Origin: Cloacibacillus porcorum
GTDB lineage: Bacteria > Synergistota > Synergistia > Synergistales > Synergistaceae
NCBI RefSeq assembly: GCF_001701045.1
Contig: NZ_CP016757.1
Span: 186,001-250,000 of the forward strand
DNA: 64,000 bases
Reading direction: 5' to 3'
Shown here: positions 1 to 64,000 of the stretch, one piece after another
How positions within the stretch are numbered: position 1 is the stretch's first letter
How the letters are laid out: every line of letters starts with the position of its first letter
Translations under genes and position numbers: made by a program
Notes under the pieces: model-generated
The model's input: the letters and a program-made list of their open reading frames with translations, nothing else
Told to the model about the DNA's origin: nothing
The model's database searches: none

Positions 1-80
1 GCTTTCTCAATTATCCCTATTATTCTATTATCAGATAACTGATAAGAATAAAATTATAAAAAAGAGATAAAAAGGAGCCG

Positions 81-176
81 ATGAAATACAGCCCTCTTTA
101 TCCTGCTATCTGTCTAATTCTCAGTCTGTGCGGCGATACTGAGCAGTACTTTAAAGCGATGACTTTACAATGCTAA
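81..176 (+). CDS. possible small ORF, 31 aa
   Basis: A 31-codon ORF starts at an ATG three bases after an AAGGAG Shine-Dalgarno-like sequence and ends with TAA. The predicted peptide has a mildly hydrophobic centre (PAICLILSLCG) and a polar C-terminus. I do not recognise it. The surrounding 277 bp are A/T-rich and otherwise without a gene. The ribosome-binding site is the only real support, so it may be a leader peptide or chance. Confidence 0.25.
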   Translation: MKYSPLYPAICLILSLCGDTEQYFKAMTLQC

Positions 177-277
177 AATTATATATACATAAACACCAAT
201 AGCTATTATACCTCAAATACGAGAATTTCCGCGTTAAAAACAGTCCGCCGCAATTTCATCCGGCGTGGTACTTTCTG

Positions 278-829
278 TTACATCGCCGCCGAGGCGCTGC
301 AAAGTAAAAGACGCGTCTCCTCGTCGCTTGGATTTTCCCAATGATGCGCCACAACGGCGTCATAATATAGGAAATCACCCTCGTTCATCTCGTATATAAG
401 GTCAGGGCAGTACACGAAACGGACCTTCCCCTTCAGTACATAAAAAAACTCGTCGCTAACGTGCGACCGCTTATCTTCCGTCATCATCCTGGGCGGAATG
501 GTCAGTACCATCGGCTGCATCCTAAACCTCTGATCCTGGACCAGATAACGGGCAGTGACATTTTCCTCACCGCGTGCCAACACACGTACGACATACCCTT
601 CACCGCACATAACTGGTGCGGGGGGCGGAACCTCCGTTGTCAGGGTCAGTGCTGAGACCGGTACATGAAAGGCCTCCGCGAGTTTTTGCAGACTTTCGAT
701 ACTGGGGTTCGATTTATTGTTTTCCAGCTTTGAAAGCTGCGCTACGGAAATCTCACAAAGATCGGAGAGTTCCGTCAGTGTCCACCCACTCTTTTTCCGA
801 TGGCTCTTTATCGTTTCGCCAAGCCTCAA
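278..829 (-). CDS. XRE-family regulator with C-terminal cupin domain
   Basis: A cytoplasmic one-component transcriptional regulator of 183 aa. Residues about 1-62 form an XRE/Cro helix-turn-helix (LTELSDLCEISVAQLSKLEN). Residues about 105-180 form a cupin_2 small-molecule-binding barrel, with SDEFFYVLKGKVRF and a later HHWENPSDEE strand. This HTH-cupin arrangement is the usual one for regulators of amino-acid, polyamine or sulfur metabolism genes, but the ligand cannot be read from sequence. It is divergent from ogt, separated by an A/T-rich spacer that probably holds both promoters. No neighbour identifies its target. Confidence 0.9.
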   Translation of the reverse strand: MRLGETIKSHRKKSGWTLTELSDLCEISVAQLSKLENNKSNPSIESLQKLAEAFHVPVSALTLTTEVPPPAPVMCGEGYVVRVLARGEENVTARYLVQDQRFRMQPMVLTIPPRMMTEDKRSHVSDEFFYVLKGKVRFVYCPDLIYEMNEGDFLYYDAVVAHHWENPSDEETRLLLCSASAAM

Positions 830-1085
830 GGTATAATCCCCCTATTTTCCGCCGACAATAATTTTCATCGTAGGAAAACAAATATAGTCTAACAAAACTT
901 TTTGATAAGTCAAATCAAAAATCCTGTCAGAATGCGGTTTTTCATAATTTATAATCAAGTTTAGTATAAAAGCGATAATACGTCCATAGAAAAGTTGTGC
1001 ATGTTGAACATTATTATATGAAAAATACAGAGATAGCGTAATATAATGATATCTGTCACTATATAGAAAAGAGCGGGGTGTGGTT

Positions 1086-1574
1086 ATGAAAAATTTCGCC
1101 AAGTGTTATTTTGATATTGTGGGGAAGCTGACGATCGGTGAGGAAGACGGAAAGCTGACCGACCTGCATTTTGAGACCAGCGGCACGTATCCCCGCGGAG
1201 ATTTGAATATGAACGAGACGCCGCTGCTTACGGAGACCGGCCGGCAGCTCGGAGAATACTTTGAAGGCAAACGTAAATGCTTTGAGCTGCCGCTTGCGCC
1301 GAAGGGCACGCCCTTCCAGATGCGCTGCTGGGAGGCCTTGCAAAAGATTCCCTACGGCGCCACCGTGACCTACGGCGATATCGCGCGCGCCGTGGGCTCG
1401 CCTAAAGGTTTTCGCGCCGTGGGGCTGGCGAACAACAGAAACCCGATCGCGATAATCATTCCCTGCCACCGCGTTATCGGCGCCAACGGCAAACTTGTAG
1501 GTTTCGGCGGCGGCCTCGACGTTAAGAGCAATTTGCTGCTGCACGAAGCGCAATACGTAAATCGGCGTTTATAA
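1086..1574 (+). CDS. ogt: methylated-DNA--protein-cysteine methyltransferase
   Basis: Suicide DNA-repair enzyme that transfers the alkyl group of O6-alkylguanine to its own cysteine. The hallmark PCHRVIG active-site motif sits near residue 130, preceded by the DNA-binding wing (YGATVTYGDIARAVGSPKGFRAVG) typical of Ogt/AGT. At about 162 aa it has the normal single-domain length. ATG 1086 lies behind GAGCGGGG; an in-frame GTG at 1080 is a possible alternative. The last codons (NRRL-stop) lie inside the left arm of palindromic element A, so the element appears to supply the C-terminus and stop codon. Confidence 0.95.
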   Translation: MKNFAKCYFDIVGKLTIGEEDGKLTDLHFETSGTYPRGDLNMNETPLLTETGRQLGEYFEGKRKCFELPLAPKGTPFQMRCWEALQKIPYGATVTYGDIARAVGSPKGFRAVGLANNRNPIAIIIPCHRVIGANGKLVGFGGGLDVKSNLLLHEAQYVNRRL

Positions 1575-1684
1575 GCACGACTAACTTCATGACTGGGGGC
1601 TTGGTAATGCTCACCGCACTTTAGTGCGCCTCCGCTTACCAAGCCCCCAGTCATTTCGTTATTCGCACTTCTAAACGCCGATTT
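1559..1684 (-). repeat. 126-bp nested palindromic element, copy A
   Basis: Outer arms AAATCGGCGTTTATAAG (1559-1575) and CTTCTAAACGCCGATTT (1668-1684) pair with one mismatch. Inside is a perfect 19-bp inverted repeat (1589-1607 and 1636-1654, starting ATGACTGGGGG). At the tip is a small hairpin with the family motif CTCACCGCAC-ttta-GTGCG-CCTCC. It overlaps the ogt stop codon. Strand is given for the orientation in which the tip reads GGAG..CG..GAG; read with ogt it is in reverse. It matches copies B, C and D in size, layout and tip motif. Confidence 0.9.
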
Positions 1685-1737
1685 CCTTCGGGTAGGGAAA
1701 ACGATAAATTACGATTTATCATTTCCCTTATCGAAGG
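1685..1737. repeat. A/T-rich inverted repeat between elements A and MITE-like repeat
   Basis: A nested dyad: CCTTCG at the left pairs with CGAAGG at the right, TAGGGAAA pairs with TTTCCCT, and GATAAAT pairs with ATTTATC. A degenerate direct copy of its right half (AAATCACGATTTATCGTTTC) lies at about 2011-2030, so the MITE-like element 1767-2002 is flanked by related sequence. No gene is visible. Confidence 0.6.
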
Positions 1738-1766
1738 TAAGTAACGGTTTAGCTTTTGACTTGCCC

Positions 1767-2002
1767 TTTTAGCCTCCCTCTCTGAGGGAGGTGTCGGCCG
1801 CCTGCTTTTGGCGGCTGACGGAAGGAGTGTTGCTCAGTTTGGCGCAGTTCCCGCGCCAAACTGAGTCCGCGGCGAAAGCCGCGAGAGAACCTAAGGTCAA
1901 CTCTCCCTCAGTCCCTACGGGACAGTTCTGATGTAACTACCAGCCGAATCGCACGAAATCAAAGATTTCGGCTCCCTGGCCGCCTCAGAGAGGGAGCCAA
2001 AA
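1767..2002. mobile_element. MITE-like non-coding repeat with terminal inverted repeats
   Basis: The ends are near-perfect inverted repeats: TTTTAGCCTCCCTCTCTGAG on the left and the complement of CTCAGAGAGGGAGCCAAAA on the right. Internally there are several hairpins: CCGCC-tgctttt-GGCGG, CAGTTTGGCGC with GCGCCAAACTG, GCGGC with GCCGC, and CCCTACGGG. No ORF is present. Its CCTCCCTCTCTGAGGGAGG start resembles a repeat I recall from many gut bacteria; that resemblance is from memory and was not checked. A non-autonomous element is the likeliest reading. Confidence 0.55.
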
Positions 2003-2076
2003 TCTTTGGTAAATCACGATTTATCGTTTCCCCTATCAAAGCTAAATCGCTATTTATCTCTTTTCCCGTCCAAAGG

Positions 2077-2202
2077 AAATCGGCGTTTAGACGTGCTGGA
2101 TGCTAAATAACTTGTCCTCTGAGAACCGGAGCCGTATTTTCATACGGCGAGGATGCTCAGAGGGTAAGTTATGACGCAGACAGCGCGTATAAACGCCGAT
2201 TT
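2077..2202 (+). repeat. 126-bp nested palindromic element, copy B
   Basis: Outer arms AAATCGGCGTTTAGACG and CGTATAAACGCCGATTT, the same arm type as copy A. The middle stem pairs ATAACTT..CCTCTGAG with CTCAGAGG..AAGTTAT. The tip is CCGGAGCCGTAT-tttc-ATACGGCGAGGA. The right arm overlaps the stop codon (2202-2204) of the convergent ecfT gene by one base. Its orientation relative to that gene is the same as for the other three copies. Confidence 0.9.
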
Positions 2203-2960
2203 TACAGGAGAAGGGCGACCGAAAGGGTCACCGCGCTCACCGCGGTGGCCGCGGCCTCTTTTATACCTATGGCATAGCTCTTATATCCGCTGTCGCGGCG
2301 GCGCAGTTCGAAGCCGCGCAGCTGGGCGGCGACGGCGCTGTTTTCTATCTTGCGGACGCAGGAGAGCAGGAGCGGCAGGCAGAGCGGCGCGATGAGGGCG
2401 GCTTTTTTGATGGGGTTGCGCACCTCGAAGTCCACGCCGCGCGCGCGCTGCGCCTCCATCACCTGCGCCATCTCCGCGGCGAGGGTGGGGATGAATTTCA
2501 GCGTTGCCGTGAGCGCGAAGGCGTAGCGGTATGGCAGGCGGCAGTTCTGCACGAGGGAGTTGGCGAGGTCGCCGCGTTTCGTCGCCGAGAGCGCGAGCAT
2601 CAGCGGCAGGGAGGCGGCGATCAGCTTCGCCGCCATCAGCAGCGAGAAGCGCAGCCCTTCGTCGGTCACTCTTACCGGTCCCACGGAGAAGAACGTCTCG
2701 CCGCTCTGTACGCAGAGCAGCTGAATGACAAAGAGCAGCGCCGATATCTTCACGAGCAGCAGCGCCATCGAGAGCGCCTTCCTGCCGAGGCCGGAGAGCG
2801 CCGCGGCGGCCACCGTCAGCGACGCGATGAACAGGGCGCCGGAGATGCTTCTTACAGCGAAGGCGGCCATGCCCGCCGCGAAGGCGAGCAGTATCTTTAC
2901 CGAGGGGTTGAGGCGGTATATAAAGCCGTTGCCGCCCGCGCAGTCAAAAAGTCCGTTCAT
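2202..2960 (-). CDS. ecfT: ECF transporter transmembrane (T) component
   Basis: Scaffold membrane subunit of an energy-coupling-factor importer, joining the two ATPases to the substrate-binding S component. The 252-aa protein begins YRLNPSVKILLAFAAGM, the family start, has about five hydrophobic segments, and carries cytoplasmic coupling-helix motifs (AQVMEAQRARGVDF and SAVAAQLRGFELRRR, the Ala-Arg-Gly signatures). It is the last gene of a four-gene operon whose upstream gene ends at 2961. Copy B of the palindromic element sits at its stop codon. Confidence 0.93.
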   Translation of the reverse strand: MNGLFDCAGGNGFIYRLNPSVKILLAFAAGMAAFAVRSISGALFIASLTVAAAALSGLGRKALSMALLLVKISALLFVIQLLCVQSGETFFSVGPVRVTDEGLRFSLLMAAKLIAASLPLMLALSATKRGDLANSLVQNCRLPYRYAFALTATLKFIPTLAAEMAQVMEAQRARGVDFEVRNPIKKAALIAPLCLPLLLSCVRKIENSAVAAQLRGFELRRRDSGYKSYAIGIKEAAATAVSAVTLSVALLL

Positions 2961-3770
2961 TTATGCCACCCTCCTTTTTCTTTTGTCTTTTACGGTCTCC
3001 ACAATTTCGTTTACGGAGCCGGCGTTCGCAAAATCTCCGCCGAGCAGGGTGGCGAGTTCGCGCATCTCCGTCAGGCGCAGCGAGGAGTCCTCCATGAGCC
3101 TCCGGTCGGAGAGCAGCCCGGCGGCGGGGCCGTGAGCCCTAACCGCGCCGCCGCCGATGATGAGCATGTCGTCAGCCAGCTCTTCGGCGAGCTTCATGTC
3201 GTGCGTCACCATCAGCACCGTAGCTCCGCGCCGCCGCGCCTCTTTGAGCCGCTCCGCGACAAACTCGTACTGGCGGCGGTCAAGCCCCGAGGTCGGTTCG
3301 TCGGCGATCAATATCTTCGGGCGGCGCACGAGCACCGAGGCCAGCGCGAGCATCTGGCGTTCGCCGCGGCTCATATAGAATATCTCCCGCTCGGGGGAGA
3401 AGCCGAATTCCTCGATAATCTCCGCCGCCGCGAGCCGCGCCTCTTTGCCGTCGGAGTTTATACAGCGCAGGCCGAACATTATCTCTTCGCCGACGGTGGC
3501 GCGGCATATCTGCCGGTCGGGGTTCTGGAATAGAAAGCCGGTGAAGGCGGCGAAGGCCACCCCCTTTTCTTTGGAGGTGCAAAGGCCGTTGCTGACGACC
3601 TCGCCCGCCGTGGGACGCAGCAGCGCGGCGGCGAGACGGCAGAGCGTCGATTTTCCCGCGCCGTTTTCTCCCGCTACGGCGGTGAACGACCCAGCCGCGA
3701 GCCGGAAGGAGAGGCCGGAGAGAAGCGGTTCCTCGCCGTAGCCGTAGGAGACGTTTTTAAACTCTATCAT
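2961..3770 (-). CDS. ECF transporter ATP-binding protein (A component, second)
   Basis: ABC ATPase of 269 aa. It has a Walker A (GENGAGKST, about 36-44), a Q-loop (LFQNPDR), a signature variant MSRGERQ, a Walker B (ILIADEPTSGLD) and the switch His in VTHD. It energises uptake together with the second ATPase encoded just upstream; the two genes overlap by four bases, indicating translational coupling. The order S-A-A-T and a dedicated T-box suggest a solo ECF system for one substrate rather than a shared module. Confidence 0.92.
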   Translation of the reverse strand: MIEFKNVSYGYGEEPLLSGLSFRLAAGSFTAVAGENGAGKSTLCRLAAALLRPTAGEVVSNGLCTSKEKGVAFAAFTGFLFQNPDRQICRATVGEEIMFGLRCINSDGKEARLAAAEIIEEFGFSPEREIFYMSRGERQMLALASVLVRRPKILIADEPTSGLDRRQYEFVAERLKEARRRGATVLMVTHDMKLAEELADDMLIIGGGAVRAHGPAAGLLSDRRLMEDSSLRLTEMRELATLLGGDFANAGSVNEIVETVKDKRKRRVA

Positions 3771-4603
3771 TGAGATATCCCCCTCACCATCGCCGCCGCC
3801 CGCGGAATGTCGAGCGGCATATCTCCGTCGTAGAGCCCCTCCGCGCGAAGCCGCGCGCCGAGCTCTATGCGGCGCGGAAGCATGACCCCGGCCGAGGCGA
3901 GCGTCTCCGTTTCGTTCATCACCTGCCGTGTCGTTCCGCAGAGCGCCGCGCCGCCCTCCGCCATCACGATCATCTGTGTGGCGAAGCGGCAGAGCAGACC
4001 GACTTTCTGGTCCGCCGCGACCACCGTCATGCCGCGCGCGTTGAGCGCGGCGAGGGCGGAATAGAGATTTTCCGTGGCCGCGGGGTCGAGCTCCGCGGAG
4101 GGATTGTCAAGGATAAGCACCTGCGGCGAGAGGGCCAGCATCGCGGCGAGCGCCGTCTTCTGCCTCTGTCCGCCGGAGAGCGAGGATATCTTTCTGCCGC
4201 GCAGATGAGAAATGGCGAGCATCTCCAGTGCGGAGGCGATGCGCCCCTCTATCTCCGCACGGGGCACGGCGAAATTTTCCAGCCCGAAGAGCAGCTCCTC
4301 CTCCACCGTCTCGCAGACCATCTGGCTTTCGATGTCCTCGCCGACAAAACCGGCGAGCCGCGCGATCTGCTGGGGGGAGTTCTCAAGGGTGTCGAGGCCG
4401 CCGACCTTCACCGCGCCGAAAAATCTGCCGCGCAGATAGTGTGGCACGATCCCCGCTATCGCGCGGAGCAGCGTGCTTTTGCCCGAGCCGCTGGCTCCGG
4501 TGATCCCGGCGAAGGCCCCGCGCGGGATGCGCAGCGAGACGCCGTCAAGCGCCCGCCTCTCCGCGCCCTCGTAGACAAAGGAGAGGTTTTCGACGGAGAT
4601 CAT
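3767..4603 (-). CDS. ECF transporter ATP-binding protein (A component, first)
   Basis: ABC ATPase of 278 aa with Walker A GASGSGKST, ABC signature LSGGQRQ and Walker B VLILDNPSAELD, where Asn replaces the more usual Glu-adjacent residue of LLLDEP. The H-loop position reads VAADQKV with no obvious His, so this subunit may be the catalytically weaker half of an asymmetric heterodimer; that is inference. It overlaps the second ATPase gene by four bases and follows the S-component gene by 11 bases. Confidence 0.9.
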   Translation of the reverse strand: MISVENLSFVYEGAERRALDGVSLRIPRGAFAGITGASGSGKSTLLRAIAGIVPHYLRGRFFGAVKVGGLDTLENSPQQIARLAGFVGEDIESQMVCETVEEELLFGLENFAVPRAEIEGRIASALEMLAISHLRGRKISSLSGGQRQKTALAAMLALSPQVLILDNPSAELDPAATENLYSALAALNARGMTVVAADQKVGLLCRFATQMIVMAEGGAALCGTTRQVMNETETLASAGVMLPRRIELGARLRAEGLYDGDMPLDIPRAAAMVRGISQ

Positions 4604-4614
4604 CGCCGCCCCTC

Positions 4615-5193
4615 CTATCTGGCCGCCGCGCGCATCTTGAGGGCGGCGGCGATCGGTATATAAAGCACCTGGACGATGACGCAGTTGACGGCGGCGGTGC
4701 CGAAGATTATCCCCGCGAATACCGCGAAGGGCGCGGGAGCCGTCGCGCCGCCGGAGAAAAAGAGCGCGTAGAGCAGCGCCATGAATACGCCGCCGCTGAC
4801 CACCGTCGTGATAAAGGCCGAAATCGCGGGCATCAGGAAACCGCCGAAGCGGCCGCCCATCTTTGCGAAGAGCGCCATTACGAGCGCCCCCGCCATCTCG
4901 CTGGGGAAGTTGAGGTATGGGGTGCCGGGGAAAAACTGGCAGACCGCTCCCGCGAGCAGCCCGATGACCGCCGCCTCCTTAAAGCGCGGCCTTACCAGAA
5001 GGATCGCGAGGCAGTACATGGCGATGATGAAGTTCGGCTTCATGCCCGCGGAAAATATCGAGCCGATGAAAAACTTCATCACCGCCCCCGCCGCCAGCAG
5101 CACCGCCACCAGCATTATCTGTGACACTGATAGCCCCGCGGCCCTCTCCTCAACTGCGACTGTTCTCTCTCTGCCTGTCTCTGTTCCGTTCAT
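4615..5193 (-). CDS. ECF substrate-binding (S) component, probable tryptophan-specific (TrpP-like)
   Basis: Membrane protein of about 192 aa with five to six hydrophobic segments. It contains GMKPNFIIAMYCLAILL and LNFPSEMAGALVMALF, resembling TrpP/YhaG-type tryptophan S components from memory. The specificity is supported independently by the T-box upstream, whose specifier reads UGG. An upstream in-frame ATG at 5262 lies in the 3' arm of the attenuator hairpin and is unlikely to be used. ATG 5193 has AAAGGA nine bases ahead and is chosen here. First gene of the S-A-A-T operon. Confidence 0.82.
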   Translation of the reverse strand: MNGTETGRERTVAVEERAAGLSVSQIMLVAVLLAAGAVMKFFIGSIFSAGMKPNFIIAMYCLAILLVRPRFKEAAVIGLLAGAVCQFFPGTPYLNFPSEMAGALVMALFAKMGGRFGGFLMPAISAFITTVVSGGVFMALLYALFFSGGATAPAPFAVFAGIIFGTAAVNCVIVQVLYIPIAAALKMRAAAR

Positions 5194-5239
5194 TCTTATC
5201 TGTCCTTTCTTTTCTTGTCTTATCTGCTCTCTTGTCTGT

Positions 5240-5289
5240 AAAAAAAATCTGTCCTTCGGCATGGACTTCTCTCATGCCGAAGGACAGAT
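5240..5289 (-). terminator. T-box attenuator terminator
   Basis: On the minus strand, a long hairpin with arms ATCTGTCCTTCGGCATG and CATGCCGAAGGACAGAT is followed by seven T residues. It lies between the T-box sequence and the S-component gene, so it is the off-state terminator of the leader. Confidence 0.93.
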
Positions 5290-5533
5290 CAATTTTCCTC
5301 TCTGCGGTGCCACCTTCGTTGGCCGTATATACGGCCCGCTCAAAGAGCGCTGTCACGCTCCCGCGCCTTTTACGCTGCGCCTGCGTCGCACCATACTCGG
5401 GATTACCCTTTCCGTGCGCCCTCCTCGGTCCATTTATCCCTTCGCCTCTCCCGCGGTTTCTCACCATCCCCGCTCTCTGTAAGGCGCGTATAGAGATTTT
5501 ATCTCCGCCTCATCGGTTTCTATATTTAACTTG
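5240..5533 (-). ncRNA. T-box leader, specifier UGG (tryptophan)
   Basis: Minus-strand leader of the ECF operon. The antiterminator T-box core GAAGGTGGCACCGC (about 5304-5318) matches the family consensus. An upstream stem I with AGAGAG and GGTGAGAAACCGC apical-type sequences is visible around 5450-5480, and TGG occurs at the specifier position (5430-5432) followed by ACC. The terminator directly follows the T-box. T-boxes sense uncharged tRNA, so transcription should rise when tryptophanyl-tRNA is limiting. The specifier assignment comes from position and agreement with the S component, not from a folded model. Confidence 0.9.
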
Positions 5534-5539
5534 TGCGAA

Positions 5540-5568
5540 AGAATACTACCCACGAAATAATTTGTCAA
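5540..5568 (-). promoter_or_regulatory. sigma-70 promoter of the T-box/ECF operon
   Basis: Minus strand TTGACA, a 17-base spacer, then TATTCT, placed just upstream of the first T-box helices. Confidence 0.85.
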
Positions 5569-5624
5569 GAGTTTAAGGGACATTAACGGCGGGTTTTACG
5601 TAATTGTAAGACTTTATGCCGCCG

Positions 5625-5660
5625 TCTTAAAAAATAACCGGCGGAATGCCGTCCGCCGGT
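5625..5660 (-). terminator. terminator downstream of the Synerg-CTERM gene
   Basis: ACCGGCGGA and its complement form a hairpin followed on the minus strand by TTATTTTTT. A second hairpin (arms GCCGTCCGGC and GCCGGACGGC) sits at 5789-5816, directly after the stop codon of 5826-7517. Confidence 0.75.
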
Positions 5661-5825
5661 TTCCCCCTGATCTCTGACTGGTGGATGGGAGAATACTATA
5701 TTGGTATCTCTATATAAAAAGCGGCGTGAACGCGGCCCGTTCAGGGGGAATCGGCCGGCGGCCCGCGCCGCTCATATAGAGCAGTTTTGCCGTCCGGCAC
5801 GGTTACGCCGGACGGCTGAATACGT

Positions 5826-7517
5826 CTACTTTTTCCTTTTGTACACCAGGGGAAGCGCCGCGAGGGAGAGCAGCAGGGCAAGCACGCCGAATCCCGCGTT
5901 GCAGCCGCCGCTGGGGGCTCTCTTTTCCGCTCCCAGGATCACCGTCGGGTCGGCGACCGCGCCGTCCTTTTTGCCGTCGAGGTCGAATTTACCGCCATCC
6001 TTGATGAAGAGCGCGAGACGGTACATGGTATATCCGTCTATATCGCCGGTGAATATCGTACCGCTGTCGTCGTCCTTCATGACGGTGAACTTTTTATCCA
6101 TATCTTTGGTGATCGCGGAGGCGTAGGTAAAGAGCTCGCCATTTTCCGCTCCGAGAATCTTCATCACCTTGACGTCGGCGGGCTTTTTCGCCTTGAGGTC
6201 GGAGCCAAGTACCTCATAGGAGATCATTATCGTCTTGTCCTTATAGGCGTCGATTGCGGGCGTTGTGAATACCGGCAGGGCGACGACGTCCTTCGAGGTC
6301 ACGCTGCTGAGCGTCCCCAGCTTGTTTGCCGCCTTGACCGCCACCTCCGGCTTTACGATCGTATTGCCGTCCTTAATCGTAAGCTGTTCCACCGTCAGCG
6401 CGTCGCCGATATTTTTCGCGGCCTTGGCGGGGTCGCCCTCAGTCACCGCCAGCTCCGGCTTGATCTCGGCCTTCACATCGTCGGAGACGTTGCCGATGAC
6501 CGGTTTGACGGGTTTCGGTGCGGGGTCGATGGGGCCGGGTGTCGGCTGTGTCTTGACGGCGTTTACCGTCAAGGCGGCCCTTGTTTTAATTGCCCCACCG
6601 ACCATCGCGGATATGGTGACATCACATTTCCCCTCTTCCGAGGCGGTGAGGACGACCGCGTTGCCTTCAAATTTTAATTCGAGCCATTCCGGCACCTCTC
6701 CGGCCAACTCTAAACCGTAATCCGGAAGCTCTGTGCCATTTTGTGTAAGCGTCGTCGTGACACGGGTTGGAGCGCCGACAAGCACTTCGACAGCGTCACG
6801 CTCGAATTTCAGGCTGTAAATGTCAGCGGGCGCGGGCGTTTTTGCGCGGACATGGTATAGGCTGTCTGATTCTACTACTGCTTCGTAGTTGTCTTTTAGA
6901 TATTTCGACGGGTTAGATTTAAATGCTCCTCCGGTGATTTGAAAATTTTCCGGGGCTTTGTCATAACCTTGAATAGTGATACCCCCGTGAAATTCACCGG
7001 CGGATATTGAAATATTATTGGCATACGATCCCAAGGCGTATGCTACTATCATAGCGATGCCGGATTTACCATTCAGCTTTGCATTACCTGATATGGATAA
7101 GGTATTCCCTCCATTTTTATTATCAAGGCCGATTAGCATAGAGTCTATAGTTGTCAAAGAGCTTGGGCCAGTGATTTCGAGGCGGCCTCCTTCTGTAATA
7201 TAAAACGTGGTGCCGAATGAGGTGATAGCGCCGTCGTTATCGATCTTTAAGGAACATCCTTTCACTCTGATGAATGTCCCATTGAAATTGTCTGTAGTTG
7301 AGAGTTCTTTGCCGTTCAAATCAAGGACAACGTCTTTTTGGTTTAAAATTAAACCCTCTGTAATCCCCGTAATGTTCTCTTGTAACGTTATGGAGCCACC
7401 AGCGTTAATTGCATCTTTTAACTCTGTAAAATTCCTAACGTCTGTTGCCATTGCCGGCGCGGCGATCAGCATCAGCACCGCAAGCATTACGAAAAACATT
7501 CTTATCCGTTTTAACAT
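5826..7517 (-). CDS. secreted surface protein with Synerg-CTERM sorting tail
   Basis: 563-aa exported protein of unknown function. The N-terminus is a signal peptide (MLKRIRMFFVMLAVLMLIAA, cleavage near AMA-TD). Residues about 15-210 look like a right-handed beta-helix, with repeated NISISAGEF, LKIDND and LSISGNAK strands. The middle holds an Ig/cadherin-like strand region and a Pro-rich linker. The C-terminus has SGGCNAGFG, a hydrophobic stretch and YKRKK, which I recognise as Synerg-CTERM. ATG 7517 has GGAAGG nine bases ahead; the upstream ATG 7526 is too close to it. Likely a cell-surface anchored or processed adhesin-like protein. Confidence 0.85.
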   Translation of the reverse strand: MLKRIRMFFVMLAVLMLIAAPAMATDVRNFTELKDAINAGGSITLQENITGITEGLILNQKDVVLDLNGKELSTTDNFNGTFIRVKGCSLKIDNDGAITSFGTTFYITEGGRLEITGPSSLTTIDSMLIGLDNKNGGNTLSISGNAKLNGKSGIAMIVAYALGSYANNISISAGEFHGGITIQGYDKAPENFQITGGAFKSNPSKYLKDNYEAVVESDSLYHVRAKTPAPADIYSLKFERDAVEVLVGAPTRVTTTLTQNGTELPDYGLELAGEVPEWLELKFEGNAVVLTASEEGKCDVTISAMVGGAIKTRAALTVNAVKTQPTPGPIDPAPKPVKPVIGNVSDDVKAEIKPELAVTEGDPAKAAKNIGDALTVEQLTIKDGNTIVKPEVAVKAANKLGTLSSVTSKDVVALPVFTTPAIDAYKDKTIMISYEVLGSDLKAKKPADVKVMKILGAENGELFTYASAITKDMDKKFTVMKDDDSGTIFTGDIDGYTMYRLALFIKDGGKFDLDGKKDGAVADPTVILGAEKRAPSGGCNAGFGVLALLLSLAALPLVYKRKK

Positions 7518-7636
7518 TACAATCATCCTTCCATATTCAGGTGAAAAGCTAAAGTCAGAGACTGGACAGATACGCGCCCGTTAATTATCAGCCGGTTTTT
7601 ATGACCACCCCCGGCATTGACAAGGAGTAAATGAGA

Positions 7637-7876
<240 letters not shown>

Positions 7877-8213
7877 ACTTTGCCTCCTCTCGTAAAAAGG
7901 GCCGCTCTATTTTTACGGTCTAAAGGTGCGTACGGTGTAGGGATAAATTTCCCCAGCATCCAATATTCCGCGATAAAATGACGGTAAAATCCTCTTTCTT
8001 ATGATTATAGAGGGCGAAGTCCAACAAAAGTCCAACAAAAGAGGGGCATATGTGGGATTTTTTGTAAATTTTCTTTATCTGCCGAAATACCGCTCCGTGT
8101 TGAACGGCGGTAGGCGGACGGAAAGCGACAGCCGCCGTTTTCAGCGGCGGCTGTTTCTAGCGTTGATTTGACGGCGGGACAAAAGCCTGCCCTCTATGTG
8201 TGGTAAGGAAGTT
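7877..8213. other. intergenic region with two hairpins, no gene seen
   Basis: Holds an inverted repeat CGTAAAAA / TTTTTACG (7891-7917) and a strong hairpin ACAGCCGCCG / GCGGCGGCTGT (8128-8154), the latter probably the terminator of the Ppx/GppA gene. No convincing ORF is visible. Confidence 0.6.
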
Positions 8214-9140
8214 TTAAATTTTAGTATCCGTACTCAGTTCTTTTCTCAGCAGCTCATGGCGCAGGCTGCGGTCGCTGACGACGATCTCTTTGGCCCCCGC
8301 CGCCTCCATCGCGGCGAGGATGATACAGGCCCCTCCGAGGATGATGTCGGCTCTTTTCGGCGAAAGTCCCTTTATTTCGCGGCGCTCTTCGTCGGTACAT
8401 TTTGCGTAGAGCGCCGTCTGGCGCATTATCTCTTCCCGCGTGAGGGCGCTTCCATGTATCACGTTGGGGTCGTAGCGATCAAGACCGGCGGCTACGGAGG
8501 CGATCGCGGTGACGTTGCCGCCCGCGCCGATCATCATGGCCGCGCCCGGACTGACGCCCGCCTCGGAGAATTTCCTGGTGAGCGCCGCGATCACGGAGCA
8601 GACCAGCCGTGGGTCGGACGGCGAGCTTTTGAATTTTTCGTCGGTGAGCGTCACCGCGCCCACCGGCACGCTGAACGCTCTCTCTATTTCGCCGCCCGCC
8701 GCGCGCACGAACTCCGTGCTGCCGCCGCCGGTGTCGAAGATTAAGACCTCGCCGCGTAAGGCGCCGTCTATGCTGTTCAGCACCGCGCGGCTGGAGAGCG
8801 CCGCCTCCTCTTCGCCGGAGAGGACGCGCACCTCCGGGCCGCCCGCCGCGCGCACCGTTTCGATGAAGTCTCCGGCGTTTTCCGCCGTGCGCAGCGCCAT
8901 CGTACCGACGCAGACGATCTCCTCCGCCCCCTGCGAGCGGGCGAAATCCGCGAATTTCACGACGGCCTGCGCCGTGCGCGCCATCGCCGCCTCCGAGAGC
9001 CTGCCGTCCTCCCGCATTCCTTCGCCGAGCTTGGTTATCACGTTGACGTCCAAGATAATTTTTATGATGTCTTCCTGTAAACTCTCTCCGATAATGAGCT
9101 TCACCGAGTTGGTTCCGATATCGATTACAGCTTTTTTCAT
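8214..9140 (-). CDS. Ppx/GppA phosphatase family protein
   Basis: 308-aa member of the exopolyphosphatase / guanosine pentaphosphate phosphohydrolase family (ASKHA fold). The phosphate-1 motif is VIDIGTNSVKLIIGE at the N-terminus. The second half has FDTGGGSTEFV and MIGAGGNVTAIASVA nucleotide-binding loops. The short length, without the C-terminal HD domain of long Ppx proteins, is common in anaerobes. It probably hydrolyses polyphosphate or pppGpp. ATG 9140 has AGAGGTG nine bases ahead; an upstream GTG at 9152 overlaps that site. It is divergent from the DHH gene. Confidence 0.92.
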   Translation of the reverse strand: MKKAVIDIGTNSVKLIIGESLQEDIIKIILDVNVITKLGEGMREDGRLSEAAMARTAQAVVKFADFARSQGAEEIVCVGTMALRTAENAGDFIETVRAAGGPEVRVLSGEEEAALSSRAVLNSIDGALRGEVLIFDTGGGSTEFVRAAGGEIERAFSVPVGAVTLTDEKFKSSPSDPRLVCSVIAALTRKFSEAGVSPGAAMMIGAGGNVTAIASVAAGLDRYDPNVIHGSALTREEIMRQTALYAKCTDEERREIKGLSPKRADIILGGACIILAAMEAAGAKEIVVSDRSLRHELLRKELSTDTKI

Positions 9141-9236
9141 CTTTATTGACACCTCTTTGCCTGAATTATATCCCCCGCGGGAACTTTCCGCCGTTATCCC
9201 GCTGTTTTGACCGAAAACTTATTACAGTATTTTTAA

Positions 9237-9265
9237 TTTACATCCACCTCTTTGTGATATATATT
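9237..9265 (+). promoter_or_regulatory. promoter of the DHH phosphoesterase gene
   Basis: TTTACA, a 17-base spacer, TATATT, about 25 bases before ATG 9291. Confidence 0.7.
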
Positions 9266-9290
9266 ATTTACAAAAATCGGGGGAATTACA

Positions 9291-10289
9291 ATGGATAAAC
9301 CTCTTCTTCATATAATCAGCCATACGGATCTCGACGGCGTCGCGGCGGCGGCGCTCGCCTGGCATGTCCATCACCATGACCGCCTCGTGCGTATCTCGCT
9401 CACCGGGTACGGCGATGTTGACATGCTGATTCTTGAGACGCTCGCGGCGGGACAGGAGCCGCTTGTGCTGGACCTCTTCTGCCAGCGCGAGCAGACGGTG
9501 GACGAGATTGACAAACTATGGAACGACGCCCGCCGTCCCTTCCTCTTCGACCACCACAAGAGCACCTTCGAGCGCTACGGCAACCGCAAGTGGGCCGTGA
9601 TCGACACAAATTACTGCGGGGCCCTCGTCTATTGGCGGTGGCTGCGCGAAAACGCGAAGGATGAACGCACGCAGACGGTGCTTGCGGAGCTCGAACCGGT
9701 GATGAAGATCGCCAACGACCGCGACCTATGGCTCGGAGAGATGCCTGAGAGCCGCCTGTGGCAGGCTCTCGTAACGATGTGCGGCCAGTGGGGCATGCTG
9801 GCGCGTCTGATGGACAACCCGCGCGCGGAGCTCTCTCCCGTGGAGCTGGCCGGCGCGGAGGAGTTCACGGAGCGGCAGGAGGCGCGCTTTGCGCTGGCGA
9901 AGGAGCATATCTGGCGCTCCGGCAGCGAATTGGCGTTTGTCTGCGACGGCGTGCTGGAGTACGGCGACGTCTCCGACTTCTGCGGCTTGATCCTTGACCG
10001 CGACGACAATCCGCCCGAGGTTGCGGCGGTGGCCGCGAAGCGCTTCGGCGGCGACTGGGCGGTCTCGATGCGCAGCCGCGACGGCCTCGCGGGGCGGGTG
10101 CTGGCGCTGCTGAAGGACGGCAAGAAGATCCGCGGCGGCGGCCATGGCGACGCCTCCGCGCTCTATTTCCCGCGCAACTACACGCAGGAGCAGATGCGCG
10201 ACTCGATACTGGCGGCGATCAGGGTCGAGAAGGAGCGCAACGCCGCGCCTAAGGTGACGATCGGCGATCTCTTTAAAGGACTTGTATGA
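9291..10289 (+). CDS. DHH-family phosphoesterase
   Basis: 332-aa cytoplasmic hydrolase. HTDLDGVAAA at residues about 11-20 is DHH motif I, and LFDHHKSTFE near 84-93 is the eponymous DHH motif. A C-terminal DHHA1-type GGGHGDASAL glycine motif lies near residue 285. Such proteins act on short oligonucleotides, cyclic-dinucleotide products or other phosphoesters; the exact substrate is unresolved. Its stop overlaps the start of the next gene (ATGA), indicating a two-gene operon. Confidence 0.88.
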   Translation: MDKPLLHIISHTDLDGVAAAALAWHVHHHDRLVRISLTGYGDVDMLILETLAAGQEPLVLDLFCQREQTVDEIDKLWNDARRPFLFDHHKSTFERYGNRKWAVIDTNYCGALVYWRWLRENAKDERTQTVLAELEPVMKIANDRDLWLGEMPESRLWQALVTMCGQWGMLARLMDNPRAELSPVELAGAEEFTERQEARFALAKEHIWRSGSELAFVCDGVLEYGDVSDFCGLILDRDDNPPEVAAVAAKRFGGDWAVSMRSRDGLAGRVLALLKDGKKIRGGGHGDASALYFPRNYTQEQMRDSILAAIRVEKERNAAPKVTIGDLFKGLV

Positions 10290-11395
10290 AAAAATTAAAT
10301 TCTCTCGCGGTGATATACGCCTCCGAGGGGACGGGCCACCGCACGGCGGCCTTTGCCCTCTGCGAGGCCTTTCTCGCCTATAACCCGCAGGGGCGCGTCC
10401 TCTGCTGTGATATTCTGGATTTCGTCCCCGCGTGGCTCAAATATGTCGTTTCGGAGGGTTATGTCGCGATGGCGCGCCATGCGCCGTGGCTGTGGGGGGC
10501 CTTTTACTGGGGCTCAGACCGTCCCGGGGCGCAGTCCCGGGCATTCGAGTGGGCGCACGAAAGACTCTGCCGCCTCTATCTGCCGAGACTGAAAAATCTT
10601 TTCGCCGCGAACGGCACCGAGGCGGCGATATTTACGCACTATTTCGGGGCCTCCGAGCTGGTGAAGATGGAGGCGGGGCGTATCCCAGTCTACTGCGCCG
10701 ATACCGATTTTGAGAGCCATAGCTTCCAGCGCGGCTCGGAGTTCGCCTGGTCCTTCGCGGGCAGCCCGAACGCCGTGCGGCAGCGTCTCGCGGAGGGGAT
10801 ATACAATGTGAGCGACGCCGGCGTACCAATCGCGCAGAAGTTTAAAAACCTTCTTTCAAAAGAAGAGGCGCGGGCTAAGCTCGGCCTGCCGCAGGACGAA
10901 CGGGTGATCCTCGTCAGCGGCGGCGGCATCGGCGCGGGCTCCGTGTTCAAGGCGGCGAAGTCGCTCGCGGCGCTGCGCGGCACGCGCGTCGCCGTAATTT
11001 GCGGCAGCAACGCTAAGCTGTTCGCGCAGATGAAGGGATATTTCCGCTATAAGAAGAACGTGAGGATAGAGGGCTTCGTCTCCAATATGGAGGATTACTA
11101 CGCCGCCGCCGACGCGGCGGTGATGAAGCCCGGCGGGCTTTCCGCCTCCGAGGCGCTCTGCGCGGGGCTGCCGATGCTGCTCATCGACCCCGTGCCGGGA
11201 CAGGAGGAGTTAAATATGGCCTACCTGACGTCAAACGGCGCCGCCTGGCCCCTGCCGCGCCCCTCGCGCGCGGCGGAGAGCGTCGTCGCGCTCTTTGCCG
11301 GAGAGGCCGCGCAGAGGATGAGCGCGGCGGCCAAAGAGCTGGCAAGGCCGGAGGCCGCGGATGAGATAATCGCAAAAATCGCCGGCGAAGAATGA
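10286..11395 (+). CDS. MGDG-synthase/UgtP-like glycosyltransferase
   Basis: 369-aa GT-B fold glycosyltransferase. The N-terminal domain has YASEGTGHRTAAFAL (about 10-24), the MGDG_synth loop. The C-terminal nucleotide-sugar domain has VSGGGIGAGSV and MKPGGLSASEALCAGLPML, as in GT28 enzymes. Family members transfer glucose or galactose to diacylglycerol, or act as MurG-like transferases. It is probably peripheral to the inner membrane and makes a glycolipid. Translationally coupled to the DHH gene. Confidence 0.85.
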   Translation: MKKLNSLAVIYASEGTGHRTAAFALCEAFLAYNPQGRVLCCDILDFVPAWLKYVVSEGYVAMARHAPWLWGAFYWGSDRPGAQSRAFEWAHERLCRLYLPRLKNLFAANGTEAAIFTHYFGASELVKMEAGRIPVYCADTDFESHSFQRGSEFAWSFAGSPNAVRQRLAEGIYNVSDAGVPIAQKFKNLLSKEEARAKLGLPQDERVILVSGGGIGAGSVFKAAKSLAALRGTRVAVICGSNAKLFAQMKGYFRYKKNVRIEGFVSNMEDYYAAADAAVMKPGGLSASEALCAGLPMLLIDPVPGQEELNMAYLTSNGAAWPLPRPSRAAESVVALFAGEAAQRMSAAAKELARPEAADEIIAKIAGEE

Positions 11396-12280
11396 AAAAC
11401 AATGAAATGGTCATGGAAGGTCTGCTTGCAGAGCGCGGAGAAAGAAAATCAATGGTATATATTTTAGTGGGGACGGACTAGATTATAAAAGAGTGCCGGC
11501 TAATGAAATAAATAACGGATACAGCCTTACCTACGGCTTTGAACAACCCCGTTGCCAAAGTTTTTTGAAACAGCGGCGGCGATACCTCTTGAATCTATTA
11601 GCTCAAAATCGCCGTCGATTTTGAGTTGATATACGCTTCAATGTCAGAATACCCTTAAAATAGACAGAACGATATAAAAAATCCGATTCGTTTACCAGAA
11701 GTTCCAAAGCGATCCTATTCTCCTAGGTCGCGCCAGCGGCAAAAACGGCGATGTATGTTTTTCCAGTCACCATAATACGGCAGCAAATCACGCCATGGTC
11801 CATATTTATCATATTTTCTAGTCTGTTCTGGAACGATCTATCCTGGGGTTCTTCCGTCGCCTCTGGTTTCATTATCTTAGTTTTCTCTCAATAATTGCAG
11901 ATTTTCTACGTATATTTTTCCTCATTATTTTTTTGTAAAGCCTTGATATCACCAGATTGTAGTGTCAAAACCATCAAAATTGGGAATAACACTGGCACAA
12001 TAGTGGGCCTGTCGTCTTTAAGACGGTGGGGATGTCTCTGACGGAACAGCTGTGCATCGTTAGTGGAACGATGGTCCTATTGAGGAAAATATCCATCTCT
12101 GACCCCGCATACCGTAGCACATAGCCCAATGATTATGATGCCTTCAAGCTTGTGGCGTATATTATATTGCCATAGCTTGTTCGCTATGGCAATGTGATAT
12201 TCTGGGCTTTTTTCTTTTAACGTTTTTATTTTTAGCCTTACAGTTTCTCGCTAACCACATAAAAAGCAAATACTATTATT
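11396..12280. other. gene-poor A/T-rich spacer with IS remnant and hairpin
   Basis: About 1.1 kb without an intact gene separates the glycosyltransferase from the selenoprotein cluster. It contains a dead IS5-type fragment (11697-11870) and a hairpin ATTGCCATAGC / GCTATGGCAAT at 12166-12193. Base composition drops sharply from the preceding genes, suggesting an old insertion boundary. Confidence 0.7.
11697..11870 (-). pseudogene. IS5-family transposase N-terminal remnant
   Basis: Minus-strand translation gives KYGPWRDLLPYYGDWKNIHR followed by RFCRWRDLGE, a stop, then DRFGTS. This is the conserved N-terminal domain of IS5/IS1031-type transposases, where Trp normally stands at the stop. Another stop lies upstream after GRTPG. 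No start codon, downstream catalytic domain or clear terminal repeats remain. Confidence 0.8.
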
Positions 12281-12281
12281 G

Positions 12282-12309
12282 GGACATTAGTCCTATGGGA
12301 CATCAGTCC
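12282..12309 (+). promoter_or_regulatory. tandem dyad GGAC-N4-GTCC, candidate operator
   Basis: GGACATTAGTCC is repeated as GGACATCAGTCC, start to start 16 bases, ending eight bases before the -35 box. Two phased dyads next to a promoter look like a binding site for a dimeric activator or repressor. The regulator is unknown. Confidence 0.6.
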
Positions 12310-12316
12310 ACATAAA

Positions 12317-12345
12317 TTGACAGTTCCTTAATTCTGTTTTAAAAT
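12317..12345 (+). promoter_or_regulatory. promoter of the UGSC selenoprotein cluster
   Basis: TTGACA, a 17-base spacer, TAAAAT. It leads into a 160-base leader that contains a short ORF with its own AGGAGG and a separate dyad at 12440-12475. Confidence 0.8.
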
Positions 12346-12439
12346 GACACCATCTCAAGGATACATGGTAGTGAACAAAAAGCTGAACTCCTGCAGGACT
12401 TCGAAAGGAGGTAGTGGGTGTCGAAGGGGAAAGCTTAAA

Positions 12440-12475
12440 ATTTAGTAACAGAAATAATGAATCTTGTTACTAAAT
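12440..12475. promoter_or_regulatory. inverted repeat in the leader of the selenoprotein gene
   Basis: Perfect 11-base arms ATTTAGTAACA and TGTTACTAAAT separated by 14 bases, ending 17 bases before the ribosome-binding site AAGGAGG. It could be an RNA hairpin or an operator for a dimeric regulator. Confidence 0.6.
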
Positions 12476-12506
12476 GTGTTATTGATACTTCAAGGAGGTA
12501 TAAGGA

Positions 12507-14225
12507 ATGTCAGTGGAAAAAGCTCAGAATGTCTCAATGACAATAGTGAATCCTGTGGCTAAAGTCGAATCAAAGACTATAACGCCAGCGGCTAGCTTGA
12601 CTAGCCTTGAAGGAAAGAAGATAGCGTTATGGTGGAATGGCAAGGCGAAAGGCGACATAGCATTAAAAACAATAGCGGCTCGCTTGAAAAAAGAGTATAA
12701 CGTTGAGACCGAATTATTTACTCAGGGCTGGCCTCATGGTGATGAAGTATACGATAGAGTAATTGCGGCGGAGTGCCAAGCGGCCATCGCTACCACAGGA
12801 GACTGAGGATCGTGCACAGCATGGCTTACGCGTGACGTAAGTTCCCTAGAAAAACTTGGTATTCCCACCGTAGGAATTGTAGCCAAAGGATTTTTGCCGA
12901 TTAATGCATCGGAATTCAAAACCAGAGGATTACTGAGAGCACGCAGAGCGGTAATGCCTCATCCTTTCACCGAGATGCCGGAGGAAGAAGTTGCTCAGAC
13001 CGGCGAGGCGCTCTATGACGCCGTAGTTTACGGTTTGACTCATGAAGGCGAGCTCCTCTTTCCGCCGAAGAAAAAAGCCGGCGAGGCCGCCGCGTCAGAC
13101 AAGCCGGTAAAAGAAGTTCCTCTGGAACATCAGGTTGAACCGGAGCGTATAACCATCGAGGGATCAGATTATTTTGATTGGGGCTACAACCTCAACCATT
13201 ATTTCCTTAACCACGGCTGGGGAGACGGATTCCCGATAGTTCCTCCCACCGAGGAAGCTGTTAACCGCATGCTGACTGGCACGAAACGTGACCGTAATGA
13301 AGTTATCCTTAAAATGCAGCCTGGCATGGGGTTGGCCACAGTAGAAAAAATTGCAGCCAACTGCGTCATGGCCGGCTGCGAACCCGCACACCTGCCTATA
13401 ATGATATCTATAATTGAAGCTATGGATGTAGAGGAGTTTGTTTTGACCATCCTGGCCCAGTCCACCGGTGCTCACGCCCCCATACTTCTTGTAAACGGAC
13501 CTATTGCCAAACAGATAGGGATGAACAGCGGAGCATGCTGTTTTGGTCCTGGCAAAGATTCGGCGGCAAATACGGCAATCGGAAGAGCAGTGCGCCTCTG
13601 CATGATGAATATCGGCTTTACATACGCCCGTATACGCGATATGGATACGATCGGCTCTCCGATCAAATACAGTTTCTGCGCAGCTGAAAATGAGGCTGAA
13701 AACCCATGGGAACCCTTCAGCGTCGAAAAGGGATTCAAGCCTGGTCAGAATTGCGTTACGGCAATTCCGTGCCAGTCGCTCATGGAAATAGAGGACATGG
13801 AGAGCGACACGCCGGAAACTCTTCTTCGTACCTTCGCTTCCTCAATAGACTCAATGGGCTGGCTCGGTGCGCGTTCATGGCTGGGCTACGTAACACCTCC
13901 GCGTATGAAGGTGGCATTGCTTCTTGCTCCTGACCACGCCAGAATGATTGCCAACGCAGGTTGGTCAAAGTTCGACGTCAAGCAGTATCTCTACGCTAAG
14001 TGCCGCCGTAAGTGGGGGCAGTTCAAACATCAGGTTATCCCGCGCATCGAAAGCAAGATTGTACTTCCCGGATACAGATGGCTAATCAATGCATCGGATG
14101 ATACGATGGTTCCGATGGTAAGAGACTTCGGCTATTTTGACATCGCGGTAGTCGGCGGAGCTGCCGGAAAGTCAGCTGTGAGCCTTGGCCTCGGTTGGCC
14201 CATAACGAAAGAAATTAAGGATTAA
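12507..14225 (+). CDS. UGSC-family selenoprotein (in-frame UGA at 12804-12806)
   Basis: 572-aa protein read through an in-frame TGA at codon 100. The context is TTGD-U-GSCTAW, the U-G-S-C motif. The downstream frame continues without a break to TAA, and the paralogue at 18107-19789 aligns along its whole length with Cys at this position. An N-terminal Rossmann-like region (KKIALWWNGKAKGD) precedes the redox motif. A large C-terminal domain follows with YFLNHGWGDGFPIVPPTEEA and NCVMAGCEPAH. Sec and the following Cys probably form a selenenyl-sulfide redox pair; the substrate is unknown. RBS AAGGAGG. First gene of the SDR/TRAP cluster. Confidence 0.92.
12804..12843 (+). other. candidate bacterial SECIS hairpin
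   Basis: Directly after the UGA, CTTACG (12825-12830), a five-base loop CGTGA and CGTAAG (12836-12841) form a stem extendable by G-U pairs. It lies 18 bases past the UGA, the distance expected for SelB-recognised hairpins inside the coding region. No such hairpin is needed in the Cys paralogue. Confidence 0.75.
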
Positions 14226-14238
14226 CAGGCACTCTGGA

Positions 14239-14322
14239 AATAACATGGTTATTTGCTGGATCTACGGCGATAGGTACCAGAGTTTACTGTCTTCTATGAG
14301 GTCGTTGTGTGGTCATGTTATT
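14239..14322 (+). terminator. weak inverted repeat after the selenoprotein gene
   Basis: AATAACATG and CATGTTATT pair across about 66 bases. The left arm sequence recurs in the terminator after the paralogous gene (19803), so the two genes seem to have been duplicated together with their 3' regions. Here the hairpin has decayed and lacks a T tract. Confidence 0.4.
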
Positions 14323-14406
14323 CTCTGCCGTTCGACAATTGTAAATTCAGTAAATCTTAAAGAAGTATCGCTCGATACTTCTGTAAAAGATTGACAAAGG
14401 GGAAAG

Positions 14407-15174
14407 ATGAACTTGAAATTAGCTGGTAAAGTCGCTGTGGTTTCAGGCGCAGGAGCGGGCATAGGAAAAGCAGCCGCCTGCCTTTATGCCAAGAACGGCG
14501 CAAAGGTTGTAGTGGCAGTAAGGACACTCAGCAAAGGCGAAGAGACGGTAAAGCTGATTAAAGAAGCGGGTGGAGAGGCCATTCTTGTCCATACAGATGT
14601 GTCTAAGCTCACGGATTTGCAGGATATGATAAAGACAGCGGTGGAAAGCTACGGGAGGCTGGATATACTCTTCAGCAATGCTGGCGTGCCGGGCCCCGGA
14701 GGTCTGGATGAAGTTACTGAAGAGGGATGGGATCAGACAGTTGCCGTGAACCTGAGGAGTTGTTTCTTCAGCGCGAAGTACGCTGTCGAGGAAATGAGAA
14801 AGACAGGCGGCGGCGCGATTGTTTTCGATTCCTCAATTGCCGGAAAAGTCGGCTCTCCCATGAGCCCAGTATATTCTGCAACGAAGGGCGGCATAGTTAC
14901 CCTGACAAAATCTTTGGCTCTCTTGCTGGCGCCGGACAATATCAGAGTTAATTGCGTCTGCCCCGGTCCTATTGATACGAAATTTGTTCGTCAGGCATGG
15001 GATCGCGCACCGGATCCGGATGCCGCTCGTCTCTGCAATGTCAGCGGCGTTGCTCTTGGACGTATGGGCTCTCCTGAGGAAGTGGCTAATGCTGTCCTAT
15101 TCCTATCTTCAGATGAGTCTTCTTATGTCACAGGTACGGCTATGGCTGTAGACGGAGGGTATCTTGCTCGTTAG
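14407..15174 (+). CDS. SDR-family NAD(P)-dependent dehydrogenase
   Basis: 255-aa classical short-chain dehydrogenase/reductase. It has the cofactor loop GAGAGIGKAA near residues 14-23, SNAGVPG near 88, the catalytic Ser in FDSSIAG, and YSATKGG (Tyr-x-x-x-Lys) near 157-161. The C-terminal SDESSYVTGTAMAVDGGY is the usual family end. It probably oxidises or reduces a hydroxyl/keto substrate brought in by the adjacent TRAP system. AAAGGGG precedes ATG 14407. Substrate unknown. Confidence 0.93.
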   Translation: MNLKLAGKVAVVSGAGAGIGKAAACLYAKNGAKVVVAVRTLSKGEETVKLIKEAGGEAILVHTDVSKLTDLQDMIKTAVESYGRLDILFSNAGVPGPGGLDEVTEEGWDQTVAVNLRSCFFSAKYAVEEMRKTGGGAIVFDSSIAGKVGSPMSPVYSATKGGIVTLTKSLALLLAPDNIRVNCVCPGPIDTKFVRQAWDRAPDPDAARLCNVSGVALGRMGSPEEVANAVLFLSSDESSYVTGTAMAVDGGYLAR

Positions 15175-15238
15175 CTTTAACAATATGATAGTCATAAAAA
15201 ATTGACTGAATAAACACTGGACTAAGGGGGATATTCTT

Positions 15239-16219
15239 ATGAAAAAATCTTTCGTGCTCTTTTTGACGTTTGTGCTGTCATTAGCCTTTACGGCTTCCGC
15301 TTTCGCCGCGGGCGCTACCGTTTTAAAGGCAGGTCACAGCGCAACCAACAAGGAACCATACCAGCTTGGTCTCGAAGCTTTCGGTAAAAAACTGAAGGAA
15401 ACGACAAACGGCAAGTTTGAGGTTAAGGTCTTCCCGAGCTGCCAGCTTGGAAGCGAAAAGGAAATGACCGAAGGCCTCTTCCTTGGCAACGTTGACATTG
15501 CTACCTCAGCAACAACGGTGGTAACGAATTTCATTCCGGAGTTCATCGTCTACGACCTTCCCTTCCTCTTCAACAGCGATAAGCATTTCTACGAAGCTTC
15601 TGACGGCGCGCCCGGAAAATTCTTTGTAGACGCCTGCGCGAAGAAGGGCATTCGCCTTTTGGCTATCTACGACGCCGGAGTTCGTCACATCGCGTCCAAA
15701 AAGCCCGTCAACAGCATGAAGGATCTGAAAGGGATGAAGATCAGAACTATGCAGTCCCAAATTCATATCGACGCCTTTAACGGATTCGGTGCGAAAGCGA
15801 CTCCTATGGCCTTCAGCGAACAGTTCAGCGCTCTTGAGCAGGGAGTCATTGACGGAGTCGAAGCTTCAAACACCAGCTGCTACAACCAGCAGTTCTACCG
15901 TCCCGCTCCCAACTGGGCTCTCGTTAGCTGGTACCGCTGCGTCACAGCTATGATGATGTCTGAGAAGAAGTTCCAGTCCTATCCGAAGGATGTCCAGAAG
16001 GCTATTCTGGAAGCTGCCGCTTACTCAGCGAAGGTTGAACGCGAGGCCTATGCAAAGAGCGAAAGCGCCAGCCTGGATGCTATGAAAAAGGCCGGAGTCA
16101 ACATCACGAAGCCTGATGTGGCGCCCTTCAAAGAGGTTGCCCAGAAAGTTGCGGATAAGTATATAAAGAAGCCCGAGCTTAAAGAGGTTCTGAAGCAGAT
16201 CCAAGATATGGGTAAATAA
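15239..16219 (+). CDS. dctP: TRAP transporter substrate-binding protein (DctP family)
   Basis: 326-aa periplasmic receptor. The signal peptide (MKKSFVLFLTFVLSLAFTAS) has cleavage near AFA-AG. Family motifs include KAGHSATNKEPYQLG at the N-terminus, LKGMKIRTMQSQIH with the arginine that usually clamps the substrate carboxylate, and EQFSALEQGVIDGVE. The conserved Arg suggests an organic acid ligand, though this is family inference. It starts the DctP-DctQ-DctM module and lies between the two UGSC genes. Confidence 0.95.
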   Translation: MKKSFVLFLTFVLSLAFTASAFAAGATVLKAGHSATNKEPYQLGLEAFGKKLKETTNGKFEVKVFPSCQLGSEKEMTEGLFLGNVDIATSATTVVTNFIPEFIVYDLPFLFNSDKHFYEASDGAPGKFFVDACAKKGIRLLAIYDAGVRHIASKKPVNSMKDLKGMKIRTMQSQIHIDAFNGFGAKATPMAFSEQFSALEQGVIDGVEASNTSCYNQQFYRPAPNWALVSWYRCVTAMMMSEKKFQSYPKDVQKAILEAAAYSAKVEREAYAKSESASLDAMKKAGVNITKPDVAPFKEVAQKVADKYIKKPELKEVLKQIQDMGK

Positions 16220-16228
16220 TCATCTAAG

Positions 16229-16729
16229 ATGATAAATACACTTGAGAAAATTCTTAAAGTCTGTAGGCTGATTGCCAAGACTGGAATAGTAATCACATTA
16301 TCTTACATGGTAATAGCGATACTTCTTCAGATCTTAGGCCGTTACCTGCCGAACGATATGGATATTTCATGGACCGAAGAAAGCGCCAGATTCGCTCAGT
16401 TATGGATGGTTTTCTTTGGAGCCGGAGTCGCGATGCAGCGCAACCTGCATGTCGGCGTTGACGTCCTTACAGGCGTGCTTAAGGGCACAAGTAAAAAAAT
16501 TCTCGTTGTGCTTTGCGGAATATTTGCCGTTGTATTCCTCGTTGTCGCCATATACGGCAGTTTTGATCTGATCGCCGTCGGCGGCTTACAGATATCCGCG
16601 GCGCTGAACATGCCGATGAGCTATGTATATTTCATAATACCCATCGGGCTGTTCTATTGGCTGATTGAATATGTTGTCTTTAACGCGAAACAGCTAAAAT
16701 CAACGACAGATTCGGAGGCGAAAGAATAA
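16229..16729 (+). CDS. dctQ: TRAP transporter small permease (DctQ)
   Basis: 166-aa inner-membrane subunit with four hydrophobic helices and the family segment DISWTEESARFAQLWMVFFG near residues 50-70. It follows dctP by nine bases, and its stop overlaps the ATG of dctM (TAATG), as usual in tripartite TRAP operons. Confidence 0.93.
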   Translation: MINTLEKILKVCRLIAKTGIVITLSYMVIAILLQILGRYLPNDMDISWTEESARFAQLWMVFFGAGVAMQRNLHVGVDVLTGVLKGTSKKILVVLCGIFAVVFLVVAIYGSFDLIAVGGLQISAALNMPMSYVYFIIPIGLFYWLIEYVVFNAKQLKSTTDSEAKE

Positions 16730-18015
16730 TGTTAGCTCTAATATTTATTCTTTTCGTAGTGGCTATTTTCAGCGGTACGCCGATCGTTTTTGCAATCGGA
16801 ACTGTTTCGGCCGCATTCTTGTATCTCATGGATATTCCGATGAATACGATTGCGATACGCATGATGGCGGGCCTCGACAGCTTCCCCCTGATGGCTATTC
16901 CATTTTTTGTCCTTGCTGGACAGCTTATGGACAGGGGAGGAATTGCACGGCGCATTATTGACTGGACAAGCGCGGTTGTCGGATGGGTAACTGGCAGTCT
17001 TCTCCTGATGACTGTTCTGGCCGGAGCCGGATTTGCGGCAATAACCGGTTCGGGGTCAGCATCCACCGCGGCTCTTTCTTCAATAATACTGCCGGAAATT
17101 CGCAAACGCGGATATGACGTTGATTTCACTGCCGTTATGCTCGCAGCCGGCGGCCTTCTGGGACCGATCATTCCTCCGAGCCTTTTCATGGTGGTTTTGG
17201 CGACCTGTTCACCGATCACGGTCTCTGTGAAGGATCTCTTTATGGGAGGAGTCATACCTGGCATTCTGATGTGCATTGCCATGATGATTTATGCATACCG
17301 TTTTGCCAAGACGCACGGCTCAGCCTACCGCGAGGATAAGCCATTCTCATGGAAAGATGTAATTAAATCTACCATTAATGCTCTGCCCGGGTTCTTAATG
17401 CCGGTCATAGTCGTCGGCGGCATCGTTACAGGAGCCTTTACGGCAACGGAATCAGCCGCCATGGCAGTTTTCGTCGGCCTTGTAGTAGGACTCTTCATCT
17501 ACAGGGAACTAAAATGGTCGGATATTCCTAATATCCTTGTAGATACCGGAGCTATTACAGCAGGTATCATGGTTATTTGCGGAATGGCAAGCGTATTTTC
17601 ATGGCTGATCTCGATCAACAATATGCCGGAGCTCGTGGGCAATTTTATGACCAATTTCTCCAGTTCAAAAATTGTCTTCCTGCTTGTAGTCAATATCTTC
17701 CTGTTGATTGTCGGTTGTTTCATGGAGACCGTCTCGGCTCTTCTGATCCTGATTCCGGTAATAATGCCGATAGCTGTCAACAGCTATGGAATCGACCCTG
17801 TGCATTTTGCCGTAATCGTTGTTATTAACCTTGCAATAGGAACGTTTACGCCTCCATACGGCATCTGCCTCTACGTTGCCGCGGCAATAGCCGGTCGTAC
17901 GATTAAGCAGGTAATGAAGTATGTCTGGGTCCCGATTGCGATATATGTCGGCGCGCTCCTTGTATTTACCTATGTTCCCCAGATTGTGCTTTTCCTGCCG
18001 AACATGGTTAAATAA
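16729..18015 (+). CDS. dctM: TRAP transporter large permease (DctM)
   Basis: 428-aa, 11-13 helix membrane protein forming the sodium-coupled translocation path. Landmarks are FPLMAIPFFVLAGQLMDRGG, AAGGLLGPIIPPSLFMV and NLAIGTFTPPYGICLYV, repeated Gly/Pro-rich hairpins of the ion-transporter superfamily. The length is normal. It completes the transporter with dctP and dctQ. Confidence 0.95.
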   Translation: MLALIFILFVVAIFSGTPIVFAIGTVSAAFLYLMDIPMNTIAIRMMAGLDSFPLMAIPFFVLAGQLMDRGGIARRIIDWTSAVVGWVTGSLLLMTVLAGAGFAAITGSGSASTAALSSIILPEIRKRGYDVDFTAVMLAAGGLLGPIIPPSLFMVVLATCSPITVSVKDLFMGGVIPGILMCIAMMIYAYRFAKTHGSAYREDKPFSWKDVIKSTINALPGFLMPVIVVGGIVTGAFTATESAAMAVFVGLVVGLFIYRELKWSDIPNILVDTGAITAGIMVICGMASVFSWLISINNMPELVGNFMTNFSSSKIVFLLVVNIFLLIVGCFMETVSALLILIPVIMPIAVNSYGIDPVHFAVIVVINLAIGTFTPPYGICLYVAAAIAGRTIKQVMKYVWVPIAIYVGALLVFTYVPQIVLFLPNMVK

Positions 18016-18106
18016 AAAGCTGTTCTCTGAACTATATGCAGCTTCATAGGTACGCAAAGTTATCATGATCATGAAATAAGTGTATGTATTTTGAGGAGGT
18101 ATATGT

Positions 18107-19789
18107 ATGTCAACGGAAAAATTCTCAGCGACAGTAATGAATCCTGTTGCTAAGGTCGAGACAGAGGCTGCTATAACGCCTGCGGCTAGACTGACTTGCC
18201 TGGAAGGTAAGAAAATAGCCTTATGGTGGAATGGCAAGTCAAAAGGCAACGTTGCATTAAACACAATAGCTGAACGCCTGAAAAAGGACTATAATGCTGA
18301 GACAGTGTTTTTTAAACAGGATTTGTTCCACAGCGAAGAGGCCTTCGCTGCCGTGACAGATGCCGGCTGTGCAGCGGTAGTTGCCGCCACGGCAGATTGT
18401 GGCTCAAGCGCAGTTACGCTTACGCGCGACCTGTGCGCCCTTGAAAAAATGGGCGTCCCCACTGTAATGCTTATAGCTAAACCCTTCTTGCTGATAAGCA
18501 ATGCCGAACTGCGCCTCAAAGGGCTCTTTAAAGTCAGCAGAGCAGTAATGGAGCATCCTCTCAACTCACTGCCTGAAGAAGAGGCTGCCCAGGTTGCAGA
18601 TGCTCTCTATGACGCAGTGGTTAAGGGGCTTACTCAGGACGGCGAAGCCTTGGATACGCCTGAGGCGGAAGCTGCAAGGCCCATCGAGGAAAAAGCAGAG
18701 CCTGAGCGTATAACAATTGAGGGAGAAAATTACTTTGATTTCAGCACAAACCTCAATCGTTATTTCATTAACCACGGTTGGAGCGATGGTCTCCCCTTAG
18801 TTCCTCCGACAGAGGCGGCAGTTAACCGTATGCTCTCCGGCACGAAACGCGGACGCGATGAAGTGCTTCTTAAATATCAGCCCGGCAACGGAGTCGCGAC
18901 CATTGAAAAGATTGCGGTCAACTGCGTCATGGCGGGATGCGAGCCTTCGCATCTTCCTGTTGTTGCAGCCGCAATCGAAGCAATGCACAAAGATGGATTC
19001 AACATTACCAGTCTGACACAGTCATCCGGCGCAGATACACCGATGGTGATGGTAAACGGACCTATCGCCAAAGAGATAGGAATGACGGCTGAAGGCGCCT
19101 GCCTTGGCCCCGGCAAATATTCAGCTGTCAATACCGCAATCGGAAGAGCGGTACGTCTTACGATGATGAATATCGGGCATTGCTATCCCAGTATCCGCGA
19201 CATTGACACACTCGGTTCGCCTAACAAATACGCGCTCTGTGCCTGCGAAAACGAGGATGACAACCCCTTCAACGAGCCGTACAATGTTGAAAAGGGATTC
19301 AAGCCCGGAACGAACTGTGTCACGACGATGCCCTGTCAGTCATTTATGGACGTTGAGGACCTCGAAAGCGGCAGACCTGAAGACCTCCTTATGACTATTG
19401 CCTGCACAATAGACACTATGGGATGGCCCGGCGCGCGCAGCTGGATGGGGTTCATCGATCCCAACGTCATGCATGTAACTGTCATCTTTGCGCCTGACCA
19501 TGCCAGGCTGATTACCAACAGTGGCTGGACCAAATTCGACGTTAGACAGTACCTCTATGCAAAGTGCCGCCGTGCCTGGGGGCAGTTCAAACATCTGGTT
19601 ATCCCACGTATTAAAGACGGTACCGTACACCCCGGTTACAGATGGCTTGCCACAGCATCGGATGACACAGAAGTTCCGATGGTAAGAGACCCAAGCTACT
19701 TCGATATCGCGGTTATCGGCGGGGCTGCCGGAAAGTCAGCTCTCTCCATGAACATCGGATGCCCGACAACAGTGGAGATAAAGAAGTAG
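18107..19789 (+). CDS. UGSC-family protein, cysteine form (paralogue of 12507-14225)
   Basis: 560-aa homologue of the selenoprotein, colinear throughout. At the Sec position it has Cys98 in TADCGSS. The second redox Cys of U-G-S-C is replaced by Ser, so this copy has a lone thiol and cannot form the same intramolecular pair. The C-terminal domain (NHGWSDGLPLVPPTEAA and NCVMAGCEPSH) is conserved. It may be a partner subunit or a non-redox paralogue rather than a simple Sec-free backup. GAGGAGG precedes the ATG. It directly follows dctM. Confidence 0.88.
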   Translation: MSTEKFSATVMNPVAKVETEAAITPAARLTCLEGKKIALWWNGKSKGNVALNTIAERLKKDYNAETVFFKQDLFHSEEAFAAVTDAGCAAVVAATADCGSSAVTLTRDLCALEKMGVPTVMLIAKPFLLISNAELRLKGLFKVSRAVMEHPLNSLPEEEAAQVADALYDAVVKGLTQDGEALDTPEAEAARPIEEKAEPERITIEGENYFDFSTNLNRYFINHGWSDGLPLVPPTEAAVNRMLSGTKRGRDEVLLKYQPGNGVATIEKIAVNCVMAGCEPSHLPVVAAAIEAMHKDGFNITSLTQSSGADTPMVMVNGPIAKEIGMTAEGACLGPGKYSAVNTAIGRAVRLTMMNIGHCYPSIRDIDTLGSPNKYALCACENEDDNPFNEPYNVEKGFKPGTNCVTTMPCQSFMDVEDLESGRPEDLLMTIACTIDTMGWPGARSWMGFIDPNVMHVTVIFAPDHARLITNSGWTKFDVRQYLYAKCRRAWGQFKHLVIPRIKDGTVHPGYRWLATASDDTEVPMVRDPSYFDIAVIGGAAGKSALSMNIGCPTTVEIKK

Positions 19790-19802
19790 TATACTAGAAT
19801 GG

Positions 19803-19878
19803 AATAACATGGTCACTTGCCGTGTGCCTGTCATTGAACTGTGCCCTGCAAAAGGCAAGTTGACCATGTTATTTTTGC
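19803..19878 (+). terminator. terminator after the Cys-type UGSC gene
   Basis: AATAACATGGTcACTTGCC pairs with GGCAAGTtgACCATGTTATT and is followed by TTTTT. It separates the transporter/UGSC unit from the NifU-like gene. Confidence 0.85.
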
Positions 19879-19934
19879 TGTATCGAGAATCATTTAAATT
19901 TCTAATTGCTTTTGACTTCTCTGAAGGAGGAATA

Positions 19935-20195
19935 ATGGTGGTAGATAAGGAAGTAGTAAAGAGCGCATTAGAGCCGCTCGAAGAGAGTTTCGCATCAGAT
20001 GGTTCCAAAATTGAGATTAGCTCAATTGAAGGCAACACAGTTAATATTAAAATTGTAGTTTTCCCCGGCGGCTGCCGCGAGTGCATCCTTCCTGCCGACT
20101 ACCTTGAGGAAATGTTTAAGAACAATATAGAAGAAGAGGCAGAGGAAGAGGTTCAGGTACACGTTGAAATAGAAGACCACTCTAAAGAACATTAA
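19935..20195 (+). CDS. NifU C-terminal-domain-like small protein
   Basis: 86-aa cytoplasmic protein resembling the NifU C-terminal (Nfu) domain: VKSALEPLEESFASDG, a beta region, then GGCRECILP with the Cys-x-x-Cys that carries an iron-sulfur cluster in Nfu proteins. The acidic C-terminus is not typical. Start ATG 19935 follows GGAGG. The position suggests cluster delivery or a redox/selenium role for the UGSC proteins; this is inference. Stand-alone Nfu domains are otherwise general Fe-S carriers. Confidence 0.75.
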   Translation: MVVDKEVVKSALEPLEESFASDGSKIEISSIEGNTVNIKIVVFPGGCRECILPADYLEEMFKNNIEEEAEEEVQVHVEIEDHSKEH

Positions 20196-20445
20196 GGTCT
20201 GTTGTTTCTATTTTAGCTCTTAAATTAAACCTAAATCGAATACCTTAGCTGAGACATTTACCCTCATACAAGCATCTGTCAGTTAAAGCTGACGTTTATG
20301 TTTAAAGCTGCGGCATGTACTTTTTCCGGTAAAATTTAGTGCAAACTATATTTTTTACCGGAAGGAGTATATGCCACAATAATTTAGATTTGATAAATTA
20401 ACAATGAATTGCAGTTAGCTTTAATGTGCGTAAAGGAGAGATATT
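20196..20445 (+). promoter_or_regulatory. leader region of the hydantoinase gene with a strong dyad
   Basis: Contains perfect 11-base arms TTCCGGTAAAA (20324-20334) and TTTTACCGGAA (20353-20363). The right arm merges into GGAAGGAG followed by ATG CCA CAA TAA, a three-codon ORF with a good ribosome-binding site. The dyad may be an operator or an attenuating hairpin. Confidence 0.5.
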
Positions 20446-21849
20446 ATGGAATCTGAAAAATGGGTCATCAAGAACGGCACCATCGTCAATCCTGAATATG
20501 GTGAAATTAAAGCTGACATTAAAATTGAAAACGGGATTGTTACCGCAATCGGAAGAGGCCTTTGTGAGGAAGGCTGTAAGGTGTATGACGCAGCTGATAA
20601 ATATTTGTTCCCGGGGTTTATAGATACTCATGTTCATCTGGGGAATTTTAATTCCTTTGAAGACGACTGCCGCTCTGAAACGATATCAGCCGCGGCAGGC
20701 GGAGTTACGACTGTATGCCAGATGGCAAAAGCTTCAAAACTTACGAAATTTAGGCCGCCCCAGACCAGCTACCATGAAGTTCTGGATGAAATAACAGACA
20801 TAATTGACAATAATTCTTCAGTTGACATCGCCTTGCATCTTAACTTAAGCTCTTATGAACAGATAGATGAAATAGCCTCCTATGCGGAGCTCGGCCATAC
20901 CTCATTCAAGTTCTTCATGAGCTACGTAGGTATGGAGGGGGCTATTAAAATGGGGGCTATCGGAGTAAGAGACGGCATTATATATGCCGCCTTAAACAAA
21001 GTTTCCGAAGTGCCCGGCACATTGGCGATTGTACACTGTGAAAATGACGACCTTATTGAATTTTTCCAGAGATCTATGACGGAAAAAGATAAAGAAAATA
21101 TATCCTTTTCAGATTTTGCTAAGAGCCGCCCCTCTATAGCGGAAGCGGAAAATATACACAGACTGCTATATTACGCCGCTGAAACGGGGGCAACAGTCTA
21201 TGTGCCGCACGTATCTTCCATAAAAGCCATAAACGTTGTGAAAGAAGCGCGTAAAAACAGCGGCGTGAAGGTATTCGTAGAAACCTGTCCCCAATACCTT
21301 GTACTGACTCACGAAGAGGCAAATAAAATGCCCGGAGCAATTGCTAAGGTTACCCCAACAATGCGGAACCGGGAAACATTGGATTATTTGTGGGAATGCA
21401 TTAAAGATGGAACTATAAATACCATTGGAACAGACCATTGTTCTCTGGGCCTCGACAAAAAGAAAAGTGTATGGTACAGCCCTGGCGGTTTTCCTGGAAT
21501 TGAAACTATAGCTCCTTTAATTATTACCGAAGCAAGAAAAAGAGGTATTTCTTTACAAAGAGTTTCGCAAATTCTTTCTTACAATGCGGCGAAAATTTTT
21601 GGGATGTTGCCTAGAAAAGGGACTCTTCGAATTGGAGCCGATGCAGATATTGCAATTTTAGACTTAAACAAAGAAGTTACAATTAAAGCTGAAAACCTTC
21701 ATTCCTCAAGTACATTTACTCCCTATGAAGGTTTTAAAACAAAGGCTTATGTTGAAGCAACTTTCTTACGTGGGGATCTAATATGGAGAGACGGTGATTT
21801 ACTCAAGGCAAAGACAGGTAAAACGGTATTAAGAAAGCCGCTAGAATAA
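20446..21849 (+). CDS. dihydropyrimidinase/hydantoinase-like amidohydrolase
   Basis: 467-aa cyclic-amide hydrolase of the D-hydantoinase/dihydropyrimidinase/allantoinase group. Metal ligands are visible: His62 and His64 in DTHVHLG, the lysine expected to be carbamylated (Lys155 in TSFKFFMSY), His197 (VHCEND), His255 (VPHVSS) and Asp in GTDHCS. It would open a five- or six-membered cyclic amide (hydantoin-like) to an N-carbamoyl acid. It lies downstream of the UGSC/TRAP genes with its own leader, so its substrate may be what the TRAP system imports. Slightly longer N-carbamoyl processing genes are absent locally. Confidence 0.88.
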   Translation: MESEKWVIKNGTIVNPEYGEIKADIKIENGIVTAIGRGLCEEGCKVYDAADKYLFPGFIDTHVHLGNFNSFEDDCRSETISAAAGGVTTVCQMAKASKLTKFRPPQTSYHEVLDEITDIIDNNSSVDIALHLNLSSYEQIDEIASYAELGHTSFKFFMSYVGMEGAIKMGAIGVRDGIIYAALNKVSEVPGTLAIVHCENDDLIEFFQRSMTEKDKENISFSDFAKSRPSIAEAENIHRLLYYAAETGATVYVPHVSSIKAINVVKEARKNSGVKVFVETCPQYLVLTHEEANKMPGAIAKVTPTMRNRETLDYLWECIKDGTINTIGTDHCSLGLDKKKSVWYSPGGFPGIETIAPLIITEARKRGISLQRVSQILSYNAAKIFGMLPRKGTLRIGADADIAILDLNKEVTIKAENLHSSSTFTPYEGFKTKAYVEATFLRGDLIWRDGDLLKAKTGKTVLRKPLE

Positions 21850-21979
21850 CCTAATCCAAAGTTTTTTTATAAAGCTATGGTAATCGGCACTTTGACTCCG
21901 CCTGGTAACGTCAGATTTTTGAGTTGGTGCTTGAAATTTTAGGAAAAATGCTTTTTTCAGTGGCGATTATATTAAAAAA

Positions 21980-22265
21980 ATGAAATACGATAGGAATATT
22001 TTAAGTGAAAGAATGATACAGACGCGCGGCAAACACTCGCAGGGCGAGATGGCAAGACGCTTTGGTATAACGCAGGCATACCTCAGCTAGATAGAGGAAA
22101 AGGTTTCTGGCAGCAAGGAGCTGTTGTTTCCCTCTGTGCAAAACAATGACCTGTCGGTCTATTCCCCCGCGCAGTTGGCGGTGCAGCTGAAAAATTCTTT
22201 TGTAACACATCCCTTTGTAATAATCACAGAAAAGGCCCATATGGAAAATTGTCTTAGATATTCTA
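21980..22265 (+). pseudogene. truncated copy of the XRE/S24-like regulator
   Basis: Starts MKYDRNILSERMIQTRGKHS and keeps the HTH up to AYLS, then TAG where the intact homologue at 24859-25524 has Glu. The middle is deleted. It resumes with FVTHPFVIITEKAHMENC-like sequence and then degenerates. The copies share upstream bases as well, so this is a duplicated, decayed regulator in direct orientation on the other side of the protease genes. Confidence 0.85.
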
Positions 22266-22328
22266 CGACTTGTTCGAGGTTTACACAGAATCGGGGATAA
22301 TCTCGAAGGATCAAGAAACATAAAAGAC

Positions 22329-22362
22329 GGGGCGTACCGTGAAGGCACGCCCCGCATTTTTT
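22329..22362. terminator. bidirectional terminator
   Basis: GGGGCGT and ACGCCCC form a hairpin with A/T runs on both sides (GCATTTTTT on plus, AAAAG-complement on minus). It lies between the regulator pseudogene and the 3' end of the subtilase gene. Confidence 0.75.
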
Positions 22363-22383
22363 CAGTGAGGATTATCTCTGGAG

Positions 22384-24147
22384 CTATCTTTTCTTTTTGA
22401 AAAATGCCACAGCCATGACTGACAACAGCGCCACAAATGGGATTCCGCCGTTGCATCCGCTGCTGCCGCCCGACGGCTTAGGCGTGGGAGTCGGAGCAGG
22501 AGCCCCGGCTTTCATCGCCGCGCCGAGGTCAAGCATTCCGTATGCGGATTTGCCTTCCTTGGCGAAATTCTTGTCGGCGTTGTTGAGCAGAAGCTCCTTT
22601 ATCTCTCCCGCCGTCTTATCTGGATAGGCCGCGCAGAGCAGCGCCACCGCACCGGTTACGTGCGGAGCGGCCATGGAGGTACCATTATACTTTCCATAAA
22701 GATCCTCTGACGTTACCTTGCCGTTAAGCCAAACGTACCTTGGGAGAGTGCTCATAATCGCCGCGCCTGGCGCTGCAATATCAACGTAATTTGGACTGTA
22801 ATTGGAAAAATCACACCATGATTTATCGGCGCTGACTGCTCCGACGGTGATTAAATTAGCCAGCTTAAAGCATGCGGGAACACATATTTTCCATCTATAA
22901 TCTTCTTTGGGGTTATAGGGATCGCTGCCTGGCCCTCCGGGTGCGTCCAAATTTTGAAATTCATTGCCGGCGGCGGCGGCGAGAATCACGCCGGCATCAG
23001 ACACAGCCTTGAATGCCACATAATAAGGGTCGTCTTCAAGTTCATATTGATATGGTGGCGTGTACCAACCTCCCCAAGACATATTGACGGCGCGGATATT
23101 CAGTCCTGCCTTTTTCTGCTGAAGGATTATGTTCAAACCTTCGATTATTTGTCCAGTAGAGAATCCATCTGTATCGATACATTGTACTTCATTATTATTA
23201 TCAAGGGTTACGTTGGTCATACCGATGCCAAGTAACCTGACCTTCCAGTTCACGCCGGTGACGCCCAGGCTATTATTTCCTACAGCGCCGATAGTTCCTG
23301 CCACATGGGTCCCATGGCTGTCGAGATCCCCCCATGAATCTAAACGCACGTCATCAGGGTCGAATTGTCCGCTTATTTTTTTAGTGTTAGTACCTATAAA
23401 TTCCTCTGTATCACCACTCTTCTTATAAATATCGTATATTTGAAGAACCCCGCATCCCGCGTAATTGCCATTGAAAGTTCCCAGATTGCCCGCTAAGTCT
23501 TCGTGTTCATGGTCGATGCCTGTGTCTAGAACGACAACGTAGACATCTTCCTTACCCGTCGTTTTATCCCACGCGGAGGGAGCGTTTATTGCGCTTAGGC
23601 CCCACATTTCGTTATACATTGGGTCGTTGGGGCTGGCTGCGGCAGACATGTTTTGCCCGCTTGCCTTCTCATTTTCCACATTCTTTGCCGTAGAAATATA
23701 GTGTATATAATTAGGAACGGCGCTCAATACGTTGCTGTCTTTTTTCAGCTCTTTAATCAGCTCTTCCGTCGTCTTCTCGTTGGAATAGATCATCATTACT
23801 ACCTTATCAGAATTAATTGACACGGCATCGTAAGTGGCTGCGAGAACGGCGTTTGCAGACCTGGCAACGCCGGCGCTGACGTTGTTGATTTTGTCGAGCG
23901 CCTGCGTGTGAGACATTTTTGATAACGTAAGGCGGTCTTGCTGCGGTTTTTTTGCTACTACCAATACGCTGCCTTCAATATATCTCCCCTTAGAAAAGGC
24001 CTGATTGACAGCCGTGTTGTCGCCGGATGAAATCTTGTCCAAATTTAATTTAAAGTCATATTTGGTTCGTTCCTGCCCAAATGCTGATACACAAAGTATT
24101 ACTAACAAAAATAGAGACAACACCAGTCTCTTCATCTGTTTATTCAT
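22384..24147 (-). CDS. secreted S8 (subtilisin-like) peptidase with Synerg-CTERM tail
   Basis: About 587-aa exported serine protease. It has a signal peptide (LVLSLFLLVILCVSAFG), an inhibitor_I9-like propeptide about 55-155, and a catalytic triad: Asp in VVLDTGID (about 208), His in SHGTHVAG (about 278), Ser in NGTSMAAPH (about 491), with oxyanion Asn in AAAGNEF. A Pro/Thr linker precedes SGCNGG, a hydrophobic helix and FKKKR, read as Synerg-CTERM. ATG 24147 has GGAAAGG nine bases ahead; ATG 24156 is too close. It probably acts at the cell surface. The gene immediately upstream encodes a free propeptide homologue. Confidence 0.93.
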   Translation of the reverse strand: MNKQMKRLVLSLFLLVILCVSAFGQERTKYDFKLNLDKISSGDNTAVNQAFSKGRYIEGSVLVVAKKPQQDRLTLSKMSHTQALDKINNVSAGVARSANAVLAATYDAVSINSDKVVMMIYSNEKTTEELIKELKKDSNVLSAVPNYIHYISTAKNVENEKASGQNMSAAASPNDPMYNEMWGLSAINAPSAWDKTTGKEDVYVVVLDTGIDHEHEDLAGNLGTFNGNYAGCGVLQIYDIYKKSGDTEEFIGTNTKKISGQFDPDDVRLDSWGDLDSHGTHVAGTIGAVGNNSLGVTGVNWKVRLLGIGMTNVTLDNNNEVQCIDTDGFSTGQIIEGLNIILQQKKAGLNIRAVNMSWGGWYTPPYQYELEDDPYYVAFKAVSDAGVILAAAAGNEFQNLDAPGGPGSDPYNPKEDYRWKICVPACFKLANLITVGAVSADKSWCDFSNYSPNYVDIAAPGAAIMSTLPRYVWLNGKVTSEDLYGKYNGTSMAAPHVTGAVALLCAAYPDKTAGEIKELLLNNADKNFAKEGKSAYGMLDLGAAMKAGAPAPTPTPKPSGGSSGCNGGIPFVALLSVMAVAFFKKKR

Positions 24148-24170
24148 CCTGTTCATCCTTTCCGTATGTT

Positions 24171-24560
24171 TTACATAGTATCCAGTCTGTTTATATAGTT
24201 TGGCCTCACGTTTATGACGTCCGGTTCTGCGCTAAGCCTTTTAATGATCTGTACCGTAGTCAAGGTGTCCGAATGCATGTGAATATAAAGTTTTCCTCCG
24301 CCTTCGGCGGGGAATACGATATACGAGACAACTTCCGCGTCGGCTGTCTCCGCCAAACGTTTTGCCTTTTCAGATATGATCCCGTCAAATAAGGTTTTAT
24401 CTTTTTTTTCTAAATTTGTTTCCTCCTCCGTTATAATTACAAGCATAAGAACACTGCCTTCGACATACTCACGTAAAGTCCTTTTGTAACTTTCCGCCTG
24501 AGCGCCTATAGCTGACAGAGAAACAGCGATCACAAACGCAAATATAAAAACCTTGTGCAA
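24171..24560 (-). CDS. secreted free-standing subtilase propeptide (I9-like) homologue
   Basis: 129-aa protein with a signal peptide (VFIFAFVIAVSLSAIGAQA). The mature part aligns with the propeptide of the neighbouring subtilase: YVEGSVLMLV matches YIEGSVLVVA, and LSAEPDVINVRPNYINRL matches LKKDSNVLSAVPNYIHYI. There is no protease domain. It probably acts in trans as an inhibitor or folding helper of the protease encoded 23 bases downstream. The only usable start is TTG 24560, with GGGAGG some 13 bases ahead. Confidence 0.8.
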   Translation of the reverse strand: MHKVFIFAFVIAVSLSAIGAQAESYKRTLREYVEGSVLMLVIITEEETNLEKKDKTLFDGIISEKAKRLAETADAEVVSYIVFPAEGGGKLYIHMHSDTLTTVQIIKRLSAEPDVINVRPNYINRLDTM

Positions 24561-24858
24561 ATGAGATTTTCAACCTCCCTCTTGTGGACGATACCGTCCA
24601 CTTTCAACGATGCGCAGGATTTTGCATCATGCTGTGCAATTTCCGTAGAACTATTCTTTTTTATGGCAAAATAACAACAATAACCACCCTTTATAAGGTA
24701 ATTTCATGATAAAGGTGTATTGTTTTGTAAAAACGTAAAATTACTGGAACAAGCGCTTATGCTTATTTTAGCTATTAGCTTAATTATGTCAATGCTTATA
24801 GCTAAAATTGAGTTAAAAACTGTTGGCAAGTCAATCAGCTGTCAGCTATATTGAAAAA

Positions 24859-25524
24859 ATGAAATATAATAAGAATATATTAAGCGAAAGAATGATACAG
24901 ATCCGCGGCGAACGTTCGCAGGGCGAGATGGCGCGGCTCCTTGGAATAACTCAGGCATATCTCAGCGAGATCGAGAGAGGCAAGAAAATCCCCTCAAATC
25001 AGGTGCTGCTCTCAATCGCCGAGGTTTATGGCACTTCCGTTGCCTATCTCCTTGGAGAGATTGAATTTTCCGAGCCGCTTGCGCCGATGTACCGCACGCA
25101 ACACCAGCAGCGTAAAGACAAAAATGTTGTAATTTCCGCAGCACCGTTATTTGCCGATGCGCGAAATAATGATTTGCCGGTATATTCTTTCGCGCAGTTG
25201 GCGGTACAGCTGAAAAATTCTTTCATAAAGCGGCCATTTGTGATAATTACAGAGACGGCGCATATGGAAAATTTCCAAATACCAAACGGTGCTGAGGTAA
25301 CGATAAATCCTCTGGAAAGTTATCATGATTTTGATATCGTGTTAGTCCAGTATAAGGAGGCCCTAGCGTTGAAACGTATTTCGTTTAGGGCAGATGGCGG
25401 TTTTGACTTAATAGATTCACGCGGCGTATCAGCAACCGTTCTAAAAGACGATCTTAACGGAGGTTTGTTCCAAGTGATAGGGAAAGCCGTTTCCGTGACA
25501 TACAAAATCGATCACGGCCTGTAA
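24859..25524 (+). CDS. XRE-family repressor with degenerate S24/LexA-like domain
   Basis: 221-aa CI-like regulator. The HTH spans residues about 5-60 (SQGEMARLLGITQAYLSEIERG). The C-terminal half (about 115-220) has the S24 layout: GAEVTINPLESYHDFDIVLV then ALALKRISF with the lysine. At the nucleophile position, where Ser-Met is expected, it reads AHMEN, so self-cleavage looks lost. It probably responds by another signal. ATG 24859 is preferred over TTG 24823, because the homologous pseudogene shares this start. It is divergent from the propeptide-protease pair, its likely target. Confidence 0.85.
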   Translation: MKYNKNILSERMIQIRGERSQGEMARLLGITQAYLSEIERGKKIPSNQVLLSIAEVYGTSVAYLLGEIEFSEPLAPMYRTQHQQRKDKNVVISAAPLFADARNNDLPVYSFAQLAVQLKNSFIKRPFVIITETAHMENFQIPNGAEVTINPLESYHDFDIVLVQYKEALALKRISFRADGGFDLIDSRGVSATVLKDDLNGGLFQVIGKAVSVTYKIDHGL

Positions 25525-25559
25525 TAAAACCACGGTGCCGCGCGCGGATAGAGAAAGGG

Positions 25560-25600
25560 TTAAGCCCTCCCGCGTCAGGAGGGCTTTGAGGGGTTTTGTG
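25560..25600 (+). terminator. terminator after the XRE regulator
   Basis: AAGCCCTCC and GGAGGGCTT form a hairpin followed by a T-containing tail (GAGGGGTTTTGTG). Confidence 0.75.
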
Positions 25601-25715
25601 TAGAGGTTGGAAAATGAAGGGTCATCTATCTAACAATCCGGTGTGTGAACCGGAACTCTGTGTACAATGATATTCTAGTACCGCTCCCATAAATCTTGTA
25701 GATACATATTTTGAA

Positions 25716-25741
25716 TATCGATATAACAATATCGGTATAGC
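25716..25741. promoter_or_regulatory. palindrome shared with the 28229-28258 site
   Basis: AATATCGATATAACAATATC followed by GGTATAG is nearly the same sequence as the dyad upstream of the flavin oxidoreductase gene. Here it precedes only a broken gene, so it may be an orphan operator left from a rearrangement. Confidence 0.5.
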
Positions 25742-25759
25742 TGGGGCGATTAAATTTAA

Positions 25760-26056
25760 GATAAAAAGGCCGTCAAACAACTTGTCTCATCTTCGGAGTA
25801 CGCATACATCTATCGCCAGGCCGATAAAAAGCCGATAAAAAAAGCCGATAAAAAGCCGATAAAAAAAGATCGACAGGAACTTATATTCGCTTATGTGAGA
25901 GAGAACGGAAGCATCTCCAATAAAGAGGCGAGGGAGATTCTTTGCCTTGCGGAATCCACGACAAAACGAATTTTGAACCGGATGGTCCAGGACGGAACGC
26001 TTACGGTGCGCGGCGAGAGAAAGGCGCGGGTGTATGTCTCAGCGATAGAGCTCTAA
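25760..26056 (+). pseudogene. C-terminal remnant of a winged-helix (AlbA-type ATP-binding) regulator
   Basis: Open for 98 codons with no start codon and a stop directly upstream. The C-terminal half reads QELIFAYVRENGSISNKEAR then EILCLAESTTKRILNRMVQ, a winged helix typical of the ends of AlbA_2-domain regulators as I remember them. The N-terminal domain is missing. The linker contains a duplicated ADKKPIKK unit from a tandem 24-bp repeat (25820-25867). Confidence 0.65.
25820..25867. repeat. two tandem copies of a 24-bp unit
   Basis: GCCGATAAAAAGCCGATAAA plus four A residues occurs twice in a row, and each unit itself holds two GCCGATAAAAA copies. Copy-number change stays in frame. Confidence 0.9.
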
Positions 26057-26069
26057 GACTGAGTTAATA

Positions 26070-26109
26070 AGAGTCCCCGGCCAAGCGGGCGCGCTTGGCC
26101 GGGGACTCT
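26070..26109 (-). terminator. terminator of the flavin oxidoreductase gene
   Basis: AGAGTCCCCGGCCAAGC and GCTTGGCCGGGGACTCT form a 17-bp perfect stem with a six-base loop, followed on the minus strand by TATTAACTC. It may serve both strands. Confidence 0.75.
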
Positions 26110-26147
26110 CTTTCGAGGGGTTTTATCGATGTGCGTACAGGAAATGC

Positions 26148-28121
26148 TTATTTAAGGTCCCAGGCGGCCTCGAAGCCTTCGCGTACCGCCGATTCTACTC
26201 GTCCGGGCTGGCGGGCGTCGCCGACGGCGAAGGTCTTGTCGCAGAACTTTTTGCACTCGGCCTCAAGGGTGTTGACGGATTTGACGCCGAGGGAGAGCAC
26301 GACATAATCTGCGGGCACGGTGACGTTTTTGTTTTCTTTGAGATCTTCGAGCACCGCGCCGTCTGCCGTGATCTCCGTCAGCTTGTGGCTTGGCAGATAT
26401 TTGACGTCGTACTTTGAAAGCTTGTCCATTGCGTCAAGGTAATGCTGTACGTAGACGCCCTTGCCGATCGCGTCGAGCATCTCCGCCACGGTCACCTCGT
26501 TGCCTTTGGCGCAGAGGAACTCCGCCGTTTCGAGCCCCGTCGCGCCGGAGCCGATGAGCAGCACCTTTTTGCCGCTGATCTCCGGCCTGCCGAGCAGCGT
26601 CTCGTCAACGGTGAGCACGTTGGCGTTGTTCACGCCCTTTATCGACCGCGGACGAATGGATTCCGCGCCCGTCGCGATTATCACCGCGTAGGGGGCCAGC
26701 GCCCTGATATTTTCCGGCGTCGCCTCGGTATTGGTCTTTACCGTGATGCCCTTCATGGCGAGCTGTTTCAGTTCATATTCAATGATCCAGTCGATCTTTT
26801 CTTTATGGGGCGGCTTGTCAGCGATGTTTATCTGGCCGCCTGCTTTTTCCCCTTTTTCAAAGATTACGGGGGCGAAGCCTCGTTCGGCGAGTACGCGCGC
26901 CGCTTCAAGTCCCGCGGGGCCTGAGCCGACGATTGCGACCGTGCGTCCCGCGCCCTCCTTTTTGAATGCGGGGTAGAGCGTTTCGCGCGCCGCCCGCGGG
27001 TTCACCGCGCATTTGACGGGGCCTTTGCCGGCGATGGTGTCCGCGACGAGAGTCTCGAAGCAGAAGGTGCAGGAGATGCAGCGGTTGATCTCGTCTTCGC
27101 GTCCCTCGTATGCCTTCTTCGCCCACTGGGGGTCGGCGACGACGGCGCGTCCGAGGCCGACGAAGTCGACGAGCCCCTCTTCGAGCATCTTTTCCGCGAA
27201 CCAGGGTTCTTTGACCATGTTGACGGCGATTACGGGGATGCCGACCTTTTCTTTGACGGCGCGTATCCTCTCGCTGCGGCAGCCCTGCGGATAGGTCATC
27301 GGCTCGGAGAGCGAGTTGAACGATTCGTATATGCCGTTTGAGACGTTGATGTAGACCATGCCCAGTTTTTCGCAGGCTTGGCAGATCCTGACGCCGTCCT
27401 CAAGCGTGAGGTATTCCTTGACGCCGTTCGGCGCGAGCAGTTCGTCGACGGTCAGACGGATGCCGATAGGGAAATCCCTGCCGCAGGCTTTCTGGATGCC
27501 CTCAGTTATCTCCTTTACGAAGTTGAAGCGCTTCTCAAAGCTGCCGCCGAAGCGGTCTGTGCGCTGGTTTGTATAGGGGCTGAGAAACTGGCTGATGAGG
27601 TATCCATGCGCGCCGTGGAGTTCCACACCGTCGCAGCCCGCCTTTTGCGAACGAACGGCGCCCGCGACGAATTTCGCGATCACCTCTTCGACCTCTTCCG
27701 TCGTCATCTCGTGTGTCTCCTGCTGGCAGACGCCGCAGGGACGCGAGGAGGAGGACCATACCGGCTCGCTGCCGTTGAGGTTTGAGAAGGTCTCGCGTCC
27801 GGGGTGGTGGAGCTGGGTAAAGAATACCACGCCCTCTTTATGCAGCGCCTCGGCGGCCGCCGCGAGCGGGGCTATATGTTCGTCTCGCGCGACGCTTGCC
27901 TGGCATTCGGCGGCGACGCCGTGTTTGTCGTCCACGCGGGTATTTTCAAGCACAATCATTCCCACGCCGCCTTTGGCGCGCTCCATCAGATAGGCGAGAA
28001 AGGCCGGCCCAATAGTCTGGTCTTTTTCGGCAACGCCCATTGCCAGCGCCGCCATAACGATGCGGTTCTTAACGGTGAGATTTCCGATTTTTCCTGGTGC
28101 GAACAGTTTCGGATATTTCAT
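26148..28121 (-). CDS. NADH:flavin oxidoreductase / 2,4-dienoyl-CoA reductase-like enzyme
   Basis: 657-aa three-module redox enzyme. Residues 1-330 are an Old Yellow Enzyme FMN barrel (KNRIVMAAL, HGAHGYLISQFLSPYTNQR). Cysteines CISCTFC and a later Cys near 345-375 bind 4Fe-4S. The C-terminal half is an FAD/NAD-binding domain (VAIVGSGPAGLEAARVLAE, VLLIGSGATGLETAEFL). Relatives are FadH, enoate reductase and trimethylamine dehydrogenase; the substrate here is an unknown alpha,beta-unsaturated compound. ATG 28121 has GGGGAG nine bases ahead. Probably controlled by the LysR gene just upstream. Confidence 0.92.
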   Translation of the reverse strand: MKYPKLFAPGKIGNLTVKNRIVMAALAMGVAEKDQTIGPAFLAYLMERAKGGVGMIVLENTRVDDKHGVAAECQASVARDEHIAPLAAAAEALHKEGVVFFTQLHHPGRETFSNLNGSEPVWSSSSRPCGVCQQETHEMTTEEVEEVIAKFVAGAVRSQKAGCDGVELHGAHGYLISQFLSPYTNQRTDRFGGSFEKRFNFVKEITEGIQKACGRDFPIGIRLTVDELLAPNGVKEYLTLEDGVRICQACEKLGMVYINVSNGIYESFNSLSEPMTYPQGCRSERIRAVKEKVGIPVIAVNMVKEPWFAEKMLEEGLVDFVGLGRAVVADPQWAKKAYEGREDEINRCISCTFCFETLVADTIAGKGPVKCAVNPRAARETLYPAFKKEGAGRTVAIVGSGPAGLEAARVLAERGFAPVIFEKGEKAGGQINIADKPPHKEKIDWIIEYELKQLAMKGITVKTNTEATPENIRALAPYAVIIATGAESIRPRSIKGVNNANVLTVDETLLGRPEISGKKVLLIGSGATGLETAEFLCAKGNEVTVAEMLDAIGKGVYVQHYLDAMDKLSKYDVKYLPSHKLTEITADGAVLEDLKENKNVTVPADYVVLSLGVKSVNTLEAECKKFCDKTFAVGDARQPGRVESAVREGFEAAWDLK

Positions 28122-28228
28122 CTTCATTCACTCCCCTTAGTGCGAATAGAGGCATAACGCCCCGTGATTTTCTACCCTACGGAGTAAATGTTAATTTATA
28201 TCTTTCACAAATTGCAGGTACTAATTTA

Positions 28229-28258
28229 AGTATATCGATATTACAATATCGGTATACT
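28229..28258. promoter_or_regulatory. palindromic candidate LysR operator
   Basis: AGTATATCGATATT pairs imperfectly with AATATCGGTATACT around a central CA. It lies between the 3' end of the LysR gene and the start of the flavin oxidoreductase gene. A near copy lies at 25716-25741. Confidence 0.6.
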
Positions 28259-28262
28259 TTGC

Positions 28263-29195
28263 TTATTTGAGGTTGTCGGAAACTTCCGCGACGGTTTCTT
28301 TTAAATTTTTAATAAAAGTCTTATCTTCACGGCTAAAACGGTAATTTTTTCGGAATATAAGAATATCGCGGAAGGAGTTGTCGGCGTCGCAGCAGGGGCG
28401 TTGTACGAGGCTGAAGCAGTCGAGCACCTCGCGCGGCATCGGCGAGACCCAGATGTATGTGCAGGGCAGCCTCTGGAGCAGCTCAAACTGTATGCCGCGT
28501 TCATAGACGGCGATCTTTTTCTTCTTCTCATGCTTCTGAGCGAGCATCCGCGCTTCGGAGACGGGCATCGCGGGAACGGAGTTGTCGTCGTGGACGATCT
28601 CCGTGAACTGGCGCAGGTCGCTGTAGCTTATCTCCGGGGCCGCCGCAAGCTGATGTTCCCGCGACATCAGCGCGAGATACTCGAAGTTCCAGATGGTCTC
28701 ATATTTGAGGCCGCGTTCGTCAAGCGCCGAGAGGAAGTATTTTTCGTGAATGTCCTGATAACGTACGATACCGAGGCCGAAGTGTCCGTCGCTGACGTCT
28801 TTTATCGTCTGCATCGAGTTGGTCTCCCGGTATTTGAGGTCGATGGCCTCGCCGCCGTCGAGGGTCTGGGTGAACTTTGTGAAGGCGTAGGCGGCGTAGC
28901 TCGCGCGCGGCTGCGAGAGGCTGAATGTCTGCGATCCGGAGGGTTTGTATAGCGATTCCAGTTCATCTATCTGCATCAGGATGTTGCGCGCGTACTCAAG
29001 GAACTGCGCCCCCTGCGGCGTCGGCACGACGCCCTTGGAGGTGCGGTTGAATATCGTGATATTCATATCCTCCTCAAGTTCGCGGATAGCCTTGCTCAAA
29101 TGCGGCTGTCCCATAAATAAGTTTTCCGCCGCCCGTGAAATGGAGCCCGTCTTCTCAACTTCGACCGCATATCTCAGGTGCTGTATGTTATTCAT
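28263..29195 (-). CDS. LysR-family transcriptional regulator
   Basis: 310-aa regulator. The N-terminal winged helix (YAVEVEKTGSISRAAENLFM then GQPHLSKAIRELEEDM) covers about 1-65. A periplasmic-binding-protein-like effector domain follows (about 90-300). It is encoded directly upstream of, and in the same direction as, the flavin oxidoreductase. That is unusual for LysR genes, which are often divergent, and implies it may sit in the same transcription unit. GGGGGT precedes ATG 29195 by six bases. Confidence 0.93.
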   Translation of the reverse strand: MNNIQHLRYAVEVEKTGSISRAAENLFMGQPHLSKAIRELEEDMNITIFNRTSKGVVPTPQGAQFLEYARNILMQIDELESLYKPSGSQTFSLSQPRASYAAYAFTKFTQTLDGGEAIDLKYRETNSMQTIKDVSDGHFGLGIVRYQDIHEKYFLSALDERGLKYETIWNFEYLALMSREHQLAAAPEISYSDLRQFTEIVHDDNSVPAMPVSEARMLAQKHEKKKKIAVYERGIQFELLQRLPCTYIWVSPMPREVLDCFSLVQRPCCDADNSFRDILIFRKNYRFSREDKTFIKNLKETVAEVSDNLK

Positions 29196-29248
29196 GAAGG
29201 TACCCCCGGATGATTTTTCATTTTAATATAATAGCAGAAAAAGAGAAA

Positions 29249-29282
29249 AGCGGCCCTCAAAAAAGGGCCACTTTCTCGTTTT
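29249..29282 (-). terminator. terminator after the phosphoribosyltransferase gene
   Basis: AGAAAAGcGGCCCT pairs with AGGGCCaCTTTCT. It lies directly 3' of the NCS2-PRT operon on the minus strand. Confidence 0.7.
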
Positions 29283-29312
29283 TACATGGGTTTTACGAAC
29301 CTATAAGGGATG

Positions 29313-29870
29313 TTACTGATCTTTAAAGACCGGCAGCCTCTCCAGATAGATGAGGTCGTCCTTCGAGTAGCCGCCCTCTTCGAGCAGGACGGCGACTTTG
29401 CTGACGACCGTGCAGCCTGTTTTCGCGAGCACCTCTTCGAGCGAACGCAGCGAGCCGCCCGTAGAGACGACGTCGTCGACGACGCAGACCCTCTTGCCGC
29501 TGAGTTTCGCGGCGTCGAATTCGTCGATGACGATGATCTGTTTTTCCGTCGTCGTGATCGATTTGACCTCGGCGATGATGGGGTGCTCCATATAGCCCTT
29601 TACCGACTTGCGCGCGACGACATAGTCGACGCCCATACGCACCGCGAGGGCGTGCGTGAGGGGGATGCCCTTCGCCTCGGGGCAGACCAGCATCTCTATT
29701 GTTCCCAGCTTTTTGATCTCCTCGTAGAGCGCGTCGGCGCATCTTTCGATGAGCCGTGTGTCTCCGAGCATTACAAAGGAGGCGATACGGAGGTTGGGGG
29801 CCACGCGGACCTTTTTCAGCTCCCGTGTCAGTCCCGCGACATGCAGAGTGTAGGTTTCATTCATAATCAT
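29313..29870 (-). CDS. purine phosphoribosyltransferase-like protein
   Basis: 185-aa type I phosphoribosyltransferase with the PRPP loop CVVDDVVSTGGSLRSLEE (about 128-145), preceded by hydrophobic beta strands. LVCPEAKGIPLTHALAVRMG is an Apt/Xpt-like N-terminal segment. It would convert a purine base and PRPP to a nucleotide; adenine, guanine or xanthine cannot be told apart by eye. It is encoded six bases after an NCS2 nucleobase permease, so the pair form an uptake-and-salvage unit. Confidence 0.88.
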   Translation of the reverse strand: MIMNETYTLHVAGLTRELKKVRVAPNLRIASFVMLGDTRLIERCADALYEEIKKLGTIEMLVCPEAKGIPLTHALAVRMGVDYVVARKSVKGYMEHPIIAEVKSITTTEKQIIVIDEFDAAKLSGKRVCVVDDVVSTGGSLRSLEEVLAKTGCTVVSKVAVLLEEGGYSKDDLIYLERLPVFKDQ

Positions 29871-29876
29871 ATCTCC

Positions 29877-30989
29877 TTATAGTCCGAATATCAGTTTGAT
29901 CGCCACGCCGGCGAGCAGCCCGTAGAAGGGATTCCAGCGGGCGGAAACGATGACGGTCGCCCCGATGGCCATACCCCAGGGGGAGAATCCGAAGGGGCCC
30001 TGCGCCGCGGGCGCGAGCGAGATGGCGGCCTGGATGTTTGAGATGAAGGTGACGAAGACGCCGAGAACGAAGAGGAGGCCGGAGATGGCGGAGCTGTGGA
30101 CGTAGCGGCCAAGGACGGGCAGCAGTTTAAAAAATAGTATCGCCGCCATTATCAGCATCATGAGGATGGAGGCCCCCACGGGATGCGGCGCGGTCGCCGT
30201 GCCGGAGATGATCGCCTCCACGGGGCCGCCGCCGAAGAAGGTGGAGCCCATGTCGGCGAGCGAGGAGTATATCGCGAGGTGATCGATGTTCGCGCTGGTG
30301 TTAGCGATACTGCCCGTTATCTTCCCGAAGCTGATGTTGGCTCCGATGTTGAGGCAGGCGAGGGCGAGGCCGCTGACGAGGATCTTCGGATACTTCCAGA
30401 TCTTCCATTCGATATTTCCCAGCGTGAGCCTTTCGCGGCTCTCGTCCACGCAGAGGTCCTGCGCCTCGACTTTTCCATATTTTTTCATGATATTGAAGAC
30501 TATCGTCGCCGCAATGACGGAGATGATGACCGTCTTCGCGAGGTCGAAGGTGATGAACCAGGTGGCGAGGGCGACCGCCATTGAGGAGATGCCGGAATAT
30601 TTTTCGGCCTCAAGCATATCGATCGAGACGAGCGCGAGCATTACGCCGACGCCGGCCATCATCGCGTTGACGATGACGGGGCCGATCAGCTCGACGATCT
30701 TTTCGTTGAGGCCGAGCGACGAGGGGATGAGGAGGAAGAGCGCGCCCCAGAATACGAGGCTCATCCTTTCACGCGGCGTGCTGCCGAGCTTACCGGCGAC
30801 GGCGATCGTCTCTGCCTGGAAGGATATCGTCGCCACGGAATTGAAGGCGAAAGAACCTGCGGCTCCGATGAGGAAAGCTATCGCGGTGGGAAAGGCCGCG
30901 AAGCCGAGCGAGAGCGAGAGCAGCCCTTGCGGCACTCCGTTCATGACGACGGCAAGCGCCGTCAGCAGATCTGTTGCGTATGATTCCAT
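29877..30989 (-). CDS. NCS2-family nucleobase permease
   Basis: 370-aa inner-membrane transporter with about 12 hydrophobic segments. It has family-like AGSFAFNSVATISFQAETIAV near the start and SSLADMGSTFFGGGPVEAII in the middle, resembling the AzgA-like hypoxanthine/guanine branch. It is shorter than many NCS2 proteins (about 430 aa). ATG 30989 follows AGGAGG by ten bases; an upstream in-frame start at 31037 would cover that site and is rejected. Operon with the phosphoribosyltransferase. Confidence 0.85.
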   Translation of the reverse strand: MESYATDLLTALAVVMNGVPQGLLSLSLGFAAFPTAIAFLIGAAGSFAFNSVATISFQAETIAVAGKLGSTPRERMSLVFWGALFLLIPSSLGLNEKIVELIGPVIVNAMMAGVGVMLALVSIDMLEAEKYSGISSMAVALATWFITFDLAKTVIISVIAATIVFNIMKKYGKVEAQDLCVDESRERLTLGNIEWKIWKYPKILVSGLALACLNIGANISFGKITGSIANTSANIDHLAIYSSLADMGSTFFGGGPVEAIISGTATAPHPVGASILMMLIMAAILFFKLLPVLGRYVHSSAISGLLFVLGVFVTFISNIQAAISLAPAAQGPFGFSPWGMAIGATVIVSARWNPFYGLLAGVAIKLIFGL

Positions 30990-31047
30990 ATAAATGATGC
31001 CTCCTGAAAGTTTTATAAAGTGGCCGTAACAGGCCAAAGCGTTAATA

Positions 31048-31076
31048 AAACTACATTAGGCTAGGGTATTTGTCAA
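31048..31076 (-). promoter_or_regulatory. promoter of the NCS2-PRT operon
   Basis: Minus strand TTGACA, a 17-base spacer, TAGTTT. It lies in the divergent spacer shared with the FCD regulator gene, which also contains a GTATCATTATGATAC palindrome at 31155-31169. Confidence 0.65.
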
Positions 31077-31278
31077 TCACGTAATTATAATTTAATATAG
31101 AAGTTTATTTTCGTCAGGGAATAGTTTGGGTTTGAATAACTATAGGGGCAGTGTTATCATTATGATACGGATTTATACGGAAATTTACCGTCAGTGATAA
31201 AATCACCGTTATATGTAGCTTATAATTATTTCATGGCTCCGGCCCGGCAGTCTGCTTAAATATGTTTGGAGGAACGTT

Positions 31279-32001
31279 ATGAAGACAGTAGAAGAGAATG
31301 TCAATCCTTTGGAATTCCCTATCCTGCATATGATGCGTGATGCCGGGTCGCCGTTGGGGGCGGGCGCGATCGGCGAGGTTTTGGAGAGTCAGGGCATCTC
31401 GATAAGCGAAGCCGGCATTGGCAGGGCGCTCCGCTCTTTTCGCCAAAGGGGGCTGCTTGAACGCCGTGGATTCCAGGGGCATGTCATAACTGATACGGGC
31501 ATTGAAAGACTCGCGGATCTTGAAGCGGCTAAAAGGTACGGAGAGACGCTGAAAAAGTTGATGGAAAAGGGCCTCACGCAAAACTATAACGTCGTCGATA
31601 TCCTGACGGCGAGACGCGCCCTCGAACGTGAGGCGGCCTATCTGGCGGCGCTCAAGGCTACGCCGGAGGATATCGCCGAGCTGGAAAATATAGTTAAGGC
31701 CCAGTACAGCGGGATGGAGAAAAACGAGAATTACGCGGACCATTCCGCGGCCTTCCACAAGACGATCATGAAGATGGCCCGCAGCTCGATACTCAGCAAC
31801 CTTTATGACCTGATAGGCCTCTCGGTCCAGTGGCAGGACTTTTTTATCGGGACATTCAAAATGTATAACCAGCCCGTCAACGTATCACATGAGAAGGTCC
31901 TGCAGGCGATAAAGGACCGCGATCCCGAGAGGGCTTCGATGCTGATGGGAAAACACCTCACCGACGTCGTTGATAACGCCAAAAAGCTTTATCTGGAGTG
32001 A
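31279..32001 (+). CDS. GntR/FCD-type transcriptional regulator
   Basis: 240-aa regulator. An N-terminal winged helix (about 10-80) is followed by an all-helical FCD ligand domain: RRALEREAAYLAALKATPED, then HSAAFHKTIMKMARSS and SHEKVLQAIKDRDPERA with the metal-binding Asp/His pattern. FCD domains usually bind organic acids or amino acids. GGAGG precedes the ATG. It is divergent from the NCS2 operon and upstream of the ThDP enzyme/TRAP genes, either of which could be its target; a strong terminator separates it from the latter. Confidence 0.88.
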   Translation: MKTVEENVNPLEFPILHMMRDAGSPLGAGAIGEVLESQGISISEAGIGRALRSFRQRGLLERRGFQGHVITDTGIERLADLEAAKRYGETLKKLMEKGLTQNYNVVDILTARRALEREAAYLAALKATPEDIAELENIVKAQYSGMEKNENYADHSAAFHKTIMKMARSSILSNLYDLIGLSVQWQDFFIGTFKMYNQPVNVSHEKVLQAIKDRDPERASMLMGKHLTDVVDNAKKLYLE

Positions 32002-32037
32002 CGGCCTCCTCTATTATCCTCTAGGACAATAATCAAT

Positions 32038-32073
32038 AAAAGGCCCGCGTCTTTACGGCGCGGGCCTTTTTGT
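32038..32073 (+). terminator. terminator after the FCD regulator
   Basis: AAAAGGCCCGCG and CGCGGGCCTTTTT form a strong hairpin with a T tract. Confidence 0.92.
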
Positions 32074-32156
32074 CGCTCGCTTCGAGGAGAACTGTAAATG
32101 GCGGCATTATTATTCATAGGCACATAAAAAATAAACCCTAGAGTAATTTTTCTTGG

Positions 32157-32185
32157 TTGACAGTACAGATAATTATGTTTATAGT
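32157..32185 (+). promoter_or_regulatory. promoter of the ThDP enzyme/TAXI-TRAP operon
   Basis: TTGACA, a 17-base spacer, TATAGT, about 75 bases before the chosen start. Confidence 0.85.
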
Positions 32186-32259
32186 ATAGTTGCTCATCCG
32201 TGACGGGCGGCGATAGTCATTTTTTCAAAATAAAACAAATGCTGAGTGGGGGTATGCGT

Positions 32260-33975
32260 ATGAAGATGTCAGGTGCGCAGATTATATTGGAGATGCTGCG
32301 GCTGCATGAGGTAAAGCATGTATTTGGCCTGCCCGGAGAGACGACTTTGGGTTTTTACCGGGAATGGCTGAAATGTTCGGATATAGAACATATCCTGACC
32401 CATGACGAGCGCGCGGCCGCCTATATGGCCGAGGCATACGCCAAGGTCAGCGGCAGGGTCGGTATCAGCGAGGCTCCGAGCCCCGGCGGCTCTCATCCCG
32501 TGCCAGGTGTCCTTGAATCTTTTACGGGTGCCGTTCCGACGATCTGTTTTACTTCGGATGTGCCGTACAACAACGATAAGAGAAATATGCTCTCTGGCTT
32601 CGATCAGAACCGCCTCTACAGCGCGATCACGAAGGAGAGCATCCTGATAACGAAGGCTAAAGATATCCCCTTCCTCATCCGCAGGGCCTTCCGCGTCGCC
32701 CTCTCCGGACGTCCCGGAGCCGTGCATATCAGGGTGCCGATGGATGTATATACGGAGGAGGCCGAAGTTGACGACCTCTATGCCGATCCCTGCATGGCCA
32801 AATGGCCGGCCTATCGCCCCGTGGCCGATTTTTCGCAGATCGACAGGGCGGTGAAGCTGCTGGCCGCCGCGAAGCGTCCGGTCATCGTCTGCGGACAGGG
32901 GGCGCTGATCTCGGACGCGGGCGACGAGGTCCGGGCCCTTGCGGAGGAGCTCAATATCCCCGTCGGCTGCACGATGACGGGCAAGGGGACGATTTCCGAG
33001 ACGCATCCTCTTTCTATACGCCTCATCGGCGCCAGGGGCGGCACGAGCTATTCCAACAAATTTCTTGAGACGGCGGATCTTGTCTTTTTCATCGGTTCGA
33101 ACACGGACTCCGCCGGCACCGATGCCTGGAAGCTTCCGAAGCAGAGCGGTGGTCTGAAGGTGATATATTTGAACATCGACGGCGTGGACGCGGGGAATAA
33201 TTACCGCACCGACGTCGTCCTTCTCGGCGATGCCAAGGCCACTGTGGGTATGATGGTTGAGAAGATAAGGGCCGAGGGAATTAAGTCCAACGCGGAAAAC
33301 GGCTGTGAGGCCGCGCCGGCGATGAAGGCGCTCGACGAGTCCCTCCGCGAATTTGTAAAATCGACGCAGTTGCCGATACATCCGGTCCGTTTTATGAAGG
33401 AGCTTGAGGCTCTGCTTCCTGCAAAAAGCCATATCGTTGTGGAGCCAAGCGTCGGCAGCATCTTCTCCGCGGCCTATATAAAGCAGAGGGAGCAGGGGCG
33501 TCTTTTCCTCTCGAATTATTCCAATGGTGCGCTCGGATACGCCCTTCCCGCGGCTATCGGCGCGGCGGTGGCGCATCCGGACCATACGATCATCGCGCTG
33601 GGCGGAGACGGCAGCTTCCATTTCAACTGCGGGGAGCTTGAGACATACGCCCGCCTCGGAGTCAACGTAAAGATGATAGTCTGCAACAACAACGTCTTTG
33701 GCTGGATAAAGGGTGAGACCGCCCATGTCTACCGTTCCGACTTCTTCGCCACGGACTTTGGCGTGGTGGATTACGCGGGTGTGGCAAGGGCCTTCGGGGT
33801 AAAGGCGTATAAGCTTGACGATCCCGCGAAGATAACGGAGACACTGAAAGAGGCGATAGAGTATCAGGGCCCCGTGCTTATCGAACTGAGGGTCCCGGAC
33901 GAGAGCCAGCTGGTACCGCCGGTTCCCCGTTGGATACCCAACGCCGTAGAAAAAGATATCCCCTATTGCTATTAA
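32260..33975 (+). CDS. thiamine-diphosphate enzyme, acetolactate-synthase-like
   Basis: 571-aa ThDP-dependent enzyme. The N-terminal PYR domain has FGLPGETTLGFY with the catalytic Glu. A central Rossmann-like domain follows, then a C-terminal PP domain with GDGSFHFNCGELETYARLG ending in NNN, the ThDP/magnesium motif. It differs clearly from IlvB in this window, and the GPTGPV-type FAD contacts are not obvious. A decarboxylase or acyltransferase for a 2-oxo acid or a sulfonate-related compound is possible. GGGGG lies seven bases before ATG 32260; upstream in-frame GTG/ATG codons are less well placed. Confidence 0.85.
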   Translation: MKMSGAQIILEMLRLHEVKHVFGLPGETTLGFYREWLKCSDIEHILTHDERAAAYMAEAYAKVSGRVGISEAPSPGGSHPVPGVLESFTGAVPTICFTSDVPYNNDKRNMLSGFDQNRLYSAITKESILITKAKDIPFLIRRAFRVALSGRPGAVHIRVPMDVYTEEAEVDDLYADPCMAKWPAYRPVADFSQIDRAVKLLAAAKRPVIVCGQGALISDAGDEVRALAEELNIPVGCTMTGKGTISETHPLSIRLIGARGGTSYSNKFLETADLVFFIGSNTDSAGTDAWKLPKQSGGLKVIYLNIDGVDAGNNYRTDVVLLGDAKATVGMMVEKIRAEGIKSNAENGCEAAPAMKALDESLREFVKSTQLPIHPVRFMKELEALLPAKSHIVVEPSVGSIFSAAYIKQREQGRLFLSNYSNGALGYALPAAIGAAVAHPDHTIIALGGDGSFHFNCGELETYARLGVNVKMIVCNNNVFGWIKGETAHVYRSDFFATDFGVVDYAGVARAFGVKAYKLDDPAKITETLKEAIEYQGPVLIELRVPDESQLVPPVPRWIPNAVEKDIPYCY

Positions 33976-34025
33976 ATATCAGGATAAAATCCCGCAACAC
34001 CAAATCGGATAAGGAGGCTGTTTCA

Positions 34026-35021
34026 ATGAAAAAGAGTAATCAGGTAATTTTCGGAGTTCTTGTATCTGTAATGACGGTGTTTTTCGCCTGCGCGGCGGGC
34101 TTCGCGGCCCCGCAGGATCTTAAGATCGGCTCCAATAAGGTCGGCAGCACCTGGTATGTTCAGGCGGCATGTATCGCGGACGCGGTGAAGAAGGCCTATC
34201 CCGGTATGGAGATAGACGCCGCCCCCATCGCCGGCGGCATCGGCAACCTCAAGCTGCTGGGAAAGGGCCAGATGAACATTGCCCTCACGATGGGCAATAA
34301 CAATCTCTGGGCCTGGAACGGACAGGTCCTCTTCGACAAGCCGATACGGAATATCCGTACTCTGGTGGGCGGCCTCGACCAGTTTTATGTTGGCATCGCG
34401 GTCCGCAGGGGAAGCGGCATAAAATCGCTGGAGGATATCGTCAAGAACAAGCAGAAGATCCGTCTCATGACGGTCCAGCGCGGGACGACCGGCGAAGCCT
34501 CCGCGGCCCATGTGCTTGAGGCGGTAGGGATGACCTACGATGATATAAAGAAATGGGGCGGCGCCGTCGACCACACCGACTTCGAAGCCATCACAAACGC
34601 TATAAAGGACGGCCGCTGCGACGTCTTTATCCAGGCCCTCTCCAAGGGACACCCCACCTTCACGGAGCTTGCGGTGCTTGGCAAGATAGATCTGATCACG
34701 ATCTCCAAAGATTCCCTGAAAAAGCTTGAAAAGTACGGCTATACGCAGTCGCTGCTTCCGAAGGACAGCTTTAAGGGGCAGACCGCGGACCTTATCCTTC
34801 CCGGCTACCGTTCGACGCTCACCGTCACAGATAAGATGGACGACGAAACGGCCTACAAGATCACCAAAGCGGTCGTGGAGGGCAAGGATGCGCTTGTTAA
34901 GGGACACAAGGCCTTCGCGGAATTCGAGCCTTCAAAGGGCGGCAGCCCGGAGAACCTCGGCGGCGTTCCCCTCCACCCAGGCGCGGCCAAGTATTATAAG
35001 GAAAAGGGATATATAAAATAG
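34026..35021 (+). CDS. TAXI-family TRAP solute receptor
   Basis: 331-aa periplasmic binding protein. The signal peptide has cleavage near GFA-AP. Family features are LKIGSNKVGSTWYVQAACIA, GGIGNLKLLGKGQMNIALTM and GGLDQFYVGIAVRRGSGIKS. TAXI receptors bind glutamate, oxo acids and other carboxylates. AAGGAGG precedes ATG 34026. It belongs with the fused permease that follows. A stem-loop between the two may lower permease expression relative to the receptor. Confidence 0.92.
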   Translation: MKKSNQVIFGVLVSVMTVFFACAAGFAAPQDLKIGSNKVGSTWYVQAACIADAVKKAYPGMEIDAAPIAGGIGNLKLLGKGQMNIALTMGNNNLWAWNGQVLFDKPIRNIRTLVGGLDQFYVGIAVRRGSGIKSLEDIVKNKQKIRLMTVQRGTTGEASAAHVLEAVGMTYDDIKKWGGAVDHTDFEAITNAIKDGRCDVFIQALSKGHPTFTELAVLGKIDLITISKDSLKKLEKYGYTQSLLPKDSFKGQTADLILPGYRSTLTVTDKMDDETAYKITKAVVEGKDALVKGHKAFAEFEPSKGGSPENLGGVPLHPGAAKYYKEKGYIK

Positions 35022-35059
35022 AGCCGATTCTCAGCGGGAGATTTTAATAACGTAGTTCT

Positions 35060-35104
35060 CAGGGGGAATTGAGTTTTTAGCCAAACTTTTCCCCCTGTCT
35101 TTTA
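35060..35104 (+). terminator. intra-operon stem-loop between TAXI receptor and permease
   Basis: CAGGGGGAA pairs with TTCCCCCTG, followed by TCTTTT. A leaky terminator or RNA-stabilising structure of this kind is common between binding-protein and permease genes. Confidence 0.65.
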
Positions 35105-35165
35105 ACTTTGGAAATGTCTCTAAATAAGATCCGAAGGTAAGATCGTTTTGAAAGGATGGTCTTAG

Positions 35166-37022
35166 TTGGAAAAAATACGTAAACATCTGGCCTTTTGGGT
35201 ATCCCTGTGCTGGCTCGCGGGACAGATATATATCGCCTTTGTGCCGGTTCAGGGAATGGTAATAAAGCCGCTGCACGTTGGTTTTGCGCTGCTGCTGGTA
35301 TTTCTTCTGAAGCCCTTCATCAAAGAAAAGCCCTTGCTGTCAGCTTTTGTCGACGCGGTCTGTTTTTTGACGACATTCGCGTTTATGGCCCACATCGTGC
35401 TCAATTCGGTGCGGATAGTCGAGAGGATTCCGTTCGTCGACGACCTCTTTTATTTTGACAAGTTTTTCGCCCTTGCCCTCGTCATTCTTCTGATGGAGGC
35501 TGGGAGACGTTATCTTGGCTGGTCGATGACGATCATCGCCGTAATATTCATGCTCTACAGCTTCTTCGGCAGGAGCCTGCCCGGCATCCTATCCCATCAG
35601 GGGGTAGACCTGATCAGCTTTGTGGAGAACCAGGTAATGACCACCGGCGGTATCTTCTCAAGCCCGATCGCGGCATCCGCCGATACGATCTTCTATTTTA
35701 TGATCTTCGGAGCCTTTCTCGCCGCGACCCCGGCAGGGAAATTATTTGTTTCGATCGCGAAATACGCGACCCGTAATTCTATCGGCGGCCCAGGCAAGGC
35801 ATCCATCCTCGCCTCCGGCCTCTTCGGTATGATCAGCGGAAGCGCCGCGGCCAACGTCGCCTCCGTCGGTGTCATCACGTATCCGATGATGAAGAGGGGC
35901 GGATTCAAGCCTGTATTCAGCGCGGCCCTCCTGGCCACCGCCGGTACGGGCGGACAGCTGATCCCTCCGGTAATGGGAGCCTCGGCCTTTATCATGGCGG
36001 ACATGATCGGGATATCCTACTTTAAAATCATCCTCTGCGCCACGCTGCCCGCGCTGCTGTATGTCGGCTCGCTTCTCTGGGAGGTTCACCTCGAGGCCAG
36101 CAAACAGGAGATCAAGCCGGAAGAGATAGACGCGAAGGAACACCTTGCCGTAATAAAGGGCTATCTGCATCTGATGCTGCCGATTGTCGCGCTGGTGGCG
36201 CTCATCGCCATGGGGCGTTCTCTGATGTATTCCGCCCTCGCCTCCACCGTGGTGCTCATACTCCTCTGCCAGATCAAAAAGGATACGCGGCTGTCGCTGA
36301 AGGAGATAGTCGATATGGGGGTCGACGGGACTAAGGCTTCGGTGATTGTCGCCCTTCCCTGTGCGCTGGCGGGAATAGTGATCGGTGAGGTCGTATTTAC
36401 CGGTCTGGGGCTGCGTTTCAGTGCCGTCATCGCCTCCTTCTCAGCCAATAGCCTGCTGCTGGCGCTCCTGCTTTCGACGGTGATGATAATTATCATGGGA
36501 ATGGGCATGCCGACCAGCGCCGCCTATATCATGAGCGCCGTGCTGCTCGCGCCGGCGATGCAGAATCTCGGCGTGGAGGCGATCGTCGCCCATATGTTCA
36601 TCTTCTACTTTGCGAACATGTCGATGATCACGCCGCCGGTTGCCATCGCCTCCTATACGGCGGCGGGCATCGCGGAGACTGGGCTGTGGGAGACCGGCAT
36701 CGAGGCGGTGCGGCTCGCCATAATTCTCTTCCTCATCCCCTTCATCTTCGTCTATAACCCCGCGCTTCTCGGCCTCGGTTCGATCCCGGCCATCGCCTGG
36801 GTATTCTTTACCTGCGTCATGGGGATAATGGGGCTGGGTATCGGCGTGATCGGTTACTGGAAGGGCGATATGGGCTGGCCGATGAGGGCGCTGTTCATCG
36901 TCGCGGCGCTCCTTCTTATCGTGCCGGAGACGATTTCGGACATCGCGGGACTGGCGATACTCTTCGCGCTGATCTTCGTCCAGCTGAAAAGAAGCAGAGC
37001 GGCGGTACAAAGCGGCAGTTAG
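35166..37022 (+). CDS. TRAP transporter fused permease (4TM/12TM)
   Basis: 618-aa membrane protein combining the small and large TRAP subunits, as usual for TAXI systems. The N-terminal four helices are the DctQ-like part. The rest contains SGSAAANVASVGVITYPMMK and MGMGMPTSAAYIMSAVLLAP, the DctM-like hairpins. TTG start at 35166 with GAAAGG ahead; no nearby in-frame ATG fits better. It imports the substrate bound by the TAXI receptor. Confidence 0.92.
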   Translation: MEKIRKHLAFWVSLCWLAGQIYIAFVPVQGMVIKPLHVGFALLLVFLLKPFIKEKPLLSAFVDAVCFLTTFAFMAHIVLNSVRIVERIPFVDDLFYFDKFFALALVILLMEAGRRYLGWSMTIIAVIFMLYSFFGRSLPGILSHQGVDLISFVENQVMTTGGIFSSPIAASADTIFYFMIFGAFLAATPAGKLFVSIAKYATRNSIGGPGKASILASGLFGMISGSAAANVASVGVITYPMMKRGGFKPVFSAALLATAGTGGQLIPPVMGASAFIMADMIGISYFKIILCATLPALLYVGSLLWEVHLEASKQEIKPEEIDAKEHLAVIKGYLHLMLPIVALVALIAMGRSLMYSALASTVVLILLCQIKKDTRLSLKEIVDMGVDGTKASVIVALPCALAGIVIGEVVFTGLGLRFSAVIASFSANSLLLALLLSTVMIIIMGMGMPTSAAYIMSAVLLAPAMQNLGVEAIVAHMFIFYFANMSMITPPVAIASYTAAGIAETGLWETGIEAVRLAIILFLIPFIFVYNPALLGLGSIPAIAWVFFTCVMGIMGLGIGVIGYWKGDMGWPMRALFIVAALLLIVPETISDIAGLAILFALIFVQLKRSRAAVQSGS

Positions 37023-37128
37023 TTTTTACAACATCAATAAGACTCTCTTGCGGGCTCTCCTTTATTTGTCGAGGAGGGCTCGATTTATATGATCTTTTGA
37101 TTATTGTGATATCGGAAAGGATGTGTGG

Positions 37129-37560
37129 ATGATGATTTTAAAGTTCAACAGGGATATTTTTTATGCTAAAAGAGACGCCGAGGGCGAGGTGATCGTTGTT
37201 CTAGACGGAAAGAGGGACGACAGGAGGCTCAAGATCGAAACGCATTACGCGCGGTCGCTGAAGAAGTATGATATCCATGAGGTGATCGTTACCGACGAGA
37301 GCGATGTGGAGCTTGGCGGCGAGGTCAATAAAATAGGTTATATCTGCTTCTTTGAAGTTTCGCAGGGAGGGCATATAATCTTAGGAGACGGTTTATATAT
37401 AGCCGGCGATCTGATAGGCAGAGTTGTCGGCTTTGACGATATCCATATGCCGAACCATATGAATATCATCGTTCAAAGTCAGGATAGACGCTCTGCCAAG
37501 GAACGTGGCATAATGCTGGGGGATAAGGTCTCAATAGGCTTTATCCGCGGAAATAGTTAA
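37129..37560 (+). CDS. uncharacterised small protein in the TAXI-TRAP operon (DUF6917-like)
   Basis: 143-aa soluble protein rich in beta strands, without signal peptide or membrane segment. It ends in DDIHMPNHMNIIVQ and GIMLGDKVSIGFI. I recall similar small proteins (DUF6917) beside cysteine desulfidase-like genes, but this is from memory. ATG 37129 has GGAAAGG eight bases ahead. It lies 12 bases before the CyuA-like gene and is probably translated with it. Function unknown. Confidence 0.7.
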   Translation: MMILKFNRDIFYAKRDAEGEVIVVLDGKRDDRRLKIETHYARSLKKYDIHEVIVTDESDVELGGEVNKIGYICFFEVSQGGHIILGDGLYIAGDLIGRVVGFDDIHMPNHMNIIVQSQDRRSAKERGIMLGDKVSIGFIRGNS

Positions 37561-37572
37561 GGGGGAAAAAGA

Positions 37573-38907
37573 TTGCTTACGTTAAAAGAATTTCTTCGCA
37601 GCGAGGTAAAACCGGCGCTGGGGTGTACGGAGCCCGGAGCGGTCGCGCTTGCGGTGGCACGCGCCTGCGCGGAACTTCCGGGACGGGATGATATCGCCGC
37701 CGTACGTGTGACGGTGAGCTCCAGCATCTATAAGAACGGTATGGCGGTCGGCATTCCCGGTACTAAGGGAGCGCGCGGCAACGCCATCGCCGCGGCGATG
37801 GGCGCGATCTGCGGGGATGCCTCGCTTGGTCTGGAGGTGCTTCGCAACAGCACTCTGGAGGATGTGGCGAAGGCCGAGGCCTGGGTGCGCGACGAGCGCG
37901 TCTCCATCTACTGCGATCCCGACAGGAGCGGCGTCTATGTGCTCGCCTCCGTATTCACGCCGGGCCACAAGGCGGTCTGTCTCATCGAAAACAGCCATTC
38001 TAACGTTGTTAAAACAGTGCTCGACAACGAAACTACATATGAGGCCGAGCGTAAAGGTTCTTCCGCCAGCGGCTTTGACGACGGTTTCCCGCAGACGCTG
38101 CAGGAGGCGCTCGCCATGGCCGACGAGATCGACGCCGAGGATGTCAAGTTCATCTGGGACGGCATCAATATGAACTATAAGGTCGCGGAGGGCGGCTTCA
38201 GGTCTCCGCAGGAGTGCAGCAGCTGCGGCGCCTGCCTTCAGGGCAGCAAGTTCGGGCTTACGCTGCTTGAGATCGATCAGGACTGTGGCTGCAACAAGGT
38301 GCCGGCGGCGATGGAGATCCGCAGCACCTGCGCCGCGGCGGCTGAGGCGAGGATGTCGGGCATCCTGCTCCCCGTCATGAGCAGCGCCGGCAGCGGCAAC
38401 CACGGGATAACGGCGATCCTTCCCGTTGCGGTGCTCGGCAGGCGCACGGGCAAGAGCGTGGAAGAGATCGCGAAGGCGGTCGCCGTCAGCCATATCGCAA
38501 CGAGCTTCGTCAAGCACAATCTCGGACGCCTCTCCCCAGTCTGCGGCTGTTCCGTAGCCGCGGGAGCGGGAGCCGCCGCAGGCATGACCTATCTGATGGG
38601 CGGCAGCTACGATCAGATATGCACCGCGATGAGCCTTCTGCTGGCGAATATCGCGGGGATGCTCTGCGACGGGGCGAAGGAGAGCTGCGCGCTGAAGGTC
38701 GGAGCCGCGGCCACCGAGGCCTATTACGCGATGGAGTGGGCGCTTATGGGACAGCGGCTTGCCGTTCCTCAGGGCGTATTCGGCGAGACGATCGAAGAGA
38801 CGGTAGAAAATGTCGGGCGCATTTCGCGCGAGGGAATGAGAACTGTCGACCGTGTCATGATCGAGATTCTCGACAAAAGGCACCGGCCGAGTTCGGTAGC
38901 ATTTTAA
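37573..38907 (+). CDS. L-cysteine desulfidase-like protein (CyuA/UPF0597 family)
   Basis: 444-aa iron-sulfur enzyme related to serine dehydratase alpha subunits. The N-terminus has EVKPALGCTEPGAVALAVARA, with the first conserved Cys. Later Cys residues (SPVCGCSVAAGAGAAAGMTY, NIAGMLCDGAKESCALKVG) match the cluster-binding pattern of the family. Family members break L-cysteine into pyruvate, ammonia and sulfide. An extra CSSCGACLQGS and DCGCNK near 215-240 suggests further metal binding. TTG start after GGGGG. The neighbouring importer may bring in cysteine or a related amino acid. Confidence 0.88.
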   Translation: MLTLKEFLRSEVKPALGCTEPGAVALAVARACAELPGRDDIAAVRVTVSSSIYKNGMAVGIPGTKGARGNAIAAAMGAICGDASLGLEVLRNSTLEDVAKAEAWVRDERVSIYCDPDRSGVYVLASVFTPGHKAVCLIENSHSNVVKTVLDNETTYEAERKGSSASGFDDGFPQTLQEALAMADEIDAEDVKFIWDGINMNYKVAEGGFRSPQECSSCGACLQGSKFGLTLLEIDQDCGCNKVPAAMEIRSTCAAAAEARMSGILLPVMSSAGSGNHGITAILPVAVLGRRTGKSVEEIAKAVAVSHIATSFVKHNLGRLSPVCGCSVAAGAGAAAGMTYLMGGSYDQICTAMSLLLANIAGMLCDGAKESCALKVGAAATEAYYAMEWALMGQRLAVPQGVFGETIEETVENVGRISREGMRTVDRVMIEILDKRHRPSSVAF

Positions 38908-38941
38908 TTAATAATTTAAAGAAAGGTCTGAAGTAGAAGCT

Positions 38942-39391
38942 ATGAAAAAGAAAATAAACAACGCCGTGGCAGCGGCGCTTATCTGTGCGGTAATGGTGGT
39001 CTCGGTGCCCGCGGCGCGGGCGCTTGATCTCGGCGACATCCTCAAAAAGGGCGCCCTCGGCGTTGCCGGAGGCTGGCTTGTAACGGCCATCTCGCCGCAG
39101 ATGAACGATTTTATCAACACCATCACCTTCAATAAAGGCGTCAAGTACGAAGGGTACACGAAGGTGGTGCCGATAGTTTCGATCGGCGACGGCACGCGCA
39201 TCGGCGCCGCCCAGGTAGGAGCGACGACGAAGGACGCCATCGACAATACGAAGGCTGTGGCCCAGATCGAGGGAGAGTTCAGCAGTATCCGCGCGACGGC
39301 GCTGATCCCGATAGACTCGCTCAATCCGATCCAGCGCTTCCGCCGCGTTAAGGGCGTCGGTGTCACGGCGATCATCAACGTAAGACTTTAG
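38942..39391 (+). CDS. exported protein of unknown function
   Basis: 149-aa protein with a signal peptide (AVAAALICAVMVVSVPAARA, cleavage near ARA-LD). The mature part begins LGDILKKGALGVAGGWLVTA and has two to three predicted beta hairpins. No catalytic motif is visible and I do not recognise the family. It stands between the cysteine desulfidase-like gene and threonine dehydratase, ten bases before the latter's start, so it is likely co-transcribed. Confidence 0.75.
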   Translation: MKKKINNAVAAALICAVMVVSVPAARALDLGDILKKGALGVAGGWLVTAISPQMNDFINTITFNKGVKYEGYTKVVPIVSIGDGTRIGAAQVGATTKDAIDNTKAVAQIEGEFSSIRATALIPIDSLNPIQRFRRVKGVGVTAIINVRL

Positions 39392-39400
39392 GCGCGTAAG

Positions 39401-40654
39401 ATGTCAGACTACCGGCCTCAGCTCCATGACATCCAGAAAGCAAAGCAGCGCATAAGCGGCGTCGTGGTAAACACGCCGCTTATGCTGAACATCCAGCTCT
39501 CCGAACGCTATGGGGCGAATATCTGGCTCAAGCGCGAAGATATGCAGATCGTGCGCTCTTACAAGATCCGCGGTGCCTACAATAAAATATCCAGCCTTTC
39601 GCAGGAGGATCTCGCGCGCGGCGTCGTCTGCGCCTCGGCCGGCAACCACGCGCAGGGCGTGGCGCTGGCCTGCAATAAGCTCGGCATCAAAGGCACCATC
39701 TTCATGCCGAAGCCGACGCCGAAGCAGAAGATAAACCAGGTGAAGATGTTCGGCAAGGATAATATCGACATCGTGCTGACGGGCGACACCTACGACGATT
39801 CATGCAGCGAGGCGGTCGCCTGGTGCGAGTCGCAGAACGGGACCTTTATCCATCCCTTCAACGATCCGCAGATAATAGAGGGACAGGCGACGCTGGCCCT
39901 CGACATTCTCAACGAGGCCTTCGGAGGTTTTCACTATATTCTGCTGCCGATCGGCGGCGGCGGTCTGATGTCCGGCGTGGGCAGCGTCTTTAAGAGCCTG
40001 AGCCCCGACACCTGCGTCGTCGGCGTGGAATCTACGGGGACGGCCTCGATGAAGGCCGCCTTTGACGCGGGAAAGCCAGTCGAGCTTCAGCAGCTTGACA
40101 CCTTTGCGGACGGCATCGCGGTACGGAAGGCGGGAGATATTACTTTTGACATCTGCCGTGAGGTGGTCGACCGCCTGATCCAGGTGCCGGAGGGGCAGAT
40201 ATGCACAACGATCCTCTCCCTCTACAACGAGAGCGCGATTGTCGTCGAGCCGGCGGGAGCCGTCTCCGTCTCCGCTCTTGAGTATATAAAGGACGATATT
40301 CGCGGCAAGAACGTCGTCTGCGTAATCAGCGGCAGCAACAACGACATCACCCGCATGGAGGAGATAAAGGAGCGTTCCCAGCTGCACCAGGGGCTAAAGC
40401 ATTATTTTATCCTGCGCTTTCCGCAGCGGGCAGGCGCGCTGAGGGAATTTCTCGAGCATGTGCTTGGACCCGATGACGACATCACGCATTTCCAGTATTC
40501 CAAAAAGAATTCGCGTGAACGCGGTCCCGCGGTGGTCGGAATAGAGCTGCGCCGCGCAGAGGATTTCGCGCCGCTCGTCGAACGCATGAAACAGCATAAT
40601 ATCGTCTACGAATATTTGAACGACAAGCCCGACCTGTTCCAATTTCTTATATAG
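39401..40654 (+). CDS. ilvA: threonine ammonia-lyase (threonine dehydratase)
   Basis: 417-aa PLP enzyme converting threonine (and serine) to 2-oxobutyrate (pyruvate) and ammonia. Lys55 in VRSYKIRGAYNK is the Schiff-base lysine. IGGGGLMSGVG is the phosphate-binding glycine loop. The C-terminal 80 residues (YFILRFPQRAGALREFLEHV) form an ACT-like regulatory domain, as in the short IlvA/TdcB type. It could feed isoleucine synthesis or fermentation; its place after CyuA favours catabolism. Confidence 0.92.
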   Translation: MSDYRPQLHDIQKAKQRISGVVVNTPLMLNIQLSERYGANIWLKREDMQIVRSYKIRGAYNKISSLSQEDLARGVVCASAGNHAQGVALACNKLGIKGTIFMPKPTPKQKINQVKMFGKDNIDIVLTGDTYDDSCSEAVAWCESQNGTFIHPFNDPQIIEGQATLALDILNEAFGGFHYILLPIGGGGLMSGVGSVFKSLSPDTCVVGVESTGTASMKAAFDAGKPVELQQLDTFADGIAVRKAGDITFDICREVVDRLIQVPEGQICTTILSLYNESAIVVEPAGAVSVSALEYIKDDIRGKNVVCVISGSNNDITRMEEIKERSQLHQGLKHYFILRFPQRAGALREFLEHVLGPDDDITHFQYSKKNSRERGPAVVGIELRRAEDFAPLVERMKQHNIVYEYLNDKPDLFQFLI

Positions 40655-40699
40655 GCAGGTTACCAGTAGAAGCTACGCGGATGCGGCAGAATTGGAGAC

Positions 40700-40731
40700 G
40701 AAGAGAGACGGTTTTTGGGCCGTCTCTCTCC
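40700..40731. terminator. convergent terminator
   Basis: AGAGAGACGG and CCGTCTCTCT form a hairpin between the threonine dehydratase gene and the convergent small gene at 40754-41029. Confidence 0.8.
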
Positions 40732-40753
40732 GTCTCTGGGGTTTATAGGGGTG

Positions 40754-41029
40754 TTAGCTCTGGTTGGCTTTTTTAATTATCTCCGTTACCATCTCTTCAC
40801 CGTGGGGTGTCATGTTCTGGATGGCCTCCAGATCCTCGTGGGTGAAGGAGGAAAAATCGAAGTTGGCGCGCTTTAAAATGGCTGCTCCTATATGATGTAC
40901 GGCATCTTTGTTTTTCTTATAGATGCGCTCCTCAAGTTTTTTCATCTTCGTATCAAGCTCTTTTATCAGTAGTTCGGGGCTTCGCCGAATCCTTTTGGAC
41001 GGCCCCTTAAGTTCTCTGCTTGCAGACAT
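40754..41029 (-). CDS. small helical protein of unknown function
   Basis: 91-aa basic, mostly helical protein. The N-terminal half (LIKELDTKMKKLEERIYKKN) looks like a coiled coil, and the C-terminal half (ANFDFSSFTHEDLEAIQNM) a compact helical bundle. It faintly resembles conjugation accessory proteins of the TraD/MobC kind, but no relaxase or transfer gene is nearby. ATG 41029 has AAAGGG nine bases ahead and is preferred over ATG 41038. Confidence 0.6.
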   Translation of the reverse strand: MSASRELKGPSKRIRRSPELLIKELDTKMKKLEERIYKKNKDAVHHIGAAILKRANFDFSSFTHEDLEAIQNMTPHGEEMVTEIIKKANQS

Positions 41030-41038
41030 TTTATTCAT

Positions 41039-41543
41039 CCCTTTCTGCGGCTATTATCAGTTTTTTCCCTGCGCATTATTATTACGGCCTCATATTGGCA
41101 AGTATAATTAAAATTTATCTTTCGCACATTGTGTTTTATGCCTATATTCTTCTGCGTAGGCATAATGATTAAAGGTTTGGTTCTAAGGGGCGCTTTTTTC
41201 GGAGATAGAGGGCTATAGAGCGGTGCGGTACCCTGTTTAGGCTCTTGCACAACAATGTCTTATGGCAAATTGCAAAAGTAAGCGGTTAGTGTTTATAATA
41301 ACCGGTGTAATCGGTAAAAATATCCTTTGAGGGGAGGACGGCTGTCATGACGTGATCTGCTTATTTTGGCTCGTGTACCGAGTCCGCCGTCTGTCGCCGT
41401 TCCCTCGCATACCTGTATATAAAAGGATAATTTCCCCTCGTCCCCCGCTGTATTGATATGTGATGGGCGGCCGGTACGCCTGCCGGCGCTCTGTTTTGTC
41501 ATATTTTATCCACGTATTTGGTCAACAACAGGAGGTAAATATT
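41039..41543. other. 500-bp intergenic region with structured sequence, no gene seen
   Basis: Contains an inverted repeat TTATGCCTA / TAGGCATAA (41136-41165). A larger fold near 41330-41400 pairs GACGGC with GCCGTC around an inner GGCTCG / CGAGTCC. No ORF has both coding character and a ribosome-binding site. It could hold a leader RNA for the YedE gene. I checked it for a tRNA-like cloverleaf and did not find one. Confidence 0.5.
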
Positions 41544-42626
41544 TTGGACCGTTTTCTTATGTCAAAAAATGGCCCGGCGTTCGCTGGGCTTGTTCTCGGC
41601 GTCATCGCGGCGCTGTTGGTAAAGTTTGGTAATCCTGGAAATATGGGCTTCTGCGTCGCCTGCTTCACGCGCGACATCGCGGGGGCGCTTGGCCTGCACC
41701 GCGCCGCCATCGTGCAGTATCTGCGTCCCGAAATCGCGGGCTTCATCCTCGGGGCCTTTGCCTCGGCGCTCGCCTTTTCCGAATACAGGCCGCGCGGCGG
41801 CTCGTCGCCGATGGTGCGCTTCGCCCTTGGCTTTTTTGCCATGATCGGCGCGCTCGTCTTTCTTGGCTGTCCCTGGCGCGCCTACCTGCGTCTCGCGGGC
41901 GGCGACTGGAACGCCATTGCCGGTATCGCGGGACTTATCGCCGGTATCGGTATCGGCGTCTGGTTCCTCTACGGTGGTTTCAGCCTCGGCGCCGCGCGCC
42001 CCACGCCGAAGGCGGCGGGACTTGTGATGCCGCTGCTCGCCCTGGCTATCCTCGCGCTGCTCTTCTTCAAACCTTTATTTGGTCCCGAGGGCAGCGGCCC
42101 GATATTCTTCTCCGCCAAGGGGCCCGGCGCGGCGCATGCCCCCATCCTCATCTCTCTCGGCGCCGGACTTGTCGTCGGCTGGCTCGCGCAGCGCACGCGC
42201 TTCTGCACGATTGGCGCGGTGCGCGACCTGATCATGGTCCGGGACTCGCACCTCTTTAAGGGGATCGCCGCCTTTATTCTCGCGGCCTTTGTGACCAACA
42301 TGATCCTCGGACAGTTCAAGCCCGGATTTGAGGGACAGCCCGTGGCGCATACCATGCAGCTCTGGAACTTCCTTGGTATGGTCCTCTCCGGACTCGCCTT
42401 CACCCTCGCCGGCGGCTGCCCGGGACGGATGCTCATCATGTCTGGTGAGGGAGACTCCGACGCGGGCAGCTTTATTATAGGCATGCTCGTCGGCGCGGCC
42501 TTCGCTCACAACTTCTCGCTTGCAAGCTCCGGCGCGGGTATCGGCGCCTTCGGCGCGCCCGCGACGATTATCGGCCTTGTCTTCTGTCTGTTGGTGGGCT
42601 TCGGTTTCAGGAATAGAATGGCGTAG
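41544..42626 (+). CDS. yedE: YeeE/YedE-family membrane protein, selenium-linked type
   Basis: 360-aa membrane protein with about ten hydrophobic helices and two half-repeats. Each repeat has a Cys in a Gly/Arg context (NMGFCVACFTRDI and RTRFCTIGAVRDL, then LAGGCPGRMLIMSGEGD), the pattern of thiosulfate/selenium-related YeeE-YedE channels. TTG 41544 has AGGAGG eight bases ahead. The next gene is a TusA-like protein, and a YedE-YedF pair is associated with selenium metabolism, in keeping with the selenoprotein in this window. The transported species is not proven. Confidence 0.88.
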   Translation: MDRFLMSKNGPAFAGLVLGVIAALLVKFGNPGNMGFCVACFTRDIAGALGLHRAAIVQYLRPEIAGFILGAFASALAFSEYRPRGGSSPMVRFALGFFAMIGALVFLGCPWRAYLRLAGGDWNAIAGIAGLIAGIGIGVWFLYGGFSLGAARPTPKAAGLVMPLLALAILALLFFKPLFGPEGSGPIFFSAKGPGAAHAPILISLGAGLVVGWLAQRTRFCTIGAVRDLIMVRDSHLFKGIAAFILAAFVTNMILGQFKPGFEGQPVAHTMQLWNFLGMVLSGLAFTLAGGCPGRMLIMSGEGDSDAGSFIIGMLVGAAFAHNFSLASSGAGIGAFGAPATIIGLVFCLLVGFGFRNRMA

Positions 42627-42638
42627 GAGGTTTTTGAG

Positions 42639-42854
42639 ATGGAAAAGACGATCGTAGACGCGCGCGGGCTCTCATGTCCGCAGCCAGTAATAGAGACAAA
42701 ACGGGCGCTTGACAAGCTGAGCGCCGGTCTTGTGGAGGTACTTGTAGATACCGTGACTTCGCGTGAAAATGTCATCCGCTTCGCGCAGCACGCAGGCTGG
42801 AAGACGGAGTGGACGGAGACGGAAGGTGGTTTTTCCGTGACGGCGGCGAAGTGA
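42639..42854 (+). CDS. TusA/YedF-like sulfurtransferase-type protein
   Basis: 71-aa single-domain protein with the TusA signature DARGLSCPQPVIETKRAL (Cys13 in Cys-Pro-x-Pro) and a beta-alpha-beta-alpha pattern. TusA-like proteins carry persulfide or, by association, perselenide. It is encoded 12 bases after YedE with AGGAGG ahead, and the pair probably passes reduced sulfur or selenium from the membrane channel to cytoplasmic enzymes. Confidence 0.9.
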   Translation: MEKTIVDARGLSCPQPVIETKRALDKLSAGLVEVLVDTVTSRENVIRFAQHAGWKTEWTETEGGFSVTAAK

Positions 42855-42860
42855 CCCTGT

Positions 42861-42905
42861 AAAACTGCGGCGTCAGCTCGAAAGAGCCCGACGCCGCAAG
42901 TTTTA
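42861..42905. terminator. terminator of the yedE operon
   Basis: ACTGCGGCGTC pairs with GACGCCGCAAGT, followed by TTTTAT; AAAA lies on the other flank, so it can serve both convergent genes. Confidence 0.85.
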
Positions 42906-42972
42906 TGAGTTAGACGAGTATTCGGACGAGGACTTTTGTAACCAGTCCCGCCCGGAAATTTAGTCTTTCACG

Positions 42973-44286
42973 CTATCTGGCGTTTGCAACCCTGTTGTTG
43001 ACCCAGTCGGCAAACTCCTCCGGCGAACATTCTCCCGCGGGGCGTGTGCCCGGTTTCCGCTGCATATGCGAGAGTGAGATCTGATATCTGTCCGCGGGAA
43101 CTGGCCGGTCGGCGTCGCTGTGCAGGGCCTCCAGCGAAAGTCCAGTGAACTCCGCGGTGACATACCTTTCTTTTCCCCTCTGCCAGAGTGAAAGGACCAA
43201 CGCGCCTCCCGGAGGCACTTCGTTTTTCGCGAACCCCGGCAGCTGCCAGTCCGCGCCGATGAGCGCTCCGACGCCGGCGATGTTTGTGTCGTGTCCGACA
43301 AAGATCGCCGCTTTTGCCGCCGCCGCGGGCTCCTTGACGGCGTCGGGAACTTTAGCCAGACATAATTCTTCCGAGAGCAGAGAGGATGCCAGCAGCATCG
43401 TAAGCTCGCCGGCGCGCGTCCTCGCAACGGAGGGGGCGCGGTTAACGGCGTCGAATATTCTGCTGTGTACGGGCAGGAGGTCCCTTAGTATCATAACGTC
43501 CGCCGCTCCCCAGCCGGCGTTTTTCTCCGGCCACTGGCAGTATTCGAGCAGAAATATCTCCACGATGCCCGACGCGGCGCCCAGCGCGCCCGTGATGCCG
43601 ACGGAGCGGTCCCCGTCACGGAATTCGATCTCGGAGGGGAGGTCGGCAAAGGTCGAGCCATAGAGCCGTCCGGCCTTAGCGGCGGCCCTTTCCGAGAGCG
43701 GCCCCGTGATGTCCGCCAGCATGCTGATCTTCGGCGCAAGCTCCTGCTGAAGCGCTGTTAAACTTCCGCCGGCGTTTTTCATGATGTCGCGGCGGACGGC
43801 GTCGGTGTCAAAATCCGCGAAGCCGGCCTCTACCGGATGGAAGATTGGATAGACAAAGGCCCTCGCGGAGAGCACCGGCGTGATCCCTCCCTGCGGGGCG
43901 AGCGCCTCGGAGATGGCGTCCGCGGTGGCTTTCGTACGTTGGTCGACATCCGCGCAGATGAAAATCTTGTCGGGCGTGACGCCGAGAGACTCCAGCCGCG
44001 CGCGTTCCGCCGTCCACTGGCGGGATATCAGCGACGAGCCGCGCGTCGTGAGGTGCCCGGCCCTTACCGGCCACCTGGGCCAGGGCTTAGCGCTCCATTC
44101 CGCCAGCTTGGCCGCCGGCTGTGTGGGGCTGCGTACTCCATGCCGGGAAAGTACGACCTCTTTCAGCAGCACGCTCTTTTCCGCGGCGTATCCCCGCGTG
44201 GGGGCCAGGGCCGCGAAGAGCAGTAAGAAAATGGTGATGATCTTTATGGCATATATCTTGAAGCGAGGCATTTTGTTGTTATCCAT
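42973..44286 (-). CDS. secreted histidine acid phosphatase (branch 2)
   Basis: 437-aa exported phosphatase. The signal peptide (IITIFLLLFAALAPTRGYAA) is followed by the catalytic VVLSRHGVRSPTQP (RHGxRxP). A C-terminal GHDTNIAGVG carries the HD proton donor. The layout matches periplasmic glucose-1-phosphatase/phytase (Agp/AppA) enzymes. It probably frees phosphate from sugar phosphates or inositol phosphates in the periplasm. Start is ambiguous: AAAGG is very close to ATG 44286 and 15 bases from ATG 44271. Confidence 0.88.
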   Translation of the reverse strand: MDNNKMPRFKIYAIKIITIFLLLFAALAPTRGYAAEKSVLLKEVVLSRHGVRSPTQPAAKLAEWSAKPWPRWPVRAGHLTTRGSSLISRQWTAERARLESLGVTPDKIFICADVDQRTKATADAISEALAPQGGITPVLSARAFVYPIFHPVEAGFADFDTDAVRRDIMKNAGGSLTALQQELAPKISMLADITGPLSERAAAKAGRLYGSTFADLPSEIEFRDGDRSVGITGALGAASGIVEIFLLEYCQWPEKNAGWGAADVMILRDLLPVHSRIFDAVNRAPSVARTRAGELTMLLASSLLSEELCLAKVPDAVKEPAAAAKAAIFVGHDTNIAGVGALIGADWQLPGFAKNEVPPGGALVLSLWQRGKERYVTAEFTGLSLEALHSDADRPVPADRYQISLSHMQRKPGTRPAGECSPEEFADWVNNRVANAR

Positions 44287-44303
44287 CCTTTCTATTGTAA
44301 AAA

Positions 44304-44336
44304 GAGACTTTCATACTTATAAAGTATAAAAGTCTC
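44304..44336 (-). terminator. terminator of the fur-molybdopterin-xdhC operon
   Basis: On the minus strand GAGACTTT..ATACTT and AAGTAT..AAAGTCTC form a nested hairpin followed by TTTTTA. It isolates the operon from the downstream acid phosphatase gene. Confidence 0.82.
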
Positions 44337-44378
44337 ATATTAAAGGGTAAATAACGAATCCGACTGTGTGTTTCTTGC

Positions 44379-45167
44379 CTATCCGCGCAGCCTTTTTATA
44401 TCCGCGCCGTATTTTACGGCTATTATCTCCGCCATTGCCGATACGGCGATCTCGTTTGGCGTCTCGGCCTTGATCGGCAGCCCAATCGGCTGGTATATCC
44501 GGTCGAGATGCTCCTCGCTGACGCCGCGTTCGAGCAGCATTTTGCGCACCGTGGCGATCTTGCTGCGCGAGCCGATCATGCCGTAATAAGCCCCGGGTTT
44601 TTTGTCCGTCACCGTGACGGCCTCGGCGTCGAGCGCGTGGCCGCGGGTCATGATGACGACGTAGCTGCGTTCGTGCAGTGTGATGCCGTTCTCATATATC
44701 TTGTCTATGGGGCAGGCGATGTTGCGCGCCCAGGGGATATGTTCGTCGTTGGCGAATTCAGGACGCTCGTCCCAGACGGTGACGCGGAAGCCGGCGAAAG
44801 CGCCGAGCTCCGCGACGGCGCGCCCGACGTGGCCGCCGCCGAAGATGACGAGTTCGTCGCAGCGGCCGATCGTCTCCATGTAAACGTCCGCGCTGCCGCC
44901 GCAGGCCATGCCGTCGCGCTCCGTCAGACTTTTATGCCAGGTGCGCGACGCTTCGCCGCTGTTCATCAGCTGCAGCGCCTCCTGTATCGCCTCATATTCG
45001 ATGAGGCCGCCGCCGATCGTTCCCGCGATGCTGCCGTCCGGGCGCACCCACATCGAGGCTCCGCGGCTGCGCGGCGTAGAGCCGCTCTCGCTCGTCACGG
45101 TGCAGAGCACGCCGAACTTCCCCGCCTGTACCTCTTCGTTGATCTTATTCAAAAGTTCGATATTCAT
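44379..45167 (-). CDS. XdhC/CoxI-family molybdenum hydroxylase maturation protein
   Basis: 262-aa protein. The N-terminal XdhC_CoxI domain has SGSTPRSRGASMWVRPDGSI then AGTIGGGLIEYEA; the C-terminal Rossmann domain has VIFGGGHVGRAVAELGAFAG and MTRGHALD. XdhC proteins deliver sulfurated molybdenum cofactor to xanthine-dehydrogenase-like enzymes, and the genes also occur in the selenium-dependent hydroxylase system. The neighbouring molybdopterin-binding and YedE/YedF genes fit that, though the only hydroxylase subunit seen here is a pseudogene. Separated from the upstream gene by palindromic element C. Confidence 0.88.
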   Translation of the reverse strand: MNIELLNKINEEVQAGKFGVLCTVTSESGSTPRSRGASMWVRPDGSIAGTIGGGLIEYEAIQEALQLMNSGEASRTWHKSLTERDGMACGGSADVYMETIGRCDELVIFGGGHVGRAVAELGAFAGFRVTVWDERPEFANDEHIPWARNIACPIDKIYENGITLHERSYVVIMTRGHALDAEAVTVTDKKPGAYYGMIGSRSKIATVRKMLLERGVSEEHLDRIYQPIGLPIKAETPNEIAVSAMAEIIAVKYGADIKRLRG

Positions 45168-45215
45168 ATTTCATCTCCTCTTGTCTTTTAACATGTTTTT
45201 TTATCACGTAATAGT

Positions 45216-45343
45216 AAATTTGAGGATTAGATGTGCTAGGCGCTAAATGACTTGGCATCAGCCGCCCGGAGCCGTATTCATATACGGTGAGGACCGGATG
45301 ATGCCAGGTCATGACGCGAATGGCGCATATAATCCTCAAATTT
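45216..45343 (+). repeat. 128-bp nested palindromic element, copy C
   Basis: Outer arms AAATTTGAGGATTAGATG and CATATAATCCTCAAATTT pair with one mismatch. The middle stem pairs ATGACTTGGCATCA with TGATGCCAGGTCAT. The tip is CCGGAGCCGTAT-tcat-ATACGGTGAGGA. The right arm touches the stop codon (45343-45345) of the molybdopterin-binding gene. It sits inside an operon, between that gene and xdhC, so it must be transcribed through or must terminate transcription there. Confidence 0.92.
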
Positions 45344-46389
45344 TAGGAGCCGGCGGCGAAAGAACAGGCCGGATAATGACACGTCGGGCAGTGTTCGCAG
45401 AGGCCGCCCACGCCCCACCGGCGCACCAGGTCTCCCGGCTCAATACCGGCGAAGACGAACGGCAGCAGCTTGTCGAGCGCGGTCCTCTCGTCGAAGGCGA
45501 CGCAGGCGGGAGCGCCGATGACCGCCACATCGCGGCCGTCCTCCGGCGAGGCGGCCCAGCCGAGCATCAGCATCGCCCCCGGCAGCGCCGGCGTCCCCTG
45601 GAAGGATATCTTGCGGCAGCGGCTGCGGATGGCGCCCGGCGTCTTGTCGTCGGCGTCGACGCTCATACCGCCGGTACAGATGACGACGTCCGCTCCCTCA
45701 TTGAGGAAGGCGGCGATCGCCTCGCTGATCTGCTCGAGGGAGTCGGTGCAGAATCGCTGACCCATCAGCGAGCCGTTGAGGCGCGATAGTTTTTCCAGCA
45801 ACTTAGGACGGAAGGCGTCCTCTACTTTTTTGTCGACGATCTCTTTGCCAGTCGTTATCAGTCCGACCTTCAGCGGCATGAAGGGCAGAATCGTAAATGG
45901 TTTGCTGCCGCGCACCGCCGCGACGGCGCGTTCCACGCGGTAGTCTTCCATGACGAGCGGACGGATGCGAAAGCCGGCGACCACCTGCCCGGCGAGCACC
46001 GGGCGGTGCGGCGCAAGGGCTGAGAGGACCCAGTCCGGGTCCTGATTGACGCGGTTCACCGTCTCCGCGAGATACCAGAGAATGCCGGAACTTTCCGCGA
46101 CGAGGTTGCAGCGTCCCTCGGATGGCTCCGTCAGGCGCAGGTTGTCGCCGCAAAGGACCTCGCCGAGCTGGCGCGCGGCGTCGTCCTCATGCACGTCGCC
46201 GGGCGACATCTCCATTATTGAGAGATTTTCGCGTCCCATGGCGCGCAGAGTTTCAAGGTCGGCCTCGGTTATCACCTGTCCCTTTTTGAAGCGGGCGGAT
46301 TTTTTGTGGTTTTTAGCGTCGATCTGTGTTAGGTCGTGGGCCAGCGGCAGTCCGATGGCCTCCTCCAGCGGGATTGTGGTTATCTTCAT
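45343..46389 (-). CDS. molybdopterin-binding (MoCF_biosynth-domain) protein
   Basis: 348-aa protein. The N-terminal half begins KITTIPLEEAIGLPLAHDLT, as in MoeA-like leaders. Residues about 175-310 contain the MoaB/Mog fold: VGLITTGKEI, GADVVICTGGMSVDADDKTP and PALPGAMLML. The C-terminus has a Cys cluster (CEHCPTCHYPAC) probably binding metal. It is likely a molybdenum-cofactor handling protein for a hydroxylase rather than a housekeeping MoeA. Its ATG overlaps the fur stop (ATGA), so it is coupled to the regulator. Confidence 0.85.
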   Translation of the reverse strand: MKITTIPLEEAIGLPLAHDLTQIDAKNHKKSARFKKGQVITEADLETLRAMGRENLSIMEMSPGDVHEDDAARQLGEVLCGDNLRLTEPSEGRCNLVAESSGILWYLAETVNRVNQDPDWVLSALAPHRPVLAGQVVAGFRIRPLVMEDYRVERAVAAVRGSKPFTILPFMPLKVGLITTGKEIVDKKVEDAFRPKLLEKLSRLNGSLMGQRFCTDSLEQISEAIAAFLNEGADVVICTGGMSVDADDKTPGAIRSRCRKISFQGTPALPGAMLMLGWAASPEDGRDVAVIGAPACVAFDERTALDKLLPFVFAGIEPGDLVRRWGVGGLCEHCPTCHYPACSFAAGS

Positions 46390-46823
46390 TTATTTTCTTC
46401 CTTTTCTTCCGATTTTTGAACGGCGCAGTCCGGACAGGTGCCGTATACGACAAGCTGTTTTCCCTCTACCTGCATCCCCTCGGGGACGGTCACGCGCGGC
46501 ATCTTCTGGTCCGGAAGGCAGAACATCTTGCCGCATGATAGACAGAGAAAGTGGGGATGGTCTCCGGGGCAGCCGTCCAGGTCCTGTTCGTGGGCGCAGA
46601 AGCGCCACACACCGTCAATGCCCTGCACCTGGTGAACGATACCGGAGTTTTTCAACGTATCGAGCGTGCGATAGAGCGTGACGCGGTCGAGGTGGTCGTC
46701 GATCATTGAAAGTATTTCGCTGTGCGACATGGGAGAGCCATGTCTGAAAAGCAGCTCAAGTATCACTCTGCGCTGACGCGTAGTACGCAGTCCGGCGCCG
46801 CTCAAGATTTTTTCGATATCCAA
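46386..46823 (-). CDS. Fur-family metalloregulator
   Basis: 145-aa Fur/Zur/PerR-type repressor. A winged helix (LRTTRQRRVILELLFRHG to DRVTLYRTLDTLKNSGIVHQ) is followed by a metal-binding dimerisation domain with HPHFLCLSCGKMFCLPD and GTCPDCA, two Cys-x-x-Cys pairs for structural zinc. The sensed metal is not evident. TTG 46823 has GGGGGG six bases ahead; the longer ORF would begin within the operator. It heads the operon with the molybdopterin-binding and XdhC genes and probably represses itself through the palindrome at 46845-46869. Confidence 0.87.
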   Translation of the reverse strand: MDIEKILSGAGLRTTRQRRVILELLFRHGSPMSHSEILSMIDDHLDRVTLYRTLDTLKNSGIVHQVQGIDGVWRFCAHEQDLDGCPGDHPHFLCLSCGKMFCLPDQKMPRVTVPEGMQVEGKQLVVYGTCPDCAVQKSEEKEENK

Positions 46824-46844
46824 AATAATCCCCCCATCAGCAAT

Positions 46845-46869
46845 CTGTTTGCAATTATATTGCAAACAG
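46845..46869. promoter_or_regulatory. perfect 25-bp palindrome overlapping the fur promoter
   Basis: Arms CTGTTTGCAAT and ATTGCAAACAG around TAT. On the minus strand it contains TATAAT, with TTGTAA 17 bases upstream, so the palindrome covers the -10 box of the fur promoter. This is the expected place for an autoregulatory site. The sequence is not the classical Fur, Zur or PerR box. Confidence 0.85.
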
Positions 46870-46895
46870 GTTGAGGTTACAACGTTCTGTTTTGT

Positions 46896-47639
46896 CTATG
46901 CCAGTTTGACTTTTTTGACGGCCTCAAGAAGAAGCGCCTTCCAGAGAGCCCCCTCCGTCTCACAGGCAAAACGTGTGCCGATGATCGAGAGTGCGGCAAG
47001 TAAGTTGTTACCTTCATCCAAAATTGCGCATGATACAGAACCGGCCCCAGGATTTATTTCTTCAATGCTGGAGCAGCACCTGGTTCTGCGTATCTCGAAT
47101 AAGGATTTGCTAAGTTCTTCAGGAGATGTGATGGTGAATGGAGTATATCTTTTTAAAGGAGACGACATGACGCTGACACGTACAGCTTCTGGCGCATAGG
47201 CAAGAAGGACCCTTGAGCTGCTTCCGGCATGCAACGGAGATTCTCCGCCTATCCTGGTTGCAATGTGTATCGAATTTTTAGAGTCTATTTTTTGTATACA
47301 TACAGATTTTATACCCTCAAGAAAATGAAGCATTGTGCTCTGATTGCAGGCAATGGAAAGTTGTTTCATAATCGGGGTGAACTGTCGTACGAGTTCTGCT
47401 TTTAGTATTTCTTCTCTTGTAAATGGTAGCAATTTCATGCCGTAGCGGTATGTTTTTTTTGTTTTTGAAAATAACAGCCACTCTCGTTTTGTAAGTTTTT
47501 CCAGTATAGGTTTAATTTGAGCCTCAGACGCTTCGCACTGCACAACAGTTTCTGAAAGCGAAAGCTCTAGTCTGTATCGGAAAAAAAGTTCGAAGACTTT
47601 AGCCATACATTTTATATTTGAAATCGTTGCCGCGCTCAT
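46896..47639 (-). CDS. IclR-like transcriptional regulator
   Basis: 247-aa regulator with an N-terminal winged helix (about 10-70, divergent) and an IclR effector domain: VCIQKIDSKNSIHIATRIGG, then PLHAGSSSRVLLAYAPEAVR and a C-terminal ALSIIGTRFACE. AAGGAG lies seven bases before ATG 47639. It is paralogous to the IclR gene at 48269-49012. Between them lie a dead transposase and a dead xanthine-dehydrogenase subunit, so they may once have controlled the same purine/hydantoin genes. Confidence 0.85.
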   Translation of the reverse strand: MSAATISNIKCMAKVFELFFRYRLELSLSETVVQCEASEAQIKPILEKLTKREWLLFSKTKKTYRYGMKLLPFTREEILKAELVRQFTPIMKQLSIACNQSTMLHFLEGIKSVCIQKIDSKNSIHIATRIGGESPLHAGSSSRVLLAYAPEAVRVSVMSSPLKRYTPFTITSPEELSKSLFEIRRTRCCSSIEEINPGAGSVSCAILDEGNNLLAALSIIGTRFACETEGALWKALLLEAVKKVKLA

Positions 47640-47694
47640 TACCTATCTCCTTAAACCTTAGAAGTTTACTGTGTTTGTTGTTAATTATATCCTA

Positions 47695-47906
47695 GGGAAC
47701 CGCTGATTAAAAGGTGCGGAGCACCAATAAAAAGGCTAAAATATTGGCAAGTCACCAAATAATGCATGTAAGAGGCGTGGACTTATGACAAGGCAGACGG
47801 CTTTTGCGATTTTGAATATCAAAGCAGGAAACGTATATCAAAGCGCGAGGAATTCTTAAATATGATGGATAAGATCATACCTTGGCAGGGCTAGGTAGAA
47901 ATAATC
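47695..47906 (+). mobile_element. IS5-type element left-end remnant
   Basis: GGGAACCGCTGATTAAAAGG resembles an IS5-family terminal repeat (from memory). It is followed by a leader and an ORF start MDKIIPWQG, a stop (TAG), VEIIK, matching the N-terminus of IS5-type transposases with Trp lost to TAG. The element then stops abruptly at the xanthine dehydrogenase fragment, so only its left end survives. Confidence 0.65.
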
Positions 47907-47922
47907 AAATCTTTTTGCTTCG

Positions 47923-48150
47923 CAGGGCATCCATCTGCTCCAGAAGGCGTTCGTCGCCTACGGCGCGATACAGTGCGGCTACTGTACGCCTGGTATGCTT
48001 CTCTCCTCGAAGACGCTGCTCGACCGCAATCCACACCCGACTATGGACGAACGGAGAAGGCCTTCTCAGGGAACCTCTGCCGCGGCACGGGGTATGATAA
48101 AATATTTAAAGCTGTAATGAGCGTGGCCGACGGCGAGGTTCTTGACGATC
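47923..48150 (+). pseudogene. xanthine dehydrogenase [2Fe-2S] subunit, truncated and frameshifted
   Basis: The translation AFVAYGAIQCGYCTPGMLLS then KTLLDRNPHPT is the diagnostic C-terminal region of molybdenum-hydroxylase iron-sulfur subunits (QCGYCTPG). A frameshift follows; the other frame continues EKAFSGNLCRGTGYDKIFKA, where the second cluster motif CRC has become CRG. The N-terminal ferredoxin domain is missing, replaced by the IS5 remnant. It was clearly a xanthine/purine or nicotinate-type hydroxylase component. Confidence 0.85.
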
Positions 48151-48268
48151 CTGAGACGGCGTCTGGATATAGGACGACCTGTCGCCTTGCGGCTGTGAGC
48201 ACAAATAAAAGCTGTCCGGTGATTCTCCACGTCTGTTGCGGAGAGCGGCCAGGCGGGGAGGATGACCG

Positions 48269-49012
48269 ATGCGAAAATTTTTTGATTCCATAGATACGAT
48301 ATTGACGATCTTGGAAGCGCTTGAAAATTTGGAAGAGGCGCACAGCGTAAGAAAGATAGAGGAGCTTACCGGGGTACCGAAGAGCACGGTTCACCGCATA
48401 TTGCAGGAGCTGACCGCTATCGGCTGGGCCTATCAGGACGAAGAGGACAAAAATTATTATATCGGATTGAAATTCCTCTCGCTGGCCAACGAATGGCGTG
48501 TGAATCTAGACATGGTGAAAAAGATCGATCCAGTGCTGCGGAATGTGGTCAAACGGTGCGGGCAATCCGCCTTCATCAATATTATCGACCACGAACGGGT
48601 GGTCTGTCTGCACAAGATAGAATCGAACCGCGTCGTAAGGATTACCTCGATAATCGGCGAGGAACAGCTCTTTCATGCCGGGGCCAGCGCTAGGATGCTT
48701 CTGGCGTACGCTCCGGAGGCGCTTGTGAAAAAGGTGCTCTCTCAGAAGCTGGAGGCGTTCACGCCATTTACGGTGACGGACCCGGAGCTGCTGAGGGAAG
48801 ACCTGAAACAGATAAGGGAAAAGGGATATTGCGAATCGGTCGAAGAGATGGACCCCGGCGTTGCCGCGATATCCGTTCACATCGACATGTGCGGGACGGA
48901 CCTGATCATGGCGCTGACGGTCGCTGGGACGAGGTTCGACTATGAGAGAGACAGAGACATGTGGCTATCCGTATTGATCGAAGAAACTAAAAATCTGACG
49001 ACGCCTCGGTAA
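48269..49012 (+). CDS. IclR-family transcriptional regulator
   Basis: 247-aa regulator. The winged helix (ALENLEEAHSVRKIEELTGV then PKSTVHRILQELT) spans about 10-60. The effector domain (about 80-245) has VVCLHKIESNRVVRITSIIG, FHAGASARMLLAYAPEAL and EMDPGVAAISVHI. GGGGAGG lies seven bases before ATG 48269. It is intact while the catabolic genes directly downstream (49051-50994) are broken, so it probably regulates a pathway that no longer works here. Confidence 0.92.
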   Translation: MRKFFDSIDTILTILEALENLEEAHSVRKIEELTGVPKSTVHRILQELTAIGWAYQDEEDKNYYIGLKFLSLANEWRVNLDMVKKIDPVLRNVVKRCGQSAFINIIDHERVVCLHKIESNRVVRITSIIGEEQLFHAGASARMLLAYAPEALVKKVLSQKLEAFTPFTVTDPELLREDLKQIREKGYCESVEEMDPGVAAISVHIDMCGTDLIMALTVAGTRFDYERDRDMWLSVLIEETKNLTTPR

Positions 49013-49050
49013 AGTCGAGTCCGGCCGTCAAAGCCGGAGACGATTTTATT

Positions 49051-49804
49051 ATGGAAAGATTGTTGGTCAAAAACGTGCAGATCCTCACGGAGGATGATTA
49101 TTTTAAAGGCTAGGTGCTGGCGGGAGACGGCAGGATAACTGTGCTGGGGTCGGCGGAGGAATTTCCCGCGGCCGGGTGATCGACGCTGGAGGGCTGACGC
49201 TGCTTCTCGGCGGGCGTATCGCGAGACCTTTGTGACGGGCACGGCCTCCGCCGCGGGCGGCAAGCATATAGAGGAGATAGGCCGCGTTACCCCCATCGAC
49301 CACGCCGCCTCGCGTCCCGCTGTCGCCGAAGCGCTGGCGGTGGACCGCCTCATCCGTCTCACCGAGACGATAGACTGTCCCCTCTATCTTGTCCATATAT
49401 CGACGCCGGAGGTGGTTGAGGCCACCAAAGCCACGCGCGCCAAAGGCATGAAGATCTGGATCGAGACCTGCCCGCAGTACCTTTACCTTACTGAAGAGGC
49501 CCTCAACGAATACGGAGCCTACGCGAAGTGCAATCCCGTGCTGCGTGACAAGGCGCACGTCGAAAAAATGTGGGACTATATAGAGGACGGCACGATAGAT
49601 ACAGTGGGAAGCGACTACGCCCCCTACACGGTGGAAAAAGAAAAAATGCGGACGATGGCCAAAGACATCGCCAAAGTTTTCGACGGCTGGAAACTCAACG
49701 GCGTGATCGACAAAGTCATCCTGCGCGGCGAAGTCGTGTATGGGGACGGCCAGGTAACGGGCGAACATGGCTACGGCAAATGCCTGCTGAAGGGAAAAGC
49801 ATAA
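49051..49804 (+). pseudogene. allantoinase/hydantoinase-like amidohydrolase, degraded
   Basis: Starts MERLLVKNVQILTEDDYFKG then TAG, with more stops within 150 bases. The metal-site His-x-His segment is deleted. From 49232 the frame is open and reads LVHISTPEVVEATKATRAKG, WIETCPQYLYLTEEALNEYG and GTIDTVGSDYAPYTVEKEKM, the middle and late part of the cyclic amidohydrolase fold. The segment after GSDYAP is also shortened. Related to, but distinct from, the intact enzyme at 20446-21849. Confidence 0.88.
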
Positions 49805-50994
49805 TGGCTCCCGCCATTAACGAGAGCCGTTTTCTTGACGACCTCTTCGCGCAGGGAAAAATCGGCTGGAGGGTGGAACACGGCCTCCAGCGCCTTGCCT
49901 ACAGTACGTCCTACCTCGAAGCGCGCGCGTGGCTCAACGGCAAAATGGAAGAAGCCGGGCTAAAGACACGGGTTGGCGGGTAGGGAAACCTCTTCGGGCG
50001 TTTTGAGGGAAAAAGCAAAAAGACGATCCTCACCGGCTCGCATCTTGACTCCGTGGATAACGGCGGTATCTACTACGGTCCGCTTGGCATAATCGCGGCG
50101 CTCGAAGTTCTGTGGACGGTAAAAGAGAGCGGTGAGCTCCCTAAACACAGCCTTGAAGTCGTCGTCTTCATCGGCGAAGAGGGAGAACCGCTCGGCGGTA
50201 CCTTCGGCAGCCGCGCCTTCGCGGGACCGCTGCTGGCAGGTTACCGGTGCAAACAGCTCGTGCAATTCGGCGTCGGCGAAAAAGCGATCGCGGAAAGCAA
50301 GGGAGAGCTGGACAAATACTTGGCCTTTATCGATCTGCACATTGAACAGGGCCCCTTCCTCGAACGCCGGGGAATCGAGATCGGCGTGCCCTCGGGTATA
50401 GTTGGCATCACGCGGCTGGCGGTCAGCGTCAAGGGCGTGGCCAACCATGCGGGCACCACGCCGATGGATGAGAGAAAAGACGCCATGCGTGTGGCGGCGG
50501 AACTGATCCATAACTGGTTCGGCTGGATGGACTGGCAAAAAGAGCTTGTCTGCAATATCGGCGTCTTGGAGCTCTCCTCCGGCCACGTCAGCGTCGTGCC
50601 GGAAGAGGCGCGCTTCGTACTTGAACTGCGTTCGATCGACGACATGGCCGTCGAACGCGCCTGCTCGGAGTTTTCGGCGATGGCGGAGATATTCGCTCCA
50701 TGCTCCGTATCAATAGAAAAACTTGGCACGAAGCTGGCGGTGCTCCTTGACGAGAGGCTCGTGAAGACAATAAAAGAGAGCGCCGCCAAGGCCGGATATT
50801 CCGTTGCGGTGATGCCGAGCAGCGCGTCCCATGATTCCTCTCCGCTGGCCCATGTCATACCGATGGGGATGATCTTTGTCCCGAGCCATAACGGTATAAG
50901 CCACTTAAAAGGCGAATTTACGAGCAATTCCGATCTCATACGCGGCGCGAAGGTACTCAAAGAGACATTGCTCCGAATAGGTGACAGTTTCTAA
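49804..50994 (+). pseudogene. N-carbamoyl-L-amino-acid / allantoate amidohydrolase, amber-interrupted
   Basis: A 396-codon M20-family binuclear zinc hydrolase reading frame with one TAG at 49981-49983, after KMEEAGLKTRVGG and before GNLFGRFEG. Everything else looks intact: GSHLDSVDNGG (metal His/Asp), VVFIGEEGEPLGG (metal Glu), DLHIEQGPFLE and PSSASHDS. The family hydrolyses N-carbamoyl amino acids or allantoate, the step after hydantoinase/allantoinase. Its ATG overlaps the upstream stop (TAATG), as in a working operon, so inactivation looks recent. A downstream ATG restart at 50053 would lack part of the active site. Confidence 0.87.
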
Positions 50995-51133
50995 AAGCAG
51001 AAAAAGGCATTATGCTTATAAAAGCGGGGGAACACCTTTTATTCTGTTTTATGATCTCTTTTATGCCGTTATTTAATTAAGTCCATATAAAAAAGACCGT
51101 GTGAAAATTAAAATCATCGTGGAAAAGTAATAG

Positions 51134-51162
51134 TTGACATTTCACCTTAGAGCTTTTATTAT
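51134..51162 (+). promoter_or_regulatory. promoter of the ilv operon
   Basis: TTGACA, a 17-base spacer, TATTAT, about 65 bases upstream of the leader-peptide ATG. Confidence 0.88.
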
Positions 51163-51225
51163 GTCCCGTAATATGCGAAAAGGGCTAATCTCCTTTTCAA
51201 TCCGGCATCGAAGGGACGGGCGGCA

Positions 51226-51318
51226 ATGCGAAGAGATAATTTGACATCCAACGTGGCAAACATAGTCGTCGTAGTACGCATTATTAGCAGCGGGTCCCCC
51301 GAAGTGGCCGGTGCCTAA
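51226..51318 (+). CDS. ilv operon leader peptide
   Basis: 30-codon peptide MRRDNLTSNVANIVVVVRII followed by SSGSPEVAGA. It carries four consecutive Val codons flanked by Ile (IVVVVRII), the control codons expected for branched-chain amino-acid attenuation. It ends just before the terminator hairpin. GGGACGGG lies close upstream as a weak ribosome-binding site. Ribosome stalling at the Val/Ile run when charged tRNAs are scarce would favour the antiterminator. Confidence 0.88.
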   Translation: MRRDNLTSNVANIVVVVRIISSGSPEVAGA

Positions 51319-51367
51319 TAACCGCGTTACTATCGGACCGGGACCCGCTGGGGTTCCGGTCTTTTTT
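51289..51367 (+). terminator. ilv attenuator (antiterminator and terminator)
   Basis: Terminator: GACCGG (51336) pairs with CCGGTC (51356), followed by six T residues. Antiterminator: AGCGGGTCCC (51289-51298) pairs perfectly with GGGACCCGCT (51340-51349), which would disrupt the terminator stem. Segment 51289-51298 lies within the leader-peptide codons just past the Val/Ile run, the classical arrangement. Confidence 0.9.
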
Positions 51368-51465
51368 GTTGCGCAGAGCTGTGGGGCGCGGGGCAGTATC
51401 GGTCATATGTTTTGCGCCGCAGGGATTTATCTATAAAAAGCTTTTTGAGAAGGGACGTTTTAAGA

Positions 51466-51954
51466 TTGAAGAGTACTTTCAGCATTGTTTCCGAAGACAG
51501 TCCGGGCGTGCTCATGCGCATAGCGAGTCTCATCTATCGCCGTGGATACAACATCGAGAGCCTCAGCGTAGGACGCACCGACGTCCCAGGTCTTTCGCGC
51601 TTCACGGTAATCATTGAGGGTGAAGAGGGGGTCTATGACCAGATACGTAAACAGCTTATGAAGCTGATCGAGGTCATTGAGGTGCAGAATCTTACCAAGG
51701 ATGGCCCTTTTGTGGAGCGCTGGCTCTCGCTCGTCAAGGTCATGGCCCCGGTTGAGCGCAGGCCGCACATCCTTCAGACGGCGGAGATATTTCGCTGCCG
51801 CGTGGTGGACCTCGGCTCCGACGCTATCACGCTTGAGGTGACGGGAGACAGGGGTAAGGTGGAGGCCTGTATGGCGGCGCTCAAGCCCTACGGTATTCTG
51901 GAGACGGCCGGTTCCGGACAGGTGGCGCTCGCGCGCACCGGATTCGAGAACTGA
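51466..51954 (+). CDS. ilvN: acetolactate synthase small (regulatory) subunit
   Basis: 162-aa regulatory subunit of acetohydroxyacid synthase. An N-terminal ACT domain (FSIVSEDSPGVLMRIASLIY then RRGYNIESLSVG) binds the feedback inhibitor valine. The C-terminal domain is like the IlvH tail (DLGSDAITLEVTGDRGKVEA). TTG 51466 with AAGGGA ahead; no ATG fits. It is first in the operon, ahead of ilvC and ilvB, whereas the small-subunit gene commonly follows the large one. Confidence 0.92.
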   Translation: MKSTFSIVSEDSPGVLMRIASLIYRRGYNIESLSVGRTDVPGLSRFTVIIEGEEGVYDQIRKQLMKLIEVIEVQNLTKDGPFVERWLSLVKVMAPVERRPHILQTAEIFRCRVVDLGSDAITLEVTGDRGKVEACMAALKPYGILETAGSGQVALARTGFEN

Positions 51955-52046
51955 CCGACGCGTTAAAGAAATCGTTTTTCAGGAAACTACTAAGTCCGCC
52001 GGCTTTGCCGGCCAGCTTATAGCGATATACATAAAATTCTATCTAA

Positions 52047-53190
<1,144 letters not shown>

Positions 53191-53244
53191 CCCGTTAACA
53201 TACGTAACGGAAAAATAAAACAAAAGCAAAAAGGAGCAATCCAC

Positions 53245-54927
53245 ATGGCGAAAATGAACGGGGCTCAGATGGTCGTCAAGGCGCTGGAGGACGAGGGAGT
53301 CAGCACCGTCTTCGGACTGCCCGGCGGTACGGTCATCCATCTTTATGACGCTCTTTATGATTCAAAATTAAACCACATACTGATGCGCCACGAACAGGCG
53401 GCCTCTCACGCGGCGGACGGTTACGCGCGCACGAGCGGCAAGCCGGGGGTCTGCATCGCAACCTCGGGCCCCGGCGCCACAAATCTTGTAACGGGGATTG
53501 CCACGGCGAACCTTGACTCGGTGCCGATGGTGGCAATCACGGGACAGGTGGCGACGACGGTGATCGGCACCGACGCCTTTCAGGAGGCGGATATCGTCGG
53601 CGCGAGCCTGCCGCTCGTTAAACACAGCTTTCAGGTTCGCACGCCGGACCAGGTACAGTCGACGATCCACAAGGCCTTTTACATTGCCTCCACGGGGCGT
53701 CCGGGACCGGTCCTTGTAGACGTGCCGGCCGACGTCCAGAAGGGCATGGGAGATTATAAATATTCGACGCAGCTCGACTTTCTGGGCTATCATCCTGAAA
53801 ACCTGTACGATGTCAGGCAGCTTGAAGCGGCGGTCTCGCTGATCGAACACGCCGAGCGCCCCGTGATCTTCGCGGGCGGCGGCGTCATCCGCTCAGGAGC
53901 CTCCGAGCTGCTTACCGACTTCGCGCTCAAATACGAAATACCGGTCACTACAACGCTGCTTGGCAAGGGAGCCTTCCCCGAGTCTCATCCCAGCGGCCTT
54001 TCGCTCGGCATGGCCGGTATGCACGGCCATCCTGTAGCGAACCGCGCGCTGATGGGGGCTGATGTCATCATCGCCATCGGTTCGCGCTTCAGCGATCGTA
54101 CGACGGGAAACCGCCAGCGCTTCGCCGCCGACGCGAAGATCATCCATATCGATCTGGACGCGGCGGAGATTGACAAGGCGATAGAGACCGATGTCTGGCT
54201 TGTCGGAGATGCCTCCCGCGTTATCGAGGCCCTCTCCGAGGCGATGAAGAAAAAGATCGCCGATCACAGCGAATGGAACAAGACCCTGGCGGAGATACGT
54301 ACGAAGGAGCCGATGCCCCGCCATGAGTACAGCGGCGAGATCGCGCCCTGGCAGGTGCTGGAGACGCTTCATGAACTGACGAAGGGCGAAGCCGTCGTCA
54401 CCACCGAAGTGGGCCAGAACCAGATGTGGGCCGCGCAGCACCTCCGTGTCGAGGCTCCGCGCCGTTTCCTCAGCTCCGGCGGCCTTGGTACCATGGGCTT
54501 CGGATTTCCCGCGGCTATGGGCGCCGCCTATGCCTGCCCGGGGCAGACAGTCTGCTGTATCGCGGGCGACGGCAGCCTCATGATGAACATTCAGGAGCTC
54601 GACACCTGCGCGCGCTACGACATCCCCGTGAAGGTGATCCTGCTCAACAACGCCTGTCTGGGCAATGTGCGGCAGTGGCAGCAGTTCTTCTATGATCACC
54701 GCTACTCCAACACGATATATAACCGCACTCCGGACTTTGTCAAACTCTCCGAGGCGATGGGCGTTCCCGGATATGCCGCCTCGCGTCCCGAAGAGCTGCG
54801 TCCGACGCTCGAAAAGGCGCTCGCCGCACCCGGCCCCGCGCTGATCGACATCAGGATACCGCAGGGAGCTCTCGTAGTGCCGATGGTATATCCCGGAAAC
54901 TCACTAGACAACATGGTAACAGGATAG
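53245..54927 (+). CDS. ilvB: acetolactate synthase large (catalytic) subunit
   Basis: 560-aa ThDP/FAD enzyme that condenses two pyruvates, or pyruvate with 2-oxobutyrate. Catalytic Glu in MRHEQAASHAADGYAR, FAD-type loop near GMHGHPVANRALMGADV, and ThDP/magnesium motif GDGSLMMNIQELDTCARYD ending NNACLGNVRQWQ. Length and motifs are those of biosynthetic IlvB. AAGGAG precedes ATG 53245. Works with IlvN encoded at the head of the operon. Confidence 0.95.
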   Translation: MAKMNGAQMVVKALEDEGVSTVFGLPGGTVIHLYDALYDSKLNHILMRHEQAASHAADGYARTSGKPGVCIATSGPGATNLVTGIATANLDSVPMVAITGQVATTVIGTDAFQEADIVGASLPLVKHSFQVRTPDQVQSTIHKAFYIASTGRPGPVLVDVPADVQKGMGDYKYSTQLDFLGYHPENLYDVRQLEAAVSLIEHAERPVIFAGGGVIRSGASELLTDFALKYEIPVTTTLLGKGAFPESHPSGLSLGMAGMHGHPVANRALMGADVIIAIGSRFSDRTTGNRQRFAADAKIIHIDLDAAEIDKAIETDVWLVGDASRVIEALSEAMKKKIADHSEWNKTLAEIRTKEPMPRHEYSGEIAPWQVLETLHELTKGEAVVTTEVGQNQMWAAQHLRVEAPRRFLSSGGLGTMGFGFPAAMGAAYACPGQTVCCIAGDGSLMMNIQELDTCARYDIPVKVILLNNACLGNVRQWQQFFYDHRYSNTIYNRTPDFVKLSEAMGVPGYAASRPEELRPTLEKALAAPGPALIDIRIPQGALVVPMVYPGNSLDNMVTG

Positions 54928-54930
54928 GAA

Positions 54931-56607
54931 GTGAACGATAAATTGAACAGCGATAAAGCTAAAAAAGGATATCTTCGTAGCCCCCACCGTTCATTGCTGA
55001 AGGCGGCCGGCTACACCGACTGGGAGATAGAGCGTCCGTGGATCGGCGTGGCGAACGCCTATAACGCCGTCATTCCCGGCCATGTGCATCTGCGCACAAT
55101 AACGGAGGCCGTCAAGGCCGGCATCTACGCCGCCGGCGGCCTGCCGATAGAATTTCCCGTTATCGGCGTCTGCGACGGTATCGCGATGAATCATGAGGGA
55201 ATGAAATTCTCGCTGCCGAGCCGCGAACTGATCATGGACTCGGTTGAAGTCATGACGCGCGCCCACGCGCTCGACGGCCTCGTGCTGGTACCGAACTGCG
55301 ACAAGATCATCCCCGGAATGGCGATGGCGGCGGCGGAGCTCAATCTGCCCGCGATAGTGATCTCCGGCGGCCCGATGATGGCCGGACAGCACAACGGACG
55401 TACCCTTGACCTTAACAGCGTCTTTGAGGGTGTCGGTCAGCGCGGCGCGGGAAAGATCGACGACGCGGCGCTTCAGGATATCGAGGACAACGCCTGCCCC
55501 GGCTGCGGTTCCTGCTCCGGCATGTTCACCGCCAATACGATGAACTGCATGATGGAGGTGCTCGGCCTCGGCCTGCCCGGGAACGGCACCATACCCGCCG
55601 TACACGCGGGGCGCATTCGCCTCGCTAAGGATGCCGGACGCGCGGTCATGAACCTTGTGGAAAAAAATATCCGTCCGCGCGACATCCTCACGATAGAGGC
55701 CTTTAAAAACGCCGTCGCGGTGGACCTTGCGCTTGGTGGTTCGACGAACACCTCGCTCCATCTGCCCGCGATCGCCTGGGCGGCTGGGCTTGAGCTGCCC
55801 CTGGAGATATTCAACGAGGTCGGCGCGAAGGTGCCGCATCTTTGCTCGATGAGCCCCGGCGGCGCGCATCATATTGAGGACCTCTGGCGCGCGGGCGGCG
55901 TACAGGCTTTGATGGAACAGCTGCTTGAGGTCGGCCTCATAAACGGCGGGACAATCACCGTTACTGGCGCCACAACGGCGGAAAATGTCGCCGGCGCCAA
56001 GGTCGTCGACGCGGAAGTTATTCGTCCCATTGATAATCCGCACCATAAAGAGGGCGGCCTTGCCTTCATGAAGGGTACCCTCGCGCCGCTCGGCGCAATC
56101 GTCAAACAGGCGGCGGTGGCTCCGGAAATGCTTGTCCACAGAGGACCGGCGCGCGTCTTCGACTGTGAGGAAGATGCGAGCGCCGCGATCATGGCGAACA
56201 AGATAAACGACGGCGACGTCGTCGTCATCCGCTACGAGGGGCCGAAGGGCGGTCCCGGCATGCGCGAGATGCTTGCCCCCACCTCGGCGATCATGGGCCA
56301 GGGCAAGGGCGGCACCGTAGCGCTTATCACCGACGGCAGATTCTCCGGCGCGACGCGCGGCGCGGCCATCGGCCACGTCTCGCCCGAGGCTGCGGTCGGC
56401 GGTCCTATCGGCCTTGTCGAGGAGGGCGACGAAATATCCATCAACATTCCGGAAAAATGTCTCGACCTTCTCGTGTCTGACGAGGTGCTGGAAGAACGCC
56501 GCAAGAAGTTCGTTCCCCACGTCCAGGAGGTCGACAGCCCCTTCCTGAACCGCTACCGCGCCTTCGCCACAAGCGGAGTCGAGGGCGGCGTGCTGAAAAA
56601 GCAGTAA
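54931..56607 (+). CDS. ilvD: dihydroxy-acid dehydratase
   Basis: 558-aa iron-sulfur dehydratase giving the 2-oxo acid precursors of valine and isoleucine. Cluster cysteines lie in [15 protein letters not shown] and [20 protein letters not shown]. The C-terminal [19 protein letters not shown] is the IlvD/Edd signature. The start is GTG 54931 or possibly TTG 54943, both close behind AGGAAG. Last gene of ilvN-C-B-D; no leu genes follow in the window. Confidence 0.95.
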
Positions 56608-56654
56608 GGCGGTCTAACGGGCCGTATAATTGGTACCGCTGATTTAAAATACAA

Positions 56655-56697
56655 AGCCGGAGCCCTTTAAATCCCTGGGGCTCCGGTTCTCTTTTTG
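56655..56697 (+). terminator. ilv operon terminator
   Basis: AGCCGGAGCCC pairs with GGGGCTCCGGTT, followed by CTCTTTTTG. Confidence 0.88.
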
Positions 56698-56729
56698 ATG
56701 TAAATTATGAAGGACCGCTTTGCGCGCGG

Positions 56730-57530
56730 CTATAGCTCGATGGTCTCCAGATCATCCGGCACGAAGATATTTCCGTTAAAATATTTGCGGCCCTCCGCCA
56801 GGTAGAGCGATTTGCGGTCCGCGATATTTTTGTCTTCCGTGTGATAGAGGAGCAGATTTTTCACCCCCAGCCTTTCGGCGGTGATCGCGGCGTCTTTTAC
56901 GGTGGAATGGCTTTTTTCATAGGGATGGAATATGTCAGCCTGCGCGTGCAGGCAAAAGGCCTCGTGCAGGAGCCACTTGCTCTTTTCGGCGTAGGAACGC
57001 TCATATTCGCTGTAAGGCTCGTCGCCGCAGCAGGTAAGTCTTTCTCCGTTCCCCAGGCTGACGGTAAAGCCAAACTGCTTCGCCTTGGCGGAATGGATGT
57101 CGAAAAATACAGTCTTCCGCCCGATTACCTGCCGCTCCTCGCCGTCGGCGACGGGAATCAGGTGCAGCCTGCGGCCGATGAAACGGGTATCCTTTTCCGG
57201 CAGCAGCGAATGCGCCGTTTCGTTGAGGAGCGAGATCAGCTCCTCATGGGCATAGATATTCGCCTCGCCCTCATATTCTCCCTGTCTCATATACTGGCAG
57301 ATCATGCGCACCATCCAGATGATGCCAAGCAGATGGTCGACGTGTCCATGCGTTACGAAAATATCCTTTATCGACTTCCAGTCGATCCCGGTCCTTTTCA
57401 GCTGCCGTAGGACGGTATTCCCGCCGCCGCCGTCCACTAAAAAATGACGGTCTCCCTCGCTGAGGACAAAACAGGTGTTGTAGCATTCTGTTACGAGGGC
57501 GTTGCCAGTTCCCAGCATTGTAATCTTCAA
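56730..57530 (-). CDS. metallo-beta-lactamase-fold hydrolase (RNase Z-like)
   Basis: 266-aa MBL-fold protein. LGTGNALVTECYNTCFVL opens the fold, DGGGGNTVLRQL is the first strand-turn, and THGHVDHLLGIIW supplies the metal HxHxDH. Later His/Asp ligands are in LLHEAF and LLLYHTED. It resembles the RNase Z/arylsulfatase-like subgroup but lacks an obvious exosite arm, so the substrate is open. TTG 57530 has GGGAGG eight bases ahead. It follows the NAD synthetase gene by 14 bases. Confidence 0.82.
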   Translation of the reverse strand: MKITMLGTGNALVTECYNTCFVLSEGDRHFLVDGGGGNTVLRQLKRTGIDWKSIKDIFVTHGHVDHLLGIIWMVRMICQYMRQGEYEGEANIYAHEELISLLNETAHSLLPEKDTRFIGRRLHLIPVADGEERQVIGRKTVFFDIHSAKAKQFGFTVSLGNGERLTCCGDEPYSEYERSYAEKSKWLLHEAFCLHAQADIFHPYEKSHSTVKDAAITAERLGVKNLLLYHTEDKNIADRKSLYLAEGRKYFNGNIFVPDDLETIEL

Positions 57531-57544
57531 GACATGGGCCTCCC

Positions 57545-59452
57545 TTATTCCAGCTCCGCCAGCCACAGCGCCGCCGCCGCGTCCGAGGGCATGCGCCAGT
57601 CACCGCGCGGGGAGAGCGTTACGGAGCCGATCTTCGGGCCGTCGGGCATACAGGAACGCTTAAACTGCTGCGCGAAGAAGCGGCGGTAAAAGTTTTTCAG
57701 CCATTTGTCGATCGTTTCGCCGTCGTAGATGCCGGAGAATGCTGCCCCCGCCAGGCGGCGGATCTTGCGCGGCGCGAAGCCGCAGCGGACCGCATAGTAG
57801 AGGAAAAAGTCGTGCAGCTCGTAGGGGCCGACAATGTCCTCCGTTTTTTGCGAGATCTTCCCACCCTCCGCCGGCAGCAGCTCCGGGCTCACGGGGGTGT
57901 CGAGGATATCAAGCAGCGCGCGGCGCAGCGGTTTGTTATCCGTCCGGTCCGCGGCATAACGCACGATGTGGCGTACGAGGGTTTTGGGTACGGAGGCGTT
58001 GACGCCGTACATCGACATCTGATCACCGTTATAGGTGGCCCAGCCGAGCGCCAGCTCCGAGAGGTCGCCGGTACCCACAACGAGGCCGCCATGTTTGTTG
58101 GCGATGTCCATCAGTATCTGCGTGCGCTCACGCGCCTGGGCGTTTTCAAAGGTGACGTCGTGGTTGTTTTCATCCTGTCCGATATCGCGGAAGTGAAGCC
58201 TCACAGCCTCTGTGATGTCGACGGAGCGGAATTCCACTCCCAGCGACTCGCAGAGCAGCGCGGCGTTCCCTCTTGTGCGCGCCGTCGTACCGAAGCAGGG
58301 CATCGTCACAGCCAGGACGTCGCCTCTGGGGCGCCCGGCAAGATCCATCCCCCTGACGGCGACGAGCAGCGCCAGGCAGGAGTCCAGACCGCCCGATATC
58401 CCGATGACGGCATGTTTTGCGTGTGAATGTTCCAGCCGCTTTTTCAGGCCGTGCGCCTGCATCGTGAGGATCATCTCCGCGCGCCTGCCGCGTTCGGCTC
58501 CGTCCTCGGGGACGAATGGCTGTTTCGTGATCTTGCGTTCGGCGATGTCCGTATCGGAGGTCTCCATTTCAAAGGTAACGGTCTCGTAGCCCGCTGCACG
58601 GCTTTCCGGATATGTGGTGAGCCGCCTGCGCTCCTGCGAGAGCAGCTGCAGATCAACGACGGCGGAGCAGCGGCCGGTGGAAAAGGGCGCGCACTCCGAG
58701 AGCAGGCGGCCGTTTTCCGTGATGAGGTTATGGCCGCCGAATACCATATCGGTCGTCGATTCGCCGCAGCCGGCGTCGGCATAGACGTAGGCGCAGACGA
58801 GCCGTGAGGACTGCCCCACCGCAAGCGAGCGGCGGTACTCCGCTTTGCCGATGGTCTCGTCGCTCGCCGAGAGGTTCGCGATGATGAGCGCTCCCGCAAG
58901 CGCGTGGGAGACGGAGGGCGGCTCCGGCACCCAGAGGTCCTCGCAGATCTCAGCGGCGAAGCGGAAACCGTCCATTGACGTGCATTGGAAAATCAGCTTT
59001 GTCCCGAAGGGAGTGTCACCGCCGCAAAGACGTATACCGGCGTTCTCCTCCGGCGTGGAGCAGAACCACCTCTTTTCGTAAAACTCCCCGTAGTTTGGGA
59101 GGTTTTTCTTGGGCACGACGCCGAGCAGTGTTCCCTTATAGACGACTGCGGCGCAGTTGTATAATTTCCCCTCACGTACTGCCGGCAGCCCGATAAGCGT
59201 AACGACGGGAAGTTTTTTAGTGTCACTGAGTATCTTTGCGAGCGCCGCCTCCGCGCCATCCGTCAGCGTCCGCTGCAGAAAGAGGTCGCCGCAGGTATAG
59301 CCGGTGATGCAAAGCTCCGGCAGTACGAGCAGGTGCACGCCATCTTTCGCCGCATGCGACATCGCTTCGGTGATCTTTTCCGCGTTATAAACGCAGTCCG
59401 CAACGCGCATCTCCGGCGAGACCGCGGCGATCTTTATAAAGCCGTCTTTCAT
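57545..59452 (-). CDS. nadE: glutamine-dependent NAD(+) synthetase
   Basis: 635-aa two-domain enzyme amidating nicotinate adenine dinucleotide to NAD. The N-terminal nitrilase-type glutaminase (about 1-270) has its triad in LPELCITGY (Glu), KKNLPNYGEFYEKRWF (Lys) and AEICEDLW (Cys). The C-terminal synthetase has the PP-loop GISGGLDSCLALL (about 350) and GTGDLSELALGW. Length matches the long bacterial form. Its ATG overlaps the stop of the HxlR gene (ATGA), so transcription probably starts upstream of that regulator. Confidence 0.95.
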   Translation of the reverse strand: MKDGFIKIAAVSPEMRVADCVYNAEKITEAMSHAAKDGVHLLVLPELCITGYTCGDLFLQRTLTDGAEAALAKILSDTKKLPVVTLIGLPAVREGKLYNCAAVVYKGTLLGVVPKKNLPNYGEFYEKRWFCSTPEENAGIRLCGGDTPFGTKLIFQCTSMDGFRFAAEICEDLWVPEPPSVSHALAGALIIANLSASDETIGKAEYRRSLAVGQSSRLVCAYVYADAGCGESTTDMVFGGHNLITENGRLLSECAPFSTGRCSAVVDLQLLSQERRRLTTYPESRAAGYETVTFEMETSDTDIAERKITKQPFVPEDGAERGRRAEMILTMQAHGLKKRLEHSHAKHAVIGISGGLDSCLALLVAVRGMDLAGRPRGDVLAVTMPCFGTTARTRGNAALLCESLGVEFRSVDITEAVRLHFRDIGQDENNHDVTFENAQARERTQILMDIANKHGGLVVGTGDLSELALGWATYNGDQMSMYGVNASVPKTLVRHIVRYAADRTDNKPLRRALLDILDTPVSPELLPAEGGKISQKTEDIVGPYELHDFFLYYAVRCGFAPRKIRRLAGAAFSGIYDGETIDKWLKNFYRRFFAQQFKRSCMPDGPKIGSVTLSPRGDWRMPSDAAAALWLAELE

Positions 59453-59838
59453 GAAAGTTTCTCCCCGGAGATTTGATAAATTACCGTTCCGTCATCCCTC
59501 TGTTTGGGCGAACATTCTCCCAGCGTCTCTTTATAACGCTCTCCCCAGCCCCACATGGCGTCGAGGATCGGCTTCAGGCTGTAGCCGGTCTCGGTGAGAG
59601 TGTATTCGACGCGCGGCGGGACCTCGGCGTAGACTTTGCGGGTCAGCAGGCCGCTCTCTTCCATCGCGCGCAGCTGCTGCGTGAGCACCTTCTGCGTGAC
59701 GCTGCCGATGGATTTTTTCAGCTCGCCGAAGCGTTTGGTCCCCGGCATCAGGTCGCGCAGGATGAGTACCTTCCATTTATCTCCGATCAGTGTCAGGGTC
59801 GTCTCTACGGGACAGGGGGGCAGGTCTTTTATCAGCAT
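59449..59838 (-). CDS. HxlR-family transcriptional regulator
   Basis: 129-aa winged-helix regulator. CPVETTLTLIGDKWKVLILR at the N-terminus (HxlR Cys and DxW core) is followed by SIGSVTQKVLTQQLRAMEES, the recognition helix, and TETGYSLKPILDAMWGWGE. The lone N-terminal Cys is often redox- or electrophile-sensing in this family. GGAGGAG lies six bases before ATG 59838. It is coupled to nadE, and is divergent from a flavin-binding protein gene, its probable target. Confidence 0.9.
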   Translation of the reverse strand: MLIKDLPPCPVETTLTLIGDKWKVLILRDLMPGTKRFGELKKSIGSVTQKVLTQQLRAMEESGLLTRKVYAEVPPRVEYTLTETGYSLKPILDAMWGWGERYKETLGECSPKQRDDGTVIYQISGEKLS

Positions 59839-59874
59839 GGTTGTCTCCTCCATTAGTATCATTATGGTAACTAT

Positions 59875-59890
59875 AGCACAAAATAGTGCT
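59875..59890. promoter_or_regulatory. candidate HxlR operator
   Basis: AGCAC..GTGCT-type dyad (AGCACAAAATAGTGCT) in the divergent spacer between the HxlR and flavin-protein genes, near A/T-rich -10-like sequence. Confidence 0.5.
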
Positions 59891-59985
59891 TACTTTACAT
59901 TATATCCTTAGGTTTTTATTATAAGTCTATTGATAAGTGAGAGCAATCCATTGCTTAATAAAATAAATTGAGGGAGGAAATTAAA

Positions 59986-60387
59986 ATGAACGAAGTTGTT
60001 AAATTTTTGAGTGAAAATCCTGTGCAGTATCTGGCGACGGTCGGCCTTGACGGCAAAGGGAAGTGCCGCCCCTTTATGTTCTGTTTCGAGCGTGAGGGCA
60101 AGCTTTGGTTCTGCACCAACAGTACCAAAGAGGTCTATAAAGAGATGACGGCCAATCCCTATGTCGAGGTTAGCGTTTCCAGCCCTGACTATGCGTGGCT
60201 GCGTATTGCTGGCAGGGCCGTATTTGTGAACAATATGGAGGTCAAGGAGGGCTGCATGGCCTATCCCCTCATCAAAGGGCTGTATCAGAGCGCGGATAAT
60301 CCCATATTTGAAGTTTTTTATCTTGCGGACGCGCACGCGGTGATCGCCGATTTTTCCGGCAATCCGCCGAAGGAATACGACCTCTAA
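59986..60387 (+). CDS. pyridoxamine 5'-phosphate oxidase-like (FMN-binding) protein
   Basis: 133-aa split-barrel flavoprotein. FLSENPVQYLATVGLDGKGK then RPFMFCFEREGKLWFCTN is the N-terminal strand pair of the PNPOx-like family, followed by KEMTANPYVEVSVSS. Such small proteins bind FMN or F420 and reduce quinones or similar compounds; it is too short and lacks the signature to be true PdxH. GGGAGG precedes ATG 59986. Divergent from HxlR, suggesting induction by electrophiles or oxidants. Confidence 0.88.
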   Translation: MNEVVKFLSENPVQYLATVGLDGKGKCRPFMFCFEREGKLWFCTNSTKEVYKEMTANPYVEVSVSSPDYAWLRIAGRAVFVNNMEVKEGCMAYPLIKGLYQSADNPIFEVFYLADAHAVIADFSGNPPKEYDL

Positions 60388-60411
60388 ATTCTTGATACGG
60401 CGATAATGAAT

Positions 60412-60444
60412 AAAAGAGGCCCTCTCATAAGAGAAGGCCTCTTT
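60412..60444. terminator. bidirectional convergent terminator
   Basis: AAAAGAGGCC and GGCCTCTTTT form a hairpin between the flavin-protein gene and the convergent efflux operon. Confidence 0.9.
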
Positions 60445-60471
60445 TGACGTCTTGCGGCTGTTTTGCCGCCG

Positions 60472-61995
60472 TTATTTTTTTGCCTGCTTTGCCGCTTCGG
60501 CGAGCGCCTTTTCGGCCTCTTCCATCGGCTGCCAGCCGCCGCCGAGCGCTTTGAAGAGCGCCACGGCGTTTGTTGATATCTGTCCCTGGCTGATGACGTA
60601 TTCCTCCGAGAGGCCCGTCAGTGAGCGCTGGGCGTTGATGACGTTGGTGAAGTCAACGAGGCCGTTGGCGTATTTATCGTTCGCGATGTCAAGTGCCGTC
60701 TGAGCGGCCTCCACGCCGCGTTTGAGGGACTCGTTGCGCTCGTATTCCTTGACGTTCGCGGAGAGCGAGTCGCGTACCTCGCCGACGGCGGAGAGTACCG
60801 TCTGCTCGTAGGCCGCAAGCAGCTGTTCGGCCTTTGCTCCCTGTACCTTGATGTTATTGCGTATCGCGCCGGCATGGAAGATTGGCCAGCTTATCTGCGG
60901 CAGGAAGCTGTACAGCTTCGCGGGGCCGGAGAAGAGGCTGCCCCAGTTGCCCGCCTCGGTGCCGATCGATCCCGTAAGGTAGAACTTGGGCCAGAGATCT
61001 GCCTGCGCCGATTTTTTGCGCGCAAGCTGAGCCACAAGCTGCCGTTCTGCCTGACGGATGTCAGGACGCTGACGGACGGCGTTCGCCGGTATGCCGATGA
61101 ACTCCGTACCGGAGAGCTTGGGTATCGGCTGCTTCGCCGCAAGCTTTTCTTCCAGCGTTCCGGGAACCTCGCCCACGAGTATCGCGAGCGCGTTCATCGT
61201 CTGCTCTATCGAGGATTCGATGCTGGGAATGCTGGCCCGCGTCTGTTCCATCGTGTACTGCGCCTGTTTCAGCGCGAGCGAGTCTGATAGACCGGAGTCG
61301 ACCTTTGACTGCTGGATATCAACGGTATCCTGCTGGAGACCGAGGTTATACTGCGCGATCGCCAGGCGCTCCTGAAGGGTGCGCAGCGAGATGTAGTTCA
61401 TCGCCACCTCTGACGCTAAGCTCGTCCAGGTGGAGTACAGCGCCGCGTACTGGGCCTCGAGCGTCGCTCTCTGCGCTCTGACGCTTGCGCGCTGGCCGCC
61501 GAAGACGTCTATCTCCCATGAGGCGTCGATGCCGAGCTTGTAGAGATTCGTGCCGCTGCCTGTACCTGCTGGTAAAGGTGTGCGGCTGTTGTTCCAGAAG
61601 TTCGTGGAATCCAGCCAGGGCAGCAGATTCGCCTGGCTGATCCCGAGCGATGCGCGTGCCTCGGTCACTCTGGCGCGCGCCGCCGCGAGGTCGCGGTTGC
61701 TTTCGAGCGACTTGAGGATGAGTTCCGTCATCATCGGGTCGTTGAAGATGTTCCACCAGCTTGCGAGGTGCTCCGGCGTGAGCGCCTGAGAGATGTCGTC
61801 GGAGACGGCGGGAACTGGGTAGAGCTGCGCCAGCATCGTCCATTCGCCGTTTTTGACCTGTATGTCGCGCGAGGCAGCCACAGCCGACAGGTCAGCGGAA
61901 GCGGGCTGCGTCTCGGCCTTCGCCGCGAAGGCGGTGCCGGCCGTCAGCATTATCAGCGCGGATATCGTGCAAAGTGTAAGTTTTTTTATCATCAC
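60472..61995 (-). CDS. RND efflux outer-membrane channel (TolC/NodT family)
   Basis: 507-aa outer-membrane factor. The signal peptide (LTLCTISALIMLTAGTAFAA) lacks a lipobox Cys at the cleavage site, unlike many NodT proteins. Two long-helix repeats follow: SNRDLAAARARVTEARASLG in the first and VRQRPDIRQAERQLVAQLAR in the second, the usual OEP duplication. It forms the exit duct of the pump encoded upstream. The start lies eight bases after the RND gene stop. Its presence implies an outer membrane. Confidence 0.93.
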   Translation of the reverse strand: MMIKKLTLCTISALIMLTAGTAFAAKAETQPASADLSAVAASRDIQVKNGEWTMLAQLYPVPAVSDDISQALTPEHLASWWNIFNDPMMTELILKSLESNRDLAAARARVTEARASLGISQANLLPWLDSTNFWNNSRTPLPAGTGSGTNLYKLGIDASWEIDVFGGQRASVRAQRATLEAQYAALYSTWTSLASEVAMNYISLRTLQERLAIAQYNLGLQQDTVDIQQSKVDSGLSDSLALKQAQYTMEQTRASIPSIESSIEQTMNALAILVGEVPGTLEEKLAAKQPIPKLSGTEFIGIPANAVRQRPDIRQAERQLVAQLARKKSAQADLWPKFYLTGSIGTEAGNWGSLFSGPAKLYSFLPQISWPIFHAGAIRNNIKVQGAKAEQLLAAYEQTVLSAVGEVRDSLSANVKEYERNESLKRGVEAAQTALDIANDKYANGLVDFTNVINAQRSLTGLSEEYVISQGQISTNAVALFKALGGGWQPMEEAEKALAEAAKQAKK

Positions 61996-62003
61996 GCGCC
62001 TCC

Positions 62004-64000
62004 TTATTTCCCTTCTCTTTTTACAGTGTTGCTTACGCGTCCCTTGACCCTCTCTCTCGTTCCCTGGAAGAAGACGTAGAGGGCCGGAATGAAGAAGATA
62101 CCTATTATTGTGGCGGCGTTCATTCCGAAGAACATCGTTGTGCCGACTGCCTTGCGGCTTGCCGCGCCGGCTCCAGAGGCGAAGAGCATTGGAAGGACGC
62201 CGAGGACGCAGGTGAAGGCCGTCATGAGGACGGCTCGGAAACGTTCGCTCGCCGCGGTGGCCGCCGCCTGTATCAATGGCAGGCCGTGGTCCTCGCGCTG
62301 TTCTTTGGCGAATTCAACGATGAGGATTGCGTTCTTCGCGGCAAGTCCGATGAGCAGGAGGATGCCGAGCTGCGCGTAGACGGAGATGGAGAGTCCCATT
62401 ACCCATAGTCCACCCAAAGCTCCGAACATGGCGACCGGCAACGAGAGGATGACTGGTACTGGAACCGACCAGCTTTCATACTGCGCGACGAGGAAGAGAT
62501 AGGCGAATATCAGTGCGATGGCAAGCACAATGATTATGTCGCCCTTCGAATTTTGTTCCTGATAGGTCATGCCGGACCAGTCATAAGAGTAGCCCTCGGG
62601 CAGTATCTTTTTGCTTAGTTCGGCTACTTTTGCGATACCCTGCCCCGAAGAGAACCCTGGCTTCATGACTATCGTGATACCGGCGCTCGGATAGAGGTTG
62701 TAGCGGTCTATTGCGCGCGGCGCGAGAGTTTTGCGGAGCGTCATAAGGCTTTGCAGCGGTACCTGCTCGCCGTTGGTATTCCGTACGAAGATCCCGCCGA
62801 TCCTGTCCATGTTGTTTCTGTAGTTCCATTCCGACTGGACCATGACGCGGTTGACCTGTGTGCCGATGTTGATGTCGTTGATGTAAGCGGAGCCAAAGTA
62901 GGTCTGCAGGGTGGAGAAGATGGTGCCAATCTGCACGTTCATCAGTTCCGCCTTTTCACGGTCGATGTCGAGATAAAGATGCGGAGTGTCCGCTGTGTAT
63001 GAGCTGAAGGCATAGAGGAACTCGGGGGTTTGGTTGAGTTCCACGAGCAGCGCTTTCATGACCTTGGCGAGATGTTCAGGGTTATTTTCCATGGTCGACT
63101 GGAGCCTCATGTCAAGCCCGGAGGCCATGCCCAGCCCCATGATCGCCGGAGGCGTGAATACGTTGGTGCTTGCCTGCGGGTATTTCGCCGCGATCTGCCT
63201 GACCTGCGCCACTATCGACGTAAGCTGCAGTTCTTTTGACTTGCGTTCGTTCCACGGGTTAAGGGGAAGGATTATGGAGGCGACGTTTTCGCCGTTGCCA
63301 CCCATGATATTGATGCCTTCGATGTTCATGACGTCCCGGACGCCCTTGATCTTGCCGATCTCGGTCGCCATCGGGCGCACGACGGCCTGTGTGCGTGGCA
63401 GTGTCGCTCCCTCTGGGAGCTGGACGGCGGCGAAGATGACGCCCTGGTCTTCATCGGGGATGAACGAGGTGGGTGTCGTCACGGAGACGAGCCAGCAGGC
63501 CCCTATTACCGCTCCGAGCAGGACGATCGTGACGATCATGCGTCGCGCGAGCCAGGTTGCTCCCCTGACGTATCCGCGCGTGGTCTTCGCGAGGGTAGTG
63601 TTGAACCACTTCAGCAACCCGCGTTCGGCGGGCTTGACCTCGCGCAGCATGTGAGCGCACATAGCCGGCGAAAGCGTGAGCGCGACGATGAGCGAAAATA
63701 CGACAGAGAAGGAGATGGTCACGGCAAACTGCTTGTATATCTGTCCCGTGATGCCGCCCATGAATCCTACCGGTACGAAGATGGCGAGGAATACGAGCGT
63801 CGTCGCCGTCATCGGTGCCGTGACGTCCTTCATCGCTAGGATGGTGGCGGCTTCAGGAGAGCATTTGTCCCTGTCCATGATGAACGTTACTCGTTCGACG
63901 ACGACGATGGCGTTGTCGACGACCGTTCCGATTACGAGCACCAGTCCGAACAGCGAAAGAATGTTGATGCTATATCCCATCGCCGCCAGCCCCGCGAAGG
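62004..64000 (-). CDS. RND efflux inner-membrane transporter (HAE1/AcrB-like), 5' end outside window
   Basis: C-terminal part of about 665 residues of a proton-driven drug exporter; the window edge cuts the first 380 or so. The visible part begins [20 protein letters not shown]. Motifs: [10 protein letters not shown] (proton-relay region), [20 protein letters not shown], the large second periplasmic loop with [20 protein letters not shown], and [16 protein letters not shown] near the end. A membrane-fusion protein gene is expected just beyond the window. It forms an operon with the outer-membrane channel. Confidence 0.94.

Follow-up and report, generated by a model that had tools for sequence, protein, structure and literature searches.

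A UGSC selenoprotein of Cloacibacillus porcorum and the relationship of its catalytic domain to GrdB and PrdB

The window analysed here (64,000 nucleotides of the genome of the gut bacterium Cloacibacillus porcorum, contig NZ_CP016757.1, positions 186,001 to 250,000) contains a long reading frame with an in-frame TGA, and this locus raises two questions: is the TGA read as selenocysteine (Sec) and, if so, what kind of reaction might the encoded protein carry out? The UGSC proteins, with which this gene product is classified below, count among the abundant selenoprotein families of aquatic metagenomes, and we know of no chemistry proposed for them beyond "probably redox, Trx-like". The analysis indicates that the gene encodes a genuine selenoprotein of an already known family and architecture (Table 1); what is new is the relationship of its catalytic domain to GrdB and PrdB and the reductase hypothesis.

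Table 1. Features of the UGSC locus; coordinates are those of the window.
Feature	Coordinates	Strand	Description or basis
Promoter-like -35/-10, TTGACA-17-TAAAAT	12317..12345	+	11/12 consensus matches; consensus only
Shine-Dalgarno AGGAGG	12493..12498	+	8 nt 5' of ATG; read in sequence
Selenoprotein gene	12507..14225	+	572 aa, Sec at residue 100; UGSC domain and C-terminal domain, probably 'Unknown_1'
UGSC domain, PF24696	12507..13061	+	residues 13-178; by profile comparison, homologous to C-terminal half of GrdB/PrdB
TGA, almost certainly read as Sec (U100 of U-G-S-C)	12804..12806	+	in-frame; ortholog comparison
TGC, Cys103, second (putative resolving) cysteine of U-G-S-C	12813..12815	+	sequence and alignment
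Candidate bSECIS hairpin	12823..12843	+	8 bp, loop CGTGA; weak on its own
C-terminal domain (probably 'Unknown_1')	13122..14222	+	invariant MAGC Cys291; no Pfam/NCBIfam family
SDR oxidoreductase, between the paralogues	14407..15174	+	profile match
TRAP solute-binding protein DctP	15239..16219	+	profile match
TRAP small permease DctQ	16229..16729	+	profile match
TRAP large permease DctM	16729..18015	+	profile match
Paralogue, C-G-S-S	18107..19789	+	Cys98, second Cys lost; 62% identity to selenoprotein
Small NifU-C-terminal-like protein, possible last cluster gene	19809..20195	+	25.9 bits, just below cut-off 27

The TGA is the only one among the 572 codons of the frame. An earlier note on this DNA had described the frame as open on either side of the TGA and expected automatic calling to split the gene, and both observations hold: homology spans both flanks of the codon, which rules out chance as the source of the frame, and the standard ORF list breaks the gene into 12507-12806 and 12894-14225. 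Upstream, 1.1 kb (11396-12506) is devoid of ORFs of at least 90 aa and contains inverted repeats at 11596-11631 and 12159-12200. A search of the whole window with Rfam at the gathering threshold produced no match, and a codon-usage scan of the window for additional recoded TGAs missed the known site itself and was discarded.

Standard gene callers terminate the ORF at this TGA and, were it a true stop or a nonsense mutation, the product would consist of 99 residues and the second half of the gene would be dead. We regard this as highly improbable. The ortholog from another genus (Synergistes sp. MAG Tb.RUG.71), which is 88% identical to the window gene, has TGA at the same codon although 43% of the fourfold-degenerate sites (identity 0.565) and 34% of the codons of unchanged residues differ between the two. 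Amino-acid identity is 82% before the TGA and 84-92% after it; over residues 221-572, it amounts to 92%, against 59% identity at fourfold sites. By this comparison, both halves around the TGA are under amino-acid constraint. The conservation of the TGA despite such divergence, together with the constrained second half, excludes a dead second half, and its presence in the independently obtained ortholog makes a sequencing error very unlikely, which answers the concern that resequencing might reveal TGC or TGT. Distant copies on plasmids of Acidovorax and Paracoccus also have TGA at the same position, whereas the paralogue in the window has Cys at this codon; in a 13-row tree, Sec occurs at two separate places, and the Cys paralogue is the sister of the Sec pair. 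The sel genes, for which the earlier note had proposed a search, are all present in the same genome, namely selA (562 bits), selB (380 bits), tRNA-Sec/selC (77 bits) and selD (321 bits), the last of which itself has a TGA. For C. porcorum CL-84, 18 known selenoprotein genes have been reported (PMC12013277). Thus, comparison of the orthologs and genome content indicate that the TGA is almost certainly decoded as Sec by SelA/SelB/SelC/SelD, and the selenoprotein interpretation is further supported by the match to the UGSC model discussed below.

In the bSECIS model, a hairpin whose loop has a G near its start is located 16-37 nt after the UGA. The geometry of the candidate hairpin agrees with this model: the core CTTACG-CGTGA-CGTAAG starts at 12825, 18 nt past the TGA, two flanking G-U pairs extend the stem, and the loop begins 24 nt past the TGA and has a G at position 2. 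Equal or better stability was reached in 12.5% of synonymous resamples of the window gene and in 3.5% of those of the Synergistes sp. ortholog; the Acidovorax and Paracoccus genes have stronger hairpins (0.2% and 2.4%, respectively) and the Cys paralogue a weaker one (8.5%). The only hairpin change with respect to the Synergistes sp. ortholog converts a G-U pair to G-C, and codons 101-115 conserve 8 of their 9 fourfold sites, compared to 56% overall. These results are consistent with the Sec reading, which the hairpin supports without proving it; the hairpin noticed earlier is there, and the evidence that it provides is modest. Taken by itself, it could have arisen by chance.

With regard to family membership, the selenoprotein matches PF24696 with 110.3 bits (Pfam cut-off 25) and the equivalog model NF041046 with 93.7 bits, below the cut-off of 125; hence it belongs to UGSC according to Pfam and not according to the equivalog model, so that the assignment suggested in the earlier note stands at the broader level. 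The UGSC family and the UGSC/'Unknown_1' fusion were published in 2008 (PMC2398784), and the window gene resembles the published selenoproteins in the domain itself, the U-G-S-C motif and the fusion to a C-terminal domain with a conserved Cys. In contrast to the published fusion, it adjoins genes for an SDR, a TRAP transporter and a CGSS paralogue and misses the NF041046 cut-off.

The C-terminal domain (~350 residues), for which no family was matched in Pfam or NCBIfam, has other invariant positions besides the MAGC Cys and is kept in haloarchaea, Actinomycetota, Pseudomonadota and Bacillota, where it is either fused to UGSC or encoded by an adjacent gene. We infer that this domain is the published 'Unknown_1' (PMC2398784). 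Homology to GrdE was considered and rejected (probability 0.08%, in a comparison where a few GrdE rows were possibly misoriented). Sequence searches of the PDB, run with the UGSC and C-terminal profiles as well as with the whole protein and a GrdB, yielded no credible match.

The relationships of the UGSC domain itself are much clearer at the profile level. In hhalign, the UGSC and GrdB profiles align with a score of 80.6 (E 3.7e-11), compared to at most 17.8 for 30 column-shuffled GrdB profiles, and the score is still 59.8 when the U-G-S-C motif is masked. Single sequences compared with the UGSC profile score 42-58 (GrdB), 43 (PrdB) and 15 (thioredoxin), and the hhalign comparison of UGSC with one thioredoxin gave a probability of 0.64%, i.e., no match. 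When NCBIfam models were run on 14 UGSC proteins, the GrdB model TIGR01917 matched seven, the GrdF model four and the PrdB model three; the GrdH model picks up UGSC members as well, and wherever positions were printed, the matches to these four models fall at the Sec region. In the phylum search, weak UGSC matches with TGA were detected in other genomes; one of these (locus L024) turns out to be GrdB when read through, and the regions around three others (L072, L073 and L075) likewise contain GrdB-type Sec genes. The hhalign and NCBIfam matches, taken together, identify the UGSC domain, within the reach of profile comparison, as a divergent GrdB/PrdB-type catalytic domain and not an evident thioredoxin. 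The catalytic half of the selenoprotein is thus distantly related to the selenium enzymes degrading glycine and proline. PrdB is known to be homologous to GrdB (PMC13188914). The UGSC-GrdB link was not found in the part of the literature naming UGSC that we covered, and may have been noted elsewhere. Descent of UGSC from the Asp/Glu-racemase superfamily was also considered and found no support in Pfam.

The shared features are localized around the catalytic residue. Over ~100 aligned residues, UGSC shares with the protein B components of glycine, sarcosine and betaine reductases (GrdB/GrdF/GrdH) a Sec-G-[ST]-C motif that closes a predicted strand and, after it, the motifs LE..GIPxV and HP(F/L). 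Unlike GrdB, the UGSC protein lacks the N-terminal two thirds, has UxxC instead of UxxCxxC and is not accompanied by an adjoining gene for a GrdE partner, so full membership in the GrdB family was rejected. D-proline reductase PrdB (TIGR04483), a GrdB homologue, resembles UGSC in being a short Sec-bearing subunit with UGxC, although the UGSC protein has no PrdA partner and is fused to an unrelated domain. The fluoroacetate reductase FarB/FarE, from the same species, uses its Sec, as GrdB does, to attack a small carboxylate (PMC10838667) but is a true GrdB/GrdE pair with a radical SAM protein and contains no UGSC/Unknown_1. The genome has nine GrdB-family and eight GrdE-family matches (e.g., locus L047), none of which lies within the window (186001-250000). 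The Pfam GRDB model (347 positions) stops at the Sec codon and lacks the catalytic half, probably because the annotated proteins are truncated at that codon.

In the window, the SDR gene and the complete TRAP transporter are flanked by the two UGSC genes, and SDR genes are also found in the neighbourhoods of several relatives (e.g., L036, L103, L104). TRAP/TTT carboxylate transporter genes are present in 9 of 15 plasmid neighbourhoods of relatives, which were picked by similarity, not at random, and include one without annotation; a thioredoxin-reductase-like gene occurs in 5 of the 15, with thioredoxin itself in Arthrobacter. The few controls, four 50-kb stretches of the same plasmids (200 kb, ~13 neighbourhood equivalents), hold a single TTT gene, and none of their annotated genes is a thioredoxin reductase; for TRAP/TTT genes, the difference is significant (Fisher p 0.006), subject to the small number of controls and the selection of relatives by similarity. 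Downstream of the cluster is a gene for a hydantoinase/dihydropyrimidinase-like amidohydrolase (20446-21849), and genes for amidohydrolases or DUF6282 proteins adjoin UGSC in haloarchaea (L030, L038, L041).

The kinship with GrdB/PrdB and the thioredoxin-reductase and carboxylate-transporter neighbours lead to a specific, testable reductase hypothesis for UGSC. As the best explanation of the whole, with a probability of roughly 0.55, we propose that the UGSC selenoprotein is a stand-alone reductase of the PrdB type that binds a carboxylate through its C-terminal domain and is re-reduced by thioredoxin, the reductase chemistry being deduced from these relationships. Under this scheme, the fused C-terminal domain would bind and polarise the substrate, a small carboxylate or a hydroxy or keto acid that plausibly enters through the TRAP transporter whose genes lie between the two paralogues; Sec100 would attack the bound substrate as a nucleophile, Cys103 would resolve the intermediate with formation of a Se-S bond, and thioredoxin/thioredoxin reductase would restore the reduced protein. 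The enzyme would thus work like D-proline reductase, as a stand-alone unit without GrdE. More tentatively, and with somewhat less than even chances, UGSC might represent a third branch of GrdB/PrdB selenoenzymes that is fed by thioredoxin, has its own activating domain (Unknown_1), is independent of GrdA/GrdC/GrdE and acts on imported carboxylates; its Sec and Cys forms would have passed between anaerobes, aerobes and haloarchaea by transfer, plasmids included. Since the paralogue has no resolving Cys, and the Sporomusa and Vibrio members described below have neither Sec nor Cys, part of the family may follow a different chemistry or a non-redox one.

Two other readings of the protein have to be weighed against this scheme. 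A Trx-like fold was judged likely for UGSC (Zhang and Gladyshev, 2008; PMC2398784), and the family has been placed among Trx-fold proteins (PMC13188914); combined with the TrxB/TrxA neighbours, this would fit a thiol/selenol oxidoreductase of thioredoxin fold whose role is to hand electrons on to the C-terminal domain, the latter being the actual enzyme. Given that the profile strongly matches GrdB and PrdB and fails to match the one thioredoxin compared, and that there are members without any Cys or Sec at the motif, we consider this unlikely. The other reading concerns the paralogue, which the earlier note described as a Cys paralogue. It does align throughout, over 572 residues, with TGT (18398-18400) at the position of the TGA, but it is not a simple Cys version: in its C-G-S-S motif, the nucleophile position is Cys and the second, resolving Cys is replaced by Ser. 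High similarity over the full length and location in one gene cluster would be compatible with selenium-regulated isozymes, the Cys copy substituting when selenium is scarce, and such a division of labour would not conflict with the PrdB-like reductase. However, without the second Cys, this copy is no like-for-like substitute, and a different specificity or a role as a heteromeric partner is as likely, so that the isozyme scenario appears doubtful. In any case, Sec and CGSS copies side by side in one cultured organism offer a natural comparison.

Within Synergistota, the UGSC/C-terminal-domain pair was found in only 2 of 185 genomes, and a search of one other species of the genus detected no copy; this rarity suggests that the pair was likely gained by transfer. 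In the Synergistes sp. genome, the genes upstream of the ortholog differ from those in the window, and the contig ends downstream of the gene. Viral contigs that were searched contained no relatives.

On plasmid p2-T1 of Acidovorax sp. T1 (NZ_CP021650.1; L031, 6992-8650), the UGSC fusion, which has an in-frame TGA, appears in the annotation only as a hypothetical protein of 96 aa, and the remaining 1.4 kb has no listed gene, the gene table of this plasmid being incomplete. On plasmid pFER4 of Paracoccus ferrooxidans (CP038202.1; L036, 6390-8047), the annotation lists two short hypothetical ORFs in place of the TGA-containing UGSC gene, and selB is encoded on the same plasmid, ~3.3 kb downstream of the gene for the C-terminal domain. 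A separate branch of UGSC fusions, found in Sporomusa termitida (L032, 6980-8704) and Vibrio europaeus (L034, 6737-8422), carries D-M-G-T-S at the site of the redox motif and is possibly non-redox in function; the genes of this branch adjoin those for aconitase X and DUF126 proteins.

Follow-up and report, generated by a model that had tools for sequence, protein, structure and literature searches.

The UGSC selenoproteins were described in 2008 together with a fusion of the UGSC domain to a second domain, Unknown_1. Their function was not given at that time, although a Trx-like fold and a redox role were proposed for them (Zhang and Gladyshev, PMC2398784). In metagenomes they rank with the most frequent selenoproteins of prokaryotes, and they have remained without an assigned function ever since. 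A second relevant system came from Cloacibacillus porcorum MFA1, in which a selenoprotein of the GrdB type (GrdB being protein B of glycine reductase), encoded in farACEB, reduces fluoroacetate (PMC10838667). The locus described here lies in a window of 64,000 nucleotides of C. porcorum (the whole stretch of DNA that was analysed). A sequence-only reading had named the locus the best candidate in the window for an undescribed pathway. This is fair with respect to function, but both the selenoprotein family itself and the fused form with an uncharacterised second domain had already been reported (PMC2398784).

Layout of the locus

Every gene was found on the + strand, confirming the gene content and single-strand layout proposed earlier. 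Upstream of the first gene lies a promoter-like site, TTGACA-17-TAAAAT (12317..12345, +), the best of the region in a consensus scan (11/12), which as a sequence match says nothing of function. The first gene (12507..14225) encodes UGSC1, a selenoprotein of 572 residues made of a UGSC domain (about residues 13-178) and a partner domain (about 215-555). It is followed by a short-chain dehydrogenase/reductase, SDR (14407..15174; PF13561, 6.5e-64), and by a complete TRAP importer, consisting of the substrate-binding protein DctP (15239..16219; PF03480, 2e-71), the small permease DctQ (16229..16729; PF04290) and the large permease DctM (16729..18015; PF06808, 1.4e-102). DctP carries the invariant Arg of its family, in KIRTM, and is at most 36% identical to the other DctP proteins compared. 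UGSC2 (18107..19789; 560 residues), a Cys paralogue of UGSC1 with the same two domains and the motif C-G-S-S (ADCGSS), comes next. Further downstream are a small Nfu-like CxxC protein (19929..20195) and a hydantoinase/dihydropyrimidinase-like amidohydrolase (20446..21849), neighbours whose membership of the unit is unsupported. Our best explanation, which taken as a whole we regard as evenly balanced between right and wrong, is that UGSC1-SDR-DctP-DctQ-DctM-UGSC2 may be a horizontally acquired operon for uptake and reduction.

Kinship of the UGSC proteins

Both UGSC1 and UGSC2 score above the curated cut-off of 25 bits of Pfam UGSC PF24696 (110.3 and 97.2 bits, respectively) and below the 125 bits that NF041046, a stricter equivalog of NCBIfam, demands (93.7 and 80.5 bits). 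The motif rule of the family, Sec or Cys first and Cys last, holds for the U-G-S-C of UGSC1 but not for the C-G-S-S of UGSC2, so that the difference in redox motif pointed out by the sequence-only reading is real. Among 119 aligned UGSC domains, UGSC was found in 102 and CGSC in 11, while CGSS was confined to UGSC2. UGSC2 is 63% identical to UGSC1, both form one clade with the homologue L003 from a Synergistes MAG (the only match when genome contigs were scanned with one protein), and, judged from these sequences, the pair is a lineage-specific duplication. This local origin notwithstanding, the earlier suggestion that the two proteins may be complementary subunits agrees with the recurrence of paired units of UGSC and partner domain, at least two partner domains lying within the fetched stretch at 34 of the 119 loci. 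Homologues were also found in aerobic bacteria and haloarchaea and, therefore, the UGSC reaction is not tied to anaerobic respiration; the search for relatives on viral contigs yielded none. Two further candidates were discarded: an apparent second Sec in the homologues L196-L198, where the further TGA terminates a distinct UGSC gene, and a presumed third UGSC remnant at about 11550 (an N-P-V-A-K-V match), which is an inverted, degenerate fragment of an XRE repressor gene.

A plain phmmer search with the UGSC1 domain matched a GrdB ORF (L016; E 4.8e-4), and the weak UGSC matches in other Synergistota are GrdB proteins. When the UGSC family was compared with the GrdB Sec domain, hhalign gave a probability of 97.5% (E 7e-12), against a maximum of 1.9% for 17 control families, and placed the UGSC motif onto the U-G-T/S-C motif of GrdB. 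On these comparisons, the UGSC domain and the GrdB Sec domain are remotely homologous. The genome contains nine PF07355 genes; no PF07355 domain was detected in UGSC1 or UGSC2 up to E 10, and the Sec motif is not followed by the further Cys of U-x-x-C-x-x-C, the sequence being UGSCTAW in UGSC1 and UGTCTRC or UGSCTRC in GrdB. No family of the GrdE/PrdA proprotein type was found among the genes of 9291-21849. The partner domain, of about 340 residues, contains invariant charged residues (D240, R360 and E394), has no relative detected in known families and gave 0.1% in hhalign against a GrdE-like profile, and hence its catalytic machinery may differ from that of GrdB. Searches of PDB sequences with UGSC1, the partner domain profile and GrdB returned no match.

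Given the distant kinship of the UGSC domain with that of glycine reductase, its probable role is to remove a group from an acid that has been imported. Most likely, a carboxylate brought in by the importer would lose a substituent by reduction, in the manner of GrdB or PrdB, and UGSC2 would act as the partner subunit; the thiol- or selenol-dependent reductive cleavage put forward previously is thus plausible on the grounds of the GrdB homology.

We consider it rather improbable that UGSC1 and UGSC2 are instead thiol/selenol redox or repair proteins, whether as peroxidase, as disulfide reductase or in the detoxification of an electrophile entering with the substrate (variants that share this estimate), the SDR then being the actual catabolic enzyme for the imported acid. 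The U-x-x-C spacing of Sec and Cys is typical for thiol oxidoreductases, in line with the Trx-like fold and redox role mentioned above, and three relatives have neither Cys nor Sec in the motif (MGTS/MGVS), indicating that a UGSC protein can act without redox chemistry. However, the sequence kinship is with GrdB, and the fold, as far as it is predicted, resembles a Rossmann fold more than a Trx fold: the model of the UGSC domain (pLDDT 68, pTM 0.67) is a five-stranded Rossmann-like alpha/beta structure (beta-alpha-beta) in which the Sec motif lies at the start of the helix following strand 3. Foldseek returned generic Rossmann-like matches with E not below 1.6e-4, and no Trx chain was present among the top matches listed. 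(AlphaFold2 modeling of full-length UGSC1 with three sequences reached a pLDDT of 32.) In addition, the genes constantly found beside UGSC encode importers and enzymes of the acyl-CoA or SDR type rather than stress proteins, and the invariance of D240, R360 and E394 is as would be found in a substrate-binding or catalytic domain.

Extent of the unit and reading of the UGA

The proposal that UGSC, SDR and TRAP genes belong together was supported by their recurrence elsewhere. In a genome of another phylum (L201), the same five parts form a DctP-SDR-UGSC(Sec)-DctQ-DctM operon; at five further loci (L139, L140, L196, L197 and L198) UGSC is followed by DctP, and by DctM where the contig extends far enough; and in L003 an SDR gene comes directly after the UGSC1 homologue. 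At six loci of another phylum, L201 being one of them, no more than about 220 bp separates DctP or DctM from UGSC or the partner domain on a common strand, contradicting the notion that UGSC genes never occur with TRAP genes. DctP genes are few (14 in the 4.7 Mb genome of L139, 12 in the 5.6 Mb genome of L140) and, consequently, the chance of same-strand adjacency within 300 bp is about 0.001 per UGSC locus. TRAP genes beside UGSC are a minority arrangement (9/119 loci), which speaks against the model. Importers of different kinds lie next to other UGSC loci: ABC family 5 in 15, TTT in 4 and TAXI in 3 of the 119. Matches to the thioredoxin reductase family, which may include other FAD/NAD(P) oxidoreductases, were seen near UGSC in plasmid loci only, eight in number, and adjoin thioredoxin in Arthrobacter. 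The neighbourhood data therefore support UGSC1, SDR and the TRAP importer as one probable unit.

The sequence-only reading had also drawn the Nfu-like and the hydantoinase gene into the unit. It is quite unlikely that the entire stretch to 21849 constitutes a cyclic-amide pathway of import, ring opening and reductive cleavage. The genes do share one strand, a congener lacks the entire stretch at the syntenic position, and remnants of one repressor gene bracket it; moreover, 9 of the 119 UGSC loci have amidases nearby, and two or three have dihydropyrimidinase-like genes (27-29% identical) within a few kb. However, the Nfu-like gene, which contains CREC and is a marginal match to PF01106 (27.3 bits for a cut-off of 27), was found at none of the other loci among the 119 with UGSC. 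The amidohydrolase belongs clearly to the dihydropyrimidinase/allantoinase superfamily and scores below every specific equivalog cut-off among the matches listed (320 versus 393.25 bits for TIGR02033). Its orthologue, 82% identical, resides in a genome without UGSC (G167) among different neighbours; its G+C is 0.417 (GC3 0.38), compared with 0.45-0.52 (GC3 0.49-0.62) in the UGSC-TRAP part; and the 251 bp gap on its 5' side holds a weak terminator-like hairpin. Carboxylates, besides, are the typical ligands of TRAP substrate-binding proteins, and creatinine or hydantoin, the substrates guessed at earlier, were not supported.

The UGSC1 ORF reads through a single TGA (12804..12806, +), which encodes Sec (U100) within the U-G-S-C motif (context TGDUGSCT). 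Comparison with L003 (88% identity) 3' of the UGA gave dN 0.055 and dS 0.75, which indicated that the downstream part is translated. A candidate bacterial SECIS hairpin, GCUUACG-CGUGA-CGUAAGU (12824..12842, +), is located right after the UGA, in a stretch of 42 nt, counted from the UGA, that shares 40 nt with L003; it is only suggestive, because its folding energy relative to shuffles (z-score) was not significant and no covariation was detected. That the UGA is a true stop, in a decaying gene or one with a product of just 99 residues, is most improbable in spite of that insignificant folding, given the purifying selection that acts beyond the UGA (dN/dS about 0.07), its position in frame within the family motif, its retention in L003 and most homologues, and the presence of SelB and tRNA-Sec in the genome.

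Proposed mechanism and comparison with known systems

According to the proposed reductive cleavage, the TRAP importer would take up an organic acid anion, which the Sec domain of UGSC1 and its partner domain would bind jointly. The selenolate would then displace the substituent, which would depart as an amine, a halide, a thiol or the like, whereupon the adjacent C103 would resolve the adduct, yielding a selenenyl sulfide. As this would be re-reduced by cellular thiol systems, the net outcome would be a reductive cleavage that takes up two electrons and could serve as an electron sink. UGSC2, having lost Sec and the resolving Cys, may be the partner subunit in a hetero-oligomer, and the SDR may act on a hydroxyl or keto group before or after cleavage.

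More broadly, and tentatively, since as a whole we rate it somewhat below an even prospect, UGSC plus partner domain could represent a widespread class of reductive lyases in its own right, dependent on selenium or thiol and set apart from glycine and proline reductases. This class would work in modules that can be exchanged according to substrate, every module coming with an importer (TRAP, ABC, TTT or TAXI), in anaerobes, aerobes and haloarchaea; the partner domain would be a new catalytic fold, and paired copies would assemble into a hetero-oligomer in which one chain is redox-active. If the proposed cleavage is right, GrdB-type reductases would gain a large class reaching aerobic bacteria and archaea, and new substrates would join the electron sinks of gut Synergistota, fluoroacetate being already among them. 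The GrdB homology and the recurring operon with a complete importer make the function concretely and cheaply testable.

Neither the GrdB relationship of UGSC nor its linkage to importer and SDR was found in the literature searched. With PF24696/NF041046 and the UGSC/Unknown_1 fusion (PMC2398784), the proteins share the U-G-S-C motif and a UGSC domain that is fused to another conserved domain, the partner domain being a possible equivalent of Unknown_1; they differ in that a TRAP importer is enclosed by two copies of the fusion, of which one is CGSS, and in that both score under the NF041046 cut-off. The importer resembles other DctPQM transporters in its three subunits and invariant DctP Arg, and differs in its linkage to UGSC and SDR. 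With GrdB/PrdB (PF07355) the UGSC proteins share a homologous Sec domain with Sec motifs in register, as well as small acids that are imported or supplied, but they lack the N-terminal PF07355 domain and a CxxC 3' of the Sec motif, are fused to an unrelated domain instead, and have no GrdE/PrdA-type subunit adjoining their genes. Finally, while farB belongs to the true GrdB relatives and comes with a farE partner and an MFS transporter, and farACEB includes no SDR, TRAP or UGSC-type protein, it offers a parallel within what is probably the same species: a GrdB-type selenoprotein, provided with its own transporter, that reductively cleaves a substituted acetate (PMC10838667).

Gene structure and selenocysteine coding of UGSC1

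All of the genes that the sequence-only reading had placed in this island, which lies in a Synergistota genome made of a single contig of 3,585,187 bases, were recovered at their positions. UGSC1 (12507-14225, with one TGA at 12804-12806, within T-G-D-U-G-S-C-T) and UGSC2 (18107-19789, with the motif A-D-C-G-S-S) each carry a PF24696 domain fused to about 340-370 residues that match no Pfam family. An SDR gene and a complete DctP-DctQ-DctM TRAP importer are located between them, while a marginal Nfu-like ORF and then a dihydropyrimidinase-like amidohydrolase gene follow UGSC2.

The UGA of UGSC1 codes for selenocysteine (Sec). The genome encodes SelB (380 bits, cut-off 242) and tRNA-Sec (77 bits, cut-off 47), and the same UGA is present in the homolog of a Synergistes MAG (locus L003), which is 88% identical to UGSC1. 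Downstream of this codon, the comparison of both genes yielded a dS of 0.75 and a dN of 0.055, indicating that this part of UGSC1 is translated. The 42 nt starting at the UGA are identical at 40 positions, compared with a mean of 36 for the other 42-nt windows (at least 40 in 16 of 445), and they contain a conserved 7-bp hairpin. Since its folding energy was not significant, this hairpin is only suggested as a candidate SECIS element. Of the 119 plasmid and genome UGSC domains compared, 102 have UGSC as the motif, 11 have CGSC and one has UGTC; CGSS is unique to UGSC2 among them, and in three relatives the motif contains neither Cys nor Sec.

A UGSC/partner subfamily with MGTS or MGVS in place of the motif, thus lacking Cys and Sec, was observed at three fetched loci (L009, 11980-13704; L011, 9737-11422; L155, 4057-5676), and in Sporomusa and Vibrio it adjoins aconitase X and DUF126 genes. 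Separately, the conjugative IncP plasmid of Acidovorax sp. T1 (L008, 8640-10310) harbors a fused UGSC gene containing a UGA, currently annotated as a short hypothetical protein ending at that codon.

Recurrence of UGSC with SDR and TRAP genes, and limits of the unit

A tblastn search of plasmids revealed UGSC and partner domains, adjacent or fused, in haloarchaea, Actinobacteria, Proteobacteria and Sporomusa, with Sec forms on plasmids of Acidovorax sp. T1 and Paracoccus versutus. A broad genome sample added 10 UGSC genomes outside Synergistota, and in one other phylum strong matches appeared in 59 of 95 genomes, most with one in-frame UGA. The neighborhoods of 119 fetched loci, scanned with local profiles, bore out the proposed link of UGSC to TRAP and SDR genes. 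Locus L201 encodes DctP-SDR-UGSC(Sec)-DctQ-DctM on a single strand, that is, the five components seen in the window, although in a different order and phylum. UGSC lies next to DctP in five more loci, as UGSC(Sec)-DctP-DctQ-DctM (L139, L140), UGSC-DctP-DctM (L196, L197) or UGSC-DctP at a contig end (L198). Given that genomes G481 and G484 have only 14 and 12 DctP genes, adjacency within 300 bp would arise by chance at about 0.001 per UGSC locus. An SDR gene immediately adjoins UGSC/partner genes in L032, L037, L144 and L165, and in L003 one starts immediately 3' of the UGSC1 homolog, where the contig stops.

Importers other than TRAP also accompany UGSC at these 119 loci: ABC family-5 binding proteins occur near 15 loci, TTT near four and TAXI near three. 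Class III CoA transferases lie near 26 loci and amidases near nine. Thioredoxin-reductase-like genes occur near eight plasmid loci, that of Arthrobacter also having a thioredoxin, and near none of the MAG loci. All of these figures are minimal and non-independent because of the 6 kb limit, the small seed profiles and the related genomes. In addition, DUF6282 genes recur beside UGSC/partner genes (L007, L031, L035, L036 and L086, from haloarchaea and one bacterium), often accompanied by genes for CoA transferase and for LLM flavin enzymes; DUF6282 is likely another functional partner.

In contrast to the TRAP and SDR genes, the Nfu-like and hydantoinase genes, also assigned to the island initially, do not appear to belong to it. 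Their G+C is 0.42 versus 0.45-0.52 for UGSC1-UGSC2, and the Nfu-like gene was found at no other UGSC locus of the 119. The hydantoinase has an 82% identical ortholog in G167, a genome without UGSC, where its neighbors, judged by eye, are queuosine-reductase-like instead; the dihydropyrimidinase-like genes located close to UGSC at L180, L182 and L176 share just 27-29% identity with it. The stretch 11,519-25,552 is absent from the congener G137, and pieces of an XRE repressor gene flank and divide it: an intact XRE/S24-type copy at 24823-25524 and degenerate remnants at 11515-11616 (inverted, at the left end of the insert) and 21968-22250. The position of these remnants indicates that the region was probably assembled piecemeal, and suggests stepwise insertion or recombination at this site. 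This region also contains, on the minus strand, a subtilisin-like serine protease gene (22384-24156) next to a propeptide-like ORF (24171-24560).

Relation of the UGSC domain to GrdB, and possible pairing of UGSC1 with UGSC2

UGSC selenoproteins and their fusion to an unknown domain have been described (PMC2398784); reviews list no function for UGSC, and no link to GrdB or TRAP was found in the one open-access library searched. As a phmmer query, the UGSC1 domain retrieved a Synergistota GrdB ORF (E 4.8e-4), and the four Synergistota ORFs weakly matched by the Pfam UGSC model were all GrdB with their own UGA. Aligned by hhalign with ten GrdB sequences, UGSC profiles of 19 and 140 sequences gave probabilities of 97% and 97.5% (the latter with E 6.9e-12), placing the family motif on the U-G-T/S-C of GrdB, while 17 unrelated families remained at or below 1.9% and a GrdE-like family reached 33%. 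At the level of sequence profiles, these matches demonstrate that the UGSC domain is homologous to GrdB. Its predicted model (pLDDT 68, pTM 0.67) is a five-stranded Rossmann-like α/β fold, with the motif beginning the helix that follows strand 3, and its top structural matches were generic Rossmann-like domains. This constitutes moderate evidence against the Trx-like fold proposed previously (PMC2398784).

The whole genome contains nine GrdB-type PF07355 genes (L018-L026); of eight full-length copies inspected, six have a UGA in the Sec motif, some of these six reading U-G-S-C-T-R-C-G, which is UGSC-like.

The partner domain showed no resemblance to any family compared by profile, nor a match among PDB chains in a profile search, yet D240, G241, T248, G331, N355, R360, E394, W401 and G550 are strongly conserved. 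UGSC1 and UGSC2 (63% identity) form a single clade with the L003 homolog (support 100), in which UGSC2 falls outside UGSC1 plus L003 (support 99), so that either the duplication predates the Cloacibacillus-Synergistes split of UGSC1 or a gene was transferred. The sister clade consists of fused Sec proteins, including those of the TRAP-linked L139 and L140. Because at least two partner domains recur in 34 of the 119 loci, including partner-UGSC-partner arrangements in haloarchaea, a UGSC1-UGSC2 hetero-oligomer is a reasonable proposal.

Proposed reaction and its relation to known reductases

The genes themselves, the Sec coding, the homology to GrdB and the recurrence of UGSC with SDR and TRAP are demonstrated; we infer the reaction and the substrate, as well as the roles of UGSC2 and the SDR. 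An invariant Arg of TRAP DctP proteins binds carboxylate, and this residue is present in the DctP of the island; both the importer type and this Arg point to a carboxylate as the imported substrate. In D-proline reductase, a Cys near the Sec forms a selenenyl sulfide. Given its homology to GrdB, UGSC1 would most likely attack a substrate carbon with its selenolate, expelling the leaving group; as in D-proline reductase, the nearby Cys would then close a selenenyl sulfide, and thiols would re-reduce this bond. C. porcorum itself reduces fluoroacetate by means of a GrdB-type selenoprotein (PMC10838667), which makes leaving groups other than amines realistic.
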